Assembly: GCF_026151205.1 (NCBI RefSeq)
Contig: NC_087075.1
Span: 10,896,303-10,960,302, forward strand
Direction: 5' to 3'
Origin: Bolinopsis microptera
Lineage: Eukaryota; Ctenophora; Tentaculata; Lobata; Bolinopsidae
DNA: 64,000 nucleotides
This document shows positions 1 through 64,000 of this stretch, piece after piece (position 1 is the first letter of the stretch; each line of letters begins with the position of its first letter). The notes beneath the pieces were generated by a model that did not search any database, was not told the DNA's origin, and saw nothing but the letters and a program-made list of their open reading frames with translations. Made by a program: the position numbers and the translations under genes.

Positions 1-3000
1 TGACGAGGAGTATGACCCACCCTATAGTCATCACCACTACAGACCCCCTGATGCAGGAGAACAGGAGGATGACCCTACCCGCCATGATGGTAACCCCCTA
101 CTCAGGTGCTAGCAGCAGCAGTAGTAGTAGTAGTGAGGATGTTACTGTGAAAGGAGGGACACTACCCAACAGGACAGGGTTCAGGAGACGAGCGAGGAGG
201 AGGAAGATGAACTCCCGGAACTCCATCCCCTCCAGTATCCCTCTAACCAGACCCAACAGACCCCTATCTGCTGGTAACAAAGCTGCTACTCTAGACACCC
301 TCTCCGCTCTGCCCTTCAGTCGTGGGATCAGCCGCTCCACTGGCAACCTGCTGGAGGATACTGACCCAGTGTACACAAGTCCTGTAGGTTATAACAGTCC
401 TGTAGGTTATAACAGGAAGAGAGACCCCTTGACTCCTCCTACCAGTATTATACAGAGTGTTAGTCCTAGTCCTAGGAGGAGGAGCAGTCTTCTGGTGGCT
501 CTGTCGGGCATGTTGTCTAAGTCTCAGTCTAACTTATTGGATGTTGGGGAAGAGGTCCACGCTATTAAAGTAATACCATCATCTGATACCACAATTTACT
601 ACAATTTACTACAATTTACCACTTTATACTTCTGTTTTACCTTACCAGCCTCCCTGGGTAGAAACATCCCAACCCTTTCTACCCTTCCTACCCGAGTAAT
701 CTTTATTAACGTACAATGGCTTGCTATTACTATTCATTTTCTTAATTTCAGTGCTTTATTTAACCTTGTTCTTTCTTCAGGCAAAGTCTATATCAGAGCA
801 GATGGATAGGATAAAGAGTAATCTGAATAAGGCTGCCGGTATACCACCGCTAGATTTTACTGACTGGAAAGAACTGGTCCCTCAATCTGTTGTACAGGTA
901 AAAACACGATTAATTGTTGTTATTATTCGTTATTATAATTTATAGTTCTTTATTCACCACTAACATCGCTAATAACAGTAACTGAGCGTATTTCAAAATT
1001 CAAACATATTTATAACTGAACTTATTTCATGAACATACACATATTTCTAACTGATTTTATTTAAACAGGGACTAGGAAAGAAGGACATGGAACAACAGCA
1101 CCACATATGGGAGCTTGTAACTACAGAACATAACCACATAACCATTATATCAACTGTTATTAACTCCCTGCTTACCTGCCTCAAGGAACTCCATAACGGT
1201 AATAATTAGTAATTATTAGTCATTATTAGTCATTTTTAGTCATTTTTAGTCATTTTTAGTCATTTTTAGTCATAATTGCTAATTTCTAGGAGCTCCACAA
1301 CAGTGCGCTACTGTCTGTGTACATCTCTCGGCTATTAATAGATTTAAATAAGATATCAACTAAACCAGTGCAGAATGTTTCAACGCCTGTTTGATAACGC
1401 TTATTTTCGTTACAAAGTTGGTTCAAATAGTCTCAAAGTCTGTTAAACAGCCCTACTATGCAAATTATTAAATAAAAGTTCTAAACGAGAGATAGTTTTA
1501 AAAAACAACGCCCAAGTCTAATCTTCCCCTAGAAACAAATAACTAGATGTCAAAACTTCGCTAGCTTCTGTTGATATCTCTTGTCATAAGCCAAATCACG
1601 GAGATAGTAGAGATCAAAAACATTATTATTATCATTCAAAATATTATTGAACTATATTTTAAACAGTACCCCACCGCAGAGAACTTCTTGACGAAGATAA
1701 ACGAGCACGACGTCTTCCTGAATATAGAAAGGATCAGAGAAGTTCATCTTGCGTTCTGGAATGAGTGTATCGTGCCTCTTATAGATAAGGTCAGTTGTGG
1801 TTATCTTCTTCTTTCTTATCTAGAATAATCAGTTCATGTAATAATTAATATGTTGTGGTGATATCATGTAACATTTTGTGTAGATCTTTAAGTTACAAGA
1901 CAGAAAATCACCAGCCAAAGGTTAATTATAACGTGGTGTACAACATACCAGTGCAAGTGTATTGTTTGTCACGTGACTGTAACCCTACATTCCTCAGGCT
2001 AAAGACACAGGTGAACTCCTGGACCCCGAGATACTAACCGGAAGTAGCCACTTATTTGAGGAGAACCTAAACCCGCTGTTTGAGTACTGTATCAAGTACA
2101 TTGAGAGTAGAAGCTACATCAAGTCTCAACAACACAAGAACAATGACTTCAAAGAGTACATTAACGTAAGTGTTGGGAATATTAATTGTTGTTTTAACTT
2201 AGCATTGAAGTTTTAACACATACTGTCTGGGTGTAAACCATAGAGTTTATCTGTTGCTAAGTTAAAACTACAGCTTCTGACAGTCAGGGTGGTCGGGAGT
2301 TATCTGTGAACTCTTTAAGTCTTTACTGTATAACATTTATTAGCTGCCGAGTGGCATGATCATTATTTTAAACAAATTTATTAACATTATCAATTAATTA
2401 AAATTATCAATTAATTAACACACTTTTTGTTATACAGTGGTGTAGTAACGAAATCCGAGTACAGCACAACAAACTTGGGGTGGATGACATGTTAATAAAA
2501 CCCATACAAAGGATACAGAAATACCCTATTCTTATCAAAGATATCCTCCGCAAGACAACAGATGACGACACCAGATCCGTCTTATCTTCATTTGTAAGTG
2601 AAACTGACAGCTTTTAATTTGTACAAGTGAAAGCGAAAGTGAAACTGTTTCTCCTTCAAATGAAACTGAAAGTTTATTTTAACATTTCCTCTTAACTTAC
2701 TTATAAGGTGATAATATTTACCCTAATTAAACAAATTTATCAGTTGGAAAAAGTGAAAGGGTTCGTGGAATCATTAAACAGACAGAAGGAGGAAAAAGAG
2801 GAGCAAGCGAAAATTGAGGGAATCAAAGAAAGGATAGGGATTGAAAGCTATAGTGTTCTGCCTTCTGTTGGTCACAACACCAACGAGCAGATTAATCAGG
2901 TAATTAGATTATAACTACTTAACAAATTAAATAAATATTTACCAATCAAATAAACACCTATGAACTAATTTGAAGAATGTATCCAAATACCCACAACTAC

Positions 3001-4336
3001 TAACCGCCTCTCTCTCCCCAGATGCTAAACAAATACAACAAGTTTGACCTGGCTGATAAAGTCCCTCTGCTCAATACCCAGAGAAAGTTCCTTCACGAAA
3101 CATCCTGTAAACTCGACAGTAAACTAGATAGTAAAACACAAGATGTCACTCTCTTCCTCTTTTCGGATCATATTTTAGTTACCAGACCAAATAAGGGGTC
3201 TAAAAAGAAAAACAGGATTATAAAACAGGTGAGCTAGTACACTGGTGACTACACTGGTGACTTGAGTACGAAATATTTGAATGCACTAAGATTTCTTTAT
3301 CGGTTTCACAAATTAAATTGTCACGTTCATGAACTGTTTGTAAGCTGGCCCACTAAAACCTCTTAATTTCAGCCGATGACTTTAGACAGAGTGGAAATAG
3401 AAGAATTAAGTAACGCGAGTCACACTAATGTAGTAGTTTATCTGAACGAGTATGGCAGTTTGGTGGATATGTTTTTGTTACAGTCTACTTCACAGGAGTC
3501 GCATCAGACTCTCTTCAATGCCGTCATCCAGGCAAAGGTACGGTTTCTTCTCCCTGTTTGTCAAGAGACGCTGTTGATCTGCTCTGCCTCCATTTCTCGT
3601 TGATCATGATTTCAGGCTTATTTTGATTAATGTGATGCCAATTAATTGGAGTGTTGTTACAGAAGATTATAAATTTGTCCACTAAAAAGTTTTTTTCCAG
3701 GACAACTACAAGCGGGAGAAGAACAAGTTGTACACGGATATGGATGCCAGCAAGTCAGTGAGCACGTGCTCTGTGAACAGCGCTGGTAACCACCAGGCAG
3801 AGTCCCCAGCAGTCGCGCGCCACGCCGCATGCTCCGTCACTCGGTCCCACAGTGAGCTGGGCCCCACACGCCGCACCCTTGTCGATCCTTCTTCTTCAGT
3901 CTCTCGTGCTCAGAGTATGCCTGCTAGTAACGAGAAACGGAACCATCTACCCCAGCCTCAGCCAATGAGCTCGGCCTCTTCATCGTCGTCATCTTCCAGT
4001 TGTTCAGTTAGTGAGGGTGGGGGAAGTGAGGGAAGCAGTCGACTAGTGACTCTCTCGCATATCAAGGAGTCGGACAAATCTATAGACTCTGGGGAAGAAC
4101 TTACTGTCATCCCTAATAACGACACTTTGACCGGGGGAAATGACCCGGACACTTTGAAAAACTACGGGCCAGATGTTTATATTTCGGATAATTTGAGTAC
4201 GGAGTTCAAGGGAAAACTCGATCTCAACAAGAAGATCTGCGATTCAGTGAATTTACAAGCACCAGATGAAAAGATGCTCTTTACAAAATCAGATGCGATC
4301 TTCATCGACCACGCGAACACTCAATCAGAATCATAG
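1..4336 (+). CDS. Dbl-family RhoGEF (DH-PH), 3' part of gene
   Basis: Proposed exons are 3-569, 781-897, 1069-1198, 1680-1789, 1998-2165, 2438-2593, 2744-2899, 3022-3228, 3373-3537 and 3701-4336. All junctions keep frame and give about 800 residues, ending at TAG. The first exon is open to the window edge, so the true start is probably outside. The DH domain starts in exon 3 (IWELVTTEHNHI, the CR1-type helix) and includes the CR3-type motif LIKPIQRIQKYPILIKDIL in exon 6. The PH domain spans exons 8-10 (LFLFSDHILVTR). The long N-terminus and the Ser-rich C-terminal exon look disordered. Family members load GTP onto Rho-type GTPases at membranes. Helix spacing suggests the PLEKHG5/6 group, from memory only. 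The exon 4 acceptor is chosen at 1679 because it keeps phase; the stronger-looking acceptor at 1666 does not. Confidence 0.85.
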
Positions 4337-5337
4337 CGAAACGTTACCGTTGCTGTGGTAACTTAATTGATTGTTATTATTATTGTTTTGCTGCGGGCAC
4401 ATTGTTACCATGGTGATACGGTTCCAGCAACACGACTTCAAGTGTTCCGGTTTTTGTGCACATCTTTTCAGAATATAATGTCTCGTATCGGGAAACCGTG
4501 AAAGAAACGCGGTCTTCGATTGTAAAAATTTTTATACTCGTTTTTTAATGTTTGGGCAAAATGTATCACGATACGCACGCACGTGGAGAGGTGTGTAGAG
4601 CAACCACCATTAATTGAGTGTACATATGTGTATTTTATTTATAATTCTTTGTTTTGTAATTTAAATAATAATAATTTGATCCTTCATTTGAAAATGTGGC
4701 TTCTTCTCTTGTTCAAACCCAATGTGGAATGTAGAATGTAGAATGTGTCATATACATTAAACATTCTACACCACCTTTAAACTCGTTCCTTCTACTTGTA
4801 CTTTCCTTTGATGCACCGATAGAATACAACCAAACTGCTGGAAGCAATTGAGACCTTATACTTATAGATAGTTTCATGAACAATTTAAGCTATAACTATG
4901 ATAAGTGTAAAGGGTTAAACAGGTAAGAATTTAATTATGTAGGTATTATAACTCTAGGTATTGTAACAATAGAATATCACGGTAGCATCAATATTCAATA
5001 AAGATGTATGTCAACACCTTGTTCAAGTAAAGAACGAATGTTATTTTACATTTATGGGTGATTAAATTTTTCAAAAACGGATCAACTAATCGGTACCAAT
5101 GCAATATGATAAGTGCTCCGCCAATAAGTTGTAGTTGTACAACGTTTAGTTTGGTATATAAATGGTCTGTTATCAAACTTTCCGATTTCATTTCAACCTA
5201 ATATTCTACTTTTCACTGACTACTCTAAGTCTAGAAAATAAACTCATTAAATCACTCAATCAGTGGTAATAACATCGTAATTATTTAAATATAGTTGCAA
5301 TAGTACTAGTTTTTTTAACGGTTCCAAATATTACGAC
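4337..5337 (+). other. 3' UTR and intergenic sequence after RhoGEF
   Basis: No further coding exon is visible. An AATAAA at 4997-5002 could serve as a polyadenylation signal for the RhoGEF transcript, which would give a 3' UTR of about 0.7 kb. An AT-rich stretch follows with no recognised feature. Confidence 0.35.
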
Positions 5338-5405
5338 AAGACCGTCGACGAGTCCAACTCGGCGCCCGTCTTGGTACTGGTAGCTTAGGTCATAAACCTA
5401 CAATA
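5338..5405 (+). repeat. Dispersed repeat, copy 1 (empty-site copy)
   Basis: This segment, containing CGTCGACGAGTCCAACTCGG and ending near ATAAACCTACAATAT, recurs at about 6114-6295. There it is interrupted by a small MITE, so this copy acts as the empty site. Stretches 5406-5690 and 5830-6113 show nothing recognisable. Confidence 0.6.
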
Positions 5406-5689
5406 TCAATAGTTTTTCAATTGTGTTTACACCATCCATAGTTAATTAAATATTTTTTAGTATGTAGTAAAACATAAAAGATATCCCGTCGTAAAGTTTC
5501 GGACCGTTTAAGTTGATATTTGAAAATGTAATAGACTGGTAGCACATTTTGGCGATTTTCCTTTTTGCAGCGCCTTTTCCGGAATTTTGACTTCCAGCAC
5601 CTCAAATGTTGTCCAGGAATTATGTTAAGTACGGGCGCGCACTTGCTCGTATTAGTAATTTGTGTCCCTCACAATAAATAAACTTTATG

Positions 5690-5820
5690 CAGATTGGTCA
5701 TTACTGGGCGGCGCTCAGCCTGTCAGTGTCATTCCGCGCGCCGAATCTTTATTCTCATGTTTATGATTATGAACATAATAGCCTGGGGTCCCCAGGTAAA
5801 TTGGTCACTGCAGTCAAAAA
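5690..5820 (+). repeat. Diverged relative of the palindromic-element arm
   Basis: It shares an ordered set of motifs with the inverted arms at 31985-32100 and 34250-34360: a CATT.CTGGG block, a GTCATTCCGC block, then the perfect stem CCTGGGGTCCCCAGG (5782-5796). Sequence between the motifs has diverged, so it is an older relative and not a recent copy. Confidence 0.55.
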
Positions 5821-6148
5821 TTAGATCATAACTGAGAATTATTTTGGTTAAGTAAACTAATGTAAACGGAAAAAAAGCTTTTATGTTCTATTTAAAAGTT
5901 TTCCGAAGTATCTCCTTCAATGTTTATGATTTTCCGTTTATCAAACATTTATTAATATTATACATGATACAAGTTGGTTTCAATTGTCGGGGCCGGGGCC
6001 CTTTTAGAAAAATATCGAAGATCGACTGTATATGATTTAGCACGTTTGTTATTTAAATTTAATGTCACTCATATGATCTTAACGGGTAATACTCGTAAAA
6101 TATTTGTTCCAGATACCGTCGACGAGTCCAACTCGGCGCGCGTCCTGG

Positions 6149-6262
6149 TTTGACGGATGTTACTCGTCTAAATTTCTTCGAAGTAGCGCGCGCCGCTTTC
6201 TTCTCGAAATGGAAAATGCTACGAAGTAGCGCGCGCCGGGCCAGATCATTAACAATGGTCAA
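6149..6262 (+). mobile_element. Small MITE, copy A (TTGAC ends)
   Basis: Ends are TTGACGGATG and CAATGGTCAA, an imperfect inverted pair. The body contains two GAAGTAGCGCGCGCC-type blocks. It interrupts the repeat also seen intact at 5338-5405, with GTCCTGG on the left and GTCTTGG on the right as an imperfect target duplication. Copy B lies inverted at 7113-7238. Confidence 0.65.
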
Positions 6263-7103
6263 GTCTTGGTAGGTTATAAACCTACAATATGATCTTGTCA
6301 GTTCCACAATTATTTCTTGTATTATGCTTTTCACAATGAACTTGGCACTTGTTGTATCACGCGGTGACCCCCACTGTCGTTTCACTATAGAGTTTCAACG
6401 ATATAACAGGGGGAGCCGCGCACCCGTGCGCAGTGGGTCATACAACGTATTACAAGGCACTTGCTAATATAATGAATCATTAAAAACAATTCACTTTCAT
6501 GTTTCAGTCGAACAAAAAACTTTAGTTGAGGAAATTTGTTGTTGCGCGAGCGTAAATGCAATTTTAATTTCAATGCTTTCAAGTCAAAGGTATGTAATGT
6601 TGCGTTGTATTTTTATTTTGCGTATTAAAAATTGAAAATGAAAAACAAGTTTGAATAAAGTTATGCGCGGCGAAATTTGATTTCCGGTAATAATTGCCAT
6701 GTCTGTTTTAACATGCACTCATTTATTCTAAACCTTTGTGGTGCGATACATGTTTAGGACTTTAGCTCTCTCCCTCTCAGCTCTCTCTCTTTCTCTGTTC
6801 TGGTCAACGGTTTCTGGCCTCTTACTAAAAAGATGGAGGCCTTATCACCGTGCCCACAGAATTCAACTCCTGCTAGCTGCATGTCAGGACTCCCAAAGTA
6901 TATACGAAATCATAAAATAATAAATATCAATGCAACAGACCCCTGGAGTCTTGAAGCTGTCACTACCTGTCTCAGAGCAAACCCACTTCCGTTCTAGTAC
7001 TTATGCGGGCAGACAAGGGATTTCCGAGCAAGGTCAAAGCCTGGGAGATATGTCTCTATGCGGAGATGGGCCTAGGTTGAGTGCCTAGTATGTGATTTAG
7101 CGA
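6263..7103. other. No gene seen; short CT-rich tract
   Basis: The end of the host repeat runs to about 6295. After that only AT-rich sequence and a CT-rich tract around 6764-6800 are visible. Short open frames here have no recognisable motif. Confidence 0.4.
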
Positions 7104-7112
7104 AAGTTCCTG

Positions 7113-7238
7113 TTGACCATTGTCAATGATCTGGCCCGGCGCGCGCTACTTCGTAGCACTTGCCATCGGGCCATAACATTTCGAGAAGAAAGCGGCGCGC
7201 GCTACTTCGAAGAAATTTAGACGAGTAACATCCGTCAA
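7113..7238 (-). mobile_element. Small MITE, copy B, with 9-bp target duplication
   Basis: This is an inverted relative of 6149-6262, starting TTGACCATTG and ending CATCCGTCAA. It is flanked by perfect 9-bp direct repeats AAGTTCCTG (7104-7112 and 7239-7247). A 9-bp duplication is typical of Mutator-like transposons; that assignment is inference. Confidence 0.75.
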
Positions 7239-7247
7239 AAGTTCCTG

Positions 7248-7760
7248 GTGAAGAATCCAAGCAGGTTACCAAAAAGTATTTTCTATTCCCTATCCAGTCT
7301 TGTCGACTGTTCCACAAATTTGAAGATAATGTTTAGGACTTATGACAATAATTTATTTACGCATAAATGTCAAAATTAACCCCTTTTATGTGAGTAAAAT
7401 TACCTAAAAAACGACGAACACGTTTGTCCCATTTTCTCAAAACGACATCGATGTGACTTAATGCGTTTTCTCAGGGAACGGCAGTATAGTAGTAAAAAGC
7501 TTGATACCTGTTACCTGATAATATGTAATAAGCGCCATGAGTTCTTTGCTACATGCGAAAAGTTATGGGGGGAGTTTTCACATATTTGGGGGGAGTTTTT
7601 ACATATTTGATTAGAACTGCTGGAGACGAACAAGAAGAAAAAAACCGGACCAAAATCTGACATTGTGTTTTTGAAATATCGCGCGCCAAATATTGAGGAT
7701 TATCTGTAATTACATGTAAAACTTTAACTCAAACTGTAAAGGAGACTACGCAACACCTCA
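7248..7760. other. No gene seen
   Basis: AT-rich sequence. A short tandem duplication around 7565-7610 (GGGGGGAGTTTTCACATATT-type) is the only structure noticed. Confidence 0.35.
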
Positions 7761-7776
7761 ACAGCTGGTTGAGGAC

Positions 7777-8000
7777 GAGGACGGGGACGACAAAGCAGTG
7801 GCGTAAGGAAGGTCCCCATCGACCCCGGCCCACTGTGCGTGGGAAGGGGGTCGCCAAATCGTCGTTTGAACTTTGAATGTGGGACAATTTCGAAAAACTT
7901 AACTACGGTAGTACTAGTAAAACTGCACGTTTTGCTTTTTATTTGAAACACACTTTGGCGGATGCTTCTTTGAGCGCTTCTTTTAGATTTGCAACATGAT
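7777..8000 (+). repeat. hAT-MITE-related repeat, copy 1
   Basis: It begins GCAGTGGCGTAA and continues through AAATCGTCGTTTGAA and AACTGCACGTTTTGCT, matching the bodies of the elements at 24790-25097 (inverted) and 25973-26118. No second end or target duplication was found. Confidence 0.6.
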
Positions 8001-8159
8001 ATGATAGTGGTTCTGGTATTATTTGTTGTAACCATACCAGCAACAACATAAATGTGCAGTTTCCAGGCCACATTTTGGAAACATTGCAGTCATTCCATCT
8101 ACTGAAAAATAAAGACACTGCTCAGCAACAAGTCACTGTATGATAATATAGTGACTGGA

Positions 8160-8430
8160 GGAATGACAGAGAGATCTTCTCATGTGGAATGGTCACAGCA
8201 GTGAAATGAGGGAAAGATGGAGAACGTTGCCCAACACTCACTTCAAACGAGTATGGAGACATAAGTTCGCCAGATCAATCCCGAAACTTGGCAAAGAGAG
8301 CACAAGAACAGCAACACAATTCCTTACTGGTCATTGTGAACTAAACGACCACATTAATAAGTTCAAGCCGACAATGGTCCCCAAAATTTGTCCACACTGT
8401 CTCATGGAGATTATTATTATTAAATCTAAA
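8160..8430 (+). pseudogene. C-terminal fragment of a non-LTR reverse transcriptase
   Basis: The frame from 8182 contains ATQFLTGHCELNDHINKF followed by ICPHC. This is the region after the RT/RNase H core in Jockey/I-type elements, where a LTGH motif precedes a Cys-rich cluster. Upstream and downstream parts are missing. The next expected segment, of the ETMNHFIGQCPKW type, is found separately at 24751-25253, so both may come from one family. It is a dead fragment of about 80 codons. Confidence 0.55.
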
Positions 8431-8933
8431 ATAGCTAATAATTTAATAAATTGTTAACAGGCCCCTTAACGTGGGCAATAATATACGCTTTATAAATTAT
8501 ATAAACAAATTGAAGTCTATTTTCCAATGTTGTTAAGTGTCTCTTTAGATCTGTTTTGGTCTTTCGTGGGAGTTCCCACATTTGTTGGTTGAGAATGCTC
8601 AACATAACATACATAATGCTTGACTGCTTTATTGACCCGGACAGGCACCGGGGGCAGACATCCCAACACCAGTGCGTTGGGACATAGTGTTGGTCTGCTT
8701 CAGGACGTGTTAGATCCTAGAGAAGCCGCCATCCCCTCTACTGCTTTAGCTCAGCGGCAGCATGAGCCCTGGTTTCCTGCCACATTGGTACCTCTGAAAG
8801 TACAGAAAAGTGGTGGATTTCGGGGTCCAGGATACTCCCTCTTTGTATGTCAAACAGTATATATATACAATAAATTAAATCAAGTGATGCAATTGGCAGA
8901 GCACAATCGTAAATCCTGAGCAATAGATATCAT
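8431..8933. other. No clear gene
   Basis: An open frame at 8620-8919 reads through this stretch but shows no domain, and composition is unremarkable. I see no supported gene. Confidence 0.3.
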
Positions 8934-9180
8934 CTATCCCTCGTAGCTCTTCTCCTCAGGTATCAGGTTGAAGGAGACGTTGGATATAGGGGCGGTCCAT
9001 GCCTTCTTTGCCTTTCCACGTACACCTCTAACTGCTACTAGCACACTCCTCATTATATCCATGCTCAGGCGTGTCCTGATGTTACACATCACCTGGCTGT
9101 AGTCCTCCTTTGTCTTGGTGGCTATCCCTCTTTGTTCTTTATGGTGGTAATATTTCTCTGAGATGTTTGCAGAGTCTTTA
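8934..9180 (-). pseudogene. Fragment of an unidentified coding sequence, probably transposon-derived
   Basis: On the minus strand an open frame of about 82 codons ends at the stop 8934-8936. It is rich in basic residues, with RTRLSMDIMRSVLVAVRGVR and then PISNVSFNLIPEEKSYEG before the stop. It lies just downstream of the Jockey-like ORF2 stop and shares no motif with it. The helix-like MRSVLVAVRG segment resembles uncharacterised repeat-encoded proteins of invertebrates, from memory and unverified. No start or upstream domain is present. Confidence 0.4.
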
Positions 9181-10984
9181 TTTCATGATCTTTCTAGTCG
9201 GATAAATCCTGGAGAGCATCACTCTGTCCCCAAAGAAATTCGACTCTCCTAATGAATGCTTTTTGTGTGCTGCTTTTTGTTAACACTTCATCTAGATAGG
9301 AATGTGAGTCTGCCCCACCCAGCTCTTCTTTCAGTTGCAGGTAACTGGTGTCTTGCACCTCCAGACACAATAGGAGCTGGTGTACGGGGGAATCAATGAA
9401 GCTGTTACAGAAACGACAGGCCTCACCACTGCCACCACCCATGATCTTTTGGATGTTCGCAAAGAGTGGTGAGCTGCCGTGAATGTAGTCCATTATTCGG
9501 CTGTCCAGATTTTTACTCGTGTTGTGCCCGAATAAAAAGTTGTTTTTGTCTAGGAGCAGCCCACTGTTTTTGATCTTTGTGATCACACCGAGTATCTTGG
9601 TCTCCTTGTTGTTACTGACAGTTCTGCATTGCAGATTTGTTTCGATGCTGTCAATCCAGATCTTATCTTTGTAGCTCATTATGTCTGCCTGAGTGTAATA
9701 GGCTAGATCCTTGAAATGTTGCTGCGTTAGGTCTATCATTCTGGTTCTGTGTGACTTATTTTCTTTCCAGAGGAAGTACTTTTTCAGTGACATTGTTAGG
9801 ACATGAAAACTTGGTATTCTGCTTTCATCAACTTGGTAGAGGGTAGCTGAAAGATTGTCACCTTGTGTGAGTATTTTGCACATGAATTTAACCGAGAGAG
9901 CTTCGAGTTGCACATCCAGTGGTGGTAGGTGGAGAGCAAGTTCGGTTAATTCCCTTTGTGGGTTCAGGACTGATCCAGATATTTTTAGAATTATTTTATT
10001 CCAGAAGCTTTTAAATTGATTGAGACACTTGTGAAGCCAAATAGGTGCTGCGTAGAACAGTTTAGTGAGGACCATTGTCTTAAGGAGGAGAGTGAGGCTG
10101 TAAACGTTTAGACCATAGTTGCGGTTAGTTGATTTTGTTATTAATCCCCACTTTCTTTTGCATTCTTTAAGTTTTTGAGACGCATGTTTCTTGAAATTGA
10201 GGTCCTCATCTACTATTACCCCAAGGACCTTCGTACTTTTGACGTAGTTGATGCTTTTCCCATTAATACATAATTCTGCAGGTTTCTGTTCTTCATTATA
10301 GGCTGCAGTTTTCAAGATTATTGCCTCTGTTTTATTTGTATCACAGTTCACTACTAGCTTGTTCTTGATGCACCACTTGCTAAGGTGGTCACATACCATC
10401 TGCATTTTTTCATGGCATCCGGAGATGTTCTCAAAGGAAATCATAAGTGTACCATCATCAGCAAATTTGTAGCAGCTTAGATATCTTTTTACCTCTTCCG
10501 GGGTGTTGTGCGTCATGTCTGCTATGTATAGGATAAAGAGGAGAGGTGAGAGTACAGCCCCCTGAGGTAGTCCAAATATTGTGCATTTTCTTTTTTCTCC
10601 TTTATAGTTGTTCACTTTTAGACATATCGTCCGGTTGAACAGGAAACTTCTCAGCACGTTAAGAATATTTCCTTGAATACCGAGAGTTGATAGTTTGACA
10701 CATAGTGATGGAAGATGAACACTGTCAAATGCCTTTTCGAAGTCAAGGAAAAGCACTATACATGCCAGCTTCTGTCGTTTAACTTCCTCAAGGTTAGCCA
10801 GCATTCTGAAAAGATATCGCGTTGTTGATCTCCCTCCAATAAAACCTTCCTGATCTTCATCAAGAGTTCCTTCAATGTCCAGGAAGAGTCTCAATCTTTT
10901 ATCTAGCACTCTTTCACAAATCTTTCCAAAGTAGGATGATATGGAAATCGGTCTATAAGCACCAGGTAACATGTAGCTGGATTT

Positions 10985-11162
10985 GATTGGTATTCGATTT
11001 CTGATTATTATATCTCAATTTGGCTTTAGGTAGGGTGCCCCGCTAAAAGAACTGGATTCTTCCAGGAAGCATCCCGTGCACAGACCTTGGTCTACATATA
11101 TATTAAATTATTAACCATTCATTCTGTATGTGCACGAAAATTTATTTCAATCAATCAATCAA
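10985..11162 (+). mobile_element. SINE-like insertion with (AATC)n tail
   Basis: About 178 bp interrupts the Jockey-like RT between FLRKEGK and SSYMLPG. On the plus strand it contains TAGGGTGCCCCG, TTCTTCCAGGAAGCATCCCG and a tail CAATCAATCAATCAA. A short simple tail and no inverted ends fit a SINE. No tRNA-type B box was found and the target duplication is unclear. Confidence 0.5.
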
Positions 11163-11845
11163 TTTTCCTTCTTTCCTCAAGAATGTTACATCGGAAGATT
11201 TCCACAGCCATTTTCCTGTGCTCATACACCAGTTAAATATGATCTGCAAGAAGTGAAGACAATTTGTTTTTATGTGTTTGAGGATGGTGGGGTGAATATT
11301 GTCTGCATCACATGATTTGTCATTTGTTTCTTGCCTTTCTATAGCTGATTTTATCTCGTCTATGGAAATATGGTTGTTCAGCGGATCATCTTCACTGTAA
11401 CTACTTGCAGATTTGCTGCTAACATTCTTTAATTTACTGAACTCATTATTTACATGCATTTCGTGCTCTTGGTCATTGGGTTGGTTTTGAAGGTGTTTTC
11501 CTGTGAAGAAAGTATTAAATAACAGCTCTTCCTTATCTTTTTCAGATGTGACCAGCAAGTCACAGTCTTTGAGGTTGCAGATGAAGTTGTCAGTTTTGGC
11601 CCCAAAAACTCGTTTATATTTTCTCCAGAATTGAGTGCAGTCTTTGGTGTTTAGTGCTTCAACTCTGTCACGAATCCATTCATTCTTTTCTTTAATCAGC
11701 GCTTTTTTGAATGATTCAATGCTTTCAGTGAGTGTGGCCTTGTTTCTGGGAGTTGACCTTTGCTTGAATCTGTCTTTCGCTTCTAGAGCTTCATTAGATA
11801 GAGTTGTAAGTGCAGGACACCAATAAGGTTTTGAATGAATGGATA

Positions 11846-12682
11846 GGGGAAGTAGGGGTCAAATGAAACGGGTACAAACTTTTGGATGCAACATCAATAC
11901 CATACATTGGGATATACTCATATTGGGTACACAAGCTCTTAAGAACGTTCTAAACACTATCAACCCACTTCATTCATTAAAATTCAATAATTGTTTATTT
12001 AATTAGATGTTTCATTTGACCCTAAGAATTACTGCATTTAAAATTACCAGGGTCAAATGAAACAGGCCTCCTCAGTGTCAAATGACTTCCCCTACAGGTT
12101 GAGAACTGTAGGGGAAGTAGGGGTCAAATGAAACGGGTACAAACTTTTGGATGCAACATCAATACCATACATTGGGATATACTCATATTGGGTACACAAG
12201 CTCTTAAGAACGTTCTAAACACTATCAACCCACTTCATTCATTAAAATTCAATAATTGTTTATTTAATTAGATGTTTCATTTGACCCTAAGGGGTACTGT
12301 TTCATTTGACCAAATCGTATATGGTGAGAGTTTTTCAATACAGCATGTTAATTGTATGTTCCTATGCTTAAAAACCACTAGAATACTTAAATACGATTGA
12401 ACTAATGTTGAAGATTAAATCAAGAAACATTCGGTAAATGTAATTGGTTCAAGCACAGAGGCAACAAATGTTAAGCGCAACATTCTAGGGAAAGATGAAG
12501 TGGAGAGGAAGTAGATTGTAACTCTATAATCAACTTTTCTCATATATTCTAGGAAAGGTATATGTAATAGGTAATTCAATAGAAGTCGATCCCGCCTGTT
12601 TTAAGCCATGACAAGTTAATAGTACTAGAGATATAACCGTGTTTCATTTGACCCTGGTGTTTCATTTAACCCCAGCTTCCCC
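11846..12682. mobile_element. Nonautonomous DNA transposon with TA duplication
   Basis: The inverted ends are GGGGAAGTAGGGGTCAAATG on the left and its near-complement at 12660-12682. TA flanks both sides (11844-11845, 12683-12684). Removing the element plus one TA restores an open frame in the Jockey-like ORF2 (QKTV|SIHSKPYW), which confirms the borders. It contains a direct duplication of about 183 bp (11846-12027 and 12118-12292). No transposase is encoded. TA target use suggests Tc1/mariner-like mobilisation, as inference. Confidence 0.85.
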
Positions 12683-13608
12683 TACTGTCTTCTGAGGGAT
12701 GAACATTCGGTTAGCCTCCTGTATTTTATGTAATAACTGTTGCCATAGCTGATCCCCTTGGTTTAATAACTCTGGGGCCGAACGAAGATGTTGACAGTTA
12801 GTCTCGATTGCATTTGACCATCTTTTCCAGTCTGCATTTTTCCAGTCCATACACACTCTGGGGACAGTGTCTGATTTTGGGATCCCTCTGCAGATTTCTT
12901 GAAGCACCGGATAGTGACCTCTTCTTGGGGCACCTGAAAATAATTCAACATCTTTATCCATCCACTGATTTCCCAACTTTGAGATGATGGGGCCTTCGGC
13001 TAACACTAAGTCAATAACACTTCCTCCATTTGTACAGACAAATGTGCAGTTAGTAAGTCGTATGGTGAGCAGAGAGTTAGGGTTTCCTTTTCGACGTAGT
13101 CTAGAAGCTTCTTTCCTCGCTGCGTGGTAACATGATCTCCCCAGTCATGATGTCTTGCATTAAAGTCTCCATATGTGAGAAGAGAGTTGAATTTATATTT
13201 AGCCTTATATTCTCTTGCTTTATCAATGTGGGCCAGAAGTCCTTCAAATTTTCTTATGGAATCATTAGAGTTATTGCAAGGTTTGCAATAAACTGATCCC
13301 ACCAAATATCTCTTTCCTTCAACTTTTATTTGGCACCAAACAGCATCAACTTCTTCTACGTTAAGGTCATAGACCAACTCTGGATGTAGTGAAGGATCAA
13401 TGACGAGCGCTACCCCAGCTGTCCCTTTATTTATGTCCCCAGCTTTATGAAATACCTTTTTATTAAGGAAACTTCCGTCTGATTGAGTCCAAGAGCTTGT
13501 TTCTTGAACCGCCATCAAGAGTATCTCATTTTCGTAGATAAACTTGTCAAGTGTCATCTCGGAGTTAGTTGACATCTTTGCTATATTTATTTGGCCAAAG
13601 ATCATAAT

Positions 13609-15141
13609 CTACTGTTGGGTAATGGGTTGTGTGGGTGATTTTGAACATTTGTTTGGTTGCATGTTGAGTTTCATGACAATATTTTGGTATGTTGAACAAT
13701 CTCTGTTTGTAGCTACATGGCCAAAGACATCACAATTAATACAGTAGTCTCTTCGGTTACTCTTGCATTGATAGGAGTGGTGATTGTCTCCACATTTGCT
13801 ACATGTTGCATGGTTTTGGGTACAAAGTTTAGCAACATGGCCAAACCTGTAACAATTGTAGCATTGGATGATTCTCCTTCTCGGCTTATACTCTTCCGCA
13901 GTATAAATTACCTGTCCGAGCTTTAACCCGTTTCCTAAGCATTTCTCATAGTCTTCCTTAGTCTGAAAGTTGATATTAAGAGTTTTCAGAGAAATGTTGT
14001 CCCGTGTCACAAATCTTTTTGCCCTAGCTCCTGGATAACACCTTTCCACAGAAATTGTTAGATCACTATCCTGGATGTTTGTGGGTACTCCTTTGAGAAT
14101 GACTGCCCAGCTTAGCTTTTCTAAGATCCTGCATTCTGTAGTCATGTTACTGTTTGCAAAGAAATCACCTTTCCATGATCCTTCTACTCTTATTGCATCT
14201 TCTTTAGATGTGAGCTCAATCATCAATGATCCACCTTTGGTGACAAATGTCGATTTTATGGCCATATCTTTAAAATATTTATTGAAGTTTCTCTTAATAG
14301 TTGCACTGTTTTTAAGATAATTTCTTGAGAGTCCTCTTGAGACTAGGACTGTCATGGAGTCATTAACAGTGGTTTCTGATGGCTGGTGAATGTAGTATTG
14401 TTTGCCCTCATATGTTTTATCTTTTGCTATGGTACTGAAAAGATCCAGGTTTGTGTGTCTTGTAGAAACACCTTGATGTCCAATTGCAGTTCTCTTGAAC
14501 TCTACTCTGTTCATCTCTTTAAGGATGCTTTTATGTTCCTCCGTTATGTTATGCAGTGTGCGAAGTGCTTCATCCATGCCACTGTCGGCTTGTGGGTCTG
14601 AGGGTACTTTGTTAATCAAGGGAACCCCCTTAGCAAACAAATTTCCCATATTCTCCGTTAAATTCGTCTTTAGATATTCAAAGTGTTTCGTTTCACTCTC
14701 TCGTAAGTCTTTCATTTCAGCCTTCATTTGTGACATAGATCTTTCGATAGAGCAGATTGCAGAGTGTTGCGATGCTAATACATCAACTTGGTCACTCAGA
14801 GTTCTGTTGATGTCGACATTTTGTTCTGAACTACTGATATTTGAGTACAATGTCAATGGGTCAACCATCTCTTTATTACAAACTAGCCTATCTTGTGAGT
14901 CTACCTGAATATTTTTCTTTTTTTCCTCATCTCTTCTTTCAGGTGTTGAGGTTCGGATTGGACAACAAATTTTTTGCTGAACTGGAGGATTGAGGTCTGG
15001 TGTTTTGATTATAATAGAGTCTTCTAGATGTGTATTGGACTCAATGGATCTCAAGGACAGACTGCTGCTGAACATTCTGTCAGATTTGCTGCACAAGATA
15101 GAGAGGTTATCATATGTATCTGAAGCTGATACTTTCAACAC
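13609..15141 (-). CDS. Gag-like ORF1 protein of the Jockey-like element
   Basis: An intact 510-codon frame. The N-terminal half is polar and likely coiled-coil in part. The C-terminal third carries three zinc knuckles: CYNCYRFGHVAKLC, CSKCGDNHHSYQC and CINCDVFGHVATNRDC. The region before them (AVILKGVPTNIQDSDLTISV) resembles the RNA-binding fold upstream of knuckles in LINE gag proteins. Such proteins coat the element RNA. The stop is three bases from the ORF2 start, consistent with reinitiation. Although open, it belongs to an element whose ORF2 is dead. Confidence 0.8.
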   Translation of the reverse strand: MLKVSASDTYDNLSILCSKSDRMFSSSLSLRSIESNTHLEDSIIIKTPDLNPPVQQKICCPIRTSTPERRDEEKKKNIQVDSQDRLVCNKEMVDPLTLYSNISSSEQNVDINRTLSDQVDVLASQHSAICSIERSMSQMKAEMKDLRESETKHFEYLKTNLTENMGNLFAKGVPLINKVPSDPQADSGMDEALRTLHNITEEHKSILKEMNRVEFKRTAIGHQGVSTRHTNLDLFSTIAKDKTYEGKQYYIHQPSETTVNDSMTVLVSRGLSRNYLKNSATIKRNFNKYFKDMAIKSTFVTKGGSLMIELTSKEDAIRVEGSWKGDFFANSNMTTECRILEKLSWAVILKGVPTNIQDSDLTISVERCYPGARAKRFVTRDNISLKTLNINFQTKEDYEKCLGNGLKLGQVIYTAEEYKPRRRIIQCYNCYRFGHVAKLCTQNHATCSKCGDNHHSYQCKSNRRDYCINCDVFGHVATNRDCSTYQNIVMKLNMQPNKCSKSPTQPITQQ

Positions 15142-16099
15142 TACTATATAACAAATAATTTGAGGATGTCAAGTGAGGCCAGGAGCCCAATGTCCATGTG
15201 TTGCTAAAGATCAAAGATCTGTGGGGGTGTTGCAGGGTGTGTGAAGAGGTGCCACTGTCGGAGATGAAGCTCTAACCGAAGATGAGTAGATCATGGAACA
15301 CAACCTCATAAATCATCAGATCATCCAAATCCCCTCCCTTACCCCATCCCTTAAAGTCTATGTAACACATGGACTGCCGGCTTCTGGTTGGACACATCCT
15401 TGAATTATTTGTATTTTCTGTAGTTTTGGAGAGTATGATCTACTTGATATTGATTTATCGGAAAGTTCTTACACTATTGTTATGATATTGGAGAGTGTCT
15501 ATATAATGATAATGATAATGATATTGATTAATTTGAGTATGAGTTATTCTTTAGGATTGATTAGATTTTATATATTTATTTACTTGAATTTAGTATGAAT
15601 ATGAATTATTCTCTAAATTGACTTACTTATTGAACTATTCAAGTTTATTGTACCTTGACTCCTAGCCTTTTGTGGCAGGTTTGTCAAACAGACATGCCTG
15701 CCACAATGTTTCCTGTTCAAAGGAACCCCCATTTATCTCTACTGTCTTCACTCTGAAGCCTGTAGTTCATCTGCATCCCTCCCCGAACATAATAAATAAT
15801 CCAAAAGGAACCCTCCACCACCCCCACCCTCCACCACCCCCACCCACCCTCCCAAAACAGAACATGAATAGATCCATCCACCACCCCCACCCACCCTCCC
15901 CAAACAAAGCATGAATAGATCCATCTACCACCCCCACCCACCCCCCCTATCATGTCACCATATGTCTTATTATTTAATTAATTATTTCATTAAATTACCT
16001 TTCAGTTTCAACATGCAAATCAATGAAATTTTCAAGTGTCTCTCAACATCAATTCCCTGGCTTCAACTCATTACCACCAGACCACCACCCATGATCTAT
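15142..16099. other. Spacer between two retroelements with hairpin and C-rich repeat
   Basis: No gene is seen. A stem TTGTGGCAGG/CCTGCCACAA lies at about 15669-15706. A CCACCCCCAC-type tandem repeat with AACATGAATAGATCCATC spacers occupies about 15812-15948. The first part may be the 5' UTR of the Jockey-like element. Confidence 0.4.
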
Positions 16100-16159
16100 A
16101 TATTTCAGGCGAAGCTGACTCGATGAAAGTGGCACCTCGGAGGCACCTGGCACACCCCC

Positions 16160-18178
16160 ATGATCTTGTTTTCCGTGAATATGGTATTAAAGAAAGACAC
16201 CAACACCAAGACCGCAGCAACCCCCAACCGTACAGCAAAGGATATAGCAAAGGACCCAGCCAAAAAGGCCCCGAAGAAAGCCACCAAATCAGGAGAAACC
16301 TCGAAACCGGACATCAGGTATGATAAATGTCCCTGTGGAACTAGTGATAAAACCTCATGGATTATTGATTGTACCTCTTGCCCTCAAACCTGGCACAGCA
16401 ATTGTTGTAATCTAAAAGGTATTTCCGAACAGTTTGTTACACAGATAGAGGATTGGCTCTGTCCGCTTTGTTTCAGTGCCCCTGGCGTGACCATCCGTAA
16501 CAACCAACAGATCGAGACTTTACTTCTTAATATGTCTAATCTGAGGAATAAAAACATTGATCTTGAAGAAACTGTCATGAAAATGGAGGAGAAACTAACT
16601 TCGCTGATATCCAACACAAACGATCTTGGAGCTACCACCAAGACCATTTCTGAGAGAATACTCAAGCTAGGAGACATTGAGCTACATATTCAACATCGGA
16701 CCCTCCAAGAAGGTCAGGTTGATGAGAAACTTAAAACTATGAAAAATCAGATCACTGAGCTTCAGTCTAGTATGGATGACCTTAAGAAATCAACTGCCTC
16801 CTCAAGCAGCCCTCAAATCACCCAAGCACCATCAAGCTCTCAGCCCTGGGTCCATCCTAGTCGTGTCACACCACCCACCCACCCACTCACCTACCCACCC
16901 ACAGTTGTCCCTGAACCCACAACTACCATAGAGCACAATCAGAAAAGCTTCACCGACCTCAAACTAGAATTCATCAATGAAGATACAGCCTCAAATATCA
17001 CCACATCACTAGAGTCATTGTCATTTGTGTCTGAATCAGGCCGCTCAACTGTTGCATTCGGAGCTCCTTACACGTATACAGGTTCCAAATCTGGTGCCGA
17101 TGCAACCCCAATCCCCCTGGTGCTTCAGCCGATACTGGAGAAAATCAATGTCCTACAAAAGGAATTATTCTACCAACAGCACCCCACCTTCAAGTCACAT
17201 CCTGAGAGGCATCCTTCACCTCCTGTCATCAATTCATGTCTCATAAATAGGTACGAAGGCCCTAATAGTTCACTTCCCAGCCACTCAGACGACGAGCCCA
17301 CTATAGATGTCGAATCATCCATTTTCACACTGTCCCTCGGCCAAGAATGCTCCATCCAGTTCCTTGACAAAAAGTCTGGTGTCAAGTCTGACCTAACATC
17401 CACCCACCGATCACTCTATCATATGACAAGAAAATCACAAGACTTTTTCACTCATTCAATTCCAGAAGGTAACGTCACCCAGGACATCAGATATAGCCTC
17501 ACGTTCAGATCAGTTAACTGGAAGAACAAAAACTCTACAATCTTGATAGGAGATTCAAATACAGGAATGCTCAAGTTTGGGACTAATAAACGTAATACAT
17601 TTGGTGAACTCATGCCTGGCCTTAAAGAATGGGCGCCTATAATCAACAACATTGACCCTTACAGCTGTCAATCCTACAGCAATGTTGTTATCATGTGCGG
17701 GATAAATGATATAAAGCAACCTCAAAGTAACGTCAGAAGTGTATGTAGTTCGCTGTTAACAAAAATAAAAGAAATTAAGCTGCTGAACCCTAAATGTTTT
17801 GTTTATGTTTGCCCGCTGCTTCCTACTAAAATTGCTGATTTGAATAGAAAAGTTAACTTGTTTAATGAACTGCTGACGAACGGTCTTACATCTATGAGTT
17901 CTGGTGTTCAGAGTGTGCAAGGTTTTAATGGCTTTGCTGATCATTATGGCATGTTGGTCCATCAATTGTCCAAGACAGTTGATCGACAAAACAGGCCTGA
18001 CACGCTTCACCTTAACGAACTAGGTGCTAGGGTCCTTGCTGGCCTAATTAAACAAACCATATTTTCCAGGCTCCACCGAGGAGTTGATAAACGAAGAGGA
18101 CCGACTTGCAGAGTTGACGGGAGACCCTTCAGTTCAGTTGCCAGAGGAGGAGGCGGGTACAGTTACCAGGTATGGTAA
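16160..18178 (+). CDS. CR1-like ORF1: PHD finger plus SGNH esterase
   Basis: 672 codons from ATG 16160; the ATG at 16181 (MVLKKDTN) is an equally good start. After a Lys/Ala-rich N-terminus a PHD-type finger spans about residues 57-104 (CPCG...CTSC...HSNC...CPLC). A coiled coil follows (about 110-215), then a Pro/Ser/Thr-rich linker and an SGNH-hydrolase domain: GDSN (about 463, nucleophile Ser), CGIND (about 513) and DTLHLNELG (about 613, catalytic Asp/His). Such ORF1 proteins bind element RNA; the esterase may act on lipids or membranes. The stop codon overlaps the ORF2 start. Confidence 0.88.
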   Translation: MILFSVNMVLKKDTNTKTAATPNRTAKDIAKDPAKKAPKKATKSGETSKPDIRYDKCPCGTSDKTSWIIDCTSCPQTWHSNCCNLKGISEQFVTQIEDWLCPLCFSAPGVTIRNNQQIETLLLNMSNLRNKNIDLEETVMKMEEKLTSLISNTNDLGATTKTISERILKLGDIELHIQHRTLQEGQVDEKLKTMKNQITELQSSMDDLKKSTASSSSPQITQAPSSSQPWVHPSRVTPPTHPLTYPPTVVPEPTTTIEHNQKSFTDLKLEFINEDTASNITTSLESLSFVSESGRSTVAFGAPYTYTGSKSGADATPIPLVLQPILEKINVLQKELFYQQHPTFKSHPERHPSPPVINSCLINRYEGPNSSLPSHSDDEPTIDVESSIFTLSLGQECSIQFLDKKSGVKSDLTSTHRSLYHMTRKSQDFFTHSIPEGNVTQDIRYSLTFRSVNWKNKNSTILIGDSNTGMLKFGTNKRNTFGELMPGLKEWAPIINNIDPYSCQSYSNVVIMCGINDIKQPQSNVRSVCSSLLTKIKEIKLLNPKCFVYVCPLLPTKIADLNRKVNLFNELLTNGLTSMSSGVQSVQGFNGFADHYGMLVHQLSKTVDRQNRPDTLHLNELGARVLAGLIKQTIFSRLHRGVDKRRGPTCRVDGRPFSSVARGGGGYSYQVW

Positions 18179-21100
18179 CTTTCTCAAATAAGGAAAAATG
18201 CAGTCACTGCCTTAAGAGCTTATGTTTAGGTCAAAAATTTGTTGAATGTTTTAAATGTAATTGCATTATACATGAAAAATGTTTCAAAAACTCTGAAGCA
18301 ACCGTGATCAACTCAAATTACTTTTGTAGTCAGTGCAAAGCGCTAATCCTTAAACAGTACAACCCGTTTAAAGATATGATTAGTAAGTCGGATAACAATA
18401 ACAACGACCCCTTGATTCTGAAAATGTCACAAGTTCTAGAATATTGTAAGCCTTACTCCACCAACAAATTTAATAACGAACTTAGTGCCGATCTTCATAA
18501 AAATGGTGGCTCTTTCTTCCTGAATATCGACGGCAATAAAAGCAACTTCGACCATCTCATATCTGAATTAGAGTGCCTCAAACACAATTTCCCTATCATA
18601 GGCCTTGCCGAAACCAATATTAGCCCAGAAGAGAGTTCCGTTTACCCTATTAATGGATTCAATAGTTTCTACCAGACTACAATGCATAACAAATCGAAAG
18701 GAACGGGCGTTGCAGTTTATGTTCACAATGCTTTTAATGCAGTCGTTAATGTAGATGTATCAAACGTCACCAGTAATTTAGAAAGCCTCTTTGTGACTAT
18801 TCATCAAGAATCTAAAACTATAAACGTAGGAGTAATCTATAGACCCCCTAGTGGAGACATTGACGAGTTTCTCGCTGAGCTACAAGTAATTATGGGTAAA
18901 CTCCCAAAGTTAAATGTACATGTAATGGGTGATTTTAATATTAACCTCCATAACGGCAATAGAAGATGCACACAAGAATTAGAAAACATAATGCTCGGAT
19001 TAGGGTACTCACCAACGATATCTATCCAAACACACGAAAAGCCTGGATGTAAACCATCCTGTATTGATAATATTTTCACTAATGAAATCGAAAGCACGTT
19101 GTTTACAGGAACGTTGCAACTCAATGTTTCTCACCACCATGCCATCTTTCAAATCAATAGTTGTCTTAATTTTGTAGCTGATGAACCTAAACTTAAACAC
19201 GCACAATATTACGACTATAGCACCTCAAATGTAGACGCCTTTCTCACATCAATTGATAATGAACTACATACCAATCCTCCTGAAAACTTCAGTAGTTTCT
19301 GCACTACTTTTCAGAAGCACCTAGACGAGGCTTTCAAACTTGACAAACCGAAATTATCTAAACGTAACGCTTTGAACAACCCATGGATTACTAGTGGTAT
19401 TGTTACCTCAATTCGAACGAAAGACTCGCTCTATGATTTGTGGAAAAAGTCTCAGAAGAAAAAATGTTTATTGCTAACTAATAATAATAATATTAAACGC
19501 GAGGAGTGTAATTGCCTCACTTGTATGAATATAGCAAAAAGATACCTTGAATATAAGGATTACAGGAAGCATCTCAAGGTACTTATTGACCGTGTCAAGA
19601 AGAATCATTATGCAGGTAAATTAACTGACTGCTCTGGTGATAGTAAGAAAACGTGGGAAATCATAAACACTATTCGTGGAAAATCCAGGCGTGAAATAAA
19701 GCCATGTTTTATCCTTAACGATCAAAAAATAATAAATCGTAGGATGATTGCTAATGAATTCAATAAATATTTTCAGTCGATTGCATCCAAACTAAATGAA
19801 AATTATTCTGAAGATTATATAACCCTGGATGCAATTCCCTCATTCTCAAACTTCTTACCTAAAACCTGTGAGTCAAGTATATATCTAAGTGATTGTACAC
19901 AGTATGAAATTATAGATATTATTAATGAGTTCACAAATGGTAAATCTAGTGACATTCCAATTCACGTTATAAAAAAGTCTGCTAGAATAATATCTCCCTT
20001 TTTAGCCAAGCACTTTAACCATTGCATGCAACAGGGGATATTCCCAGATGAACTTAAATTAGGAAAGATAAGTCCCATCTATAAAAAAGATAATCAGGAA
20101 CTATTTGAAAACTATAGGCCAATATCAACCTTACCAGTATTTGGAAAAATTTTAGAGAAACTTATTTATAAACGTATGTACAGCTTCCTAATTGCTAAAA
20201 GAATCATTTATGAGAACCAATTTGGATTTAGAAAGGGTCACTCAACAAGCCACGCACTGAACTTATCTGTTAGCCATATCGAATCACACTTAAAAGACAG
20301 GAAACACGTTCTTGGAATTTTCATTGATTTAAGTAAGGCTTTCGACACGATATCTCACGAGAAGCTTTTATTCAAATTAAATAATTACGGAATTAGGGGC
20401 AACGCACTGAATTTGATAAAAAGTTACCTGTCAAACCGGAGCCAATATGTTCACGTCTTAAATGAAAACTCCGATAAACTTCCTGTTGAGTGGGGAGTTC
20501 CCCAAGGCTCTGTTCTTGGTCCCTTACTATTCCTCCTGTATATAAATGACCTATGCAACGTATCTAATAAAGGCAAGTTTATCTTATTTGCTGACGACAC
20601 TAACCTATTCGTTTCTGCAGACTCGAAAAAAGACGTTTATAATGTAGCTAACGATATTCTTTCGTCTATTTCTAGATACATGAAATGTAATCTACTACAT
20701 ATTAACGCTAAGAAGAGCTGTTATATGTATTTCTCCCCAAACAAACGTGTAAATGAATCGTCTACATGCAGTACACCCGATGATTTAAATCTCTCCATAG
20801 ACGGCTCCATAATAATACGTGTTAAAACAACTAAGTTTCTAGGTGTGCTGATTGATGATAAACTGAACTGGAAACCTCACATCGAATCACTAAATAAGAA
20901 ACTAAGAAGTGCTTGTGGACGTATTTACCGCATAAAAAACTGTCTACCTATAAAACTGCACAAGCAGATATACCACACACTATTTGAATCACACCTTACG
21001 TTCGCCATCTCAGTATGGGGTGGTGTCTCTAACCAAGTTATCAACCCTGTATTCTTAACACAGAAGAGATGTATTAGAATAATTTTTGGAGATGCAAACT

Positions 21101-21672
21101 CATACCAAAACAAATTCAAAACATGTGCTCGTTCTAGACCTATTCAATGTAAAATACTGGGTAAATATGAGTCTAATGTTAATAACTCTGTTAATCCACG
21201 TATTAAACCATGTGCAAAGTGTGTCCGCTCTAAATCGGTAGTTCATAATAAACTTGTTAGACCCTTATGTTGTCAAAAACTAGGAGCTGAATTCTATTCC
21301 AAGGAATCAACCAAACCATTATTTAACAGTCATAAACTCCTTACTGTTCATAATCTTTACAAACTTCGTACTATAACTGAACTTTTTAAAATAGTGAAAT
21401 ATAGGGTACCCATATCTCTCTACTCTTTACTTAACATGTCTGAACTGAGGGATGACCGTCTAATACCACCAAAGCCAAGCCATAACTTTATTTATAAATC
21501 TTCTTGGCTTTGGAATCAATTCAAGGACTCCAATCCACAGAATAAACCTGACTTTGTGAACACATCCTGTAACTCAATCAAATCAAGGCTAAACCGATCT
21601 CTTCTAGATGCCCAAAGCAGGTTCGATAATGAGTGGCATAATGACAACTTTAACAGTTTTGGACCATGCTAG
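18172..21672 (+). CDS. CR1-like ORF2: zinc finger, EEP endonuclease, reverse transcriptase
   Basis: 1166 codons. The N-terminus has a treble-clef-like finger (CSHC, CFKC, HEKC, CSQC; residues 10-55). The APE-type endonuclease follows: GLAETNIS, VIYRPPSG, VMGDFNINL, SCIDNIFTN and SHHHAIF, where SDH is more usual. The RT has RPISTLPVFGK, FIDLSKAFDTI, GVPQGSVLGPLLF and FADDTNLF (about residues 805-812). A C-terminal Cys-rich patch lies near CAKCVRS. The start ATG lies inside the last codons of ORF1 (ATGGTAA), giving a 7-nt overlap and suggesting coupled reinitiation. It is apparently intact. Confidence 0.92.
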   Translation: MVTFSNKEKCSHCLKSLCLGQKFVECFKCNCIIHEKCFKNSEATVINSNYFCSQCKALILKQYNPFKDMISKSDNNNNDPLILKMSQVLEYCKPYSTNKFNNELSADLHKNGGSFFLNIDGNKSNFDHLISELECLKHNFPIIGLAETNISPEESSVYPINGFNSFYQTTMHNKSKGTGVAVYVHNAFNAVVNVDVSNVTSNLESLFVTIHQESKTINVGVIYRPPSGDIDEFLAELQVIMGKLPKLNVHVMGDFNINLHNGNRRCTQELENIMLGLGYSPTISIQTHEKPGCKPSCIDNIFTNEIESTLFTGTLQLNVSHHHAIFQINSCLNFVADEPKLKHAQYYDYSTSNVDAFLTSIDNELHTNPPENFSSFCTTFQKHLDEAFKLDKPKLSKRNALNNPWITSGIVTSIRTKDSLYDLWKKSQKKKCLLLTNNNNIKREECNCLTCMNIAKRYLEYKDYRKHLKVLIDRVKKNHYAGKLTDCSGDSKKTWEIINTIRGKSRREIKPCFILNDQKIINRRMIANEFNKYFQSIASKLNENYSEDYITLDAIPSFSNFLPKTCESSIYLSDCTQYEIIDIINEFTNGKSSDIPIHVIKKSARIISPFLAKHFNHCMQQGIFPDELKLGKISPIYKKDNQELFENYRPISTLPVFGKILEKLIYKRMYSFLIAKRIIYENQFGFRKGHSTSHALNLSVSHIESHLKDRKHVLGIFIDLSKAFDTISHEKLLFKLNNYGIRGNALNLIKSYLSNRSQYVHVLNENSDKLPVEWGVPQGSVLGPLLFLLYINDLCNVSNKGKFILFADDTNLFVSADSKKDVYNVANDILSSISRYMKCNLLHINAKKSCYMYFSPNKRVNESSTCSTPDDLNLSIDGSIIIRVKTTKFLGVLIDDKLNWKPHIESLNKKLRSACGRIYRIKNCLPIKLHKQIYHTLFESHLTFAISVWGGVSNQVINPVFLTQKRCIRIIFGDANSYQNKFKTCARSRPIQCKILGKYESNVNNSVNPRIKPCAKCVRSKSVVHNKLVRPLCCQKLGAEFYSKESTKPLFNSHKLLTVHNLYKLRTITELFKIVKYRVPISLYSLLNMSELRDDRLIPPKPSHNFIYKSSWLWNQFKDSNPQNKPDFVNTSCNSIKSRLNRSLLDAQSRFDNEWHNDNFNSFGPC

Positions 21673-22588
21673 ATTATTGATAAAAACGTGGAATTTATGT
21701 AAACAAATACTTAATTACTTAAATATTGCCGTTTCCGTACGGCGCTATACGTAATATATGTTAAAAGCGCGCCGCAGCTACTCCCTACCTCAACATTTGC
21801 GCGGGTTTCTTAAGCGCGCACGTACGTTTATTCTTGGCCGTTAATCAGACCCATGACATAACGCTATAGGTGGCAGTGACTGTAATTTTCTTCAACAATT
21901 ACTGAATTATCCATCCATAAAGTGATTTACAAAATGACACCTAAACCTCGTGTTTCGGTGTTCACTTAAACGGTACTTGGCGGCTGAACTGTGGTGTCTG
22001 ACGTTTGCAGCTAGATCGGACTCTGCATGATATTGTATTAGCAAATTTGTATAGTGTATAATTGTTTAGTGTTTATAATACTCTGCAACCTGGTAGCACG
22101 GCTGACACAAAAACAAAATGTTGGCCTGGCTTGTGCATAACCAAGTAAATAACACGCACTCCGATAAAAGCCGTCTGGAGAAACTCCGCAAAATGTTCAT
22201 TGTAGTCAACGGGCACAAAGAAGCACTACTAGCAATTGTGTCCTTTACCCTCCTACATAATTTGAACATTTTTGTGGCTAACTCATTGAACAACATCTGA
22301 ATTAAAATGTGTCTAGTATTAAAAGATTCAGTAAGTAATTTTTTCATGTACGCTGTACACTGTAGTTAGTAAATCAAATCAAACTTTTTCGATCAGCCGC
22401 GCGCTGAACCAGTGTTGCACTAGGTAAAAATTGTGTATATTTTGTTCATTTTTGAGTGTAAATTAATTTATTAATTTATCACAAATTATTTTATTATAAT
22501 ATAACCACTTATGTGAAATGGTTATTTTGACTTTAAATATTTGAACTAAATATGAATTGATTGTGGGTATAAAATAAAATTTGTTTTA
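21673..22588 (+). other. Probable CR1-like 3' UTR and spacer
   Basis: No coding signal. GC-richer patches with GCGCGC occur at 21765-21825; the rest is AT-rich up to the converging ORF at 22589. The element boundary cannot be placed from sequence alone. Confidence 0.35.
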
Positions 22589-23947
22589 CTAAAAATTTGT
22601 TTTTACTGACAGATCTGAGATGTGTTCAGTTGGGGCCGAGTCATCTATGGAGGCGCTATCAGACAGCTGTTTATAGGGGTGAATTGTTGTTTGCGTGTCC
22701 ATATCTTTTCTCATTATAGTTGTGTACTCCCCATCTTTTTTGGTCAACTCTGCGATTTTAGCTTTAACTTTTACGGTGGCTAGATCCATAATGTGGTTTA
22801 GTAGGCTTGGAGAGTCACATGAATTACAAAGCCAATGCAAATTCTCAATTTTGCATATATTTCTATATGTGGAGTCTGCCATTGGCTTCTTTCTAGTTTC
22901 ACCAGATCTTTTTGTTGTTGTTGTTGTTGTTTGTGAATCATAACATTTGTAATGTACTTTCAGTTCACAGTATCCGCATGTGAGCAACTCCTGTTTGCAT
23001 TCATTCTGGCAATGGCAGCATATCATCCCAGAGTCCTCTTGGATAACATGCAAGTCTTTCTTTAATATGGACGGAACAAGTGAAAAGTCTGATTCAAGAT
23101 CGATCTGAAATGTGCTCAGTGTGCTCACAGATGTAGGACTTTTCGTTAGGAGTTGCTGATTTCCCACTTTGTTATTGGGTCCTGATTTTTGATTTGCAGA
23201 GTTATGTAAGGATATTTTGAGACGTGGCTTTAAATGGGTATCATGAGGTGGTGATTGCATCTTTGTGAATAGAGTCTTGACTTGAGAGACATACTCTTTG
23301 TTCTCGGCAAACTTGATACAGGACCAGGAACAATCCAAGGGAGTTTTCATAGAAAATGCAAAGAGTGCATAGTCAAAGTTACTAGTTGCTCCAAACTGCT
23401 GTTTGAATTCTATACCAGACTTGAATTTGGTTGCCAGCCAGGTGTAGGGGTAAGAAAGTGCTCTTACTTTTGTTTCAACAATGTTTTCAAGTCGTTCTTG
23501 GGCAACTGCAATCATCTGTGGGAGTGTTAAGGCCCACCATGGGACATCTGCTACATCGTGTAGTTTTTCTCCTATGTGCATCTGGTATAGCACTTTCTTT
23601 TTGTCTTCAAAGCTTAATGTTTTGCCAGAGTATGCAAGAACAATATCTTTAGGCAGGGAAATTTGGTGAGCAGTATCTGAAAGTTCAACAAAGGAGCAAA
23701 GAAAGTTTGATTGCCCATCAAAGCAAAATAAAACTTCTAAACTTGGACTCAATAGTTGAAGCTGTTTGTATATGTGACTTGTTTTTATACAGTTTGTGAG
23801 CATCTTTTTGTTTGAGGCTGACAAAACAACTGAGTCTGTAGTCTCTAATAGATTACAGTACAAACTTTCGAGTTGGTTGTTTTTTGCAGTGTCAACTGTT
23901 GCAATTGACACAACCTTTGGTTTGTTAGGTTTCAGTTTAATAGACAT
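22589..23947 (-). CDS. Unidentified 452-residue protein with PHD-like zinc finger
   Basis: A single open frame with no stops. I do not recognise the N-terminal 290 residues, which look globular. Around residues 308-380 is a PHD-type cluster (CCHCQNEC, CGYCELKVHYKC, then WLCNSC) whose loop contains a TTTTTTK insertion. Neighbours are all retroelements, and CR1-type ORFs in this window carry similar fingers, so it may be ORF1 of another LINE whose ORF2 is absent. No SGNH motif or zinc knuckle is present. A host chromatin gene is a less likely alternative. Confidence 0.55.
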   Translation of the reverse strand: MSIKLKPNKPKVVSIATVDTAKNNQLESLYCNLLETTDSVVLSASNKKMLTNCIKTSHIYKQLQLLSPSLEVLFCFDGQSNFLCSFVELSDTAHQISLPKDIVLAYSGKTLSFEDKKKVLYQMHIGEKLHDVADVPWWALTLPQMIAVAQERLENIVETKVRALSYPYTWLATKFKSGIEFKQQFGATSNFDYALFAFSMKTPLDCSWSCIKFAENKEYVSQVKTLFTKMQSPPHDTHLKPRLKISLHNSANQKSGPNNKVGNQQLLTKSPTSVSTLSTFQIDLESDFSLVPSILKKDLHVIQEDSGMICCHCQNECKQELLTCGYCELKVHYKCYDSQTTTTTTKRSGETRKKPMADSTYRNICKIENLHWLCNSCDSPSLLNHIMDLATVKVKAKIAELTKKDGEYTTIMRKDMDTQTTIHPYKQLSDSASIDDSAPTEHISDLSVKTNF

Positions 23948-24193
23948 CTTTGTGTGCCGTCACAAGAAACCAAACCAAGTAGAATTGTTACAGCTCAGAG
24001 CTTTTGTAAAACTAGCTTTAACTGTCACAATTCTATGTTAACTGACTTGATTAATGTCTAGTCAGAGTAATGGGGTGTTAAGCTTTATTGAACTGGCTTA
24101 ACTTTCCAGAAAGAGCTTTAAAAACGAGCTCTTGAAACAGGCAACACTTGGCTAAACTTTACTATAACTAGTTTTGCTAAGTGATTGTCCTTG

Positions 24194-24550
24194 TTAATGT
24201 CCAAAACACAGCAAACAAATAACTGGTTTTCCTGTTGTTGATTTGAGTAGAATATTAATGTCTATACACTGTTCGTTTTCAAACTGAATTCCAAATGTTT
24301 CCGAACTGATTAACAGTTTACAGTTTACAGTACCCAGTAGTAGAAAGTAGCTATTTTGTTCTCTTTGGACGTAGTCTGATTGTCTTTGCAGCCTTTGCTT
24401 TGCGCTTCGTTTAGAGATCGATTTCCCAACACCTGAAAGGATATGGGCACCAGAAAAGTGTGATAGGGATTGCCAGCAGTGCTGACAAAAGAGCTTTTCT
24501 GAGTTTAAATAAATGACAATGAAACTCTTAATCTCAGCTGTGAAACTCAC
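24194..24550 (-). CDS. Possible small ORF upstream of the PHD-finger ORF
   Basis: A 118-codon minus-strand frame lying about 250 bp upstream of the ORF at 22589-23947, in the same direction. No domain is recognised; a CxxC pair occurs near the N-terminus (FCQHC) and the C-terminus (CLLC). It could be an upstream exon, another ORF of the same element, or chance. Confidence 0.25.
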   Translation of the reverse strand: MSFTAEIKSFIVIYLNSEKLFCQHCWQSLSHFSGAHILSGVGKSISKRSAKQRLQRQSDYVQREQNSYFLLLGTVNCKLLISSETFGIQFENEQCIDINILLKSTTGKPVICLLCFGH

Positions 24551-24750
24551 CGTTTAGGTATGAGTCGGGGTGGTTGCTGAGATGAGTGAGTGAGGAACAA
24601 GAAAACTATTGTGTATTCTGCCAAACTTTAGTCATGCAACATACAACAATCTGCAATTGTTGTTACATTCTATTGAGGTGTGATGTCCCACTAGGGGTCC
24701 TCAATAAATGTAATAGATTTGTAGTGTTGTAATTAGTTTAAATTAGTTCT

Positions 24751-24811
24751 CATGGAGAAGGAGACAATGAACCACTTTATTGGCCAGTGCAGTAGCGTAA
24801 CGTTGCCTGTT

Positions 24812-24842
<31 letters not shown>

Positions 24843-25253
24843 GCCGAAAAGGCGCCCCCCTGTTGGCGCCCCCTCCCCTTTTGGTGCCCCTCCCTAAAAT
24901 TGAACAAATTAGGTGATTTTAGAGGATACACCGGTAAAATCTCTAAAAAAGTGTGTATCTAGAGCAAAACGCGCAGTTTTGCTAGTACTTTAGTTAAGTT
25001 TTCGAAATTGTCCCACATTCAAACGACGATTTGGCGCCCCCCTAAGACGGCGCCCCACTGCACAGCGGGGTCAGCGGGGCCCTTCGTTACGCCACTGGGC
25101 CAGTGCCCGAAATGGTCTTACCAACGAGGAGGATACTTTGACTCATTTTATTTTAGCGTGACAGACATAGTGGACAAATTCTCACTACCAAGGATCATCG
25201 GCTTCATACAAGAAACTAAACGATTTACTAAATGCAAAGAAAACAAAATCTAA
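24751..25253 (+). pseudogene. RT C-terminal remnant split by a hAT-like MITE
   Basis: Before the MITE the frame reads MEKETMNHFIGQ, and after it CPKWSYQRGG, FSLPRIIGFIQETKRF and a stop at 25251-25253. The HFIGQC...W pattern is the C-terminal His/Cys motif of non-LTR polymerases. It would follow the fragment at 8160-8430 in an intact element. The frame is continuous across the empty target site, showing the MITE inserted into this sequence. Confidence 0.6.
24790..25097. mobile_element. hAT-like MITE with 8-bp target duplication
   Basis: The ends are CAGTAGCGTAACG and CGTTACGCCACTG. Perfect 8-bp direct repeats GGCCAGTG flank it (24782-24789, 25098-25105). CAGTGGCGTA-type ends plus an 8-bp duplication are hallmarks of the hAT superfamily. 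The interior has a run of about 30 C and GGCGCCCC blocks, and matches repeats at 7777 and 25973. Confidence 0.92.
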
Positions 25254-25339
25254 ACTTTTTTTTTCTTGATTTATTAATTTTACCGGGGTAAGCACAGGGC
25301 TCCAATGCTCTATCTTACAGTGGTCACGATCTTACCATT

Positions 25340-25745
25340 AGTGATATAGAGCACCTATTTTGGTCAGACAACCACTGAAGTGAGACAACGTTTTAATGGG
25401 CACAGGAGTAAATTTAAATTAGATGCTGATAAGTCTTATACTAAATCAGCTTTATCGCAGCATTGCTTTAATGAACACCCGGAGTCCATGAGTCTTATTA
25501 ATTTTAAAGTTGCATTTGTCAAGAAATGTCCAGCAATAGAACTTGATAGAGAAGAGCATCGATTAATTTCTATATTCAGAACTAATATTTTGGGGATTAA
25601 TAGAATAAAAGTTATAAGATGATAAGTTTAGTTATTTTTGTTGTGTAATTTATTTGCCTTCCGTAATTTTTGTCAGTATTTATGTTTTATTATGATTGGT
25701 GTCCCGTTAAATTTTATTTAAATTAAAATAAAAGATTTTTTTTTT
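25340..25745 (+). pseudogene. Penelope-like element fragment: GIY-YIG endonuclease end
   Basis: The frame from about 25344 to stop 25622 reads TYFGQTTTEVRQRFNGHR, then ALSQHCFNEH and IELDREEHRLISIF. It matches the second half of a GIY-YIG nuclease (the YIG-equivalent YFGQT, catalytic Arg, and Glu in DREEHRLI) as carried at the C-terminus of Penelope-like elements. The RT part is missing, so the copy is 5' truncated. An AT-rich 3' UTR with AAAATAAAAG and a T-run follows to about 25750. Confidence 0.65.
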
Positions 25746-25972
25746 TTTTCCATACATACAAAAATTTTTTGGGATTCTTGTTTTTAAGTCTGTTTTGTTT
25801 CTACCTATATATGAGCCTAACTTATTTCTATTCAGGAGGTTCTCTCAAGATGATTTTTAATTCGAAGATTTCAAGAGCCTAAACTGTGTATGATTCGCCT
25901 CTCCAAACAAATCAAAAATTAGTGATATTGACCACAGCCCCCTACGAAGAAGAAGAAGAAGGTCACAGCAGT

Positions 25973-26118
25973 GGCGTAACAAAGGACCCCGCTGTGCGGG
26001 GTCCATCTTAGGGAGGCACCAAATCGTCGTTTGAATGTGTGACAGTTTGGAAAAGCTTAACTGCACGTTTTGCTCTAGAAACACACTTTTTTAGAGATTT
26101 TACTGGTGTATCAAATTT
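25973..26118 (+). repeat. hAT-MITE-related repeat, copy 3 (half element)
   Basis: It starts GCAGTGGCGTAACAAAGG and runs through AAATCGTCGTTTGAATG to TAGAGATTTTACTGGTGTAT, matching the 24925-25097 half of the MITE on the other strand. The second inverted end is missing. Confidence 0.65.
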
Positions 26119-26347
26119 CAAGTATTCTGATATTGCAGCAGGTTATATTATAATTCTTGGAACTCCCCTGTAGCTGTGGCGCCTTACTGGAGCCTGACCG
26201 ATGCCCAACTAGCGCTCTACCGATAATGGTATCCACTTAAACTGCCATAGTTTCATGGTATCAATGATTGTATTCGTCAACTAGTTTTAGATGTTTGGCC
26301 ATATAACTAAAGTCTAAAACCCAAGTTTATATTCACAGCTACATGAT

Positions 26348-29300
26348 ATGATGTTACTACCAATTTTGGCTGCATATTGCTGTCAATCCTTGGTAGATGG
26401 CACTACTATTTCTGCTCTTAAGGATATGAACTCAGGTCAGTAAAAATAATTGTAAAGCAAATGCTTTGATTTGATTTATGGTATTTCAAATCTATTGATT
26501 GAGAGCAAGAATGAAAATCTATTTTAATTTCTTACATTTTGAAAGTACTAAATATTTATAATATTTCAGAGTGGACAACTGTGGTTTCAGCTGGTCATCT
26601 TGTTGAAGCATTCAGCACAATGGGACAACTACATATTCTAGACCCAGCTGCAGCAGGTGCTGAAAAGTACTACCACATCAACTTACACTTGTACAGTGCT
26701 GTAAGAGGAGTGGATCTGGAAGAGTTGAACATACAGATGGACTATTTGGAAAAGGATGGATATGTCAGGTGGACATTGGATGCAGGTAATTGGAAGCTCA
26801 CGATCAACTCTTGTGAAAAAGACTTTGACGTTGATCCTACTGCTTCAGATGATGATGAATATCACTGGAGTATATTAATGACAGACCAGAGGTTCTACTT
26901 GAAGTGCAACGGTGTTGTCGTCGCAACTGTTGTCAACAGTGAGAGCTGTTATCATAAGACTGGGAAAGGAAAACTCGGTATTGGAGGATGGGAGCTCACC
27001 AACATGGTCAATCTTAAAACTCGCTTTGAGAATATTAGTAAGTTCCTGAGATCTTCATATCTAACTGCTTCATGCATGATTCATTCTATGTGACTAGGAA
27101 ACCTACAGCTTACATTTGAATACTACAAACTTATAATTAGAAATTTTAAAATAATTGATTTTTTGGGTCAAAATTTGGCAGCTGTAGTCAGAGTCTGATA
27201 CATATGATCTGCAGATTCTCATGTTGACTGCACTGTATGGTATGCAGGCATTATTCTGTTTCCTGCAATATAATATCAATAATCAATTTTACCATCTTCA
27301 GAGAACATAGGTTCGTGCTCAATGCCGAGTTACCGTTACAACAAAAGAGGTTTGATAGGGGTAAAGAAGTTGACCACTGGTGAGGATTGTCGATACGATT
27401 GTCAACACACATCGGACTGCAAAAAGGCTACAGTTGACATAGCGGAGAATGCTTGCAAACTTTACTCTAGTTTTGGAGGTGAAAACCTTGACTATCACAA
27501 TTAATTCGGAGTTACCTACTTTGCCTTGTGGAAAAATAAACGATTCCACCTTTTGATGACATTCAATTCAGTTCCTATTGTAATCCAGCACAACAATATC
27601 GTGCGAAAACTAATGGGCCGTGCCACAGCCAACATGATGTGAATCCTCTTATTAATATTTGCAGGACAAGCAAGGTATGTCAATCAACAAGAGACTGACA
27701 GTCAATCTCGATACCTCAACTATCTTTTCGGCACATCCATCTCATTTGAACTGGACTGCTTCGAATATAAGGGTTTGGACTCTCAAAACTGGTCTTAAAT
27801 CATGTGTTAAAATGTTTTCCTTTTTTGCTCTGATGTGATATATGACAATTATCATTAAATGCTTAAATATTATTATTAATATTAATATTAAAGCTGTTCT
27901 CCTGTCAATCAGACGACCCATGTTGGAGAAACGATGTGCGATTCGAATTGGGATCCGAGTAAGATTATTATTTGATTTATTTTGTTGTTTAGATGTTAAA
28001 AATAAAAATAGTTTAAATTTCTCATTACCCTGAGAACATTCACCATGAATCATATAAGCATGATAAAACATTTTGAGCTGACTTTATAAAACCTCAGAGA
28101 AACAACTATAAAATCAATAAAGAGTTGTCTGGATGATGAGTACGAGAACGAGGAAACTGCTATGTGGAATCCAGTGACAGGAATGTGTTCAGCTGTTCAT
28201 GACAAATATGTCAAGATCGCCGAAATTCCATCACCTGGCTTCAGTGTGGTGTACAGCCAGTGCAAAGAATGTACGTATAAAACTGATTTGATGTTAAAAA
28301 TATGTTGGGAAAAAGTATGTAAGTTCCCTCAAAAGTTTACACTTGTACATGTATTACTGTATTCAAACATTAGTGTTTGTAATTTATATTAAAATTTCAC
28401 TAACAATTACAATTGGTCATGGTGCACACTACTTTTCCTTTTCTTTTTCATCTTCGTTGTATGTTTATTCCTATTACAGTGAAAGAAGCAACTGATTACG
28501 AAAGCTGCTTTGAATATGGAGTAATCTTGGAGGGAAATGTTTTGCTCGAAACGACATACAAGTTCCCTTACGATTGCAAAGGTAGACTTATATTATATCA
28601 TTCATTTTTAAATTTATTATTATTTACCGATCTTTTTTGCTCTGTTTCGAGCGAAGACTTCACCATTATTATTTTTAAAACCTCAAACTAATCAATTAAC
28701 TACTAACAAAGGAATGTTAAATGAAATTCTCGCTAATTAACTTAATATTTATAAAGGAATGTAAAGAGAAATTCTCGCTAATTAATTAATTACTTACAGA
28801 GGAGTGTGAGGCTAATGAGGCATGTAGTGGTTGGAGCTCCATAACAGAGATAAGAAGGTGTTATCTGTACACAGGAGCAGTTTATCGGGCTAGCTACCCA
28901 AGAGCTGTGTCAGGAACTTACAATTGTGGCACTGGTACGTGAGAGACTGAGAAACTGAAACTGAAAGTGTTTGTTTTAGTTTTACTGGTTAATTAAGGGT
29001 CTTGGGCCACTCTGTTTAAGCGAGAGTTGGTTCGTAAATTTTTCTTGACGCATGATCTCTAAAAAAACAAGAGGGTCTATACCTCGTTTTAAAACTAACT
29101 AGTAAAGAGGAGATAAATACTGACATTACAAACCACATATCTAGCCCCAGTACCTGCACCACCTGGGCGGGTTAGTGTAATGTGGTAAACTGGTTACAGC
29201 AGGTTTTAGCGAAGTGATCTTTTAGAATATTCTAGTTTAGTGTAGAATAGCCGTTGGATTTAGTGTAAGATTAGGTAAGGTTAGAGGAAATAAAGATTGA

Positions 29301-32300
29301 CATTACAAACCACAGATCTAGCCCCAGTACCTGCACCACCTGGTCGGATAGTGTACCCGGTCAGTACCAACTTCGACCTCCTCTCAATCACTTCCCCCGG
29401 TCCCCTCAATCTACTTATCAACAATGATGATCTTCAGAGAACTGTACATGTTTACCAGGATGGTGTTCATAAGTTCAAGTTTGATATGTTTTCGAGGAAA
29501 CAGAGCAGTGGATTTGATTTCAGGTTGGATATTAGCTGTTATGTTTCTCTATTTGAGTATTTGATGCAATGGGAACTCTTCAGGGGTGTAGGAATGATTT
29601 TCTTCATGGGGGGGCCAAATTCTAAATATTTTTTGGCGCTTCGCGCCAAAGCCAGAATCTAGGTAAGGACTTCAAAAACCGAAAAAAATATTTTTGGCTC
29701 ATAATGATCAGGGTAGCATGAAACATGAACAAAAGTAGTTTCCAAGAAAACTTTGAAAATTTTTGACTTTGAAAATTTTCGGTCCGAGTCATTCTCGATA
29801 CGTACCTCTGAAAGCAAAGCTCCCGTTTCCGAGCTCGTATTGCGAAAGGGAGGCCTGCCTTCCGAGATCACATTACAAAGGGGGACCCTCGAGTCCAAAA
29901 TCTTATATCGAACTTCGAAAAACGAAAAAATATTTTTGGCTCATAATGATCAGGGTAGCATGAAACATGAACAAAAGTAGTTTCCAAGAAAACTTTGAAA
30001 ATTTTTGACTTTGAAAATTTTCGGTCCGAGTCATTCTCGATACATACCTCTGAAAGCAGAGCTCCCGCTTCCGAGCTCGTATTGCAAAGGGGAGGCCTGC
30101 CTTCCGAGATCACATTACAAAGGGGGACCCTCGAGTCCAAAATCTTATATCGAAATTTTTGACTTAGAAAATTTTTGACTTAAAAAATTTTCGGGAAAAA
30201 CTGTTTAGAAACCTAAATAAAAAAGTTGGCCCTTTTTGGCCCCTTGCCCAGATTTCATGGGGGGGGCGATGGCCCCCCCTGCCCCCCCGCTTCCTACACC
30301 CCTGGAACTCTTATTTTTTAGGGCTGATTTTACAGTTTCATAATATCATCATCAGCTCACCTAACTTTCCCTTATGACGATAAATAGAAATAAATTCCTT
30401 GTCGGTCTTGAAGAAAATTATCTTAATTGCTTTAGTTCTTATATTTATAAGAACTAAAGGGTAATATTGTGACGGGTAAAAATAATAGCGGGTAAAAATA
30501 TGGCGGAATTCCGAAAATTATTATACAATATTATATGAATTACCCTGGCGGAATTTCCGAAAAACCTCCAAATTTAACCCGCCATAATTTAACGAGCTAA
30601 GGTAGTTAACTTATTGGTTTCTAAAACTAATAGAATTAAGGGGGCCGGGTCTTCATGGGCATTTTCCCAAAATCGACTTGTTCTAGTTGTTTCTGATAGA
30701 GGGGAGTTTAAATATCTATCAGATGCTTTTAATCCCATGGAAAAAATGTTGTTCCTAGCCGAAATTCTAGGGACTACGGGTGGAAGATGAATAATTGATA
30801 TTCCAACAGCATCTTGTTCCCTGCATTGTGCTGATTCCGGGAAGCATTTTGTTTACGCTCTCATCATTCTGTAGGATGAGATATCGTTCATTTAAAATTG
30901 GGTAATTATAGGCCTGTCAAGGATTTCAGCCTAATTAAGAGCTGATCAATTGCAGCTAGTTGTGCCATATAAGGGATAACTGAGGTCACGTGACATTCAG
31001 TCCTATCACGTGACCGCTAATCCTATCACGTGACCTTGATTCGTAAAGCCTCGGGCACGTGATCACATTCGTAACGTGTCGTATGCCGACTAGGAGATTT
31101 TGTGACGTCACCAGAGCTGAAGCTACTTGATCAGGCCTTATATGGAATAATATCGTGTATCGGGTGTAATTGGACCCAATTAGAGCAGCTGAGCGCTCAA
31201 TTATAGCAGCTTCTGGTACCACCTTCTGAAACCCAGCAGACAGCTGGCCCAGAGAATCGAAATTAGAAGGATTTTTTCCTTTTCACCCTTTTGAAAAAAG
31301 GCAATAGTGAAAGGTTACGAATGGACGTTTTTGCAGAGAAACGTGGATTTTGGAGATTGCAGTAGGTGGGTCTGAATATGTCGTCAGTCCTTCCTTACTT
31401 CCGTTAGTAACCATGCAACGAAAAAGTTGCGCGCGCGAGGATTGCTTGCGGAGATGTGATGTATAGATAGCCTGTGATCTATGAATGCGCGGCGCAACTG
31501 TGTTTTAATGTATACGATGTAATTTATAATATTAGGTTATAATAATAAATATAAGCCCAATTTGTACGTGGCACGCGTAGTGTATTGATTTGTACACGAG
31601 TATAGTTACCTTTGCTTACAATTTAAGTTCTTTGCTTTACAAGTTAAGTTCTTTGGCAATTGAACTGAATTTCAAGTGTTTCCTGTACTTAATGCATAAT
31701 TTATCAATATTATTATCATGAAGACTGAAGTGAGCTGATTGGAGCTTATACTTAAATTTATAGTAAATGTGAAATGGAAATCTAGCGTCCGCCAAAACGA
31801 AACAACGGGCGCTATTCTTGTTTATTGATGGAAATCGAAGCGGAAACCTTGTAACCCTATGTTTTCGATGACGCCGAACAAGATTAAACAGGTTATAATT
31901 GTCCTACTCTCGTGTAAATTGCTCTAAAACGTGATTGAAATTGTAATGATGCTATCAATTGTAATACAGTTTTTACATTAAGCTGAGCGACGTAACGGCT
32001 GGCATTCCTGGGCCGCACTCATCCCAGATTGTCATTCCGCCGCAGCTTCAATTTATCTGGATATTACAGCCTGGGGTCCCCAGGTAACGACTGGAACCGC
32101 TATATCTGCCTAATCTCAGCTATTGTAAATAACGAAGCCTGTGATCCGCACATCAGGTATTGACCACATTGAACGGGCTTGAATCGAACAAGCCGTGTTA
32201 TTAATATTAAAGATATTAATACCAAAAATCGTATTACTAGATTACCTTCTTGTCATTTGTGCGAAGTGCGTACTCTTTATACTGCAGTTTGAAGTGCATT

Positions 32301-35300
32301 ACAGAGTTAATGTTATGTGTATTATACAGTTACAGTTATGTAACTGTTGCACACAGTAAAACTTACTGCGATCGCGCTGATAAGAAGTGAACTGATAAGA
32401 GTCGAGTAAAATTGCAACGTAACTAAAATCAATGTAACACCGCTATATGAATAGTGATCATTTCTCAAATAGTTTTCTCAATATTGCAATGAAGTTGTCC
32501 GATTTTATTGATGGAACGTGTGACAGCCTTCCATGTCACAGTCCTCCGTCAAACAAGGACATCCTTCGTTTTCTTTTGAGCCACAAGGAAAACCATGCGA
32601 CTCATGTCGATTTAATGCTGGCCGAGGTTTCAAGTTTGATATTAAGTCATTACAGTACCATCGAAATGTACAGGCAAACGGACTTCTTTCAGCCTTGCAA
32701 TATTGTCAAGTGAGTGCTAGTGTTTTTTAGGTATTTACCCTACAGCACAGGTTGTTCACGATACATCAGTCCGGTTTCAAACATATATTTTCTGCTGGGG
32801 GAAAATAAGAGAAATATAGCCGATCGATCTTTCATAAATTAATCTACAGATGTTTGAAACCAAACCAATGACCAATGTTTCATGAACAATCTGTAGTTGT
32901 ACTGTATGCATATTTATATTAGGCACTTAGTTTCTCTTATATTAATGTAATTTAGAAACTTTCTATATTTAATTGAGCAAAGACTGCACTTCATGCTGGC
33001 CAGAGCAATATTTCACACGAGACTGCAGTATATTGCCGATCCAGCCACGTCGACGATGATCCCGTCAGTGATCTCATGATATTCATCTAGCAATGACAGC
33101 CCTTTTAGTTCTGGCAACAAGGTAAGAAAAATCGTTTTCATTTTATTTTGAAATGACAATATTAATGTAATTATAATTCAGGAAGATCAAGGGCCTCTAC
33201 GACAAATTGAAAAAGCGCATGAACCGGACAATACGCCCGAATGGAAAACCGCGGATATTTTGCAAGCCAGAGATTAACAGAAATGCAAAATCGTACCTTG
33301 ACCTTGTCATTTACAACACTGACATCGAGGATAAAGATCCGGTGAGAAAGACTAAGTCTTTCAAACCGTACCATTTATTTGGTCTCTGTTACAAAACTGC
33401 GTGCAGTAAGTTCATTTCAAATTGTATTTACTATGACGTAACTATTAATATTATATTATTGTATTAATAAAGTGATTGACATACGTTTGTATTCAAAGCT
33501 ATAAGGTCAAAGTGAAAACAATACGGATGGTATTGAATTTAAAAAGGAAAGTTTATGATAACAAGTTATATTTTAGAAGAGCTGAAGTGGGCTGCAGTCA
33601 CTATTCCATCGGTAGTAAGGGTGCATCCCTCTGATCCTGATCAATTCGACAGGTTCATAGAATCACCTTTGGTGACGAAATATCCCTGCCACCAGCAAGC
33701 AGTCGAAAGAGCGGTGGCACTGATGACAGAATCAAAGCTGAAGTGTGCTAACAAAGACATGAAAGCAGGACACCACATTGTTGTCTCTGAGGAGAGGCAA
33801 CAAAATCCAGGAAAACAGAGGAAGTTCAAAAAACTAATGAAATGATTTATTAAAAGAGAACACTCGTTATATAATATTTTGTATGATGTTTCACAATATT
33901 GAGTTTATTCCCGAAAATTTCGAGACTACTTCTTTAAAATTAGCTTTCTCTGGATGATATGCAGACTGCAGCGAAGAAATAGCAAACAGTCATAAATATG
34001 TTAGTGATTCCATCGCTATACTTCGTCCACACACTGAACTTAGCAATCTTGATTATGAGTATTAAACAATGCAATATATATATAAATAGATTTTAATTGA
34101 TGACATTCAAGTGCATTTTGAAAAAATTTACCCGATACTATGATATTTTTTATAGTAATAACACGACGTTCAATTCAAGCCCATTCAATGACTGATGTGC
34201 GGATCACAGGCTTCGTTATTGACAATAACTGAGATTAGGCAGATATAGTGGTTCCAGTCGTTACCTGGGGACCCCAGGCTGTAATATTCAGAAAAATTGA
34301 AGCTGCGGCGGAATGACAATCTGGGATGAGTGCGGCCCAGGAATGCCAGCCGTTCAGCTTAATGTAAAAACTGTATTACAATTGATAGCATCATTACAAT
34401 TTCAATCACGTTTTAGAGCAATTTACACGAGAGTAGAACAATTATAACCTGTTTAATCTTGTTCGGCGTCATCGAAAACATAGGGTTACAAGGTTTCCGC
34501 TTCGATTTCCATCAATAAAAAATCCTTCTAATTTCGATTCTCTGGGCCAGCTGTCTGCTGGGTTTCAGAAGGTGGTACCAGATGCTGCTATAATTGAGCG
34601 CTCAGCTGCTCTAATTGGGTCCAATTACACCCGATACACGATATTATTCCATACAAGGCCTGATCAAGTAGCTTCAGCTCTGGTGACGTCACAAAATCTC
34701 CTAGTCGGCATACGACACGTTACGAATGTGATCACGTGCCCGAGGCTTTACGAATCAAGGTCACGTGATAGGATTAGCGGTCACGTGATAGGACTGAATG
34801 TCACGTGACCTCAGTTATCCCTTATATGGCACAACTAGCTGCAATTGATCAGCTCTTAATTAGGCTGAAATCCTTGACAGGCCTATAATTACCCAATTTT
34901 AAATGAACGATATCTCATCCTACAGAATGATGAGAGCGTAAACAAAATGCTTCCCGGAATCAGCACAATGCAGGGAACAAGATGCTGTTGGAATATCAAT
35001 TATTCATCTTCCACCCGTAGTCCCTACGAAATTGTAACCGGTCAAAGATCAGCGCGTGTGTGTAATTGTTTTGCGCAAGCGATTTTTGTTCGTGCGCCCT
35101 GAAAATCACGTCTAAAAATCTATCTTCTCCTACATTTTTTTAGCAATCACCCTGAAAGGGAACATTTAAAAGAGATGAGCCAGACAGAATTTTAAAATAG
35201 GCCTTGTAGGAGAGAATAGATTTTTAGATGTGATTCTCAGGGCGCACGATCAAAAACCGCTCGCGCAATACAATTACACACACGCACTGACCTCTGACCG

Positions 35301-37208
35301 GCAATAATTTCCGCTAGGAACAACATTTTTCCATGGAACCAAAAACACAGCTGATCATAGCTATCACTTCCCCCTATCAGAAACAACTATAAAGTCAATT
35401 TCGAGAGAATTTCTTGTGCTTCCAAGGCATATATCTGGAGATCCAACGATACGATTTTCTTGAAACTTTCTAGATAGTAAGATAGCTTTGAGACAAATAA
35501 TTTGTGCAAGTTTGGGTGAATTTCTATGTGCCAAATTTGAGATATCACTTCAAACACAAGAAAATAGTGCTGTCGGACAGATGTCGCTGTTACCAATTGC
35601 AATTTTAATGAAGACCCCCCCCCCCCCCCCCGCGCCAGCCCCCCGGTCCCCTTAATAGCTCCTTTCACTTTTCATTATTTCAGGATAGAGGGGTGTCCTG
35701 AAGCGTTCAACTACACAAATCAGCCATGTGCGTACAGGCGCAGAGCTCAGAACTTCTTTCAGATAGACTATCGTCTCTTGGAAAGTGAAATAAGTGTTTC
35801 TCTTTCTTGTGGTAAGAACTCACCCTATTTACTTAGTTTTTTAATTAGTACTGTAATTAAGAACCGACCGGCTAAATATGGTTCCGGCGAGAATTTCAAT
35901 TAACTTCTGCTGGCAGCATAAATTATTCTTGAATAATCACATCACAAGCTTACATCCAGAAAGTTTAAAATTTCCTCGCAGTTCAATGATTTATGATTCC
36001 CCCTAACAATTTTCTTATGCTTTAAAAAAGGTGAGGTCTTCTAAAAAATTTCCTCTTTGGCATCAAATTTCCTCCAAAATTTCCTCGCAGATTACTGCCA
36101 TCTTTCTGGATGTGAGGTGTTGAGCGATTGTGCGGATGGAAAATCTTAACTTTATTTTAAATACTTGTTTCATTTAATTGAGTATATTATAACTTTTCCA
36201 TAATGATTAAATAACTACCATATAAAATTCTACATGCTTTGAAAAGTTAATAATAATATCTAGTTATTACCTAAAATATACACATAACATCACACATTTC
36301 AGACAACGGACCGGAAATAACAGATTGGCAAGACTTCTCAAAAAGTGACAGTATAAATCTAACAGTCAACATGGAAGAAGTAGAATCATACTACGTCAGA
36401 TTACCTTGCTACGACTTCATCTCCTTCACACTCTTCCTGTACGCTGGAGATGAACAGAACTCCCAAATTACGCTCTTCAATTATAAAGATAACAGTATTG
36501 GTAACATTTACTGTAATGGCGGAGAAAGAACATATTTCACCATTTCTGAGGAGTGGGAGTGCGTGGATGATAAACAGTACATGGTTGTGGAGTAAGAAAC
36601 AAATTGTTATTTTAACTAGGTACTAAGTTCATGAATTGTCAATAAAACGTATAGCTTGTGTTGTACAATACCGTGCAACTGATAACCGCTAATATAAATT
36701 TAAAAGTACCAATTATGATAACTATCATTGAAGCCCGAATATGATATGCTTTACACACAAAAACATAAAACATATTTTAGGGTGGAAAAAACAAACGATC
36801 ACGTTGCAATAAAGAACAAAGGAAACACCTTGTACAACAAAATATTCGGCTCTGGAGACGAAAACTGTATCAAGACAACTGAAAAAGTTGGCACCCAAGT
36901 TTGGGACTACGAAGGTTCCCTCTCCCTTGCCTTTAATTCCACGGAAGGTCCGTATACCCTGTCTATAATGATAATACAAATCTTGAAGTAAATTGTGTGT
37001 ACTCGCATATCCGATATTATGTAAGTTCTATAATCTAAACACTGTGTGCTTTCCAGAAGCGACTGTCGAAGAGATGCCGAATTATGTTTTCTTTACTTCT
37101 GATAACTTGGTAGAAACTTGCGGTCTTAGTTTAGATAAATGGAACGGAATCGTATTCGAAAACTTCGATCCCAGTGATAAATACGGTGCTGGATTAACAG
37201 GTTTATAG
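26348..37208 (+). CDS. Secreted cysteine-rich protein with PAN/apple-like modules
   Basis: Proposed exons are 26348-26435, 26570-27037, 27302-27478, 27665-27772, 28100-28270, 28480-28581, 28800-28934, 29316-29523, 35684-35811, 36303-36591, 36781-36947 and 37057-37208. They total 2193 nt, about 730 residues, and all phases match, mostly phase 1. Residues 1-17 are a signal peptide (MMLLPILAAYCCQSLVDG). Exon 2 is an unrecognised globular domain. Exon 3 is PAN-like (DCRYDCQHTSDC...CKLY). Exons 6-7 are another (DCKEECEANEACSGW...CYLY). The rest are Cys-containing extracellular segments. An extracellular adhesion or binding role is inferred. The last exon could instead splice onward, since it ends LTG|GT. 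The eighth intron (6.2 kb) is full of transposons. Confidence 0.7.
29118..29180 (+). repeat. Decoy copy of the exon-8 splice acceptor
   Basis: About 55 bp (ATTACAAACCACATATCTAG, then the CCCCAGTACCTGCACC block) repeats the acceptor and start of exon 8 at 29301-29350. In this copy the acceptor AG is AT (CACAT versus CACAG), so it should not splice. Confidence 0.6.
29581..30304. mobile_element. hAT-like nonautonomous element, 8-bp target duplication
   Basis: The inverted ends are CAGGGGTGTAGGAA and TTCCTACACCCCTG. The 8-bp duplication GAACTCTT flanks it (29573-29580, 30305-30312). It contains a tandem duplication of about 230 bp (about 29665-29895 and 29905-30135) and no transposase. It lies in intron 8 of the PAN-module gene, about 60 bp past the exon 8 donor. 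Confidence 0.93.
30460..30615. repeat. Short inverted repeat rich in GCGGGTAAA/TTTAACCCGC
   Basis: The left part has AGCGGGTAAAAATATGGCGG and the right part AAATTTAACCCGCCATAATT, giving an imperfect inverted structure. Its motifs resemble those inside the MITE at 38329-39132. No target duplication was identified. Confidence 0.4.
30987..31110. promoter_or_regulatory. E-box cluster and CRE-like site in the left arm
   Basis: CACGTG occurs at 30987, 31007, 31027 and 31056, followed by TGACGTCA at 31103-31110. The right arm carries the mirror set (about 34684-34810). CACGTG is bound by Myc/USF/MITF-type bHLH proteins and TGACGTCA by CREB/ATF proteins. A role as a promoter for the element's gene is inference. 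Confidence 0.5.
32070..32084. repeat. Perfect hairpin CCTGGGGTCCCCAGG (left arm)
   Basis: A 7-bp stem around a single T. The same stem is present in the right arm at 34264-34278 and in the diverged copy at 5782-5796, so it is conserved when nearby sequence is not. Confidence 0.7.
32447..33845 (+). CDS. Unidentified spliced gene inside the palindromic element
   Basis: Exons 32447-32709, 33182-33405 and 33577-33845 join in frame (phases 2 and 1) to encode about 251 residues, with donors AA|GTGAGT and CA|GTAAGT. Exon 1 has PPSNKDILRFLLSHKEN, the exon 1-2 junction gives NIVKKIKGLYDKLKKR, and exon 3 has KYPCHQQAVERAVALMTES and a basic tail. The PCHxQAVER motif reminds me of uncharacterised repeat-encoded invertebrate proteins; this is memory, not a search. 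No DDE, RT or nuclease motif is visible. A much longer relative may have lost its centre here. A role in mobilising the element is possible but unproven. Confidence 0.55.
33846..34150. other. AT-rich 3' flank of the internal gene
   Basis: Nothing recognised. The sequence runs from the stop codon of the internal gene to the inner edge of the right inverted arm. Confidence 0.35.
35027..35311. mobile_element. MITE nested in the right arm
   Basis: This segment is absent from the left arm. Its ends are inverted copies over about 110 bp (GAAATTGTAACCGGTC at the left, GACCGGCAATAATTTC at the right), and each inner flank has GTGTGTGTAATTG and TCTAAAAATCTAT blocks. Exact borders are uncertain by a few bases because the end motif overlaps the target. 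Confidence 0.8.
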
Positions 37209-38215
37209 AAATTATAATAATATAATAATATATTTACATAATATTTGCTCGAATATAATATAACAGGTTTATAAAATATATTTACATAATATTTGCTCGA
37301 ATATAATATACTATTATATAGTCTTATAGTTAACAGCATATGATATTACGTTAACGTTGATAAATATACATTATAACGATGCAATGTACTTACAACCTGT
37401 ATCCTGAAATGTTTAAAACTCAAGTAAATATCACACCAAACCATTTAATGATTATTTGTACACTTTTGTTCAAATTTCTCATTTGCTCATATCATCTCTC
37501 ACAGCCAGCCGCTCTGACATGGTTAACCACCTTCCTTGTGTTGTTGGTTAATCATGAGCGGGATATAAATACCTCATTTCATAATGTAAAGACCATCCCC
37601 CAGTTGACTCGAACGAATAACCAACCCCTTCCTACGCTCCTCACCTCTATCAAACCACATTCCGCACCCTAACAACCCACATTCCGCACCCTAACAAACC
37701 ACATTCCACATTTCTCACAAAGTTTTGTTAACACCAGAGAACATTCATATATTTTGATATTACACTCAATATTCAAATTGGATTCTCTCATAAACTTAAT
37801 AGGAGCTGATAAATTATTGAGAGAGTAGGAATAGCACAACTATCAAGTATTATGTTTAAAAATGATTAATTATTCAGCTTTATATTCTTAACTTGTAACT
37901 ATTTGATTTAGTCATTCGGCACATTTGTAATGTGGTAATAATACAGAAGCCAAATAATTTGTTATATTAATAAAAACGGAGCTTATGTACGATCACATGA
38001 ATAAACATTCCATTCTTGAACTATATACGTCTCATTCATATTTCGATACTGCCCATATTTACTAAGACCCAAAACAGAATACAAACATGCTAATTAATAT
38101 TCACTCATATTGCAGTACTTTTCGTACATCCATATCAATTCATCACCCGATTATAGTTAATCTAGTTAATGAAGTATAACAGGAGAAACCCACTGAACTA
38201 ACTATATTCCAGGTG
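37209..38215. other. Intergenic spacer between the two secreted-protein genes
   Basis: It contains a tandem duplication of about 50 bp (about 37202-37312), three CACATTCCGCACCCTAACAA-type repeats at 37657-37710 and an AATAAA near 37969. No exon is supported. Confidence 0.45.
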
Positions 38216-41200
38216 ATGATGTATGTCTTAATCATAATATTCATGATATCGATGTTGGTTGGATGTTCTGAACAGGTATGAAAATGTAGAAAGAAAAACC
38301 TCTTTAAAAAGTTAAAACTTATTATATACCTTACTCGGGATTATTATGACCGGGATAAAGTGGTGGGTTTAGGGTAATTTCGCCATATTTTTCCCGAACC
38401 ACATTTTCACCGGTCGTTAATAAACCCGCCTACTCAGCTTTTAGGGTTCCCAAGGGGTATGGGTGCTCATATTTTAATCGTTGTCTTATATTCACTAAAG
38501 AAGACTATTGGGACACTTGTTGTAGGTTTTCCGACTTCATTTGGCTAAAATTGCAAAAAATTCACCTTTTTGCCCAATTCTTGTCATATATCCTTATTGT
38601 CAAATTTGATTTAAATAGGCCAATTTTTAATTTCTTAGGTATTGACTATCTCCACATAATGAAATAGGACTCAAAGTGAAAGTAACAGTTAAATTAAAAC
38701 TTGAATTAATTAAAACTGATGAAAGGGATGATCCAGATGAAGATAACGAAGATGATTACAACTTATTGGAAGACTAAACAGCTCTCCCTTTATCTTAATA
38801 TCGATCTGGTTGTTATATACGCTTCAAATGTTAAAATTATTTTCCATCTAGTTTGATTAACCACGAGTCATTATTTTAGTCTACCTTCAACAATTATTGA
38901 TAATTCGACTTGTTTCACAAGTTTTAGCAATGCGAAAATTTCTAAACTTGCTTATCTCTAATAAGGAAATTTACATCTGAGACAAAATTTTTGAATCTAA
39001 AATTGAAAGGTTGGACACCGGTAAAATGGCGACCGGGAAAATGTGGTGGGTTTTGAGCAATTTCGCCATATTTTTCCCGAACCATATTTTAACCGGTCGT
39101 TAATAAACCCGTCGTAATAATCCCGAGTAAGGTAGGCTGTAATGCTGTATTCTAAGCACAAAAATACATTTTTAATACATTTTTAATACATTTTTAATAC
39201 AAGTTTTATGTGTGGATTTTGTATTTTTAAGCTATTTTGATTTCTGTGATTGTTATGAAATGAATTTTTCGCAGTCGTTTCCAGAATCAGTGCAAGATAA
39301 AGTTAATCCCATACCGAATAGGAGACAGCGCAGATATGTAAATGCACAGGAGTACATGAGCGCTGATGATGTACCAAAATACTTGGTAAATATGGATTAT
39401 GATCAATACTATCCCCGTTAAGAGATATCGATTATTTGCTTACATAACTAAACGATACACTTATTTAATCTTATAATTTTATTACTATGCTACAAATTCA
39501 GATTCCCACTCGCCCTTTCAATATATTCTTAATAATCCCAGAATATAATACCATATAATTATATAACAAATAATATAACGACAGGTTAGAATTAACCGTG
39601 TAGTAGGCTCGAACACAATTACAATGTGTACGGGTAGTATCATAGCGGCTAACTTGGTACTCACTAGCGGTGGTTGTCTTCATGAAGATTGGGCTACCTT
39701 TGATAAGGAGAAACGACTTGTTCCAATCTCGCAAATAGAGGTATATTGAGTGTTTTCCACGTTTATTCGGAATTTAATTTCTTAAATTTTTACGGTTACT
39801 TGGGTGGATTAATGTTGTGTTGATCTCTTGTGAGCTGAGGTGTGATCGTTTATCAAGACTCCTTACACTCTTTACTCCTTACACTCCTTACACTCCTTAC
39901 ACTCCTTACACTCCTTACACTCCTTACACTCCTTACTCCTTACACTCCTTACTCCTTACACTGTTTACTCCTTACACTCCATACACTCCTTACACGACTT
40001 ACTCCTTACACTTGTTAGTCCTTACACTCCTTACTCCTTACACTCATGACTCCTTGCTCTCCTTACTCATTACTCCTTACACTCGTGATTCCTTGCTCTC
40101 CTTACTCCAAGTTACTCCTTACACCCATGGGCCATGACTCCTTACTCCTTACACTCCTGACTTCTTACAATCCTGACCCCTTACTCCTTTTAAATGTACG
40201 TTACAAATGTTTAAGTAAAGTAAATTTTGAAGGTGGTTGCCGGACGCTACAAGTCGTCAGTGACGAATTCGACAAAGGAGCAGATCCGGTCCCCTTTACA
40301 GATGTACATACATCCTGAGCTAAAGATGGTCGATCATAGGAAGATGTGGCAGGTATGATTGATGCTGGGGGGTGGGGGGGAGGGCCGGGGGTGGGGGGGA
40401 GGGCCGGGGGTGGGGGGAGGGCCGGGGGTGGGGGGAGGGCCGGGGGTGGGGGGTAGGGCCGGGGGTGGGGGGAGGGCCGGGGTGGGGGGAGGGCCGGGGG
40501 TGGGGGGGAGGGCCGGGGGGGGGGGGGTTCTAGAAGGGGAGACGGGAAGCACAGGCTGAGACCTAGCCTTTCACCTTAGTCATTATATTATCTCCTTTTG
40601 TTTACTATCTATATAATACAGATTACAGGTTGCATGCTCTGAAATGTGATTAACATTCGGTTTTCAGGGTCATAGCATGGCCTTGATTGACTGTGTAATT
40701 TATATGGAAGCTTATTTCCATCAAAATTTCAGAACGATATTGCCATAATTCAAGTTGATGACTTCAAATTTGGCATGGAAACAGATGTCGATAAAATAGA
40801 ACTGTGGCTGTCACACTTTGCTGTCAATGAGTCGGACTATTACACAACGCTCTGTGCATCAGGTAGATTAATAAGATAGTCTTTATTCGGTTACTGAGAT
40901 AGTCTTAATTAGATTAATAATATAGTCTTTATTAGGTTACTGAGATAGTCTTAGTTAGTTTAATAATATAGTCTTAATTAGGTAACTGAGATAGTATTTA
41001 TAAGGCTACTGAGATAGTCCTTATTGGGCTACTGAGATAGTCTTAATTAGGGTCTTTATTTAAAACTCCTCATATTTAAAATACGAACTACGTATAGATA
41101 TGATATATAAATCCTATCTATCGATAATCTATATAATATATATTATGTATCATGTAATATGCATAAATATGTGTGATGCGCGTTAGCTGATGTTGAGTAT

Positions 41201-44200
41201 GAAATCGACAAGTTTAAGATTGATGGTGATCATGAAGACATAAAGGCGACCCACTTGTGAATATAATTAAAATAAAATAGTTTCGGCTTTTTTCAATAAA
41301 TGTAATAGATTTGTTGTGTTGGAGGGTTATATTTTTATAAAAATGATACGAAATGTTTGTTAAGCAGGAGCTTTCGAAATATATGTGTGTCTTCAGCTGT
41401 AGTGTTGTAATCTATATATATATATAAGATATATAATTTAGAAGATACGATACAGTTCTAGCTATGTTTTTAACCAATTATTTCGAGATACGTTCCCTAT
41501 TTTCAAAGATAATCTCCGGCCAGCAGCAACTAAATTTTCAGAGTATTTTATTAAGAATGTACTCACACTCTGGCAATTAACCAATTAATAATAATAGAAA
41601 TCCTATATTATAATTAAATTTTCCAGGATACGGCGACTGGGGCTCCCACAATTCCAAACAATATGACAACCTGTTTGACTCATGGTACCCCATCCAACGT
41701 GACTTACCCCAGTATCAGTACCTGGCTTACATTGACGGTGGTAAATGTGACACTAAGAACTCCCATGTTAACGATGTGGAGGATAAAATGGTGACTCATA
41801 GACCCAACGCTGTCAACCAGTATTCTGCTAAGCCGTGAGTCGTGCTGCTGAATCCAGAGCTTCAATTGGCAATTTATGGCATGTTTGTGAATGTTATGAT
41901 CTATGAACAAATTACCCATCACTGCACTGGTCACATTGTTTTCCTGTAATTTTTTCAAAAATGATGAGCTGCAATTTATTTAGTCTAGAAAAAGCTCATG
42001 TCAAACTTTCCAGATTGACAGCTAAATTGTGTTTTACTTTCCAGATTGATGACAGCTAAATTGTGTTTTACTTTCCAGATTGATGACAGCTAAATTGTGT
42101 TTTACTTTCCAGATTGATGACAGCTAAAAGGTGTTTTTACAAATCATCAGAACTTGGTTTAGTCGGATACATCCCCACTAAAGGTGACCACGGAGGTCCT
42201 ATAACCTGGACCAGTAAAGACAACAACATTACTTATCAGGTACCCAGCTGTTAATATCAAGTAATTTTTTGGTTTTCAAGTGTGCCTGTTAATTTAAATT
42301 TATATGATTATATAACGGGTATGTAGAATAACACAGTCATGTGTTTTACAGGTAATGCTTGTACCGTGGGAACCAGAATCTAAAGCCTCGTTCGAGACGG
42401 ATATGAACTATGTTCACTGGGGTGAACTGCTTTCCTATTACACAGATTTTATCGGTAAGTTTTAAAATTCTTATCTGTTACACCATTTAACATGTTATAT
42501 TATAAAATTCTATTTTGACCAAAAGTAATGCTTGACCTCTTGACCTTTATCAAATTTTTATGACCATTTAAAACATTTTATCTGTCGACTGTCAATATTA
42601 TTCTCAGGAAAGGTATTTGACGCAGCGGCAGCTACAAGCAACGCTGCTCACAAGCCCGAGGCCGAGTTCACAGATTGGACTTCTTTCACTCAGACGGTGT
42701 CCCTTAAGTATTTCGGCCACTTTCAGTATTACGCCAACTTCGCAGTGAAACCTATGAAACATGTTCAGGTTAGACTGCAGTGGATGTTTATTGTGTAATA
42801 TGAAAAAGGGCACTTGATGAATGTATCCATACATAATAATTAATATTGTTTGATGGTTATATTTGGGGGGGGGGGGGGGGGGGGGGATTTCAACAAAACC
42901 CTTTAAAATTAAATCTTGTTTAAAAAGAGACTTTTTGGCTATAAAGCGATGTATAAATTTCTAGTTATTATTATATTATTATTAAAGTCCTGAGCTCAGC
43001 ACAGACCAATCGGCCATCTGCATCACCCCCCTCAGCTCCCCTAATTTGAGCTCAGCACGGACCCATCACCCCCCTCAGCTCCCCTAATTTGAGCTCAGCA
43101 CGGACCCATCACCCCCTCAGCTCCTCTAATTTGAGCTCAGCACGGACCCATCACCCCCTCAGCTCCTCTAATTTGAGCTCAGCACGGACCCATCACCCCA
43201 CTCAGCTCCCCTAATGTGAGCTCAGCACGGACCCATCACCCCACTCAGCTCCCCTAATTTGAGCTCAGCACGGACCCATCACCCCCCTCAGCTCCCCTAA
43301 TTTGAGCTCAGCACGGACCCATCACCCCCTCAGCTCCCCTAATTTGAGCTCAGCACGGACCCATCACCCCCTCAGCTCCCCTAATTTGAGCTCAGCACGG
43401 ACCCATCACCCCACTCATGACTCAGCTCCCCTAATTTGAGCTCAGCACGGACCCATCACCCCCTCAGCTCCCATAATTTGAGCTCAGCACGGACCCATCA
43501 CCCCTTCAGCTCCCCTAATTTGAGCTCAGCACGGACCCATCACCCCCTCAGCTCCCCTAATTTGAGCTCAGCACGGACCCATCACCCCACTCATGACTCA
43601 GCTCCCCTAATTTGAGCTCAGCACGGACCCATCACCCCCCTCAGCTCCCCTAATTTGAGCTCAGCACGGACCCATCACCCCACTCAGCTCCCCAAATTTG
43701 AGCTCAGCACGGACCCATCACCCCCTCAGCTCCCCTACTTTGAGCTCAGCACGGACCCATCACCCCACTCAGCTCCCCTAATTTGAGCTCAACACGGACC
43801 CATCACCCCCCTCAGCTCCCCTAATTTGAGCTCAGCACGGACCCATCACCCCCCTCAGCTCCCCTAATTTGAGCTCAGCACGGACCCATCACCCCCTCAG
43901 CTCCCCTACTTTGAGCTCAGCACGGACCCATCACCCCACTCAGCTCCCCTAATTTGAGCTCAGCACGGACCCATCACCCCACTCAGCTCCCCTAAATTGA
44001 GCTCAGCACGGACCCATTACCCCACTCAGCTCCCCTAATTTGAGCTCAGCACGGACGGCGGACCCATCACCCCCTCAGCTCCCCTAATTTGAGCTCAGCA
44101 CGGACCCATCACCCCACTCAGCTCCCCTAATTTGAGCTCAGCACGGACCCATCACCCCCTCAACTCCCCTACTTTGAGCTCAGCACGGACCCATCAACCC

Positions 44201-47200
44201 ACTCAGCTCCCCTAATTTGAGCTCAGCACGGACCCATCACCCCCCTCAGCTCCCCTAATTTGAGCTCAGCACGGACCCATCACCCCCCTCAGCTCCCCTA
44301 ATTTGAGCTCAGCACGGACCCATCACCCCCTCAGCTCCCCTACTTTGAGCTCAGCACGGACCCATCACCCCACTCAGCTCCCCTAACTTGAGCTCAGCAC
44401 GGACCCATCACCCCACTCAGCTCCCCTAAATTGAGCTCAGCACGGACCCATCACCCCACTCAGCTCCCCTAATTTGAGCTCAGCACGGACGGCGGACCCA
44501 TCACCCCCCTCAGCTCCCCTAATTTGAGCTCAGCACGGACCCATCACCCCACTCAGCTCCCCTAATTTGAGCTCAGCACGGACCCATCACCCCCTCAGCT
44601 CCCCTACTTTGAGCTCAGCACGGACCCATCACCCCACTCAGCTCCCCTAATTTGAGCTCAGCACGGACCCATCACCCCCCTCAGCTCCCCTAATTTGAGC
44701 TCAGCACGGACCCATCACCCCCCTCAGCTCCCCTAATTTGAGCTCAGCACGGACCCATCACCCCCCTCAGCTCCCCTAATTTGAGCTCAGCACGGACCCA
44801 TCACCCCCTCAGCTCCCCTACTTTGAGCTCAGCACGGACCCATCACCCCACTCAGCTCCGCTAATTTGAGCTCAGCACGGACCCATCACCCCCCTCAGCT
44901 CCCCTAATTTGAGCTCAGCACGGACCCATCACCCCCCTCAGCTCCCCTAATTTGAGCTCAGCACGGACCCATCACCCCACTCAGCTCCCCTAATTTGAGC
45001 TCAGCACGGACCCATCACCCCACTCAGCTCCCCTAATTTGAGCTCAGCACGGACCCATCACCCCACTCAGCTCCCCTAATTTGAGCTCAGCACGGACCCA
45101 TCACCCCACTCAGCTCCCCAAATTTGAGCTCAGCACGGACCCATCACCCCCCTCAGCTCTCCTAATTTGAGCCCAGCACGGACCCATCACCCCCCTCAGC
45201 TCCCCTAATTTGAGCTCAGCACGGACCCATCACCCCCCTCAGTTCCCCTAATTTGAGCTCAGCAAGGACCCATCACCCCACTCAGCTCCCCTAATTTGAG
45301 CTCAGCACGGACCCATCACCCCACTCAGCTCCCCTAATTTGAGCTCAGCACGGACCCATCACCCCACTCAGCTCCCCTAATTTGAGCTCAGCACGGACCC
45401 ATCACCCCCCTCAGCTCCCCTAATTTGAGCTCAGCACGGACCCATCACCCCACTCAGCTCCCCTAATTTGAGCTCAGCACGAACCCATCACCCCCCTCAG
45501 CTCCCCTAATTTGAGCTCAGCACGGACCCATCACCCCCTCAGCTCCCCTAATTTGAGCTCAGCACGGACCCATCACCCCACTCAGCTCCCCTAATTTGAG
45601 CTCAGCACGGACCCATCACCCCCCTCAGCTCCCCTAATTTGAGCTCAGCACGGACCCATCACCCCACTCAGCTCCCCTAATTTGAGCTCAGCACGGACCC
45701 ATCACCCCACTCAGCTCCCCTAATTTGAGCTCAGCACGGACCCATCACCCCCCTCAGCTCCCCTAATTTGAGCTCAGCACGGACCCATCACCCCCTCAGC
45801 TCCCCTAATTTGAGCTCAGCACGGACCCATCACCCCCCTCAGCTCCCCTAATTTGAGCTCAGCACGGACCCATCACCCCCTCAGCTCCCCTAATTTGAGC
45901 TCAGCACGGACCCATCACCCCCCTCAGCTCCCCAAATTTGAGCTCAGCACGGACCCATCACCCCACTCAGCTCCCCTAATTTGAGCTCAGCACGGACCCA
46001 TCACCCCCTCTGCCCTCAGCTCCCCTAATTTGAGCTCAGCACGGACCCATCACCCCCCTCAGCTCCCCTAATTTGAGCTCAGCACGGACCCATCACCCCC
46101 TCAGCTCCTCTAATTTGAGCTCAGCACGGACCCATCACCCCCCTCAGCTCCCCAAATTTGAGCTCAGCACGGACCCTTTTGATTACCGGTCACGTGACTG
46201 CGCGCCCTAATTTGAGTGAGATTGCCAGTTCCAAACTAACACTCAACAGGTAAATATAACATTGAGTGGAGAGAACGCAGCCTACACCATGCGAAACAGT
46301 GTGATAAACGTGAGGGACATAGACACTAAGAAAGTTCTCCGACAATTTGTAGGGCTTAACAGGACTGTTACTGGTGGGTTGGACTTGAATGGGAATAATA
46401 ATAAGAATATGCATATTCCTCGTGATATGTTGCGATCACAGGTGTATGTCCCATCAAATAGGACAGCCAGCAATTACACTTTTTAACAACTCTATTTGCC
46501 ACTCTGAGTTGTGTATCTACCATCCTAGATAAACAATTAGATGATGAAATTATTAACCTCCCAGAGTCCGTGGTAGTGACAGCAGGAAGTGATGGAACTA
46601 TCGGTGGTAAATGGGGATGTACTCTGAAGGACGGTGAGGGGTACACGGACCCCCCAACTGCTGATCCTGGCGCAAGTAAAAAATGGAAAATAGATTTATT
46701 TTTATTCACACTACCCTATATCTAGAAACACCAAACAACTTTGGATGTGAGCATATGACATACTTTTTAACTTGTTAATTTAAATAATTATAAATAAATG
46801 ACTTACTGACTGACTGACTTAAGTCGGCTTCTTGGTCCGAGCAGCTACAATTCCTCGCCACACGTCGCGGTCAAGCATAACAGATCTTATCTCTTCAACA
46901 CAGGAAAGGCTGGTGTCCTTCTTTAGCATGTCCAGAAACGTAAGGTGGGGCCTCCCCGGTCTCCTGTATCCATGCTGAGGGTCCCAGAACAGAAGTTGGT
47001 TTGCCAGAAGGTCGTCATGCCTGGCTACATGTCCAGACAGTCTCATTCTTCTGGAGGCTATCATCGCTGATGGCTTGGGGATGTTGCCGTATAAATCACT
47101 GTTGTTGATGATTTGTGGCCAACGTATGTTCAAGGCCATCCGGAGCATTCTAGTGTAGCATCCATTGATCCGCTTAGTCATGGATTGGCTTATCGTCCAA

Positions 47201-49651
47201 GCTTCAGAGCCGTACAGGAGTACGGACTCAACCGTTGCTCGAAAGACACGGATCTTTAAGTCCCTGCGCATTCCAGACTTCCAGGTTGTCTTTAACTGAT
47301 GACAGGCCCCCCATGGTACCGCGACAATTGACCCCCCGACAATTGACCCCCCGACAATTGACCCCCCGACAATTGACCCCCTATGTAATTACACTGGGGT
47401 CAATTGTCGCGAAATCTAGGGTTTAGTACGACAATTGACCCCCCGACAATTGACCCCCCGACAATTAACCCCCCGACAATTGACCCCCCGACAATTGACC
47501 CTCTATGTAATTACACTGGGGTCAATTGTCGCGAAATCTAGGGCTTAGTACGACAATTGACCCCCCGACAATTGACCCCCCCGACAATTGTAATTAAACT
47601 GGGGTAAATTAATCGGGTTAGGGTTAGGGTTAGGGTTGGGGTTAGGGTTAGGGTTAGGGTTGGGGTTAGGGTCAGGGACAGCTGTTCCTGGGTCAGGGTC
47701 AGGGTCGGGGTCAGGGTCAGGGTCAGGGTCAGGGTCAGGGTCAGGGTCAGGGTCAGGGTCAGGGTCAGGGTCAGGGTCAGGGTCAGGGTCAGGGTCAGGG
47801 TCAGGGTCAGGGTCAGGGTCAGGGTCAGGGTCAGGGTCAGGGTCAGGGTCAGGGTCAGGGTCAGGGTCAGGGTCAGGGTCAGGGTCAGGGTCCGGTCAGG
47901 GTCAGAGTCAGGGTCAGGGTCAGGGTCAGGGTCAGGGTCAGGGTCAGGGTCAGGGTCAGGGTCAGGGTCAGGGTCAGGGTCAGGGTCAGGGTCAGGGTCA
48001 GGGTTAATTGTATTAAATTATATTTTCGGGGGTCAATTGTCGGGGGGTCAATTGTCGGGGGGTCAATTGTCGGGGGTCAATTGTCGGGGGGTTAATTGTC
48101 GGGGGGTCAATTGTCGGGGGTCAATTGTCGGGGGGTCAATTGTCGGGGGGTCAATTGTCGCCCACCCGCCCCCCATGCCTTTGCTTTCCTAACATCAAAG
48201 TCCTTCTCCGCACTCATTATTCTGCTTCCAAGGTAAACAAAGTCATCTACTTGCTCTATATCCTGCCCACTTGCTGCTTATAAATAAATAAAACCACATT
48301 ATTAACAGCTCCTACTGTATTGGGTGATTACACAACCGATGGGACTGAAAGTGAACCAGAGGAAGTGAGTGAGGACACTTACACCTGTATAGATGCTCCA
48401 GGTAATGAAATTTGCTAAGCAAAATTCAGGTTGTGGCCACCAAAATACTGGAGAGGGATGCTCTGTTGTTAATTTGTTTATAAAATATAGTATAGTGCTA
48501 TGTTAAAAGTACACAAAATCGTCCATCTAGTTTGACAACTTTTTCATATCTATTATATATATTATTTTCTCATTCACTTTCCCATGCAGTGAACTCAGAG
48601 GGTGGCGAACTCAATACACCATCTAGTTTTGTTCTAAACAGTAACTGGGAAACTGTTTTCTTTAACTCGACTGCTGGGAAATCGTTTGAAATTGAGTTCT
48701 GGATAAACAGACCTTCACACTCAGCTGATAAGGTCTCGTCAGATCACTTTCACTTTCACTTTCACTTTGATTAATTCTCTTTCTGCTTTAGTCGGTACTT
48801 AATTAACTTCTAACTTTGGTTGAAACTTTAAAACTGTCCATTTGATTGTTGACTGGAAGTGATTAGCGATTGGGTGATTTTTAGGGTACGGTGACACTGA
48901 AGGTTGACTATATTTACCTCGACAAAAATAAATACGTGGAAGAAGTTGAAGATCTTTGCGATTCAGGGTGCGTTACAGTTCGTTACAGTTCGTTACAGTG
49001 CGTTACAGTTCGTTACAGTGCGTTACAGTGTGTTACAGTTGTTGTAGCGTTACAGTTGTTGTAATTTTGGTGTAAAACTTTGTTTATTTCAAACTAAAAA
49101 TAGATCTTAAGGCTGAGCGTGAGTTTGAGACGAATTTAGCTTTCATTTTAGACTTCACGTCTCCCGAAATAAAACTGCGAACAAAGTGAAACAAGGAACT
49201 AAGTAAACTTTAAAACCAAATTTTCGTCACACATTGGACTTTTTCAAGGTTCCCCTCTTGATAAAGTCCAATGCGTGACGAAAATTTGGTTTTACAGTTT
49301 ACTTAGTTCCTTGTTTCACTTTGTTCGCAGTTTTATTTCGGGAGACGTGAAGTCTAAAATAAAAGCTAAATTCGTTTATTTCAAACTATAAAAGTATAAC
49401 ATTATCATTGGAGCACTCTTTAATTATAAGTTCGTTTGCATTGTACTGCATAACCAAATAAAATTATGTTAGATTTTAATTCCACTCTTATCTCAGTTTA
49501 ACTTTTCACTTGCAGGCATATTATGTGCGTTGACGAACTCAGCTGTATCAATCCGGAACATGTTTGTGATAATGATCCCGACTGTTATGATAAAAACGAC
49601 GAGACTTCCTGGTGTCTAGACAGACCTTGTCTTTACTCACAATACCAGTAA
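38216..49651 (+). CDS. Secreted trypsin-fold pseudoprotease with LDLa repeat
   Basis: Exons are 38216-38275, 39275-39385, 39585-39740, 40233-40352, 40733-40862, 41627-41834, 42113-42239, 42352-42454, 42608-42768, 46250-46373, 46529-46675, 48309-48401, 48590-48732, 48885-48967 and 49516-49651. They total 1902 nt (633 residues) with every phase matching. Residues 1-17 are a signal peptide (MMYVLIIIFMISMLVGCSEQ). The trypsin fold covers about 58-338: MCTGSIIAANLVLTSGGC has Gly87 where the family has His, NDIAII keeps Asp151, and KGDHGGPITW has His288 where the family has Ser. So it should not cleave by the usual mechanism. Two or three further extracellular modules follow, then an LDLa repeat (Cys593-Cys622, with DPDCYDKNDE). 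The stop overlaps a donor-like CA|GTAAGT, so longer isoforms are possible (candidate exon 50094-50129). Confidence 0.78.
38329..39132. mobile_element. MITE with TA duplication in the first intron
   Basis: The inverted ends are CCTTACTCGGGATTATTA (38329) and TAATAATCCCGAGTAAGG (ending 39132), with TA on both sides (38327-38328, 39133-39134). It holds a direct repeat of about 75 bp around AATTTCGCCATATTTTTCCC (38371 and 39060). No coding sequence. Confidence 0.9.
39852..40190 (+). repeat. ACTCCTTAC tandem repeat in intron
   Basis: A simple repeat of CACTCCTTA/CTCCTTA units with point changes. The open frame across it only reflects repetition. It lies in the intron before exon 40233-40352. Confidence 0.85.
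40362..40530 (+). repeat. G-rich minisatellite (GGGGGGAGGGCCGGGGGT)n
   Basis: About nine units of 18-20 bp, starting only about 10 bp after the donor of exon 40233-40352. G-run spacing suits G-quadruplex formation in the transcript. Confidence 0.85.
40868..41050 (+). repeat. TTACTGAGATAGTCTTAATTAG minisatellite
   Basis: Degenerate 20-40 bp units with GAGATAGTCTT and AATATAGTCTT variants, directly after the donor of exon 40733-40862. The rest of this intron (41051-41626) is AT-rich. At about 41296-41320 it has a 25-bp match to 24703-24727. Confidence 0.7.
42000..42112 (+). repeat. Tandem copies of the intron end before exon 42113
   Basis: The sequence CTTTCCAGATTGATGACAGC is repeated three times (about 42009, 42043, 42077), with the true exon starting at the last copy. 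Each copy carries a polypyrimidine stretch and CAG acceptor. Use of the upstream copies would add AAATTGTG-type sequence and an in-frame TAA in at least one frame. Confidence 0.75.
42861..42886 (+). repeat. Poly-G tract
   Basis: A run of about 24 G within the long intron, just before the minisatellite. Confidence 0.8.
43008..46180 (+). repeat. 3.2 kb minisatellite, 41-43 bp unit, in intron
   Basis: The unit is GAGCTCAGCACGGACCCATC followed by ACCCC(A)CTCAGCTCCCC and TAATTT, about 75 copies. Variant units (CTACTTTG, CACTCATGACTCAGC, GGACGGCGGACCC) recur in order. The GGCGGACCC variant at about 44054 and 44487 implies a higher-order duplication of about 433 bp. It fills the intron between exons 42608-42768 and 46250-46373. 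Confidence 0.97.
46800..48278 (-). mobile_element. 5'-truncated non-LTR retroelement fragment, 12-bp target duplication
   Basis: On the minus strand, 48178-48278 encodes DIEQVDDFVYLGSRIMSAEK and 46819-47305 encodes RVFRATVESVLLYGSEAWTI and SRRMRLSGHVARHDD. These are the post-catalytic RT thumb and C-terminus of endonuclease-RT (RTE/I-type) elements. The flanks TTATAAATAAAT (46788-46799 and 48279-48290) are a perfect 12-bp duplication. The 3' tail is a GTCAGTCAGTCAG repeat. A second element (47316-48167) splits it. It is a dead 5'-truncated insertion in a gene 3 intron. Confidence 0.85.
47316..48167. mobile_element. Inverted-end element with telomere-like and TCAGGG repeat core
   Basis: It is flanked by perfect 10-bp copies of GCCCCCCATG (47306-47315, 48168-48177). 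Both ends carry GCGACAATTGACC in inverted orientation, expanded as arrays of CCCCCGACAATTGAC (left, about 47321-47592) and its complement (right, about 48026-48160). The core starts with TTAGGG/TTGGGG units (47617-47670) and becomes TCAGGG units (47672-48003). It interrupts the retroelement reading frame. No protein is encoded; the Gly-Ser open frame is an artefact of the repeat. Confidence 0.85.
48970..49050 (+). repeat. CGTTACAGTT tandem repeat
   Basis: 10-bp units (CGTTACAGTT/CGTTACAGTG) beginning right at the donor of exon 48885-48967; the first GT of the array is the splice donor. Confidence 0.85.
49130..49375. mobile_element. Foldback element, about 120-bp arms
   Basis: The arms 49130-49250 and 49255-49375 are near-perfect inverted copies (ACGAATTTAGCTTTCATTTT against AAAATAAAAGCTAAATTCGT). 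Direct copies of GTTTATTTCAAACTA flank it (49082-49096 and 49374-49388), though the left one lies about 30 bp outside the arm. Confidence 0.85.
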
Positions 49652-49715
49652 GTTAAATTATTTTTACTCACAATACCAGTAAGTAAAATTACTTTTATTG
49701 ACAATACCAGTAAGT
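49628..49715 (+). repeat. Triplicated splice-donor segment
   Basis: CACAATACCAGTAAGTTAAA is repeated three times in about 85 bp (49638, 49670, 49700). The first copy contains the end of the last predicted exon and its overlapping stop/donor. Confidence 0.75.
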
Positions 49716-49796
49716 TTAATTAATAATACCGGGCCGGTTAATACAGGAGGTGACTGGGATTCCCGGTTGCAGCTTTCAATATGAGAATACCAGTTT

Positions 49797-50025
49797 TGGT
49801 CCCGGTCATCCCGGTCATCCCGGTCAAATCCCGGTAATTGTTGGTCCCGGTCCCGGTAAGATAGAAATCCCAGAAATTATTGGTCCCGGTCCCGGTCCCG
49901 GTCCCGGTAAATTGATAATCTCAGTCCTGGTCCCGGTCCCGGTCCCGGTCAAGTCACATTTTGTATCCCGGTCCCGGTCCCGGTCCCGGTCCCGGTCAGG
50001 CCTGAAATCATGTCCCGGTCACCTC
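49797..50025 (+). repeat. CCCGGT tandem repeat
   Basis: A six-base repeat (GGTCCC/CCCGGT) with interruptions. The open frame across it is repeat-driven. Confidence 0.9.
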
Positions 50026-50742
50026 CTGGGTTAATAATTAATTGTTAACGAGCGAGGGATGTTTTTCTAGCATCTTATTTTCACTACTCTATTTTGGCTC
50101 TAGTGGAGCTAATGGTTGTTTTAAAACTCAAGTAAGAGTAAGACCTCGTTAATTAATTCACACATATTATATGTGATTATTTTTGAAATAATATTAATAC
50201 AATTTTCCATCTCAACTGAGGTAAAACAAGAACTTGTTGCAAAAATCAATAAATTAATTAAATAATAAACCGTCAGCACTTGTATTATCACTTTAGAAGT
50301 TGTTCTGGGTGACTGAGAATTTCAGTGAACTGAGTCTGAAAAAAAAACTACATAAAACTAAACAACATCAAAATAAGAGTAATTTTTGAGCAGAAATTTT
50401 AACACATAATAATTATATTTTGACGATAATTAACTTTAATTTGAAGAATGATAACTGAAAAATATTTGATTGGTAAAACTTATTATCGGGTAAAAATGGG
50501 ATGGCAGAAATGTTGATAGATAACAAATTTGAGTGGCTAAAACTATGTGTGCACCGATTGTTTACACTGACCAAATTTCAGCCGTCAAGGTACATAATTA
50601 TAATAACAGTTAACATACGTGAAATACCTGTCCTGTACTCACTCATAATCATAATGTACAGTGTAAGTAATAAGTAAGTAAGTGTACACAAACTTAATAA
50701 ACTTAATGAACACTTTAAACAATAAACAATATTAAGTATTAT
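50026..50742. other. AT-rich spacer with one candidate small exon
   Basis: 50094-50129 has an acceptor (GGCTCTAG) and a donor (CAA|GTAAGA), and fits the phase of the last gene 3 exon if the stop at 49649-49651 is spliced out. It would add HGANGCFKTQ. Otherwise nothing is seen. Confidence 0.25.
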
Positions 50743-52259
50743 TTAGTGTTGTTTAGCGACCATATAATCAGTAACATTGTAAGCTATATGCCGCTCTGCA
50801 AACTTCCAGTCTGTAATGTCACGTAACCATTTCTTTTGCCACTTCCACACACCTACCACAGTTACTTTGTTACCAGCAGCTGTGTGTCCTGACATAGTAT
50901 TATACATGAACATTTCATGTGCGGAGATAATATCATGGAAATGTACTCCAGTGTCTTTGTAATACTCACTGTTTGTACAAAGTTCTGTTACCGTCAGGTT
51001 ACCGTCTGGTTTAGTTCTTCTCAAGATAAAACCACATTTACATGTCTCTGTGCAGGTTCCTGTACCAGGGTGTTTAAAGGTATACAGGGTTTTCCACTCC
51101 TTATCTTCTGTTACTGTAATGAATTTATCACGTTTTATGATAACGTTCTGATGACATGTGGTGAGCTTATCATTACTCTTAATCTTATTGAGCATATTGA
51201 TAATATCATCAGACTTTGCAAGATTGGAATAGTTTAAGGCAGCTATAATGGTATCTAAGTATTCGCCTGATATTTTTTGTAGCCTTTTGTCGCTGCAGAG
51301 GTTCTGAAGTGAAGCTAAAAATGTCATTGCCTCTTCTTTATCGGGTGTGTTTTTGTAGAAACGTAAAGCAATTGCTCGACCACCAGGAACATCGTTGTAA
51401 CACGATCTTCAGAAATTTCCTTTATAATCTCATTCGTTTTTGTGCATCTACTAATTTGATTGATATATTTCTTATCATCATAAACCACATGCACCAACGA
51501 TTTCGTTTTCTTTCTCTCTCTACGACTGGTGACCAATCTTGAAGTATCCGACATCAATCTTAAAGAAAACTGCATATCAGCAACTGATATTTCAGGTAAA
51601 TTCGATATATCCTCAAAAACATGATGAAAAAGTTCTTCATTCCGTTCACTACAGAACGCGAGGTTCATTTTTTGAAGGAGATACTTAATCTTGTCTTGAA
51701 GTTTTCTTTGTCCGATCAAATTCTGCGTTATAGTTTGAAGAAACAGATCAGAGTTACTTCCTCCCAATGTCAACATCAGATCTATTTGCCCTTCCTCCAG
51801 TCTGTAAACATCCGACATATACTCGGAGATGAATGCTGAATTGTCCTGGACCACTAGACAGGACTTTAACTCGTTCAACATATCTTTATCCTCCCACTTT
51901 ATAAAGATGTACCAGCTCTCATTCAATGTGAATGTCTTGTCTGCAGTTCCTGCAGCCGAGATGATTCTGCTCCTCAACCAACTAATACAGCTTCCCTTTA
52001 ACCACTCAACTTCGAATACTCTGGAAAGTTTATGTATCTCTTTGTACATATGATCTTCAATCTCTACAAACTGTTTGTCCTCTAGTAAGGTTAAAAACAA
52101 GGTCACAGCTTCTGGTGTAAAGTCGTCAAATTCAAGCTCATCATACTTCAGCTCTTCTATTAGGTAACGAAACATACGACTTTCAACTGTGAGTCGTTCT
52201 TTTGAGACCAGCAAAGGATCTCCGTCTCTTATCTTGATTACAATATTTTGTTCTTCCAT
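50743..52259 (-). pseudogene. Intronless BTB/POZ protein with a frameshift
   Basis: Reading from ATG 52259, a BTB domain covers about residues 1-110 (DGDPLLVSKERLTVESRMFR, the classic start of a POZ fold, then FTPEAVTLFLTLLED). A BACK-like helical region follows to about 290. Near 51380-51420 the frame shifts by one: the downstream frame reads NDVPGGRAIALRFYKN and NTPDKEEAMTFLASLQNL through to a stop at 50743, giving about 510 residues if joined. BTB proteins dimerise and often recruit substrates to Cullin-3 ligases. Lack of introns suggests a retrocopy. It is either a recent pseudogene or a base error. Confidence 0.7.
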
Positions 52260-52512
52260 GGTCGCCTGTTAGAAATATTGTTAAATTCCAGTTTCTAATA
52301 ATAAAACAAATTTAATAAAACAAATATTTATTTTTACGGCACAATCAAACAATGCAATACCCAGGTCAAGATTAAGGCGAGACTGTGAGTTAGGCTTATC
52401 GCACAAAATTTGTAAATAAACACAGAAAAAATGTAACAAGGTGTCCTTTTTCAGCATTACAGAATGAGCAGAAACGCGCGATTATATATAAATATTACTT
52501 AACTAGATATTT
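52260..52512. other. 5' flank of the BTB gene
   Basis: AT-rich sequence with no clear TATA or other element. It would contain the promoter if the BTB copy is expressed. Confidence 0.3.
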
Positions 52513-52590
52513 GATCTCGTGGCTTTGATGCAGATGGTTAGTAGGTCTGGTCCCAATTTGCAGATCGAGGGTTCGAATCCCGTCGAAGAT
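52513..52590 (+). tRNA. tRNA-like sequence, probably a SINE head or tRNA pseudogene
   Basis: A B-box-like GGTTCGAATCC (52570-52580) lies about 40 bp after an A-box-like TGGCTTTGATGCAGATGG. GGTCTG/CAGATC can form an anticodon-type stem, but the loop is too long and the acceptor stem pairs poorly. A functional tRNA is unlikely. Confidence 0.35.
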
Positions 52591-52979
52591 AATTTTACGT
52601 ACACTTTTTTTGGCAATAATGAAGAACTGATTATTCCTCGGTAATATAATCAGTAAAGCATAATACAGTAAGGTACGGGATTAAGGGTGACACATTTTTC
52701 GGCCGTTTTAAATATATATATATATATACTCTTTCCATACTGGACACCTAGTTAAGTCACTTTTAAACTTTATGCCACGGGGATTTTCATGGTCATTGAT
52801 ATTTTGGTCTTGATTGTTTTCAATTACTGCCAGAGTTACATCTAACAAGCCAGCGAGACCGATTTAATGTTAACATTTAACATAGCCAGCTCCAGGTTTC
52901 TTGTATGCAGGTCTAGCTTAGACAGTACAGAAAATATTGTAGCCACAAGTTATTATCCTTGACTATATTGACCTGCTAA

Positions 52980-54146
52980 CTTTTAATACCCAGGATATGC
53001 TCATACAATCACTTTGTACAAAATAAGTACTTTTCGTCACTGCACGTTACACGTGACAATCGCACTAAGAACCCTTACAAGGCGAGGTTCATTGCAGGTG
53101 CCCGTTTTTGCGTTACGAAACAACTTAACGTCCAAGTTAACTGTTGTCTGAAACTTTTGAGGAAATACTTCAAGAAATACTGCGAGGCAATCTACAACAA
53201 CAGCGGTATAAACATGTTTTGGAGCATAGATTCCTCAAGTGAATTCCTTGAAGCTATCAAAAATAGTGATGTTTATAATATACAAGTATATGATTTTACT
53301 ACTCTTTATACCAGATTAGACTTGATTGAAGTAGAGAATATGATTAATGAAGTTGTTGATTTAATATTTTCAGACCGTAATAGATATATTTGTATTTCTA
53401 AAAGAGACAGTAATACATGTTTCTTTTCCAATAAAACCTATGATTCTCATGCCTGCTTTAGTCAAGATGACCTAAAAGAGGCTGTTAAATTTATTATTTA
53501 TAACACTTATGTCGTCTTCGGTGGGATTGTATTCATACAAACTAATGGTATTCCTATGGGTGGAAATTCAAGTTCCCCTATAGCTGATCTCACTGTTGGC
53601 AAAAAGGAATTTAATTATATGAAACGTTTACTTCAGGAAAAGAAAATGGGATTAGCAAAGATATTATCCAATAATGAACGATATGTTGACGATTTATCTA
53701 TTATTAACTACCTTTACTTTCATCAATTGATTAAAGATATTTATCCTAATTCATTGGAGATGGAGCGAGCTGGTTCCAATAATAAAATCATTAACTACCT
53801 TGATTTAAATATTAATATTTCCACAGAAGGACTAGAAATATCAGTGTATAACAAAACTGATGATTTTAATTTTCATGTTGTATCCCTTACATTTCCTCAC
53901 AGTAACATCCCAACCGAGGTTGGCTACAACGTTTTTTCAAGTCAAGTTCTTAGATATGGTAATGTTTGCACTAGATTGGATATCTTTACCTCCCATCTTC
54001 ACAAAATATTCAAAATTCTAATTGATAGAGGATATAGCCGTGATAGACTGATTAAAGGCATTAAACGTTGTCTGAGGAAATATGATAACGTTTTCAGGAA
54101 GTTCGGTATTCTAGATGACCATAACATTATTAAAGAACTCCCCTGA
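52980..54146 (+). mobile_element. Penelope-like element reverse transcriptase
   Basis: The frame is open from the stop near 52978 to 54146. The start codon is unclear; the N-terminus lies within HVTRDNRTKNPYKARFIAG. RT motifs are YDFTTLYTRLD (motif A region), QTNGIPMGGNSSSPIADL (motif B) and RYVDDLSIIN (motif C, YVDD), followed by NYLDLNI and SQVLRYGNVCTR. This pattern is typical of Penelope-like RTs, which are related to telomerase. No GIY-YIG nuclease follows in frame. About 390 codons are intact, so the copy is 5' truncated or endonuclease-deficient. Confidence 0.8.
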
Positions 54147-54300
54147 TATCTTTTGATTTATTGAAACACGGGTACTAACTCTGCTAAACTGAACAAATTC
54201 TGAAACTTAGGTGAATAAGTGTACAACGTGCTAAACCGAAGTTCAGACTGACCAGTGAAAATGGGCGAGCGTACCAAGTGTCATTTTAATTAGAAGTTTT

Positions 54301-55030
54301 AGTCAGTGATTTATTATTGAAGCTTGTAATTACAATATCTAATGCTCCTATAATTACTTTAATTAATTGTTTGTTCCGTTATTCTTTTTCCTTCCTCTTT
54401 TCCTTGTCATCCCCTTTAGTTTTAAGATTCTTGCTATAAATGGCTACAGCTAACACTATTAATGCTAAGTACCAAACAACAAGTGGGAGGTGGATCGTTG
54501 GTATACCATTAAATCGATTTAACACCGCAATTCCAGTCGCAAGCCTGGGACCACTACTAGCATTGTCACAACATCTACAAAGCTGCCATATAGCCTGACT
54601 GACAATTTTCTCGACTGACTGACAATGTTTCTTCTTTTCCCCATTTAGAATACAATTTAGATTAATACATTTTAGCAGTGATTTATTATTGAAGCTTGTA
54701 ATTACAATAACTAATGCTCCTGTAAATACTTTAATTAATTGTTTGTTCCGTTATTCTTTTTCCTTCCTCTTTTCCCTGTCATCCCCTTTAGTTTTAAGAT
54801 TCTTGCTATAAATGGCTACAGCTAACACTATTAATGCTAAGTACCAAACAACAAGTGGGAGGTGGATCGTTGGTATACCATTAAATCGATTTAACACCGC
54901 AATTCCAGTCGCAAGTCTGGGACCACTACTAGCATAGTCAAAAGATCTACAAAGCTGCCATATAGCCTGACTGACAATTTTCTCGACTGACTGACAATGT
55001 TTCTTCTTTTTCCCCATTTAGAATACAAAG
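54301..55030 (-). repeat. 360-bp tandem duplication with a small membrane-protein ORF
   Basis: Copies at about 54301-54663 and 54674-55025 are nearly identical. The second contains a minus-strand ORF (54751-55017, 88 codons) with a hydrophobic helix (LPLVVWYLALIVLAVAIY) and a basic tail. In the first copy one A is missing after the ATG (GGGGAAAAGAAG), which shifts the frame. It follows the Penelope-like RT by 155 bp, and tandem or pseudo-LTR arrangements are known for such elements, so it may be part of it. Confidence 0.6.
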
Positions 55031-56004
55031 ATTAGTACATTTTAGCTTATGATTAATATTATATTTTTACCTATAGTTTACCTAGATTTCAAATGGCCAA
55101 AATCCAGTCTCATCGCACTTTCTCAGGAATCTTGATAGGGGAATGCAATATCAATAATAAATAAATCAGGGGAAGTTTGAAGAGGTTTCAAGTGCCGAAG
55201 GCCACTGCTTATCTTTGGATTTGAGAGTGACCTGTGCTTGAAACCCCATCAACCATCCACTACGTCAATATACTTATTATACAATTAATATAGAAAAATA
55301 TAATAATTAAAATTACTTATTGGTTTAGTTTGGTGACACAGGAGAGCCCAGTTGAGTTTTAGTTTGGGTTGAAGTTTTAAATCATAGTTTGAAAGGTTAG
55401 CCATGTTTCATCATTCGTGGCAGAGAGAGACGAGATATCATGTGTGCAGAGCCGTACCGGATGTAGAATTTGAGATATAATATAGATTAGTTACCATGTA
55501 TTAGGGTCATCTCGATTTTGGAGGGATAGCAAGTGCTTTTTAAGGTTGGATTTAATAACTGTTTCACAAACAGTCAGTATATCATCAATTATCTCAAATC
55601 CTTAATTGTTTTATAATTTATTTTTGATTTATAACTCGTCACTTGCACTTACTGAATAACTTACGCTATTCAAACACTCAAAATAAGACACGATCGAATT
55701 TAAGGTAAGATAATAGAAAAAGTAAGATCACAACTTGAAACGGACTACATTCAAAGTTACAACAAAGAAGGCAGGAGTCCGAGCACATTAAAACGATGAC
55801 CTCACACTGTCACAGATAAAAACGTAGATAAGACCGGCGTGCGTAATGTGATACCCTACTATACTACTCAACCAGCCATTATTGACTTTTTGTTTTGAAA
55901 CCCCACGGTGGAGGTTGGCGTGTGCCGCAATTTATTGATCAATGGTTATTACATAAATGAAATTATAGAAGTCACACTAAAATATAATAATGTAAAATAA
56001 ATAT
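55031..56004. other. No gene seen; one hairpin
   Basis: A GTTTCAAG...CTTGAAAC inverted pair spans about 55187-55246. The remainder is AT-rich and unrecognised. Confidence 0.4.
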
Positions 56005-56010
56005 ATTAAA

Positions 56011-59000
56011 GGGGGGGGTGTCACGTCCGTCTATGTCCGCTTGTCTCATAGAATCCAAAAAGGACAGGACATAGGCGGACATAGACGGACATAGGCGGAC
56101 ATAGACGGACATAGGCGGACATAGGCGGACATAAGCGGACATAGACGGACATAGGCGGACATAGGCGGACATTAATGGACACCTAAATTGCTAAATAAAA
56201 TGTTCAATTTTTGCTGTTATAGGGGGATCATGTTTTTTGTCCGTTCGGTACCCTATATTTTCAAAACGGACAAAAATAGAGCGGACAAAAACGGACAAAA
56301 ATGGACAAAAACGGACAAAAATGGAAATAACATTTAGATGCTTCCTCCTCCTACTCTTCCTCCTCCCCCTGGGTCTACCTGATCTTCCTCAGTCCTCTTC
56401 CTCCTCCCCTCCTCAGTCCTCCTCCTACTCCTCCTCCTCGTCCTCAGTCCTCCTCATCAGTCCTCAACAGTCCTCCTCCTCCCCAGTCCTCCTCCTCCTC
56501 CTGAGTCCTCCTCCTGGGTCCTCTTCCTGGGTCCTCCTCCTCCTCTTCATCCTCCTCCTCTTCCTCCTCAGTCCTCAGTCCTCCTCAGTCCTCCTCCTCA
56601 TCCTTCTCCTCAGTCCTCCATCCTCCTCCTCAGTCCTCCCCCAGTCCCCCTCCTCCTCCTCCTATTTAGTCCTCCTCCTCCTCCTCCTTCTCAGTCCTCC
56701 TCAGTCCTCCTCCTCCTCCTCCTCCTCTTCCCTCTCAGTCATCCTCCTCAGCCATCCTCCTCAGTCCTCCTCAGTCCTCCTCAGTCCTCCTCCTCAGTCC
56801 TCCTCCTCCTGGGTCCTCCTCATCCTCTTCATCCTCCTCCTCTTCCTCCTCGGTCCTCAGTCCTCCTCCTCCTGGGTCCTCCTCCTCATCCTTCTCATCA
56901 GTCCTCCTCCTCCCCAGTCCTCTCCCAGTCCCCCTCCTTCTCCTCCTCCTATTCAGTCCTCCTCCTCCTCCTCCTCCTCAGTTCTCCTCAGTCCTCCTTC
57001 TCATTTCTCCTAAGTCCTCCTCCTGAGTCCTCCTCCTGAGTCCTCCTCCTCTTCCTTCTGAGTCCTCCTCCTGAGTCCTCCTCCTCCTCCCTCTCAGTCA
57101 TCCTCCTCAGTCATCCTCCTCAGCCATCCTCCCCAGCCATCCTCCTCAGCCATCCTCCTCAGTACTCCTCAGTCCTCCTCCTTCTCAGTCATCGTCAGTC
57201 CTCCTCCTCAGTCCTCCTCCTCCTTGGTCCTCCTCCTCCTCCTCCTGGGTCTTCCTGATCCTCCCCAGTCCTCTTCCTCCTCCCCTCCTCAGTCCTCCTC
57301 CTACTCTTCCTCCTCGTCCTCAGTCCTCCTCATCAGTCCTCAACAGTTCTCCTCCTCCCCAGTCCTCCTCCTCCTCCTGGGGCCTTTTCCTGGGTCCTCC
57401 TCCTGGGTCCTCCTCCTGGGTCCTCCTCCTCCTGGGTCCTCCTTCTCCTCCTCAGTCCTTCTCCTCCTATTCCTCAGTCCTCCTCCTCAGTCCTCCTCAG
57501 TCCTCCTCCTCCTCCTGGGTCCTCCTCCTCCTCCTGGGTCCTCCTGGGTCTTCCTGATCCTCCCCAGTCCTCTCCCTCCTCCCCTCCTCAGTCCTCCTCC
57601 TACTCTTCCTCATCGCCCTCAGTCCTCCTCATCAGTCCTCAACAGTTCTCCTCCTCCCCAGTCCTCCTCCTCCTCCTGGGGCCTTTTCCTGGGTCCTCCT
57701 CCTGGGTCCTCCTCCTCCTGGGTCCTCCTCCTCCTGGGTCCTCCTTCTCCTCCTCAGTCCTTCTCCTCCTCCTCCTCAGTCCTCTTCCTCCTCTTCCTCC
57801 TCCTCCTCCCTCTCAGTCATCCTCCTCAGCCATCCTCTTCAGTCCTCCTCCTTCTCAGTCCTCCTCAGTCCTCCTCCTAAGTCCTCCTCCTCCTCCTCCT
57901 CCTCCTTCTCAGTCCTCCTCAGTCCTCCTCCTCCTCCTCCTCCTCTTCCCTCTCAGTCATCCTCCTCAGCCATCTTCCTCAGTCCTCCTCAGTCCTCCTC
58001 AGTCCTCCTCCTCAGTCCTCCTCCTCCTGGGTCCTCCTCCTCCTCTTCATCCTCCTACTCTTCCTCCTCGGTCCTCAGTCCTCCTCCTTCTGGGTCCTCC
58101 TCCTCATCCTTCTCATCAGTCCTCCTCCTCCCCAGTCCTCTCCCAGTCCCCCTCCTTCTCCTCCTCCTATTCAGTCCTCCTCCTCCTCCTCAGTTCTCCT
58201 CAGTCCTCCTTCTCATTTCTCCTATGTCCTCCTCCTGAGTCCTCCTCCTGAGTCCTCCTCCTCCTCCCTCTCAATCATCCTCCTCAGTCATCCTCCTCAG
58301 CCATCCTCCCCAGCCATCCTCCTCAGCCATCCTCCTCAGTACTCCTCCTTCCTCCTCCTTCTCAGTCATCGTCAGTCCTCCTCCTCAGTCCTCCTCCTCC
58401 TTGGTCCTCCTCCTCCTCCTCCTGGGTCTTCCTGATCCTCCCCAGTCCTCTTCCTCCTCCCCTCCTCAGTCCTCCTCCTACTCTTCCTCCTCGTCCTCAG
58501 TCCTCCTCATCAGTCCTCAACAGTTCTCCTCCTCCCCAGTCCTCCTCCTCCTCCTGGGGCCTTTTCCTGGGTCCTCCTCCTGGGTCCTCCTCCTCCTGGG
58601 TCCTCCTCCTCCTGGGTCCTCCTTCTCCTCCTCAGTCCTTCTCCTCCTATTCCTCAGTCCTCTTCCTCCTCTTCCTCCTCCTCCTCCCTCTCAGTCATCC
58701 TCCTCAGCCATCCTCCTCAGCCATCCTCCTCAGTCCTCCTCCTTCTCAGTCCTCCTCAGTCCTCCTCCTAAGTCCTCCTCCTCCTCAGTCATCCTCCTCA
58801 GTTCTCCTCCTCCTCCTCCTCCTCCTGGGTCTTCCTGATCCTTCTCCTCCCTCTCAGTCATCCTCCTCAGTCATCCTCCTCAGCCATCCTCCTCAGCCAT
58901 CCTTCTCAGCCATCCTCCTCAGTACTCTTCAGTACTCTTCATTACTCTTCAGTCCTCAAATGTTTGTCCGCTAATGTCCACCAATGTCCGCTAATGTCCA

Positions 59001-59168
59001 CCAATGTCCATCCAAGTCCGCCAATGTCCGTCCGGGTCCGCCAATGTCCGTCCGAGTCCGCCAATGTCCGTCCGTGTCCGCCAATGTCCCAAAAAACACG
59101 TCCGTTGTCTCATAGAATCCAAAAAGGACAGGACATAGGCGGACATAGACGGACATGACACCCCCCCC
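56011..59168. mobile_element. 3.2 kb inverted-end element with a pyrimidine-rich tandem core
   Basis: The ends are GGGGGGGGTGTCACGTCCGT and its near-perfect complement, with 6-bp duplications ATTAAA (56005-56010, 59169-59174). A GTCTCATAGAATCCAAAAAG block lies near each end in the same orientation (56041, 59107). Sub-terminal arrays of GGACATAGGCGGACATAGAC (56070-56170) and TCCGCCAATGTCCGTCC (58970-59090) surround an array of TCCTCCTCAGTCC units (56340-58945). The core shows kilobase-scale duplication: 57215-57440 recurs at 58400-58610. No real protein is encoded. Confidence 0.85.
56340..58945 (+). repeat. TCCTCCTCAGTCC compound repeat
   Basis: A 2.6 kb stretch almost purely pyrimidine on the plus strand, built from CCTCCT, CAGTCC and TGGGTCC units. 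Segments of 200-600 bp repeat as blocks. Long open frames (Ser/Leu/Pro-rich) are by-products of triplet periodicity. Confidence 0.95.
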
Positions 59169-59174
59169 ATTAAA

Positions 59175-59382
59175 ATAAATGCCCTACTAAAAGTACTATA
59201 TAACTAACGGTCTGCAAAACTGGTTGAAGTCGCAATTTGTAAACATGCTAATTACTATTTAATAGTAATAGATAAAAAGTTTTGCGCGGCAGATGTAAAT
59301 TCGGCATTGCATAATGGCAGTGAAATTAAAATGATATGTTGTTGATAACAGATCATAGTCATTTGACGCGAGTGATCTTTCT
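59175..59382 (-). other. Probable 3' UTR of the minus-strand CR1-like element
   Basis: It lies directly downstream of the ORF2 stop. No poly(A) or repeat tail was identified; nothing else is recognised. Confidence 0.35.
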
Positions 59383-62300
59383 TTACGCGTTGTCGCTTAC
59401 TAACTCGGTGCTGTAGTCTATTTGCGAGCGCCCTTCTCTTTGAGACTTTCTTAGCCCAGGTATACTATAAAGTAAGAAATTTGGCCAATTTTCATCGTCT
59501 CCTGAGCTTTGCAGCTTGAGGAGTTCGCGCTTAGCTGAATTTTTAAAGATTTCAATTGAAAAGGTAGAACTTGGAATAGTTATATCCTTACTTTGTTTTG
59601 TAATAGAGAGCATGGGTCCTTTGAAGAAAAGAGTATTTCTAAATGTTGGGCCGTTGTAAGTTGTGAACCAAGAAAGGTTATGTTCGAATGTGGAATTATA
59701 GGTGGGAATATCGTGAGGGAAAAGTTCTTTGATGGATTTAGGGAGAAGGCTTGGCATGTTCCTTACTTTGTGTAGTAGAATAAGAGCGTTTTTTACAATG
59801 ACGCTATGGACTGTTAGGATATTATGCAATCTAAACGCACTTTTTGTGTGCTCCGGGGGATTGCCGTCTTTATATCTATAATTTACATAACCTGACATAA
59901 CAGCTCTAATTCCCTGCTTTTGCTTGGTGAACAGAGATTCAATGTGACATTTTGAGGCAAATCCCCACACTAAAGAACAGAAATTTAGATGGGATTGGAT
60001 AAGGCTTTGGAAAATGTTTAGGCGGGCTTTGATAGGTAGAAGGTGCTTTAGCTTATACATAACTCCGAGGTAGCGACCCATCTTTATTCTAACGGCCGTA
60101 ATGTGTTTTTGCCAAGTGAGCTTTTCGTCTAGGATCACTCCTAAAAATCTTGCTTCAGTCTTACGTTCGATTACAGTGTTGTCAATGGACAAATTAAAGC
60201 CGCTGAAGTCGATTCTTTTTCTAGTGAAAATCATGTAACACGTCTTTTTTACATTTAAAGATAGCCCATTAACACCTACCCAATCTACAAGACGTGAAAT
60301 TAGCTGATTAGCTTTTAATTGTATTTCTTCTAGGGTGGTTCCACTAATTAATATGTTTGCGTCGTCGGCATAAAGGATGAACTTTGCAAAATCACTAATT
60401 CCAGGTAGGTCGTTTATATAAATTACAAATAAGAGAGGTCCTAAAATGCTACCCTGAGGTACGCCGTAAACTATGGGCATGCTAGAAGAGCAAGTTCCGT
60501 TTAAAGTTACGTATTGAGATCGATTACAAAGGTAAGATCTAAACCATTCGTGCGCGACTCCCCTGATCCCATAATGGTCAAGCTTCTTAAGCAAGGTCTC
60601 ATGATCAAGCACGTCAAAGGCTTTACTGTAATCGAGCAGGAGCAGTAGGGAAATTTGTTTCTTATTCAGAGAGTGTAGTATGGAATTTTGGGCATTGAGC
60701 AGTGCATGTTCGCACGATCTTCCTGGCCGAAATCCGTATTGATTTTCGAAAAGAGAATCGTTCTTATCTAAAAATTCTAAAACACGAGCATGCATAAGTT
60801 TCTCATAAATTTTCGAGAATGATCCCAAAAGAGAGATCGGCCTATAATTAGCTACTTCCAATTTTGAACCACCTTTGTGGATAGGAACGACTTTCGCAGT
60901 TTTTAGAGCATTTGGGAAGGTACCACTGGAGAACGAACAGTTAATGACATTAGCTAGTGCCCTGGTAAAGTTTTCGCAGCTGTTTGCAATTTTCAATGGC
61001 TCAATTTTACAATCGAGTGTGGACTTGTTCTTAAGCCCTGATATTATCTTTTGGACTTCACCGTGTGATGTAGGCTTAAGAAACATCGAGTTACTACACG
61101 AAGCCTTAAGAAAATGCTTGAAACCACCTGGGTCAAAGGTTCGACGGGCAGCGATTTGCCTCTTGATACTGGCTGCAATACCGGAGAAGTAGCCGTTAAA
61201 TTTCTCAGCGACTGCCAGATCGGAGCTTATAATCGTGCCATCGTCGTCCTTCAGACGGGTGTGTCCGAACTTTTTTCTGTTACGGTTCAGGAGGCCATTG
61301 ATAATTTTCCATTGACTTTTAGAGCAGTTTTGGTATTTGTCAAACATTTTTTTATAGTACTTTTCTTTGGCTAGATTCACATGTTTGTGACAAAACTTTT
61401 TCATTTTATCATACACGTCGCAGTTTTTTTGTGATGGATTTATAGTTTTTTCAAAAAAAAGTAACTTCTTGCGGTTGCATGCCGCCTCAAGCCAGGGTAA
61501 GATCCAAGGCTTTGGGTCAGCTCTTTCGAATTTTCTTCTCGAACTGTCGCGCTTCAGGGGGTATGCAGTATTGTAGTGTTTCATGTACGTTTGATAGATG
61601 GAATTGTATTGTTCATCAGCGCACGTTGAGGAGGTAGCATCATCCCAGGTCTCACTTACAATAAGCTCTTTGAATTTAGCATGATTAGCTTCGTTAAATA
61701 CACGGGCCTCTAATTTCAAGCTAGTGTTGTTGTTCTTTACACGTTGACTACGGAATCGCTCGTTCAAACTAGGTGTGGCTCCTAAACTAATGGTCGTGCT
61801 AACCGCGAGATGATCTGACATATCCAACGTCACGACATTACAACTAATAACGTTTGTCACGTGATTAGTATACACGTGATCAATAAGCGTTGCACTGTGG
61901 TCAGTTACCCTGGTAGGCTTGGAGACAGTCTGGGCAAACCCATATTTTTCTAGTAAGCTTATAAGATCCTGGCTGTAAGCGTCGGTATCGTATTTTATAA
62001 GATCAATATTTGCATCACCCAGGAAGACTATCTGCTTTCTGGAGTGTCTATCAAGACCCCTGAGCACGTTTTCAAACTTTTCAAGGAATTTTTTAGGGCT
62101 TGTGGATGGCGAGCGGTAGAAATTTACGATGATTTTTGTCTTATTTCCGTTTTTAAAATTGTTGATTTTAAGCAATTGAAATTCTCCGCAAGTAACTTCT
62201 TCTGGACTCAGATTGAGTTCGAGTTCCTGTATTTTATCGTAATCACAAACGCGTTTGTTAACATAGAGCGCAAGACCACCTCCTTTTCCAGATTTACGTG

Positions 62301-62865
62301 CAGGTTCTTTGATAAAGGGCTCGTAAAACTGTTCGATTTCAATGTCGTTCAGACCATTAGGAAGATTAGAAATTTTACAGTTGGTTTCATTGAGGCAGAT
62401 GAGGTCAAATTTGGAGAATGTTTCTATTTCTTCACTAAAATTTGAGATATTCTTCACGAGTGATCTTACGTTTAACGAAAGTATCTTAAATTCGCGATTG
62501 CTAGGGGTCTTGATATTATCAGGGTGTTGGTACTTACAGCTAACCAATATCTCCGATATACAATTGTTGAGATCGATTTCGCTGGAATCTATTTCATCAG
62601 TAAGTTCGCCTATTTGATTCAGTACGTGAGAACGAATATAGGGGTTAAAAGTGGGGGTTATTGTATTGTAATTATCATTAAGTTCATAGGAAGTTACTCT
62701 ATAGCCAGGTATTAGGTTTAGACAGCATGTAATACAACCAAGATAATCTTTGAGGCATTTTTTATGAACTGGTTTGTCACATACAGGACAAATGAAAACA
62801 TTTCTAGGAGCATAAGACCACCCGAAGCAACTTGAGCATTGTGATTTGAAACTAGGTTCAACCAT
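59383..62865 (-). CDS. CR1-like ORF2: zinc finger, EEP endonuclease, reverse transcriptase
   Basis: 1160 codons with no stops. N-terminal treble-clef finger: CSSC, CPVC, HKKC, CITCC (residues 9-48). Endonuclease: LSLNVRSL, LICLNETNCK, FYRSPSTSP, VFLGDANIDL, TLIDHVYTN and SDHLAVST (catalytic set intact). RT: YRPISLLGSFSKIYEK, LLLDYSKAFDVLDHE, GVPQGSILGPLLFVIYINDL and YADDANIL (about residue 830). The C-terminal thumb region is complete. The enzyme would nick chromosomal DNA and reverse-transcribe its RNA there. Confidence 0.92.
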   Translation of the reverse strand: MVEPSFKSQCSSCFGWSYAPRNVFICPVCDKPVHKKCLKDYLGCITCCLNLIPGYRVTSYELNDNYNTITPTFNPYIRSHVLNQIGELTDEIDSSEIDLNNCISEILVSCKYQHPDNIKTPSNREFKILSLNVRSLVKNISNFSEEIETFSKFDLICLNETNCKISNLPNGLNDIEIEQFYEPFIKEPARKSGKGGGLALYVNKRVCDYDKIQELELNLSPEEVTCGEFQLLKINNFKNGNKTKIIVNFYRSPSTSPKKFLEKFENVLRGLDRHSRKQIVFLGDANIDLIKYDTDAYSQDLISLLEKYGFAQTVSKPTRVTDHSATLIDHVYTNHVTNVISCNVVTLDMSDHLAVSTTISLGATPSLNERFRSQRVKNNNTSLKLEARVFNEANHAKFKELIVSETWDDATSSTCADEQYNSIYQTYMKHYNTAYPLKRDSSRRKFERADPKPWILPWLEAACNRKKLLFFEKTINPSQKNCDVYDKMKKFCHKHVNLAKEKYYKKMFDKYQNCSKSQWKIINGLLNRNRKKFGHTRLKDDDGTIISSDLAVAEKFNGYFSGIAASIKRQIAARRTFDPGGFKHFLKASCSNSMFLKPTSHGEVQKIISGLKNKSTLDCKIEPLKIANSCENFTRALANVINCSFSSGTFPNALKTAKVVPIHKGGSKLEVANYRPISLLGSFSKIYEKLMHARVLEFLDKNDSLFENQYGFRPGRSCEHALLNAQNSILHSLNKKQISLLLLLDYSKAFDVLDHETLLKKLDHYGIRGVAHEWFRSYLCNRSQYVTLNGTCSSSMPIVYGVPQGSILGPLLFVIYINDLPGISDFAKFILYADDANILISGTTLEEIQLKANQLISRLVDWVGVNGLSLNVKKTCYMIFTRKRIDFSGFNLSIDNTVIERKTEARFLGVILDEKLTWQKHITAVRIKMGRYLGVMYKLKHLLPIKARLNIFQSLIQSHLNFCSLVWGFASKCHIESLFTKQKQGIRAVMSGYVNYRYKDGNPPEHTKSAFRLHNILTVHSVIVKNALILLHKVRNMPSLLPKSIKELFPHDIPTYNSTFEHNLSWFTTYNGPTFRNTLFFKGPMLSITKQSKDITIPSSTFSIEIFKNSAKRELLKLQSSGDDENWPNFLLYSIPGLRKSQREGRSQIDYSTELVSDNA

Positions 62866-63381
62866 TGTTCAAGATGTGTAAATACCAGATATCTGTGAAT
62901 AATTAAGTAAGATATTAAATAGATAAGAGTGTATAGTATGGTGTATAGAATAGCTTGTACAGTCTAAGAATATGTATAAAAAGCTAATGTGTGTGCGTGT
63001 GAATGAATGAGGAATAAACTGTGTGCTGAGAAAGCGTAAAGATGAAAAAGAAAACTTGTTAGACCTACCTATCAAGAACTATACAGCTCTGTGTGTAGAT
63101 AGAATCGTAACGTAGTCTACAATATTACAATATTACGATAGCGGTACTGATTTCAGAACTATTCTAAAGTGTTTAAAAAACTCGGGCAAGAATTCTAGTA
63201 ACTTACGATAAGCTGATAAGAGCACGGGCATGACTATATATTTTCATGCGAGGGTTTCCATTATAACCATAAGATGTAAGCTATAATCCCTTAAAGATTT
63301 TGTAAAAATTTTGTGAAAATTTTGGCGCGGCAAGTATAAGTAGTAGGCTGGGGTACGGCTTTGTGAGTTTGTATTTAACCG

Positions 63382-63861
63382 TTAGTTACCAGGCAAGAGC
63401 GAGACAAACTCCCGCCTTAATGGCCAGTGCTTTCGAACTTTCTCGCTTCGCATAGAGAGTTTTTGAACACCGGTCACCAGACAGTTAGCTATCTCACTCT
63501 TGGGCAGCTGAGTAATGTGAATCCCATTTCCAGATCTATCTAAAATCTCAAACCCTTTGTTAAATATCACACTACAAATATGGTGGGAGTCGAAAAACCA
63601 AAAGTTACGATTTTCGATCAGACTAAAGTCAAACATGCAGCGGTTAAACAAATCAACCTCCTTATTTAACCATGCAAATCTCGTTCTAAGAAGGGAGTTG
63701 AAAACAAACACTGTTTTTGGATATCTAGCAAACAAGTAGTTAAAATTGTCCCTAATTTCACGGGAAAGTGTATAGCTTCTATGGTCATATCTCGACAAAT
63801 CATTAATACCGGAAGATATAATCACATAATCGCAGTTTTCAAAAAAATTTTCAAACTTCAT
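63382..63861 (-). pseudogene. C-terminal part of CR1-like ORF1 (SGNH esterase)
   Basis: 159 codons. YVIISSGINDLSRY is the block III-like Gly-x-Asn/Asp motif, and GNGIHITQLPKSE holds the C-terminal catalytic His. The nucleophile GDS block, the finger and the coiled coil are missing; a TAA lies a few codons upstream of the first ATG. It is therefore read as a truncated ORF1. The 516 bp to ORF2 hold no other frame. Confidence 0.65.
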
Positions 63862-64000
63862 TAAGAGATATTTATAAGCGTATTACGGGAGAATAAAGGA
63901 GACAATATAACGATTGGAAATATTAAGCCGGGTGTATACGGCAGTATGGATGAATTTAACAATGACTCTCGCTGACTCGCTCGTGTGCTGTCAACAATAT
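63862..64000. other. Window edge, unassigned
   Basis: A short plus-strand frame occurs but is too short to interpret. No feature is supported. Confidence 0.3.

Follow-up and report, generated by a model that had tools for sequence, protein, structure and literature searches.

A palindromic element in the genome of Bolinopsis microptera is probably a non-autonomous, internally deleted copy of a hAT-like DNA transposon family with long foldback-type ends

The stretch of DNA analysed here (64,000 nucleotides, hereafter the window) contains a palindromic element located at 30768-35026 (4259 bp), whose ends are TAGGGACTACGGG and whose outermost bases at either end are TAGGGACTACGGGTGGAAGATG. The palindrome described in the initial annotation is real and has long, near-perfect inverted arms, but its limits, arm length and gene model had to be corrected. 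The interval first proposed (30668-35405) is too wide, since its outermost 100 bp (left) and about 370 bp (right) are part of an older palindromic repeat and lie outside the element. The left terminal inverted repeat (30768-32216, plus strand) starts with TAGGGACTACGGGTGG, and the right one (34143-35026, minus strand) ends with ...CCCGTAGTCCCTA. The outermost inverted blocks (510 nt each, 30768-31277 and 34517-35026) were reported as 100% complementary, and further inward lie inverted blocks of 172 nt (98%) and then 170 nt (96% complementary). The global alignment of one arm against the other gave two mismatches within the first 500-odd positions counted from the terminal TAGGG, with about 540 bp of additional sequence in the left arm; beyond about 0.88 kb the match decays. 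The arms are really about 0.88 kb long, not 1.2-1.5 kb as initially described, and the left one appears longer because a 540-bp repeat (31278-31817, limits uncertain by a few bases) is inserted within it. This repeat is abundant in the genome, with 42 matches, 41 of which (itself included) cover most of it at 88-100% identity, and it is absent from the same arm position in the other element copies compared. In another locus (L017, 367-504 and 5734-6142), an element copy apparently lies inside a copy of the same repeat.

The element is flanked by a target-site duplication, CGAAATTC on the left (30760-30767) and CGAAATTG on the right (35027-35034), which differ by one mismatch. Long inverted repeats as ends and a target duplication, the features of the Foldback-type structural class, are thus both present. 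The sequence outside the element consists of the left part (30640-30767) and the right part (35035-35412) of the older palindromic repeat, which has paralogues elsewhere in the genome; the right flank (35035-35400) has at least 139 matches in the own genome, its own place included. When the window flanks were joined without the element and without one duplication and were aligned to fetched loci, they aligned across the junction, with the element absent, in all nine loci (L030-L038), which represent seven distinct places since L034 and L035 overlap L030 and L032. In these paralogous loci, CGAAATTA or a close variant is present once at the junction. The window element was inserted into the older palindromic repeat, and the paralogues show the empty site.

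Several other features were found in the window. Three non-LTR retrotransposons with reverse transcriptase Pfam matches are located at 9194-15168 (minus strand), 16127-21672 (plus strand) and 59383-62868 (minus strand), their extents being drawn by eye; the endonuclease Pfam match is above the curated cut-off in the last of them and just below it in the second. A 314-aa frame (51327-52268, minus strand) looks by eye like a BTB-domain host gene, and a 388-aa frame (52980-54143, plus strand) is reverse-transcriptase-like by eye (GIPMGGNSS, YVDDL), neither having a Pfam match at 0.001. In addition, there is a tandem array of 73 copies of a 43-bp C-rich unit (43021-46176) and a 2.5-kb TCC-rich low-complexity tract with strong G/C skew (56343-58927).

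When the own genome (265 Mb, 232 contigs) was searched with the initially annotated interval as query, 188 matches were obtained, and at least 30 separate places were counted by eye among the matches listed, one-arm fragments included. This genome-wide count disfavours a single-copy segmental inversion. Twenty-one loci, namely 20 fetched stretches and the window copy, were compared, and both ends were recognised in 16 of them, the exceptions being the fetched stretches L011, L023, L025, L027 and L028. All 16 two-ended copies have TAGGG at both ends, which is the end sequence by which they were recognised. A perfect 8-bp duplication flanks 11 of the 16 and a perfect 9-bp duplication flanks four (L010, L015, L018 and L021); the remaining one is the window copy, with 8 bp and one mismatch. 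Chance extension of 8-bp duplications was rejected as a source of the 9-bp ones, because the 8-bp comparison fails in these copies (5-6 mismatches) and the extra base varies among the four. An earlier reading of the ends with a TA duplication was likewise replaced by the 8-9 bp duplications after the ends were compared across copies. The two-ended copies range from 1935 to 8887 bp, and different interior parts are missing among the shortened ones. The outer 510 bp of the arms in the fetched loci match the window arm at 96.7-99.8%, and this high identity among copies suggests recent movement. The occurrence at many sites, each copy with its own 8-9 bp duplication, and the empty site show that this DNA transposon family has moved. 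Beyond the own genome, a search of viral contigs for relatives gave one pattern match, unrelated, and a further search of them gave none; a pattern match among the genome contigs (L048, in a Bacteroidales contig) was discarded as chance, tblastn there finding nothing better than E 0.87. Near or inside another element copy, L028 contains a 456-aa frame (4857-6227) with zinc-knuckle-like CCHC motifs, which we take to be gag-like.

Each arm also carries four CACGTG motifs, located in the left arm at 30987-31061 (220, 240, 260 and 289 bp from the end) and in the right arm as a mirror set at 34733-34807. Four motifs per arm were present in 16 of the 16 copies inspected; in three of these, the motifs of one arm are slightly shifted. 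In the window, TCACGTGA was observed nine times, against 0.55 expected, and six of the nine are in the arms. The conservation of CACGTG is not independent evidence of function, because the copies and their arms are near-identical by descent. In Galileo, repeats inside the long terminal inverted repeats (TIRs) are bound by the THAP domain of the transposase (PMC3688188). The CACGTG clusters are candidate transposase binding sites.

The gene inside the window copy is best read against the copy L015 (C12:14948080-14957960; element of 8887 bp), the only copy found with the whole interior and the sole full cover of the 5001-bp query among 97 matches. Thirteen exons with GT donors and AG acceptors on its minus strand can be joined in phase, giving a frame of 809 codons with no stop. 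This gene model was hand-built, the exons being picked by eye from the sequence, and it includes some weak splice sites (donors GTTTTT and GTACAT, acceptor CAAG); since a single copy with the whole interior was found, it rests on L015 together with partial copies. The third intron of the gene contains a repeat (L015 6478-6863) with at least 19 further places listed, at 83-95% identity. The initial proposal of a DNA transposon with its own spliced gene is supported by the places listed, the target duplications and this hand-built 13-exon frame. The alternative of a captured host gene is not supported, as other copies of the family have exons of the gene too and the 8.9-kb copy contains all of it.

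In the window copy, the frame is open across three GT-AG exons and encodes 251 aa, in accordance with the phase-consistent three-exon frame first reported. Exon 1 (32447-32709, plus strand; 87 codons and 2 bases) corresponds to exon 1 of the complete gene, and the last exon (33577-33845, plus strand), which carries PCHQQAVERAV with the candidate catalytic E and the stop codon, corresponds to exon 13 of L015. The middle exon (33182-33405, plus strand), which had been taken for an ordinary exon 2, proved by comparison with L015 to be a fusion, consisting of exon 2 to about 33217 and of exon 12 from about 33218. The joint reads ...AAAAAGCG (exon 2) and then CATGAACC... (exon 12); the two parts share no more than a base or two there, and about 5.1 kb have been lost, so that exons 3-11 and parts of exons 2 and 12 are missing. 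The fusion preserves the reading frame from exon 1 through to the last exon. Thus, relative to the 809-aa protein, the 251-aa product has an internal deletion. The initial remark that no DDE is visible holds for the window product, because the exons that encode the candidate D, D, CxxH and RW residues have been deleted, but it does not hold for the complete gene, where they are present.

The coding constraint on the complete gene was examined by comparing L015 with two fossil relatives on contig C6, L047 and L045, which are about 12% diverged (BLAST identity including gaps), are dead copies with frameshifts and stops, and may share history. The comparison with L047 covers exons 8-10 together with the edges of exons 7 and 11, and that with L045 covers exons 9 and 10, a part of exon 8 and the edge of exon 11. 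The differences at codon positions 1, 2 and 3 were 11/165, 4/166 and 26/167 for L047 (chi-square p 1e-4) and 7/130, 3/131 and 14/131 for L045 (chi-square p 0.02), while introns and other sites differed from L015 at 48/699 and 49/592 positions, respectively. This distribution suggests that the protein was probably under purifying selection in the past, while the L047 and L045 lineages were active. The gaps give no support for constraint, since gap positions in the fossil relatives (26 and 30 in exons, 37 and 18 in introns and other sites) are not rarer in exons. A further copy, L041, was left as uninformative because it is too similar. Clustered fragments of the transposase family, about 87-93% identical to L015, occur at C6:15.37-15.77 Mb and C9:15.978-15.983 Mb; two of those on C6 were inspected and are degraded.

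Neither the 251-aa nor the 809-aa protein matched any Pfam family at E up to 10, a threshold at which the HMMER filters still drop most weak matches above about 0.1. This result includes the profiles of the hAT C-terminal domain and the BED finger as well as those of the P transposase, THAP and the MULE transposase. NCBIfam, with the same threshold, gave no match, and no credible relative was found among PDB sequences, where matches to Cas6b (E 1.3) and a beta-glucosidase (E 2.3) were taken as noise. The description of the product as not a standard transposase therefore stands as far as Pfam, NCBIfam and PDB sequence matches go, but the complete protein has an ordered, hAT-like set of candidate residues. 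Read by eye, these are AIYFDGKE (D338), IEVLGSDGTN (D408), CLLH (C437, H440), NHARWL (R538, W539) and PCHQQAVERAV (E764), with a D-D spacing of 70 and a D-E spacing of 356 in the 809-aa model. In Hermes, the key residues are D180, D248, R318, W319 and E572, with spacings of 68 and 324 (PMC6027215), and H268 of the CXXH motif sits in the active site (PMC4763223). The order D, D, CxxH, RW, E appears to be that of hAT, as a pattern read by eye and not from an alignment, and from it we infer that the 809-aa protein may be an RNase-H-fold DDE transposase working like hAT transposases. This residue pattern is the main inferred step toward the hAT-like reading. No weight was given to an AlphaFold model of the last window exon alone (mean pLDDT 45, helix over the QAVER motif) or to a crude propensity calculation, which is strand-like before D338 and at CxxH and helical over QAVER but misfits at about 386-391, strand-like instead of the expected first helix, and before D408, where it shows no more than a short strand. 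Animal genomes commonly encode uncharacterised proteins with similar NELPLR and QAVER motifs.

Taken together, these results make it likely that the window feature belongs to a hAT-like cut-and-paste family with foldback-type long inverted ends, as a non-autonomous copy with an internal deletion. Strict membership in hAT is opposed by the missing profile match, the long arms, the large size and the 9-bp duplications. Usual hAT elements have TIRs of 10-25 bp and a length of 2.5-5 kb (PMC3942097), which fit neither the arms of about 0.88 kb nor the complete copy of 8887 bp. hAT groups with duplications of 5, 6 and 7 bp exist, 9 bp not being named in the passages of that source (PMC12730594), and the lengths named in the literature passages as a whole are 4 to 8 bp, against 9 bp in 4 of 16 copies here. 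A broader reading is that the family founds an undescribed DDE lineage, sister to or outside hAT, with foldback ends, an 8/9-bp stagger and a transposase that is animal-wide but lacks curated profiles, and that its in-frame deletion products serve as KP-like regulators; we regard this as possible but unlikely.

A Galileo-like member of the P superfamily would also have long, internally repetitive ends, 7-8 bp duplications and a DDE transposase with a [C/D]xxH motif. The TIRs of Galileo measure about 0.76 to 1.2 kb and have TE insertions, its duplications are of 7 or 8 bp (PMC4168063), and its arms contain repeated THAP binding sites (PMC3688188). In P, a [C/D](2)H motif is present, and D1 and D2 are 73 residues apart (70 in human THAP9; PMC8230255). 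However, the proteins have no Pfam match at all and therefore none to P-element or THAP models, and the D2-E distance is 356 here versus 228 in P, whose catalytic residues are D230, D303 and E531 (PMC8230255). The RW pair, in addition, is among the hAT key residues (PMC6027215), and none is named for P in the passages of the sources. This origin thus seems improbable to us. A further alternative is a foldback element of the Mutator-like (MULE) group, to which FB/NOF and Phantom belong; its members commonly have long inverted ends and 8-9 bp duplications, and the present family has both. MULE transposases, however, have a D2-E distance far shorter than the 356 residues seen here, and the lack of any Pfam match extends to the MULE models. 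Foldback and Phantom are also named as having tandem repeats in their ends (PMC3688188). The assignment to this group is very improbable. It is conceivable, too, that the 251-aa fusion frame has been retained for a repressive effect of its product on the family, in the way that P elements are repressed by the KP deletion product (PMC4938643), a precedent with which the in-frame fusion would agree; yet the exon 2/12 junction string occurs in 1 of 48 loci, namely the window copy itself (L001), some loci not covering the site. Any spread of this derivative is therefore not apparent, and we strongly doubt such a role. Finally, a segmental inversion, or a host gene lying by chance between inverted copies, an alternative raised at the outset and compatible with a 251-aa product that has no transposase profile match, is ruled out for practical purposes by the at least 30 places listed, the duplications flanking 16 of 16 two-ended copies (one mismatch in the window) and the empty site, since copy number and target duplications mark a mobile family.

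If the family is indeed hAT-like, its movement can be proposed as follows. The transposase from a complete copy such as L015 would bind repeated sites in the arms, such as the CACGTG clusters, with D338, D408, E764, CxxH and RW placed in the active site and insertion domain. It would then cut at TAGGG, excise the element and insert it at a target site with a stagger of 8 or 9 bp. The window copy, which keeps both ends, would be movable only in trans. With one complete and many shortened near-identical copies, activity is testable.

In the literature on new DDE superfamilies, long-TIR foldback elements and hAT end features no paper on this family was found among the titles and abstract starts listed. 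P-type (Galileo) and Mutator-type elements are already known to have long foldback ends, and a hAT-like element with such ends, if true, would mean that the architecture evolved in a third group as well. It would also bear on the Galileo proposal that long TIRs supply multiple transposase binding sites. Furthermore, since the transposase has no curated profile match in the libraries searched, such elements may go unannotated or pass for host genes, a mistake that nearly occurred with the window copy.

In comparison with known systems, Foldback (FB/NOF) and Phantom, which are Mutator-like, share the very long inverted ends and differ in that the present family has no MULE profile match. Pfam contains a KDZ model, to which the family has no match, unlike Zisupton/KDZ elements. 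Their 8-bp duplications (PMC12730594) are shared. Galileo of Drosophila, in the P superfamily, resembles the family in its long foldback-type TIRs with repeated motifs, in TE insertions inside the arms, in duplications of two neighbouring lengths and in mostly defective copies; the differences are the missing THAP/P-element profile match, the much longer D2-E distance and duplications of 8-9 versus 7-8 bp. From hAT elements (Hermes, Ac, hobo, BuT2) the family differs in its arms of about 0.88 kb versus 10-25 bp, its length of 8.9 kb, its 13 exons, some 9-bp duplications and the lack of a BED or hAT C-terminal Pfam match. On the other hand, TAGGG fits the hAT end consensus (T/C)A(A/G)NG (YARNG), although the ends miss the extended plant pattern [T/C]AGNGNNG at base 8 (PMC6027215). 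The mostly 8-bp duplications, the deletion derivatives, the order D, D, CxxH, RW, E read by eye with a D-D distance of 70 versus 68 in Hermes, and a multi-exon gene (five exons in BuT2; PMC3942097) are also shared with hAT. On the best reading the family would stand to hAT-like elements as Galileo stands to P elements.
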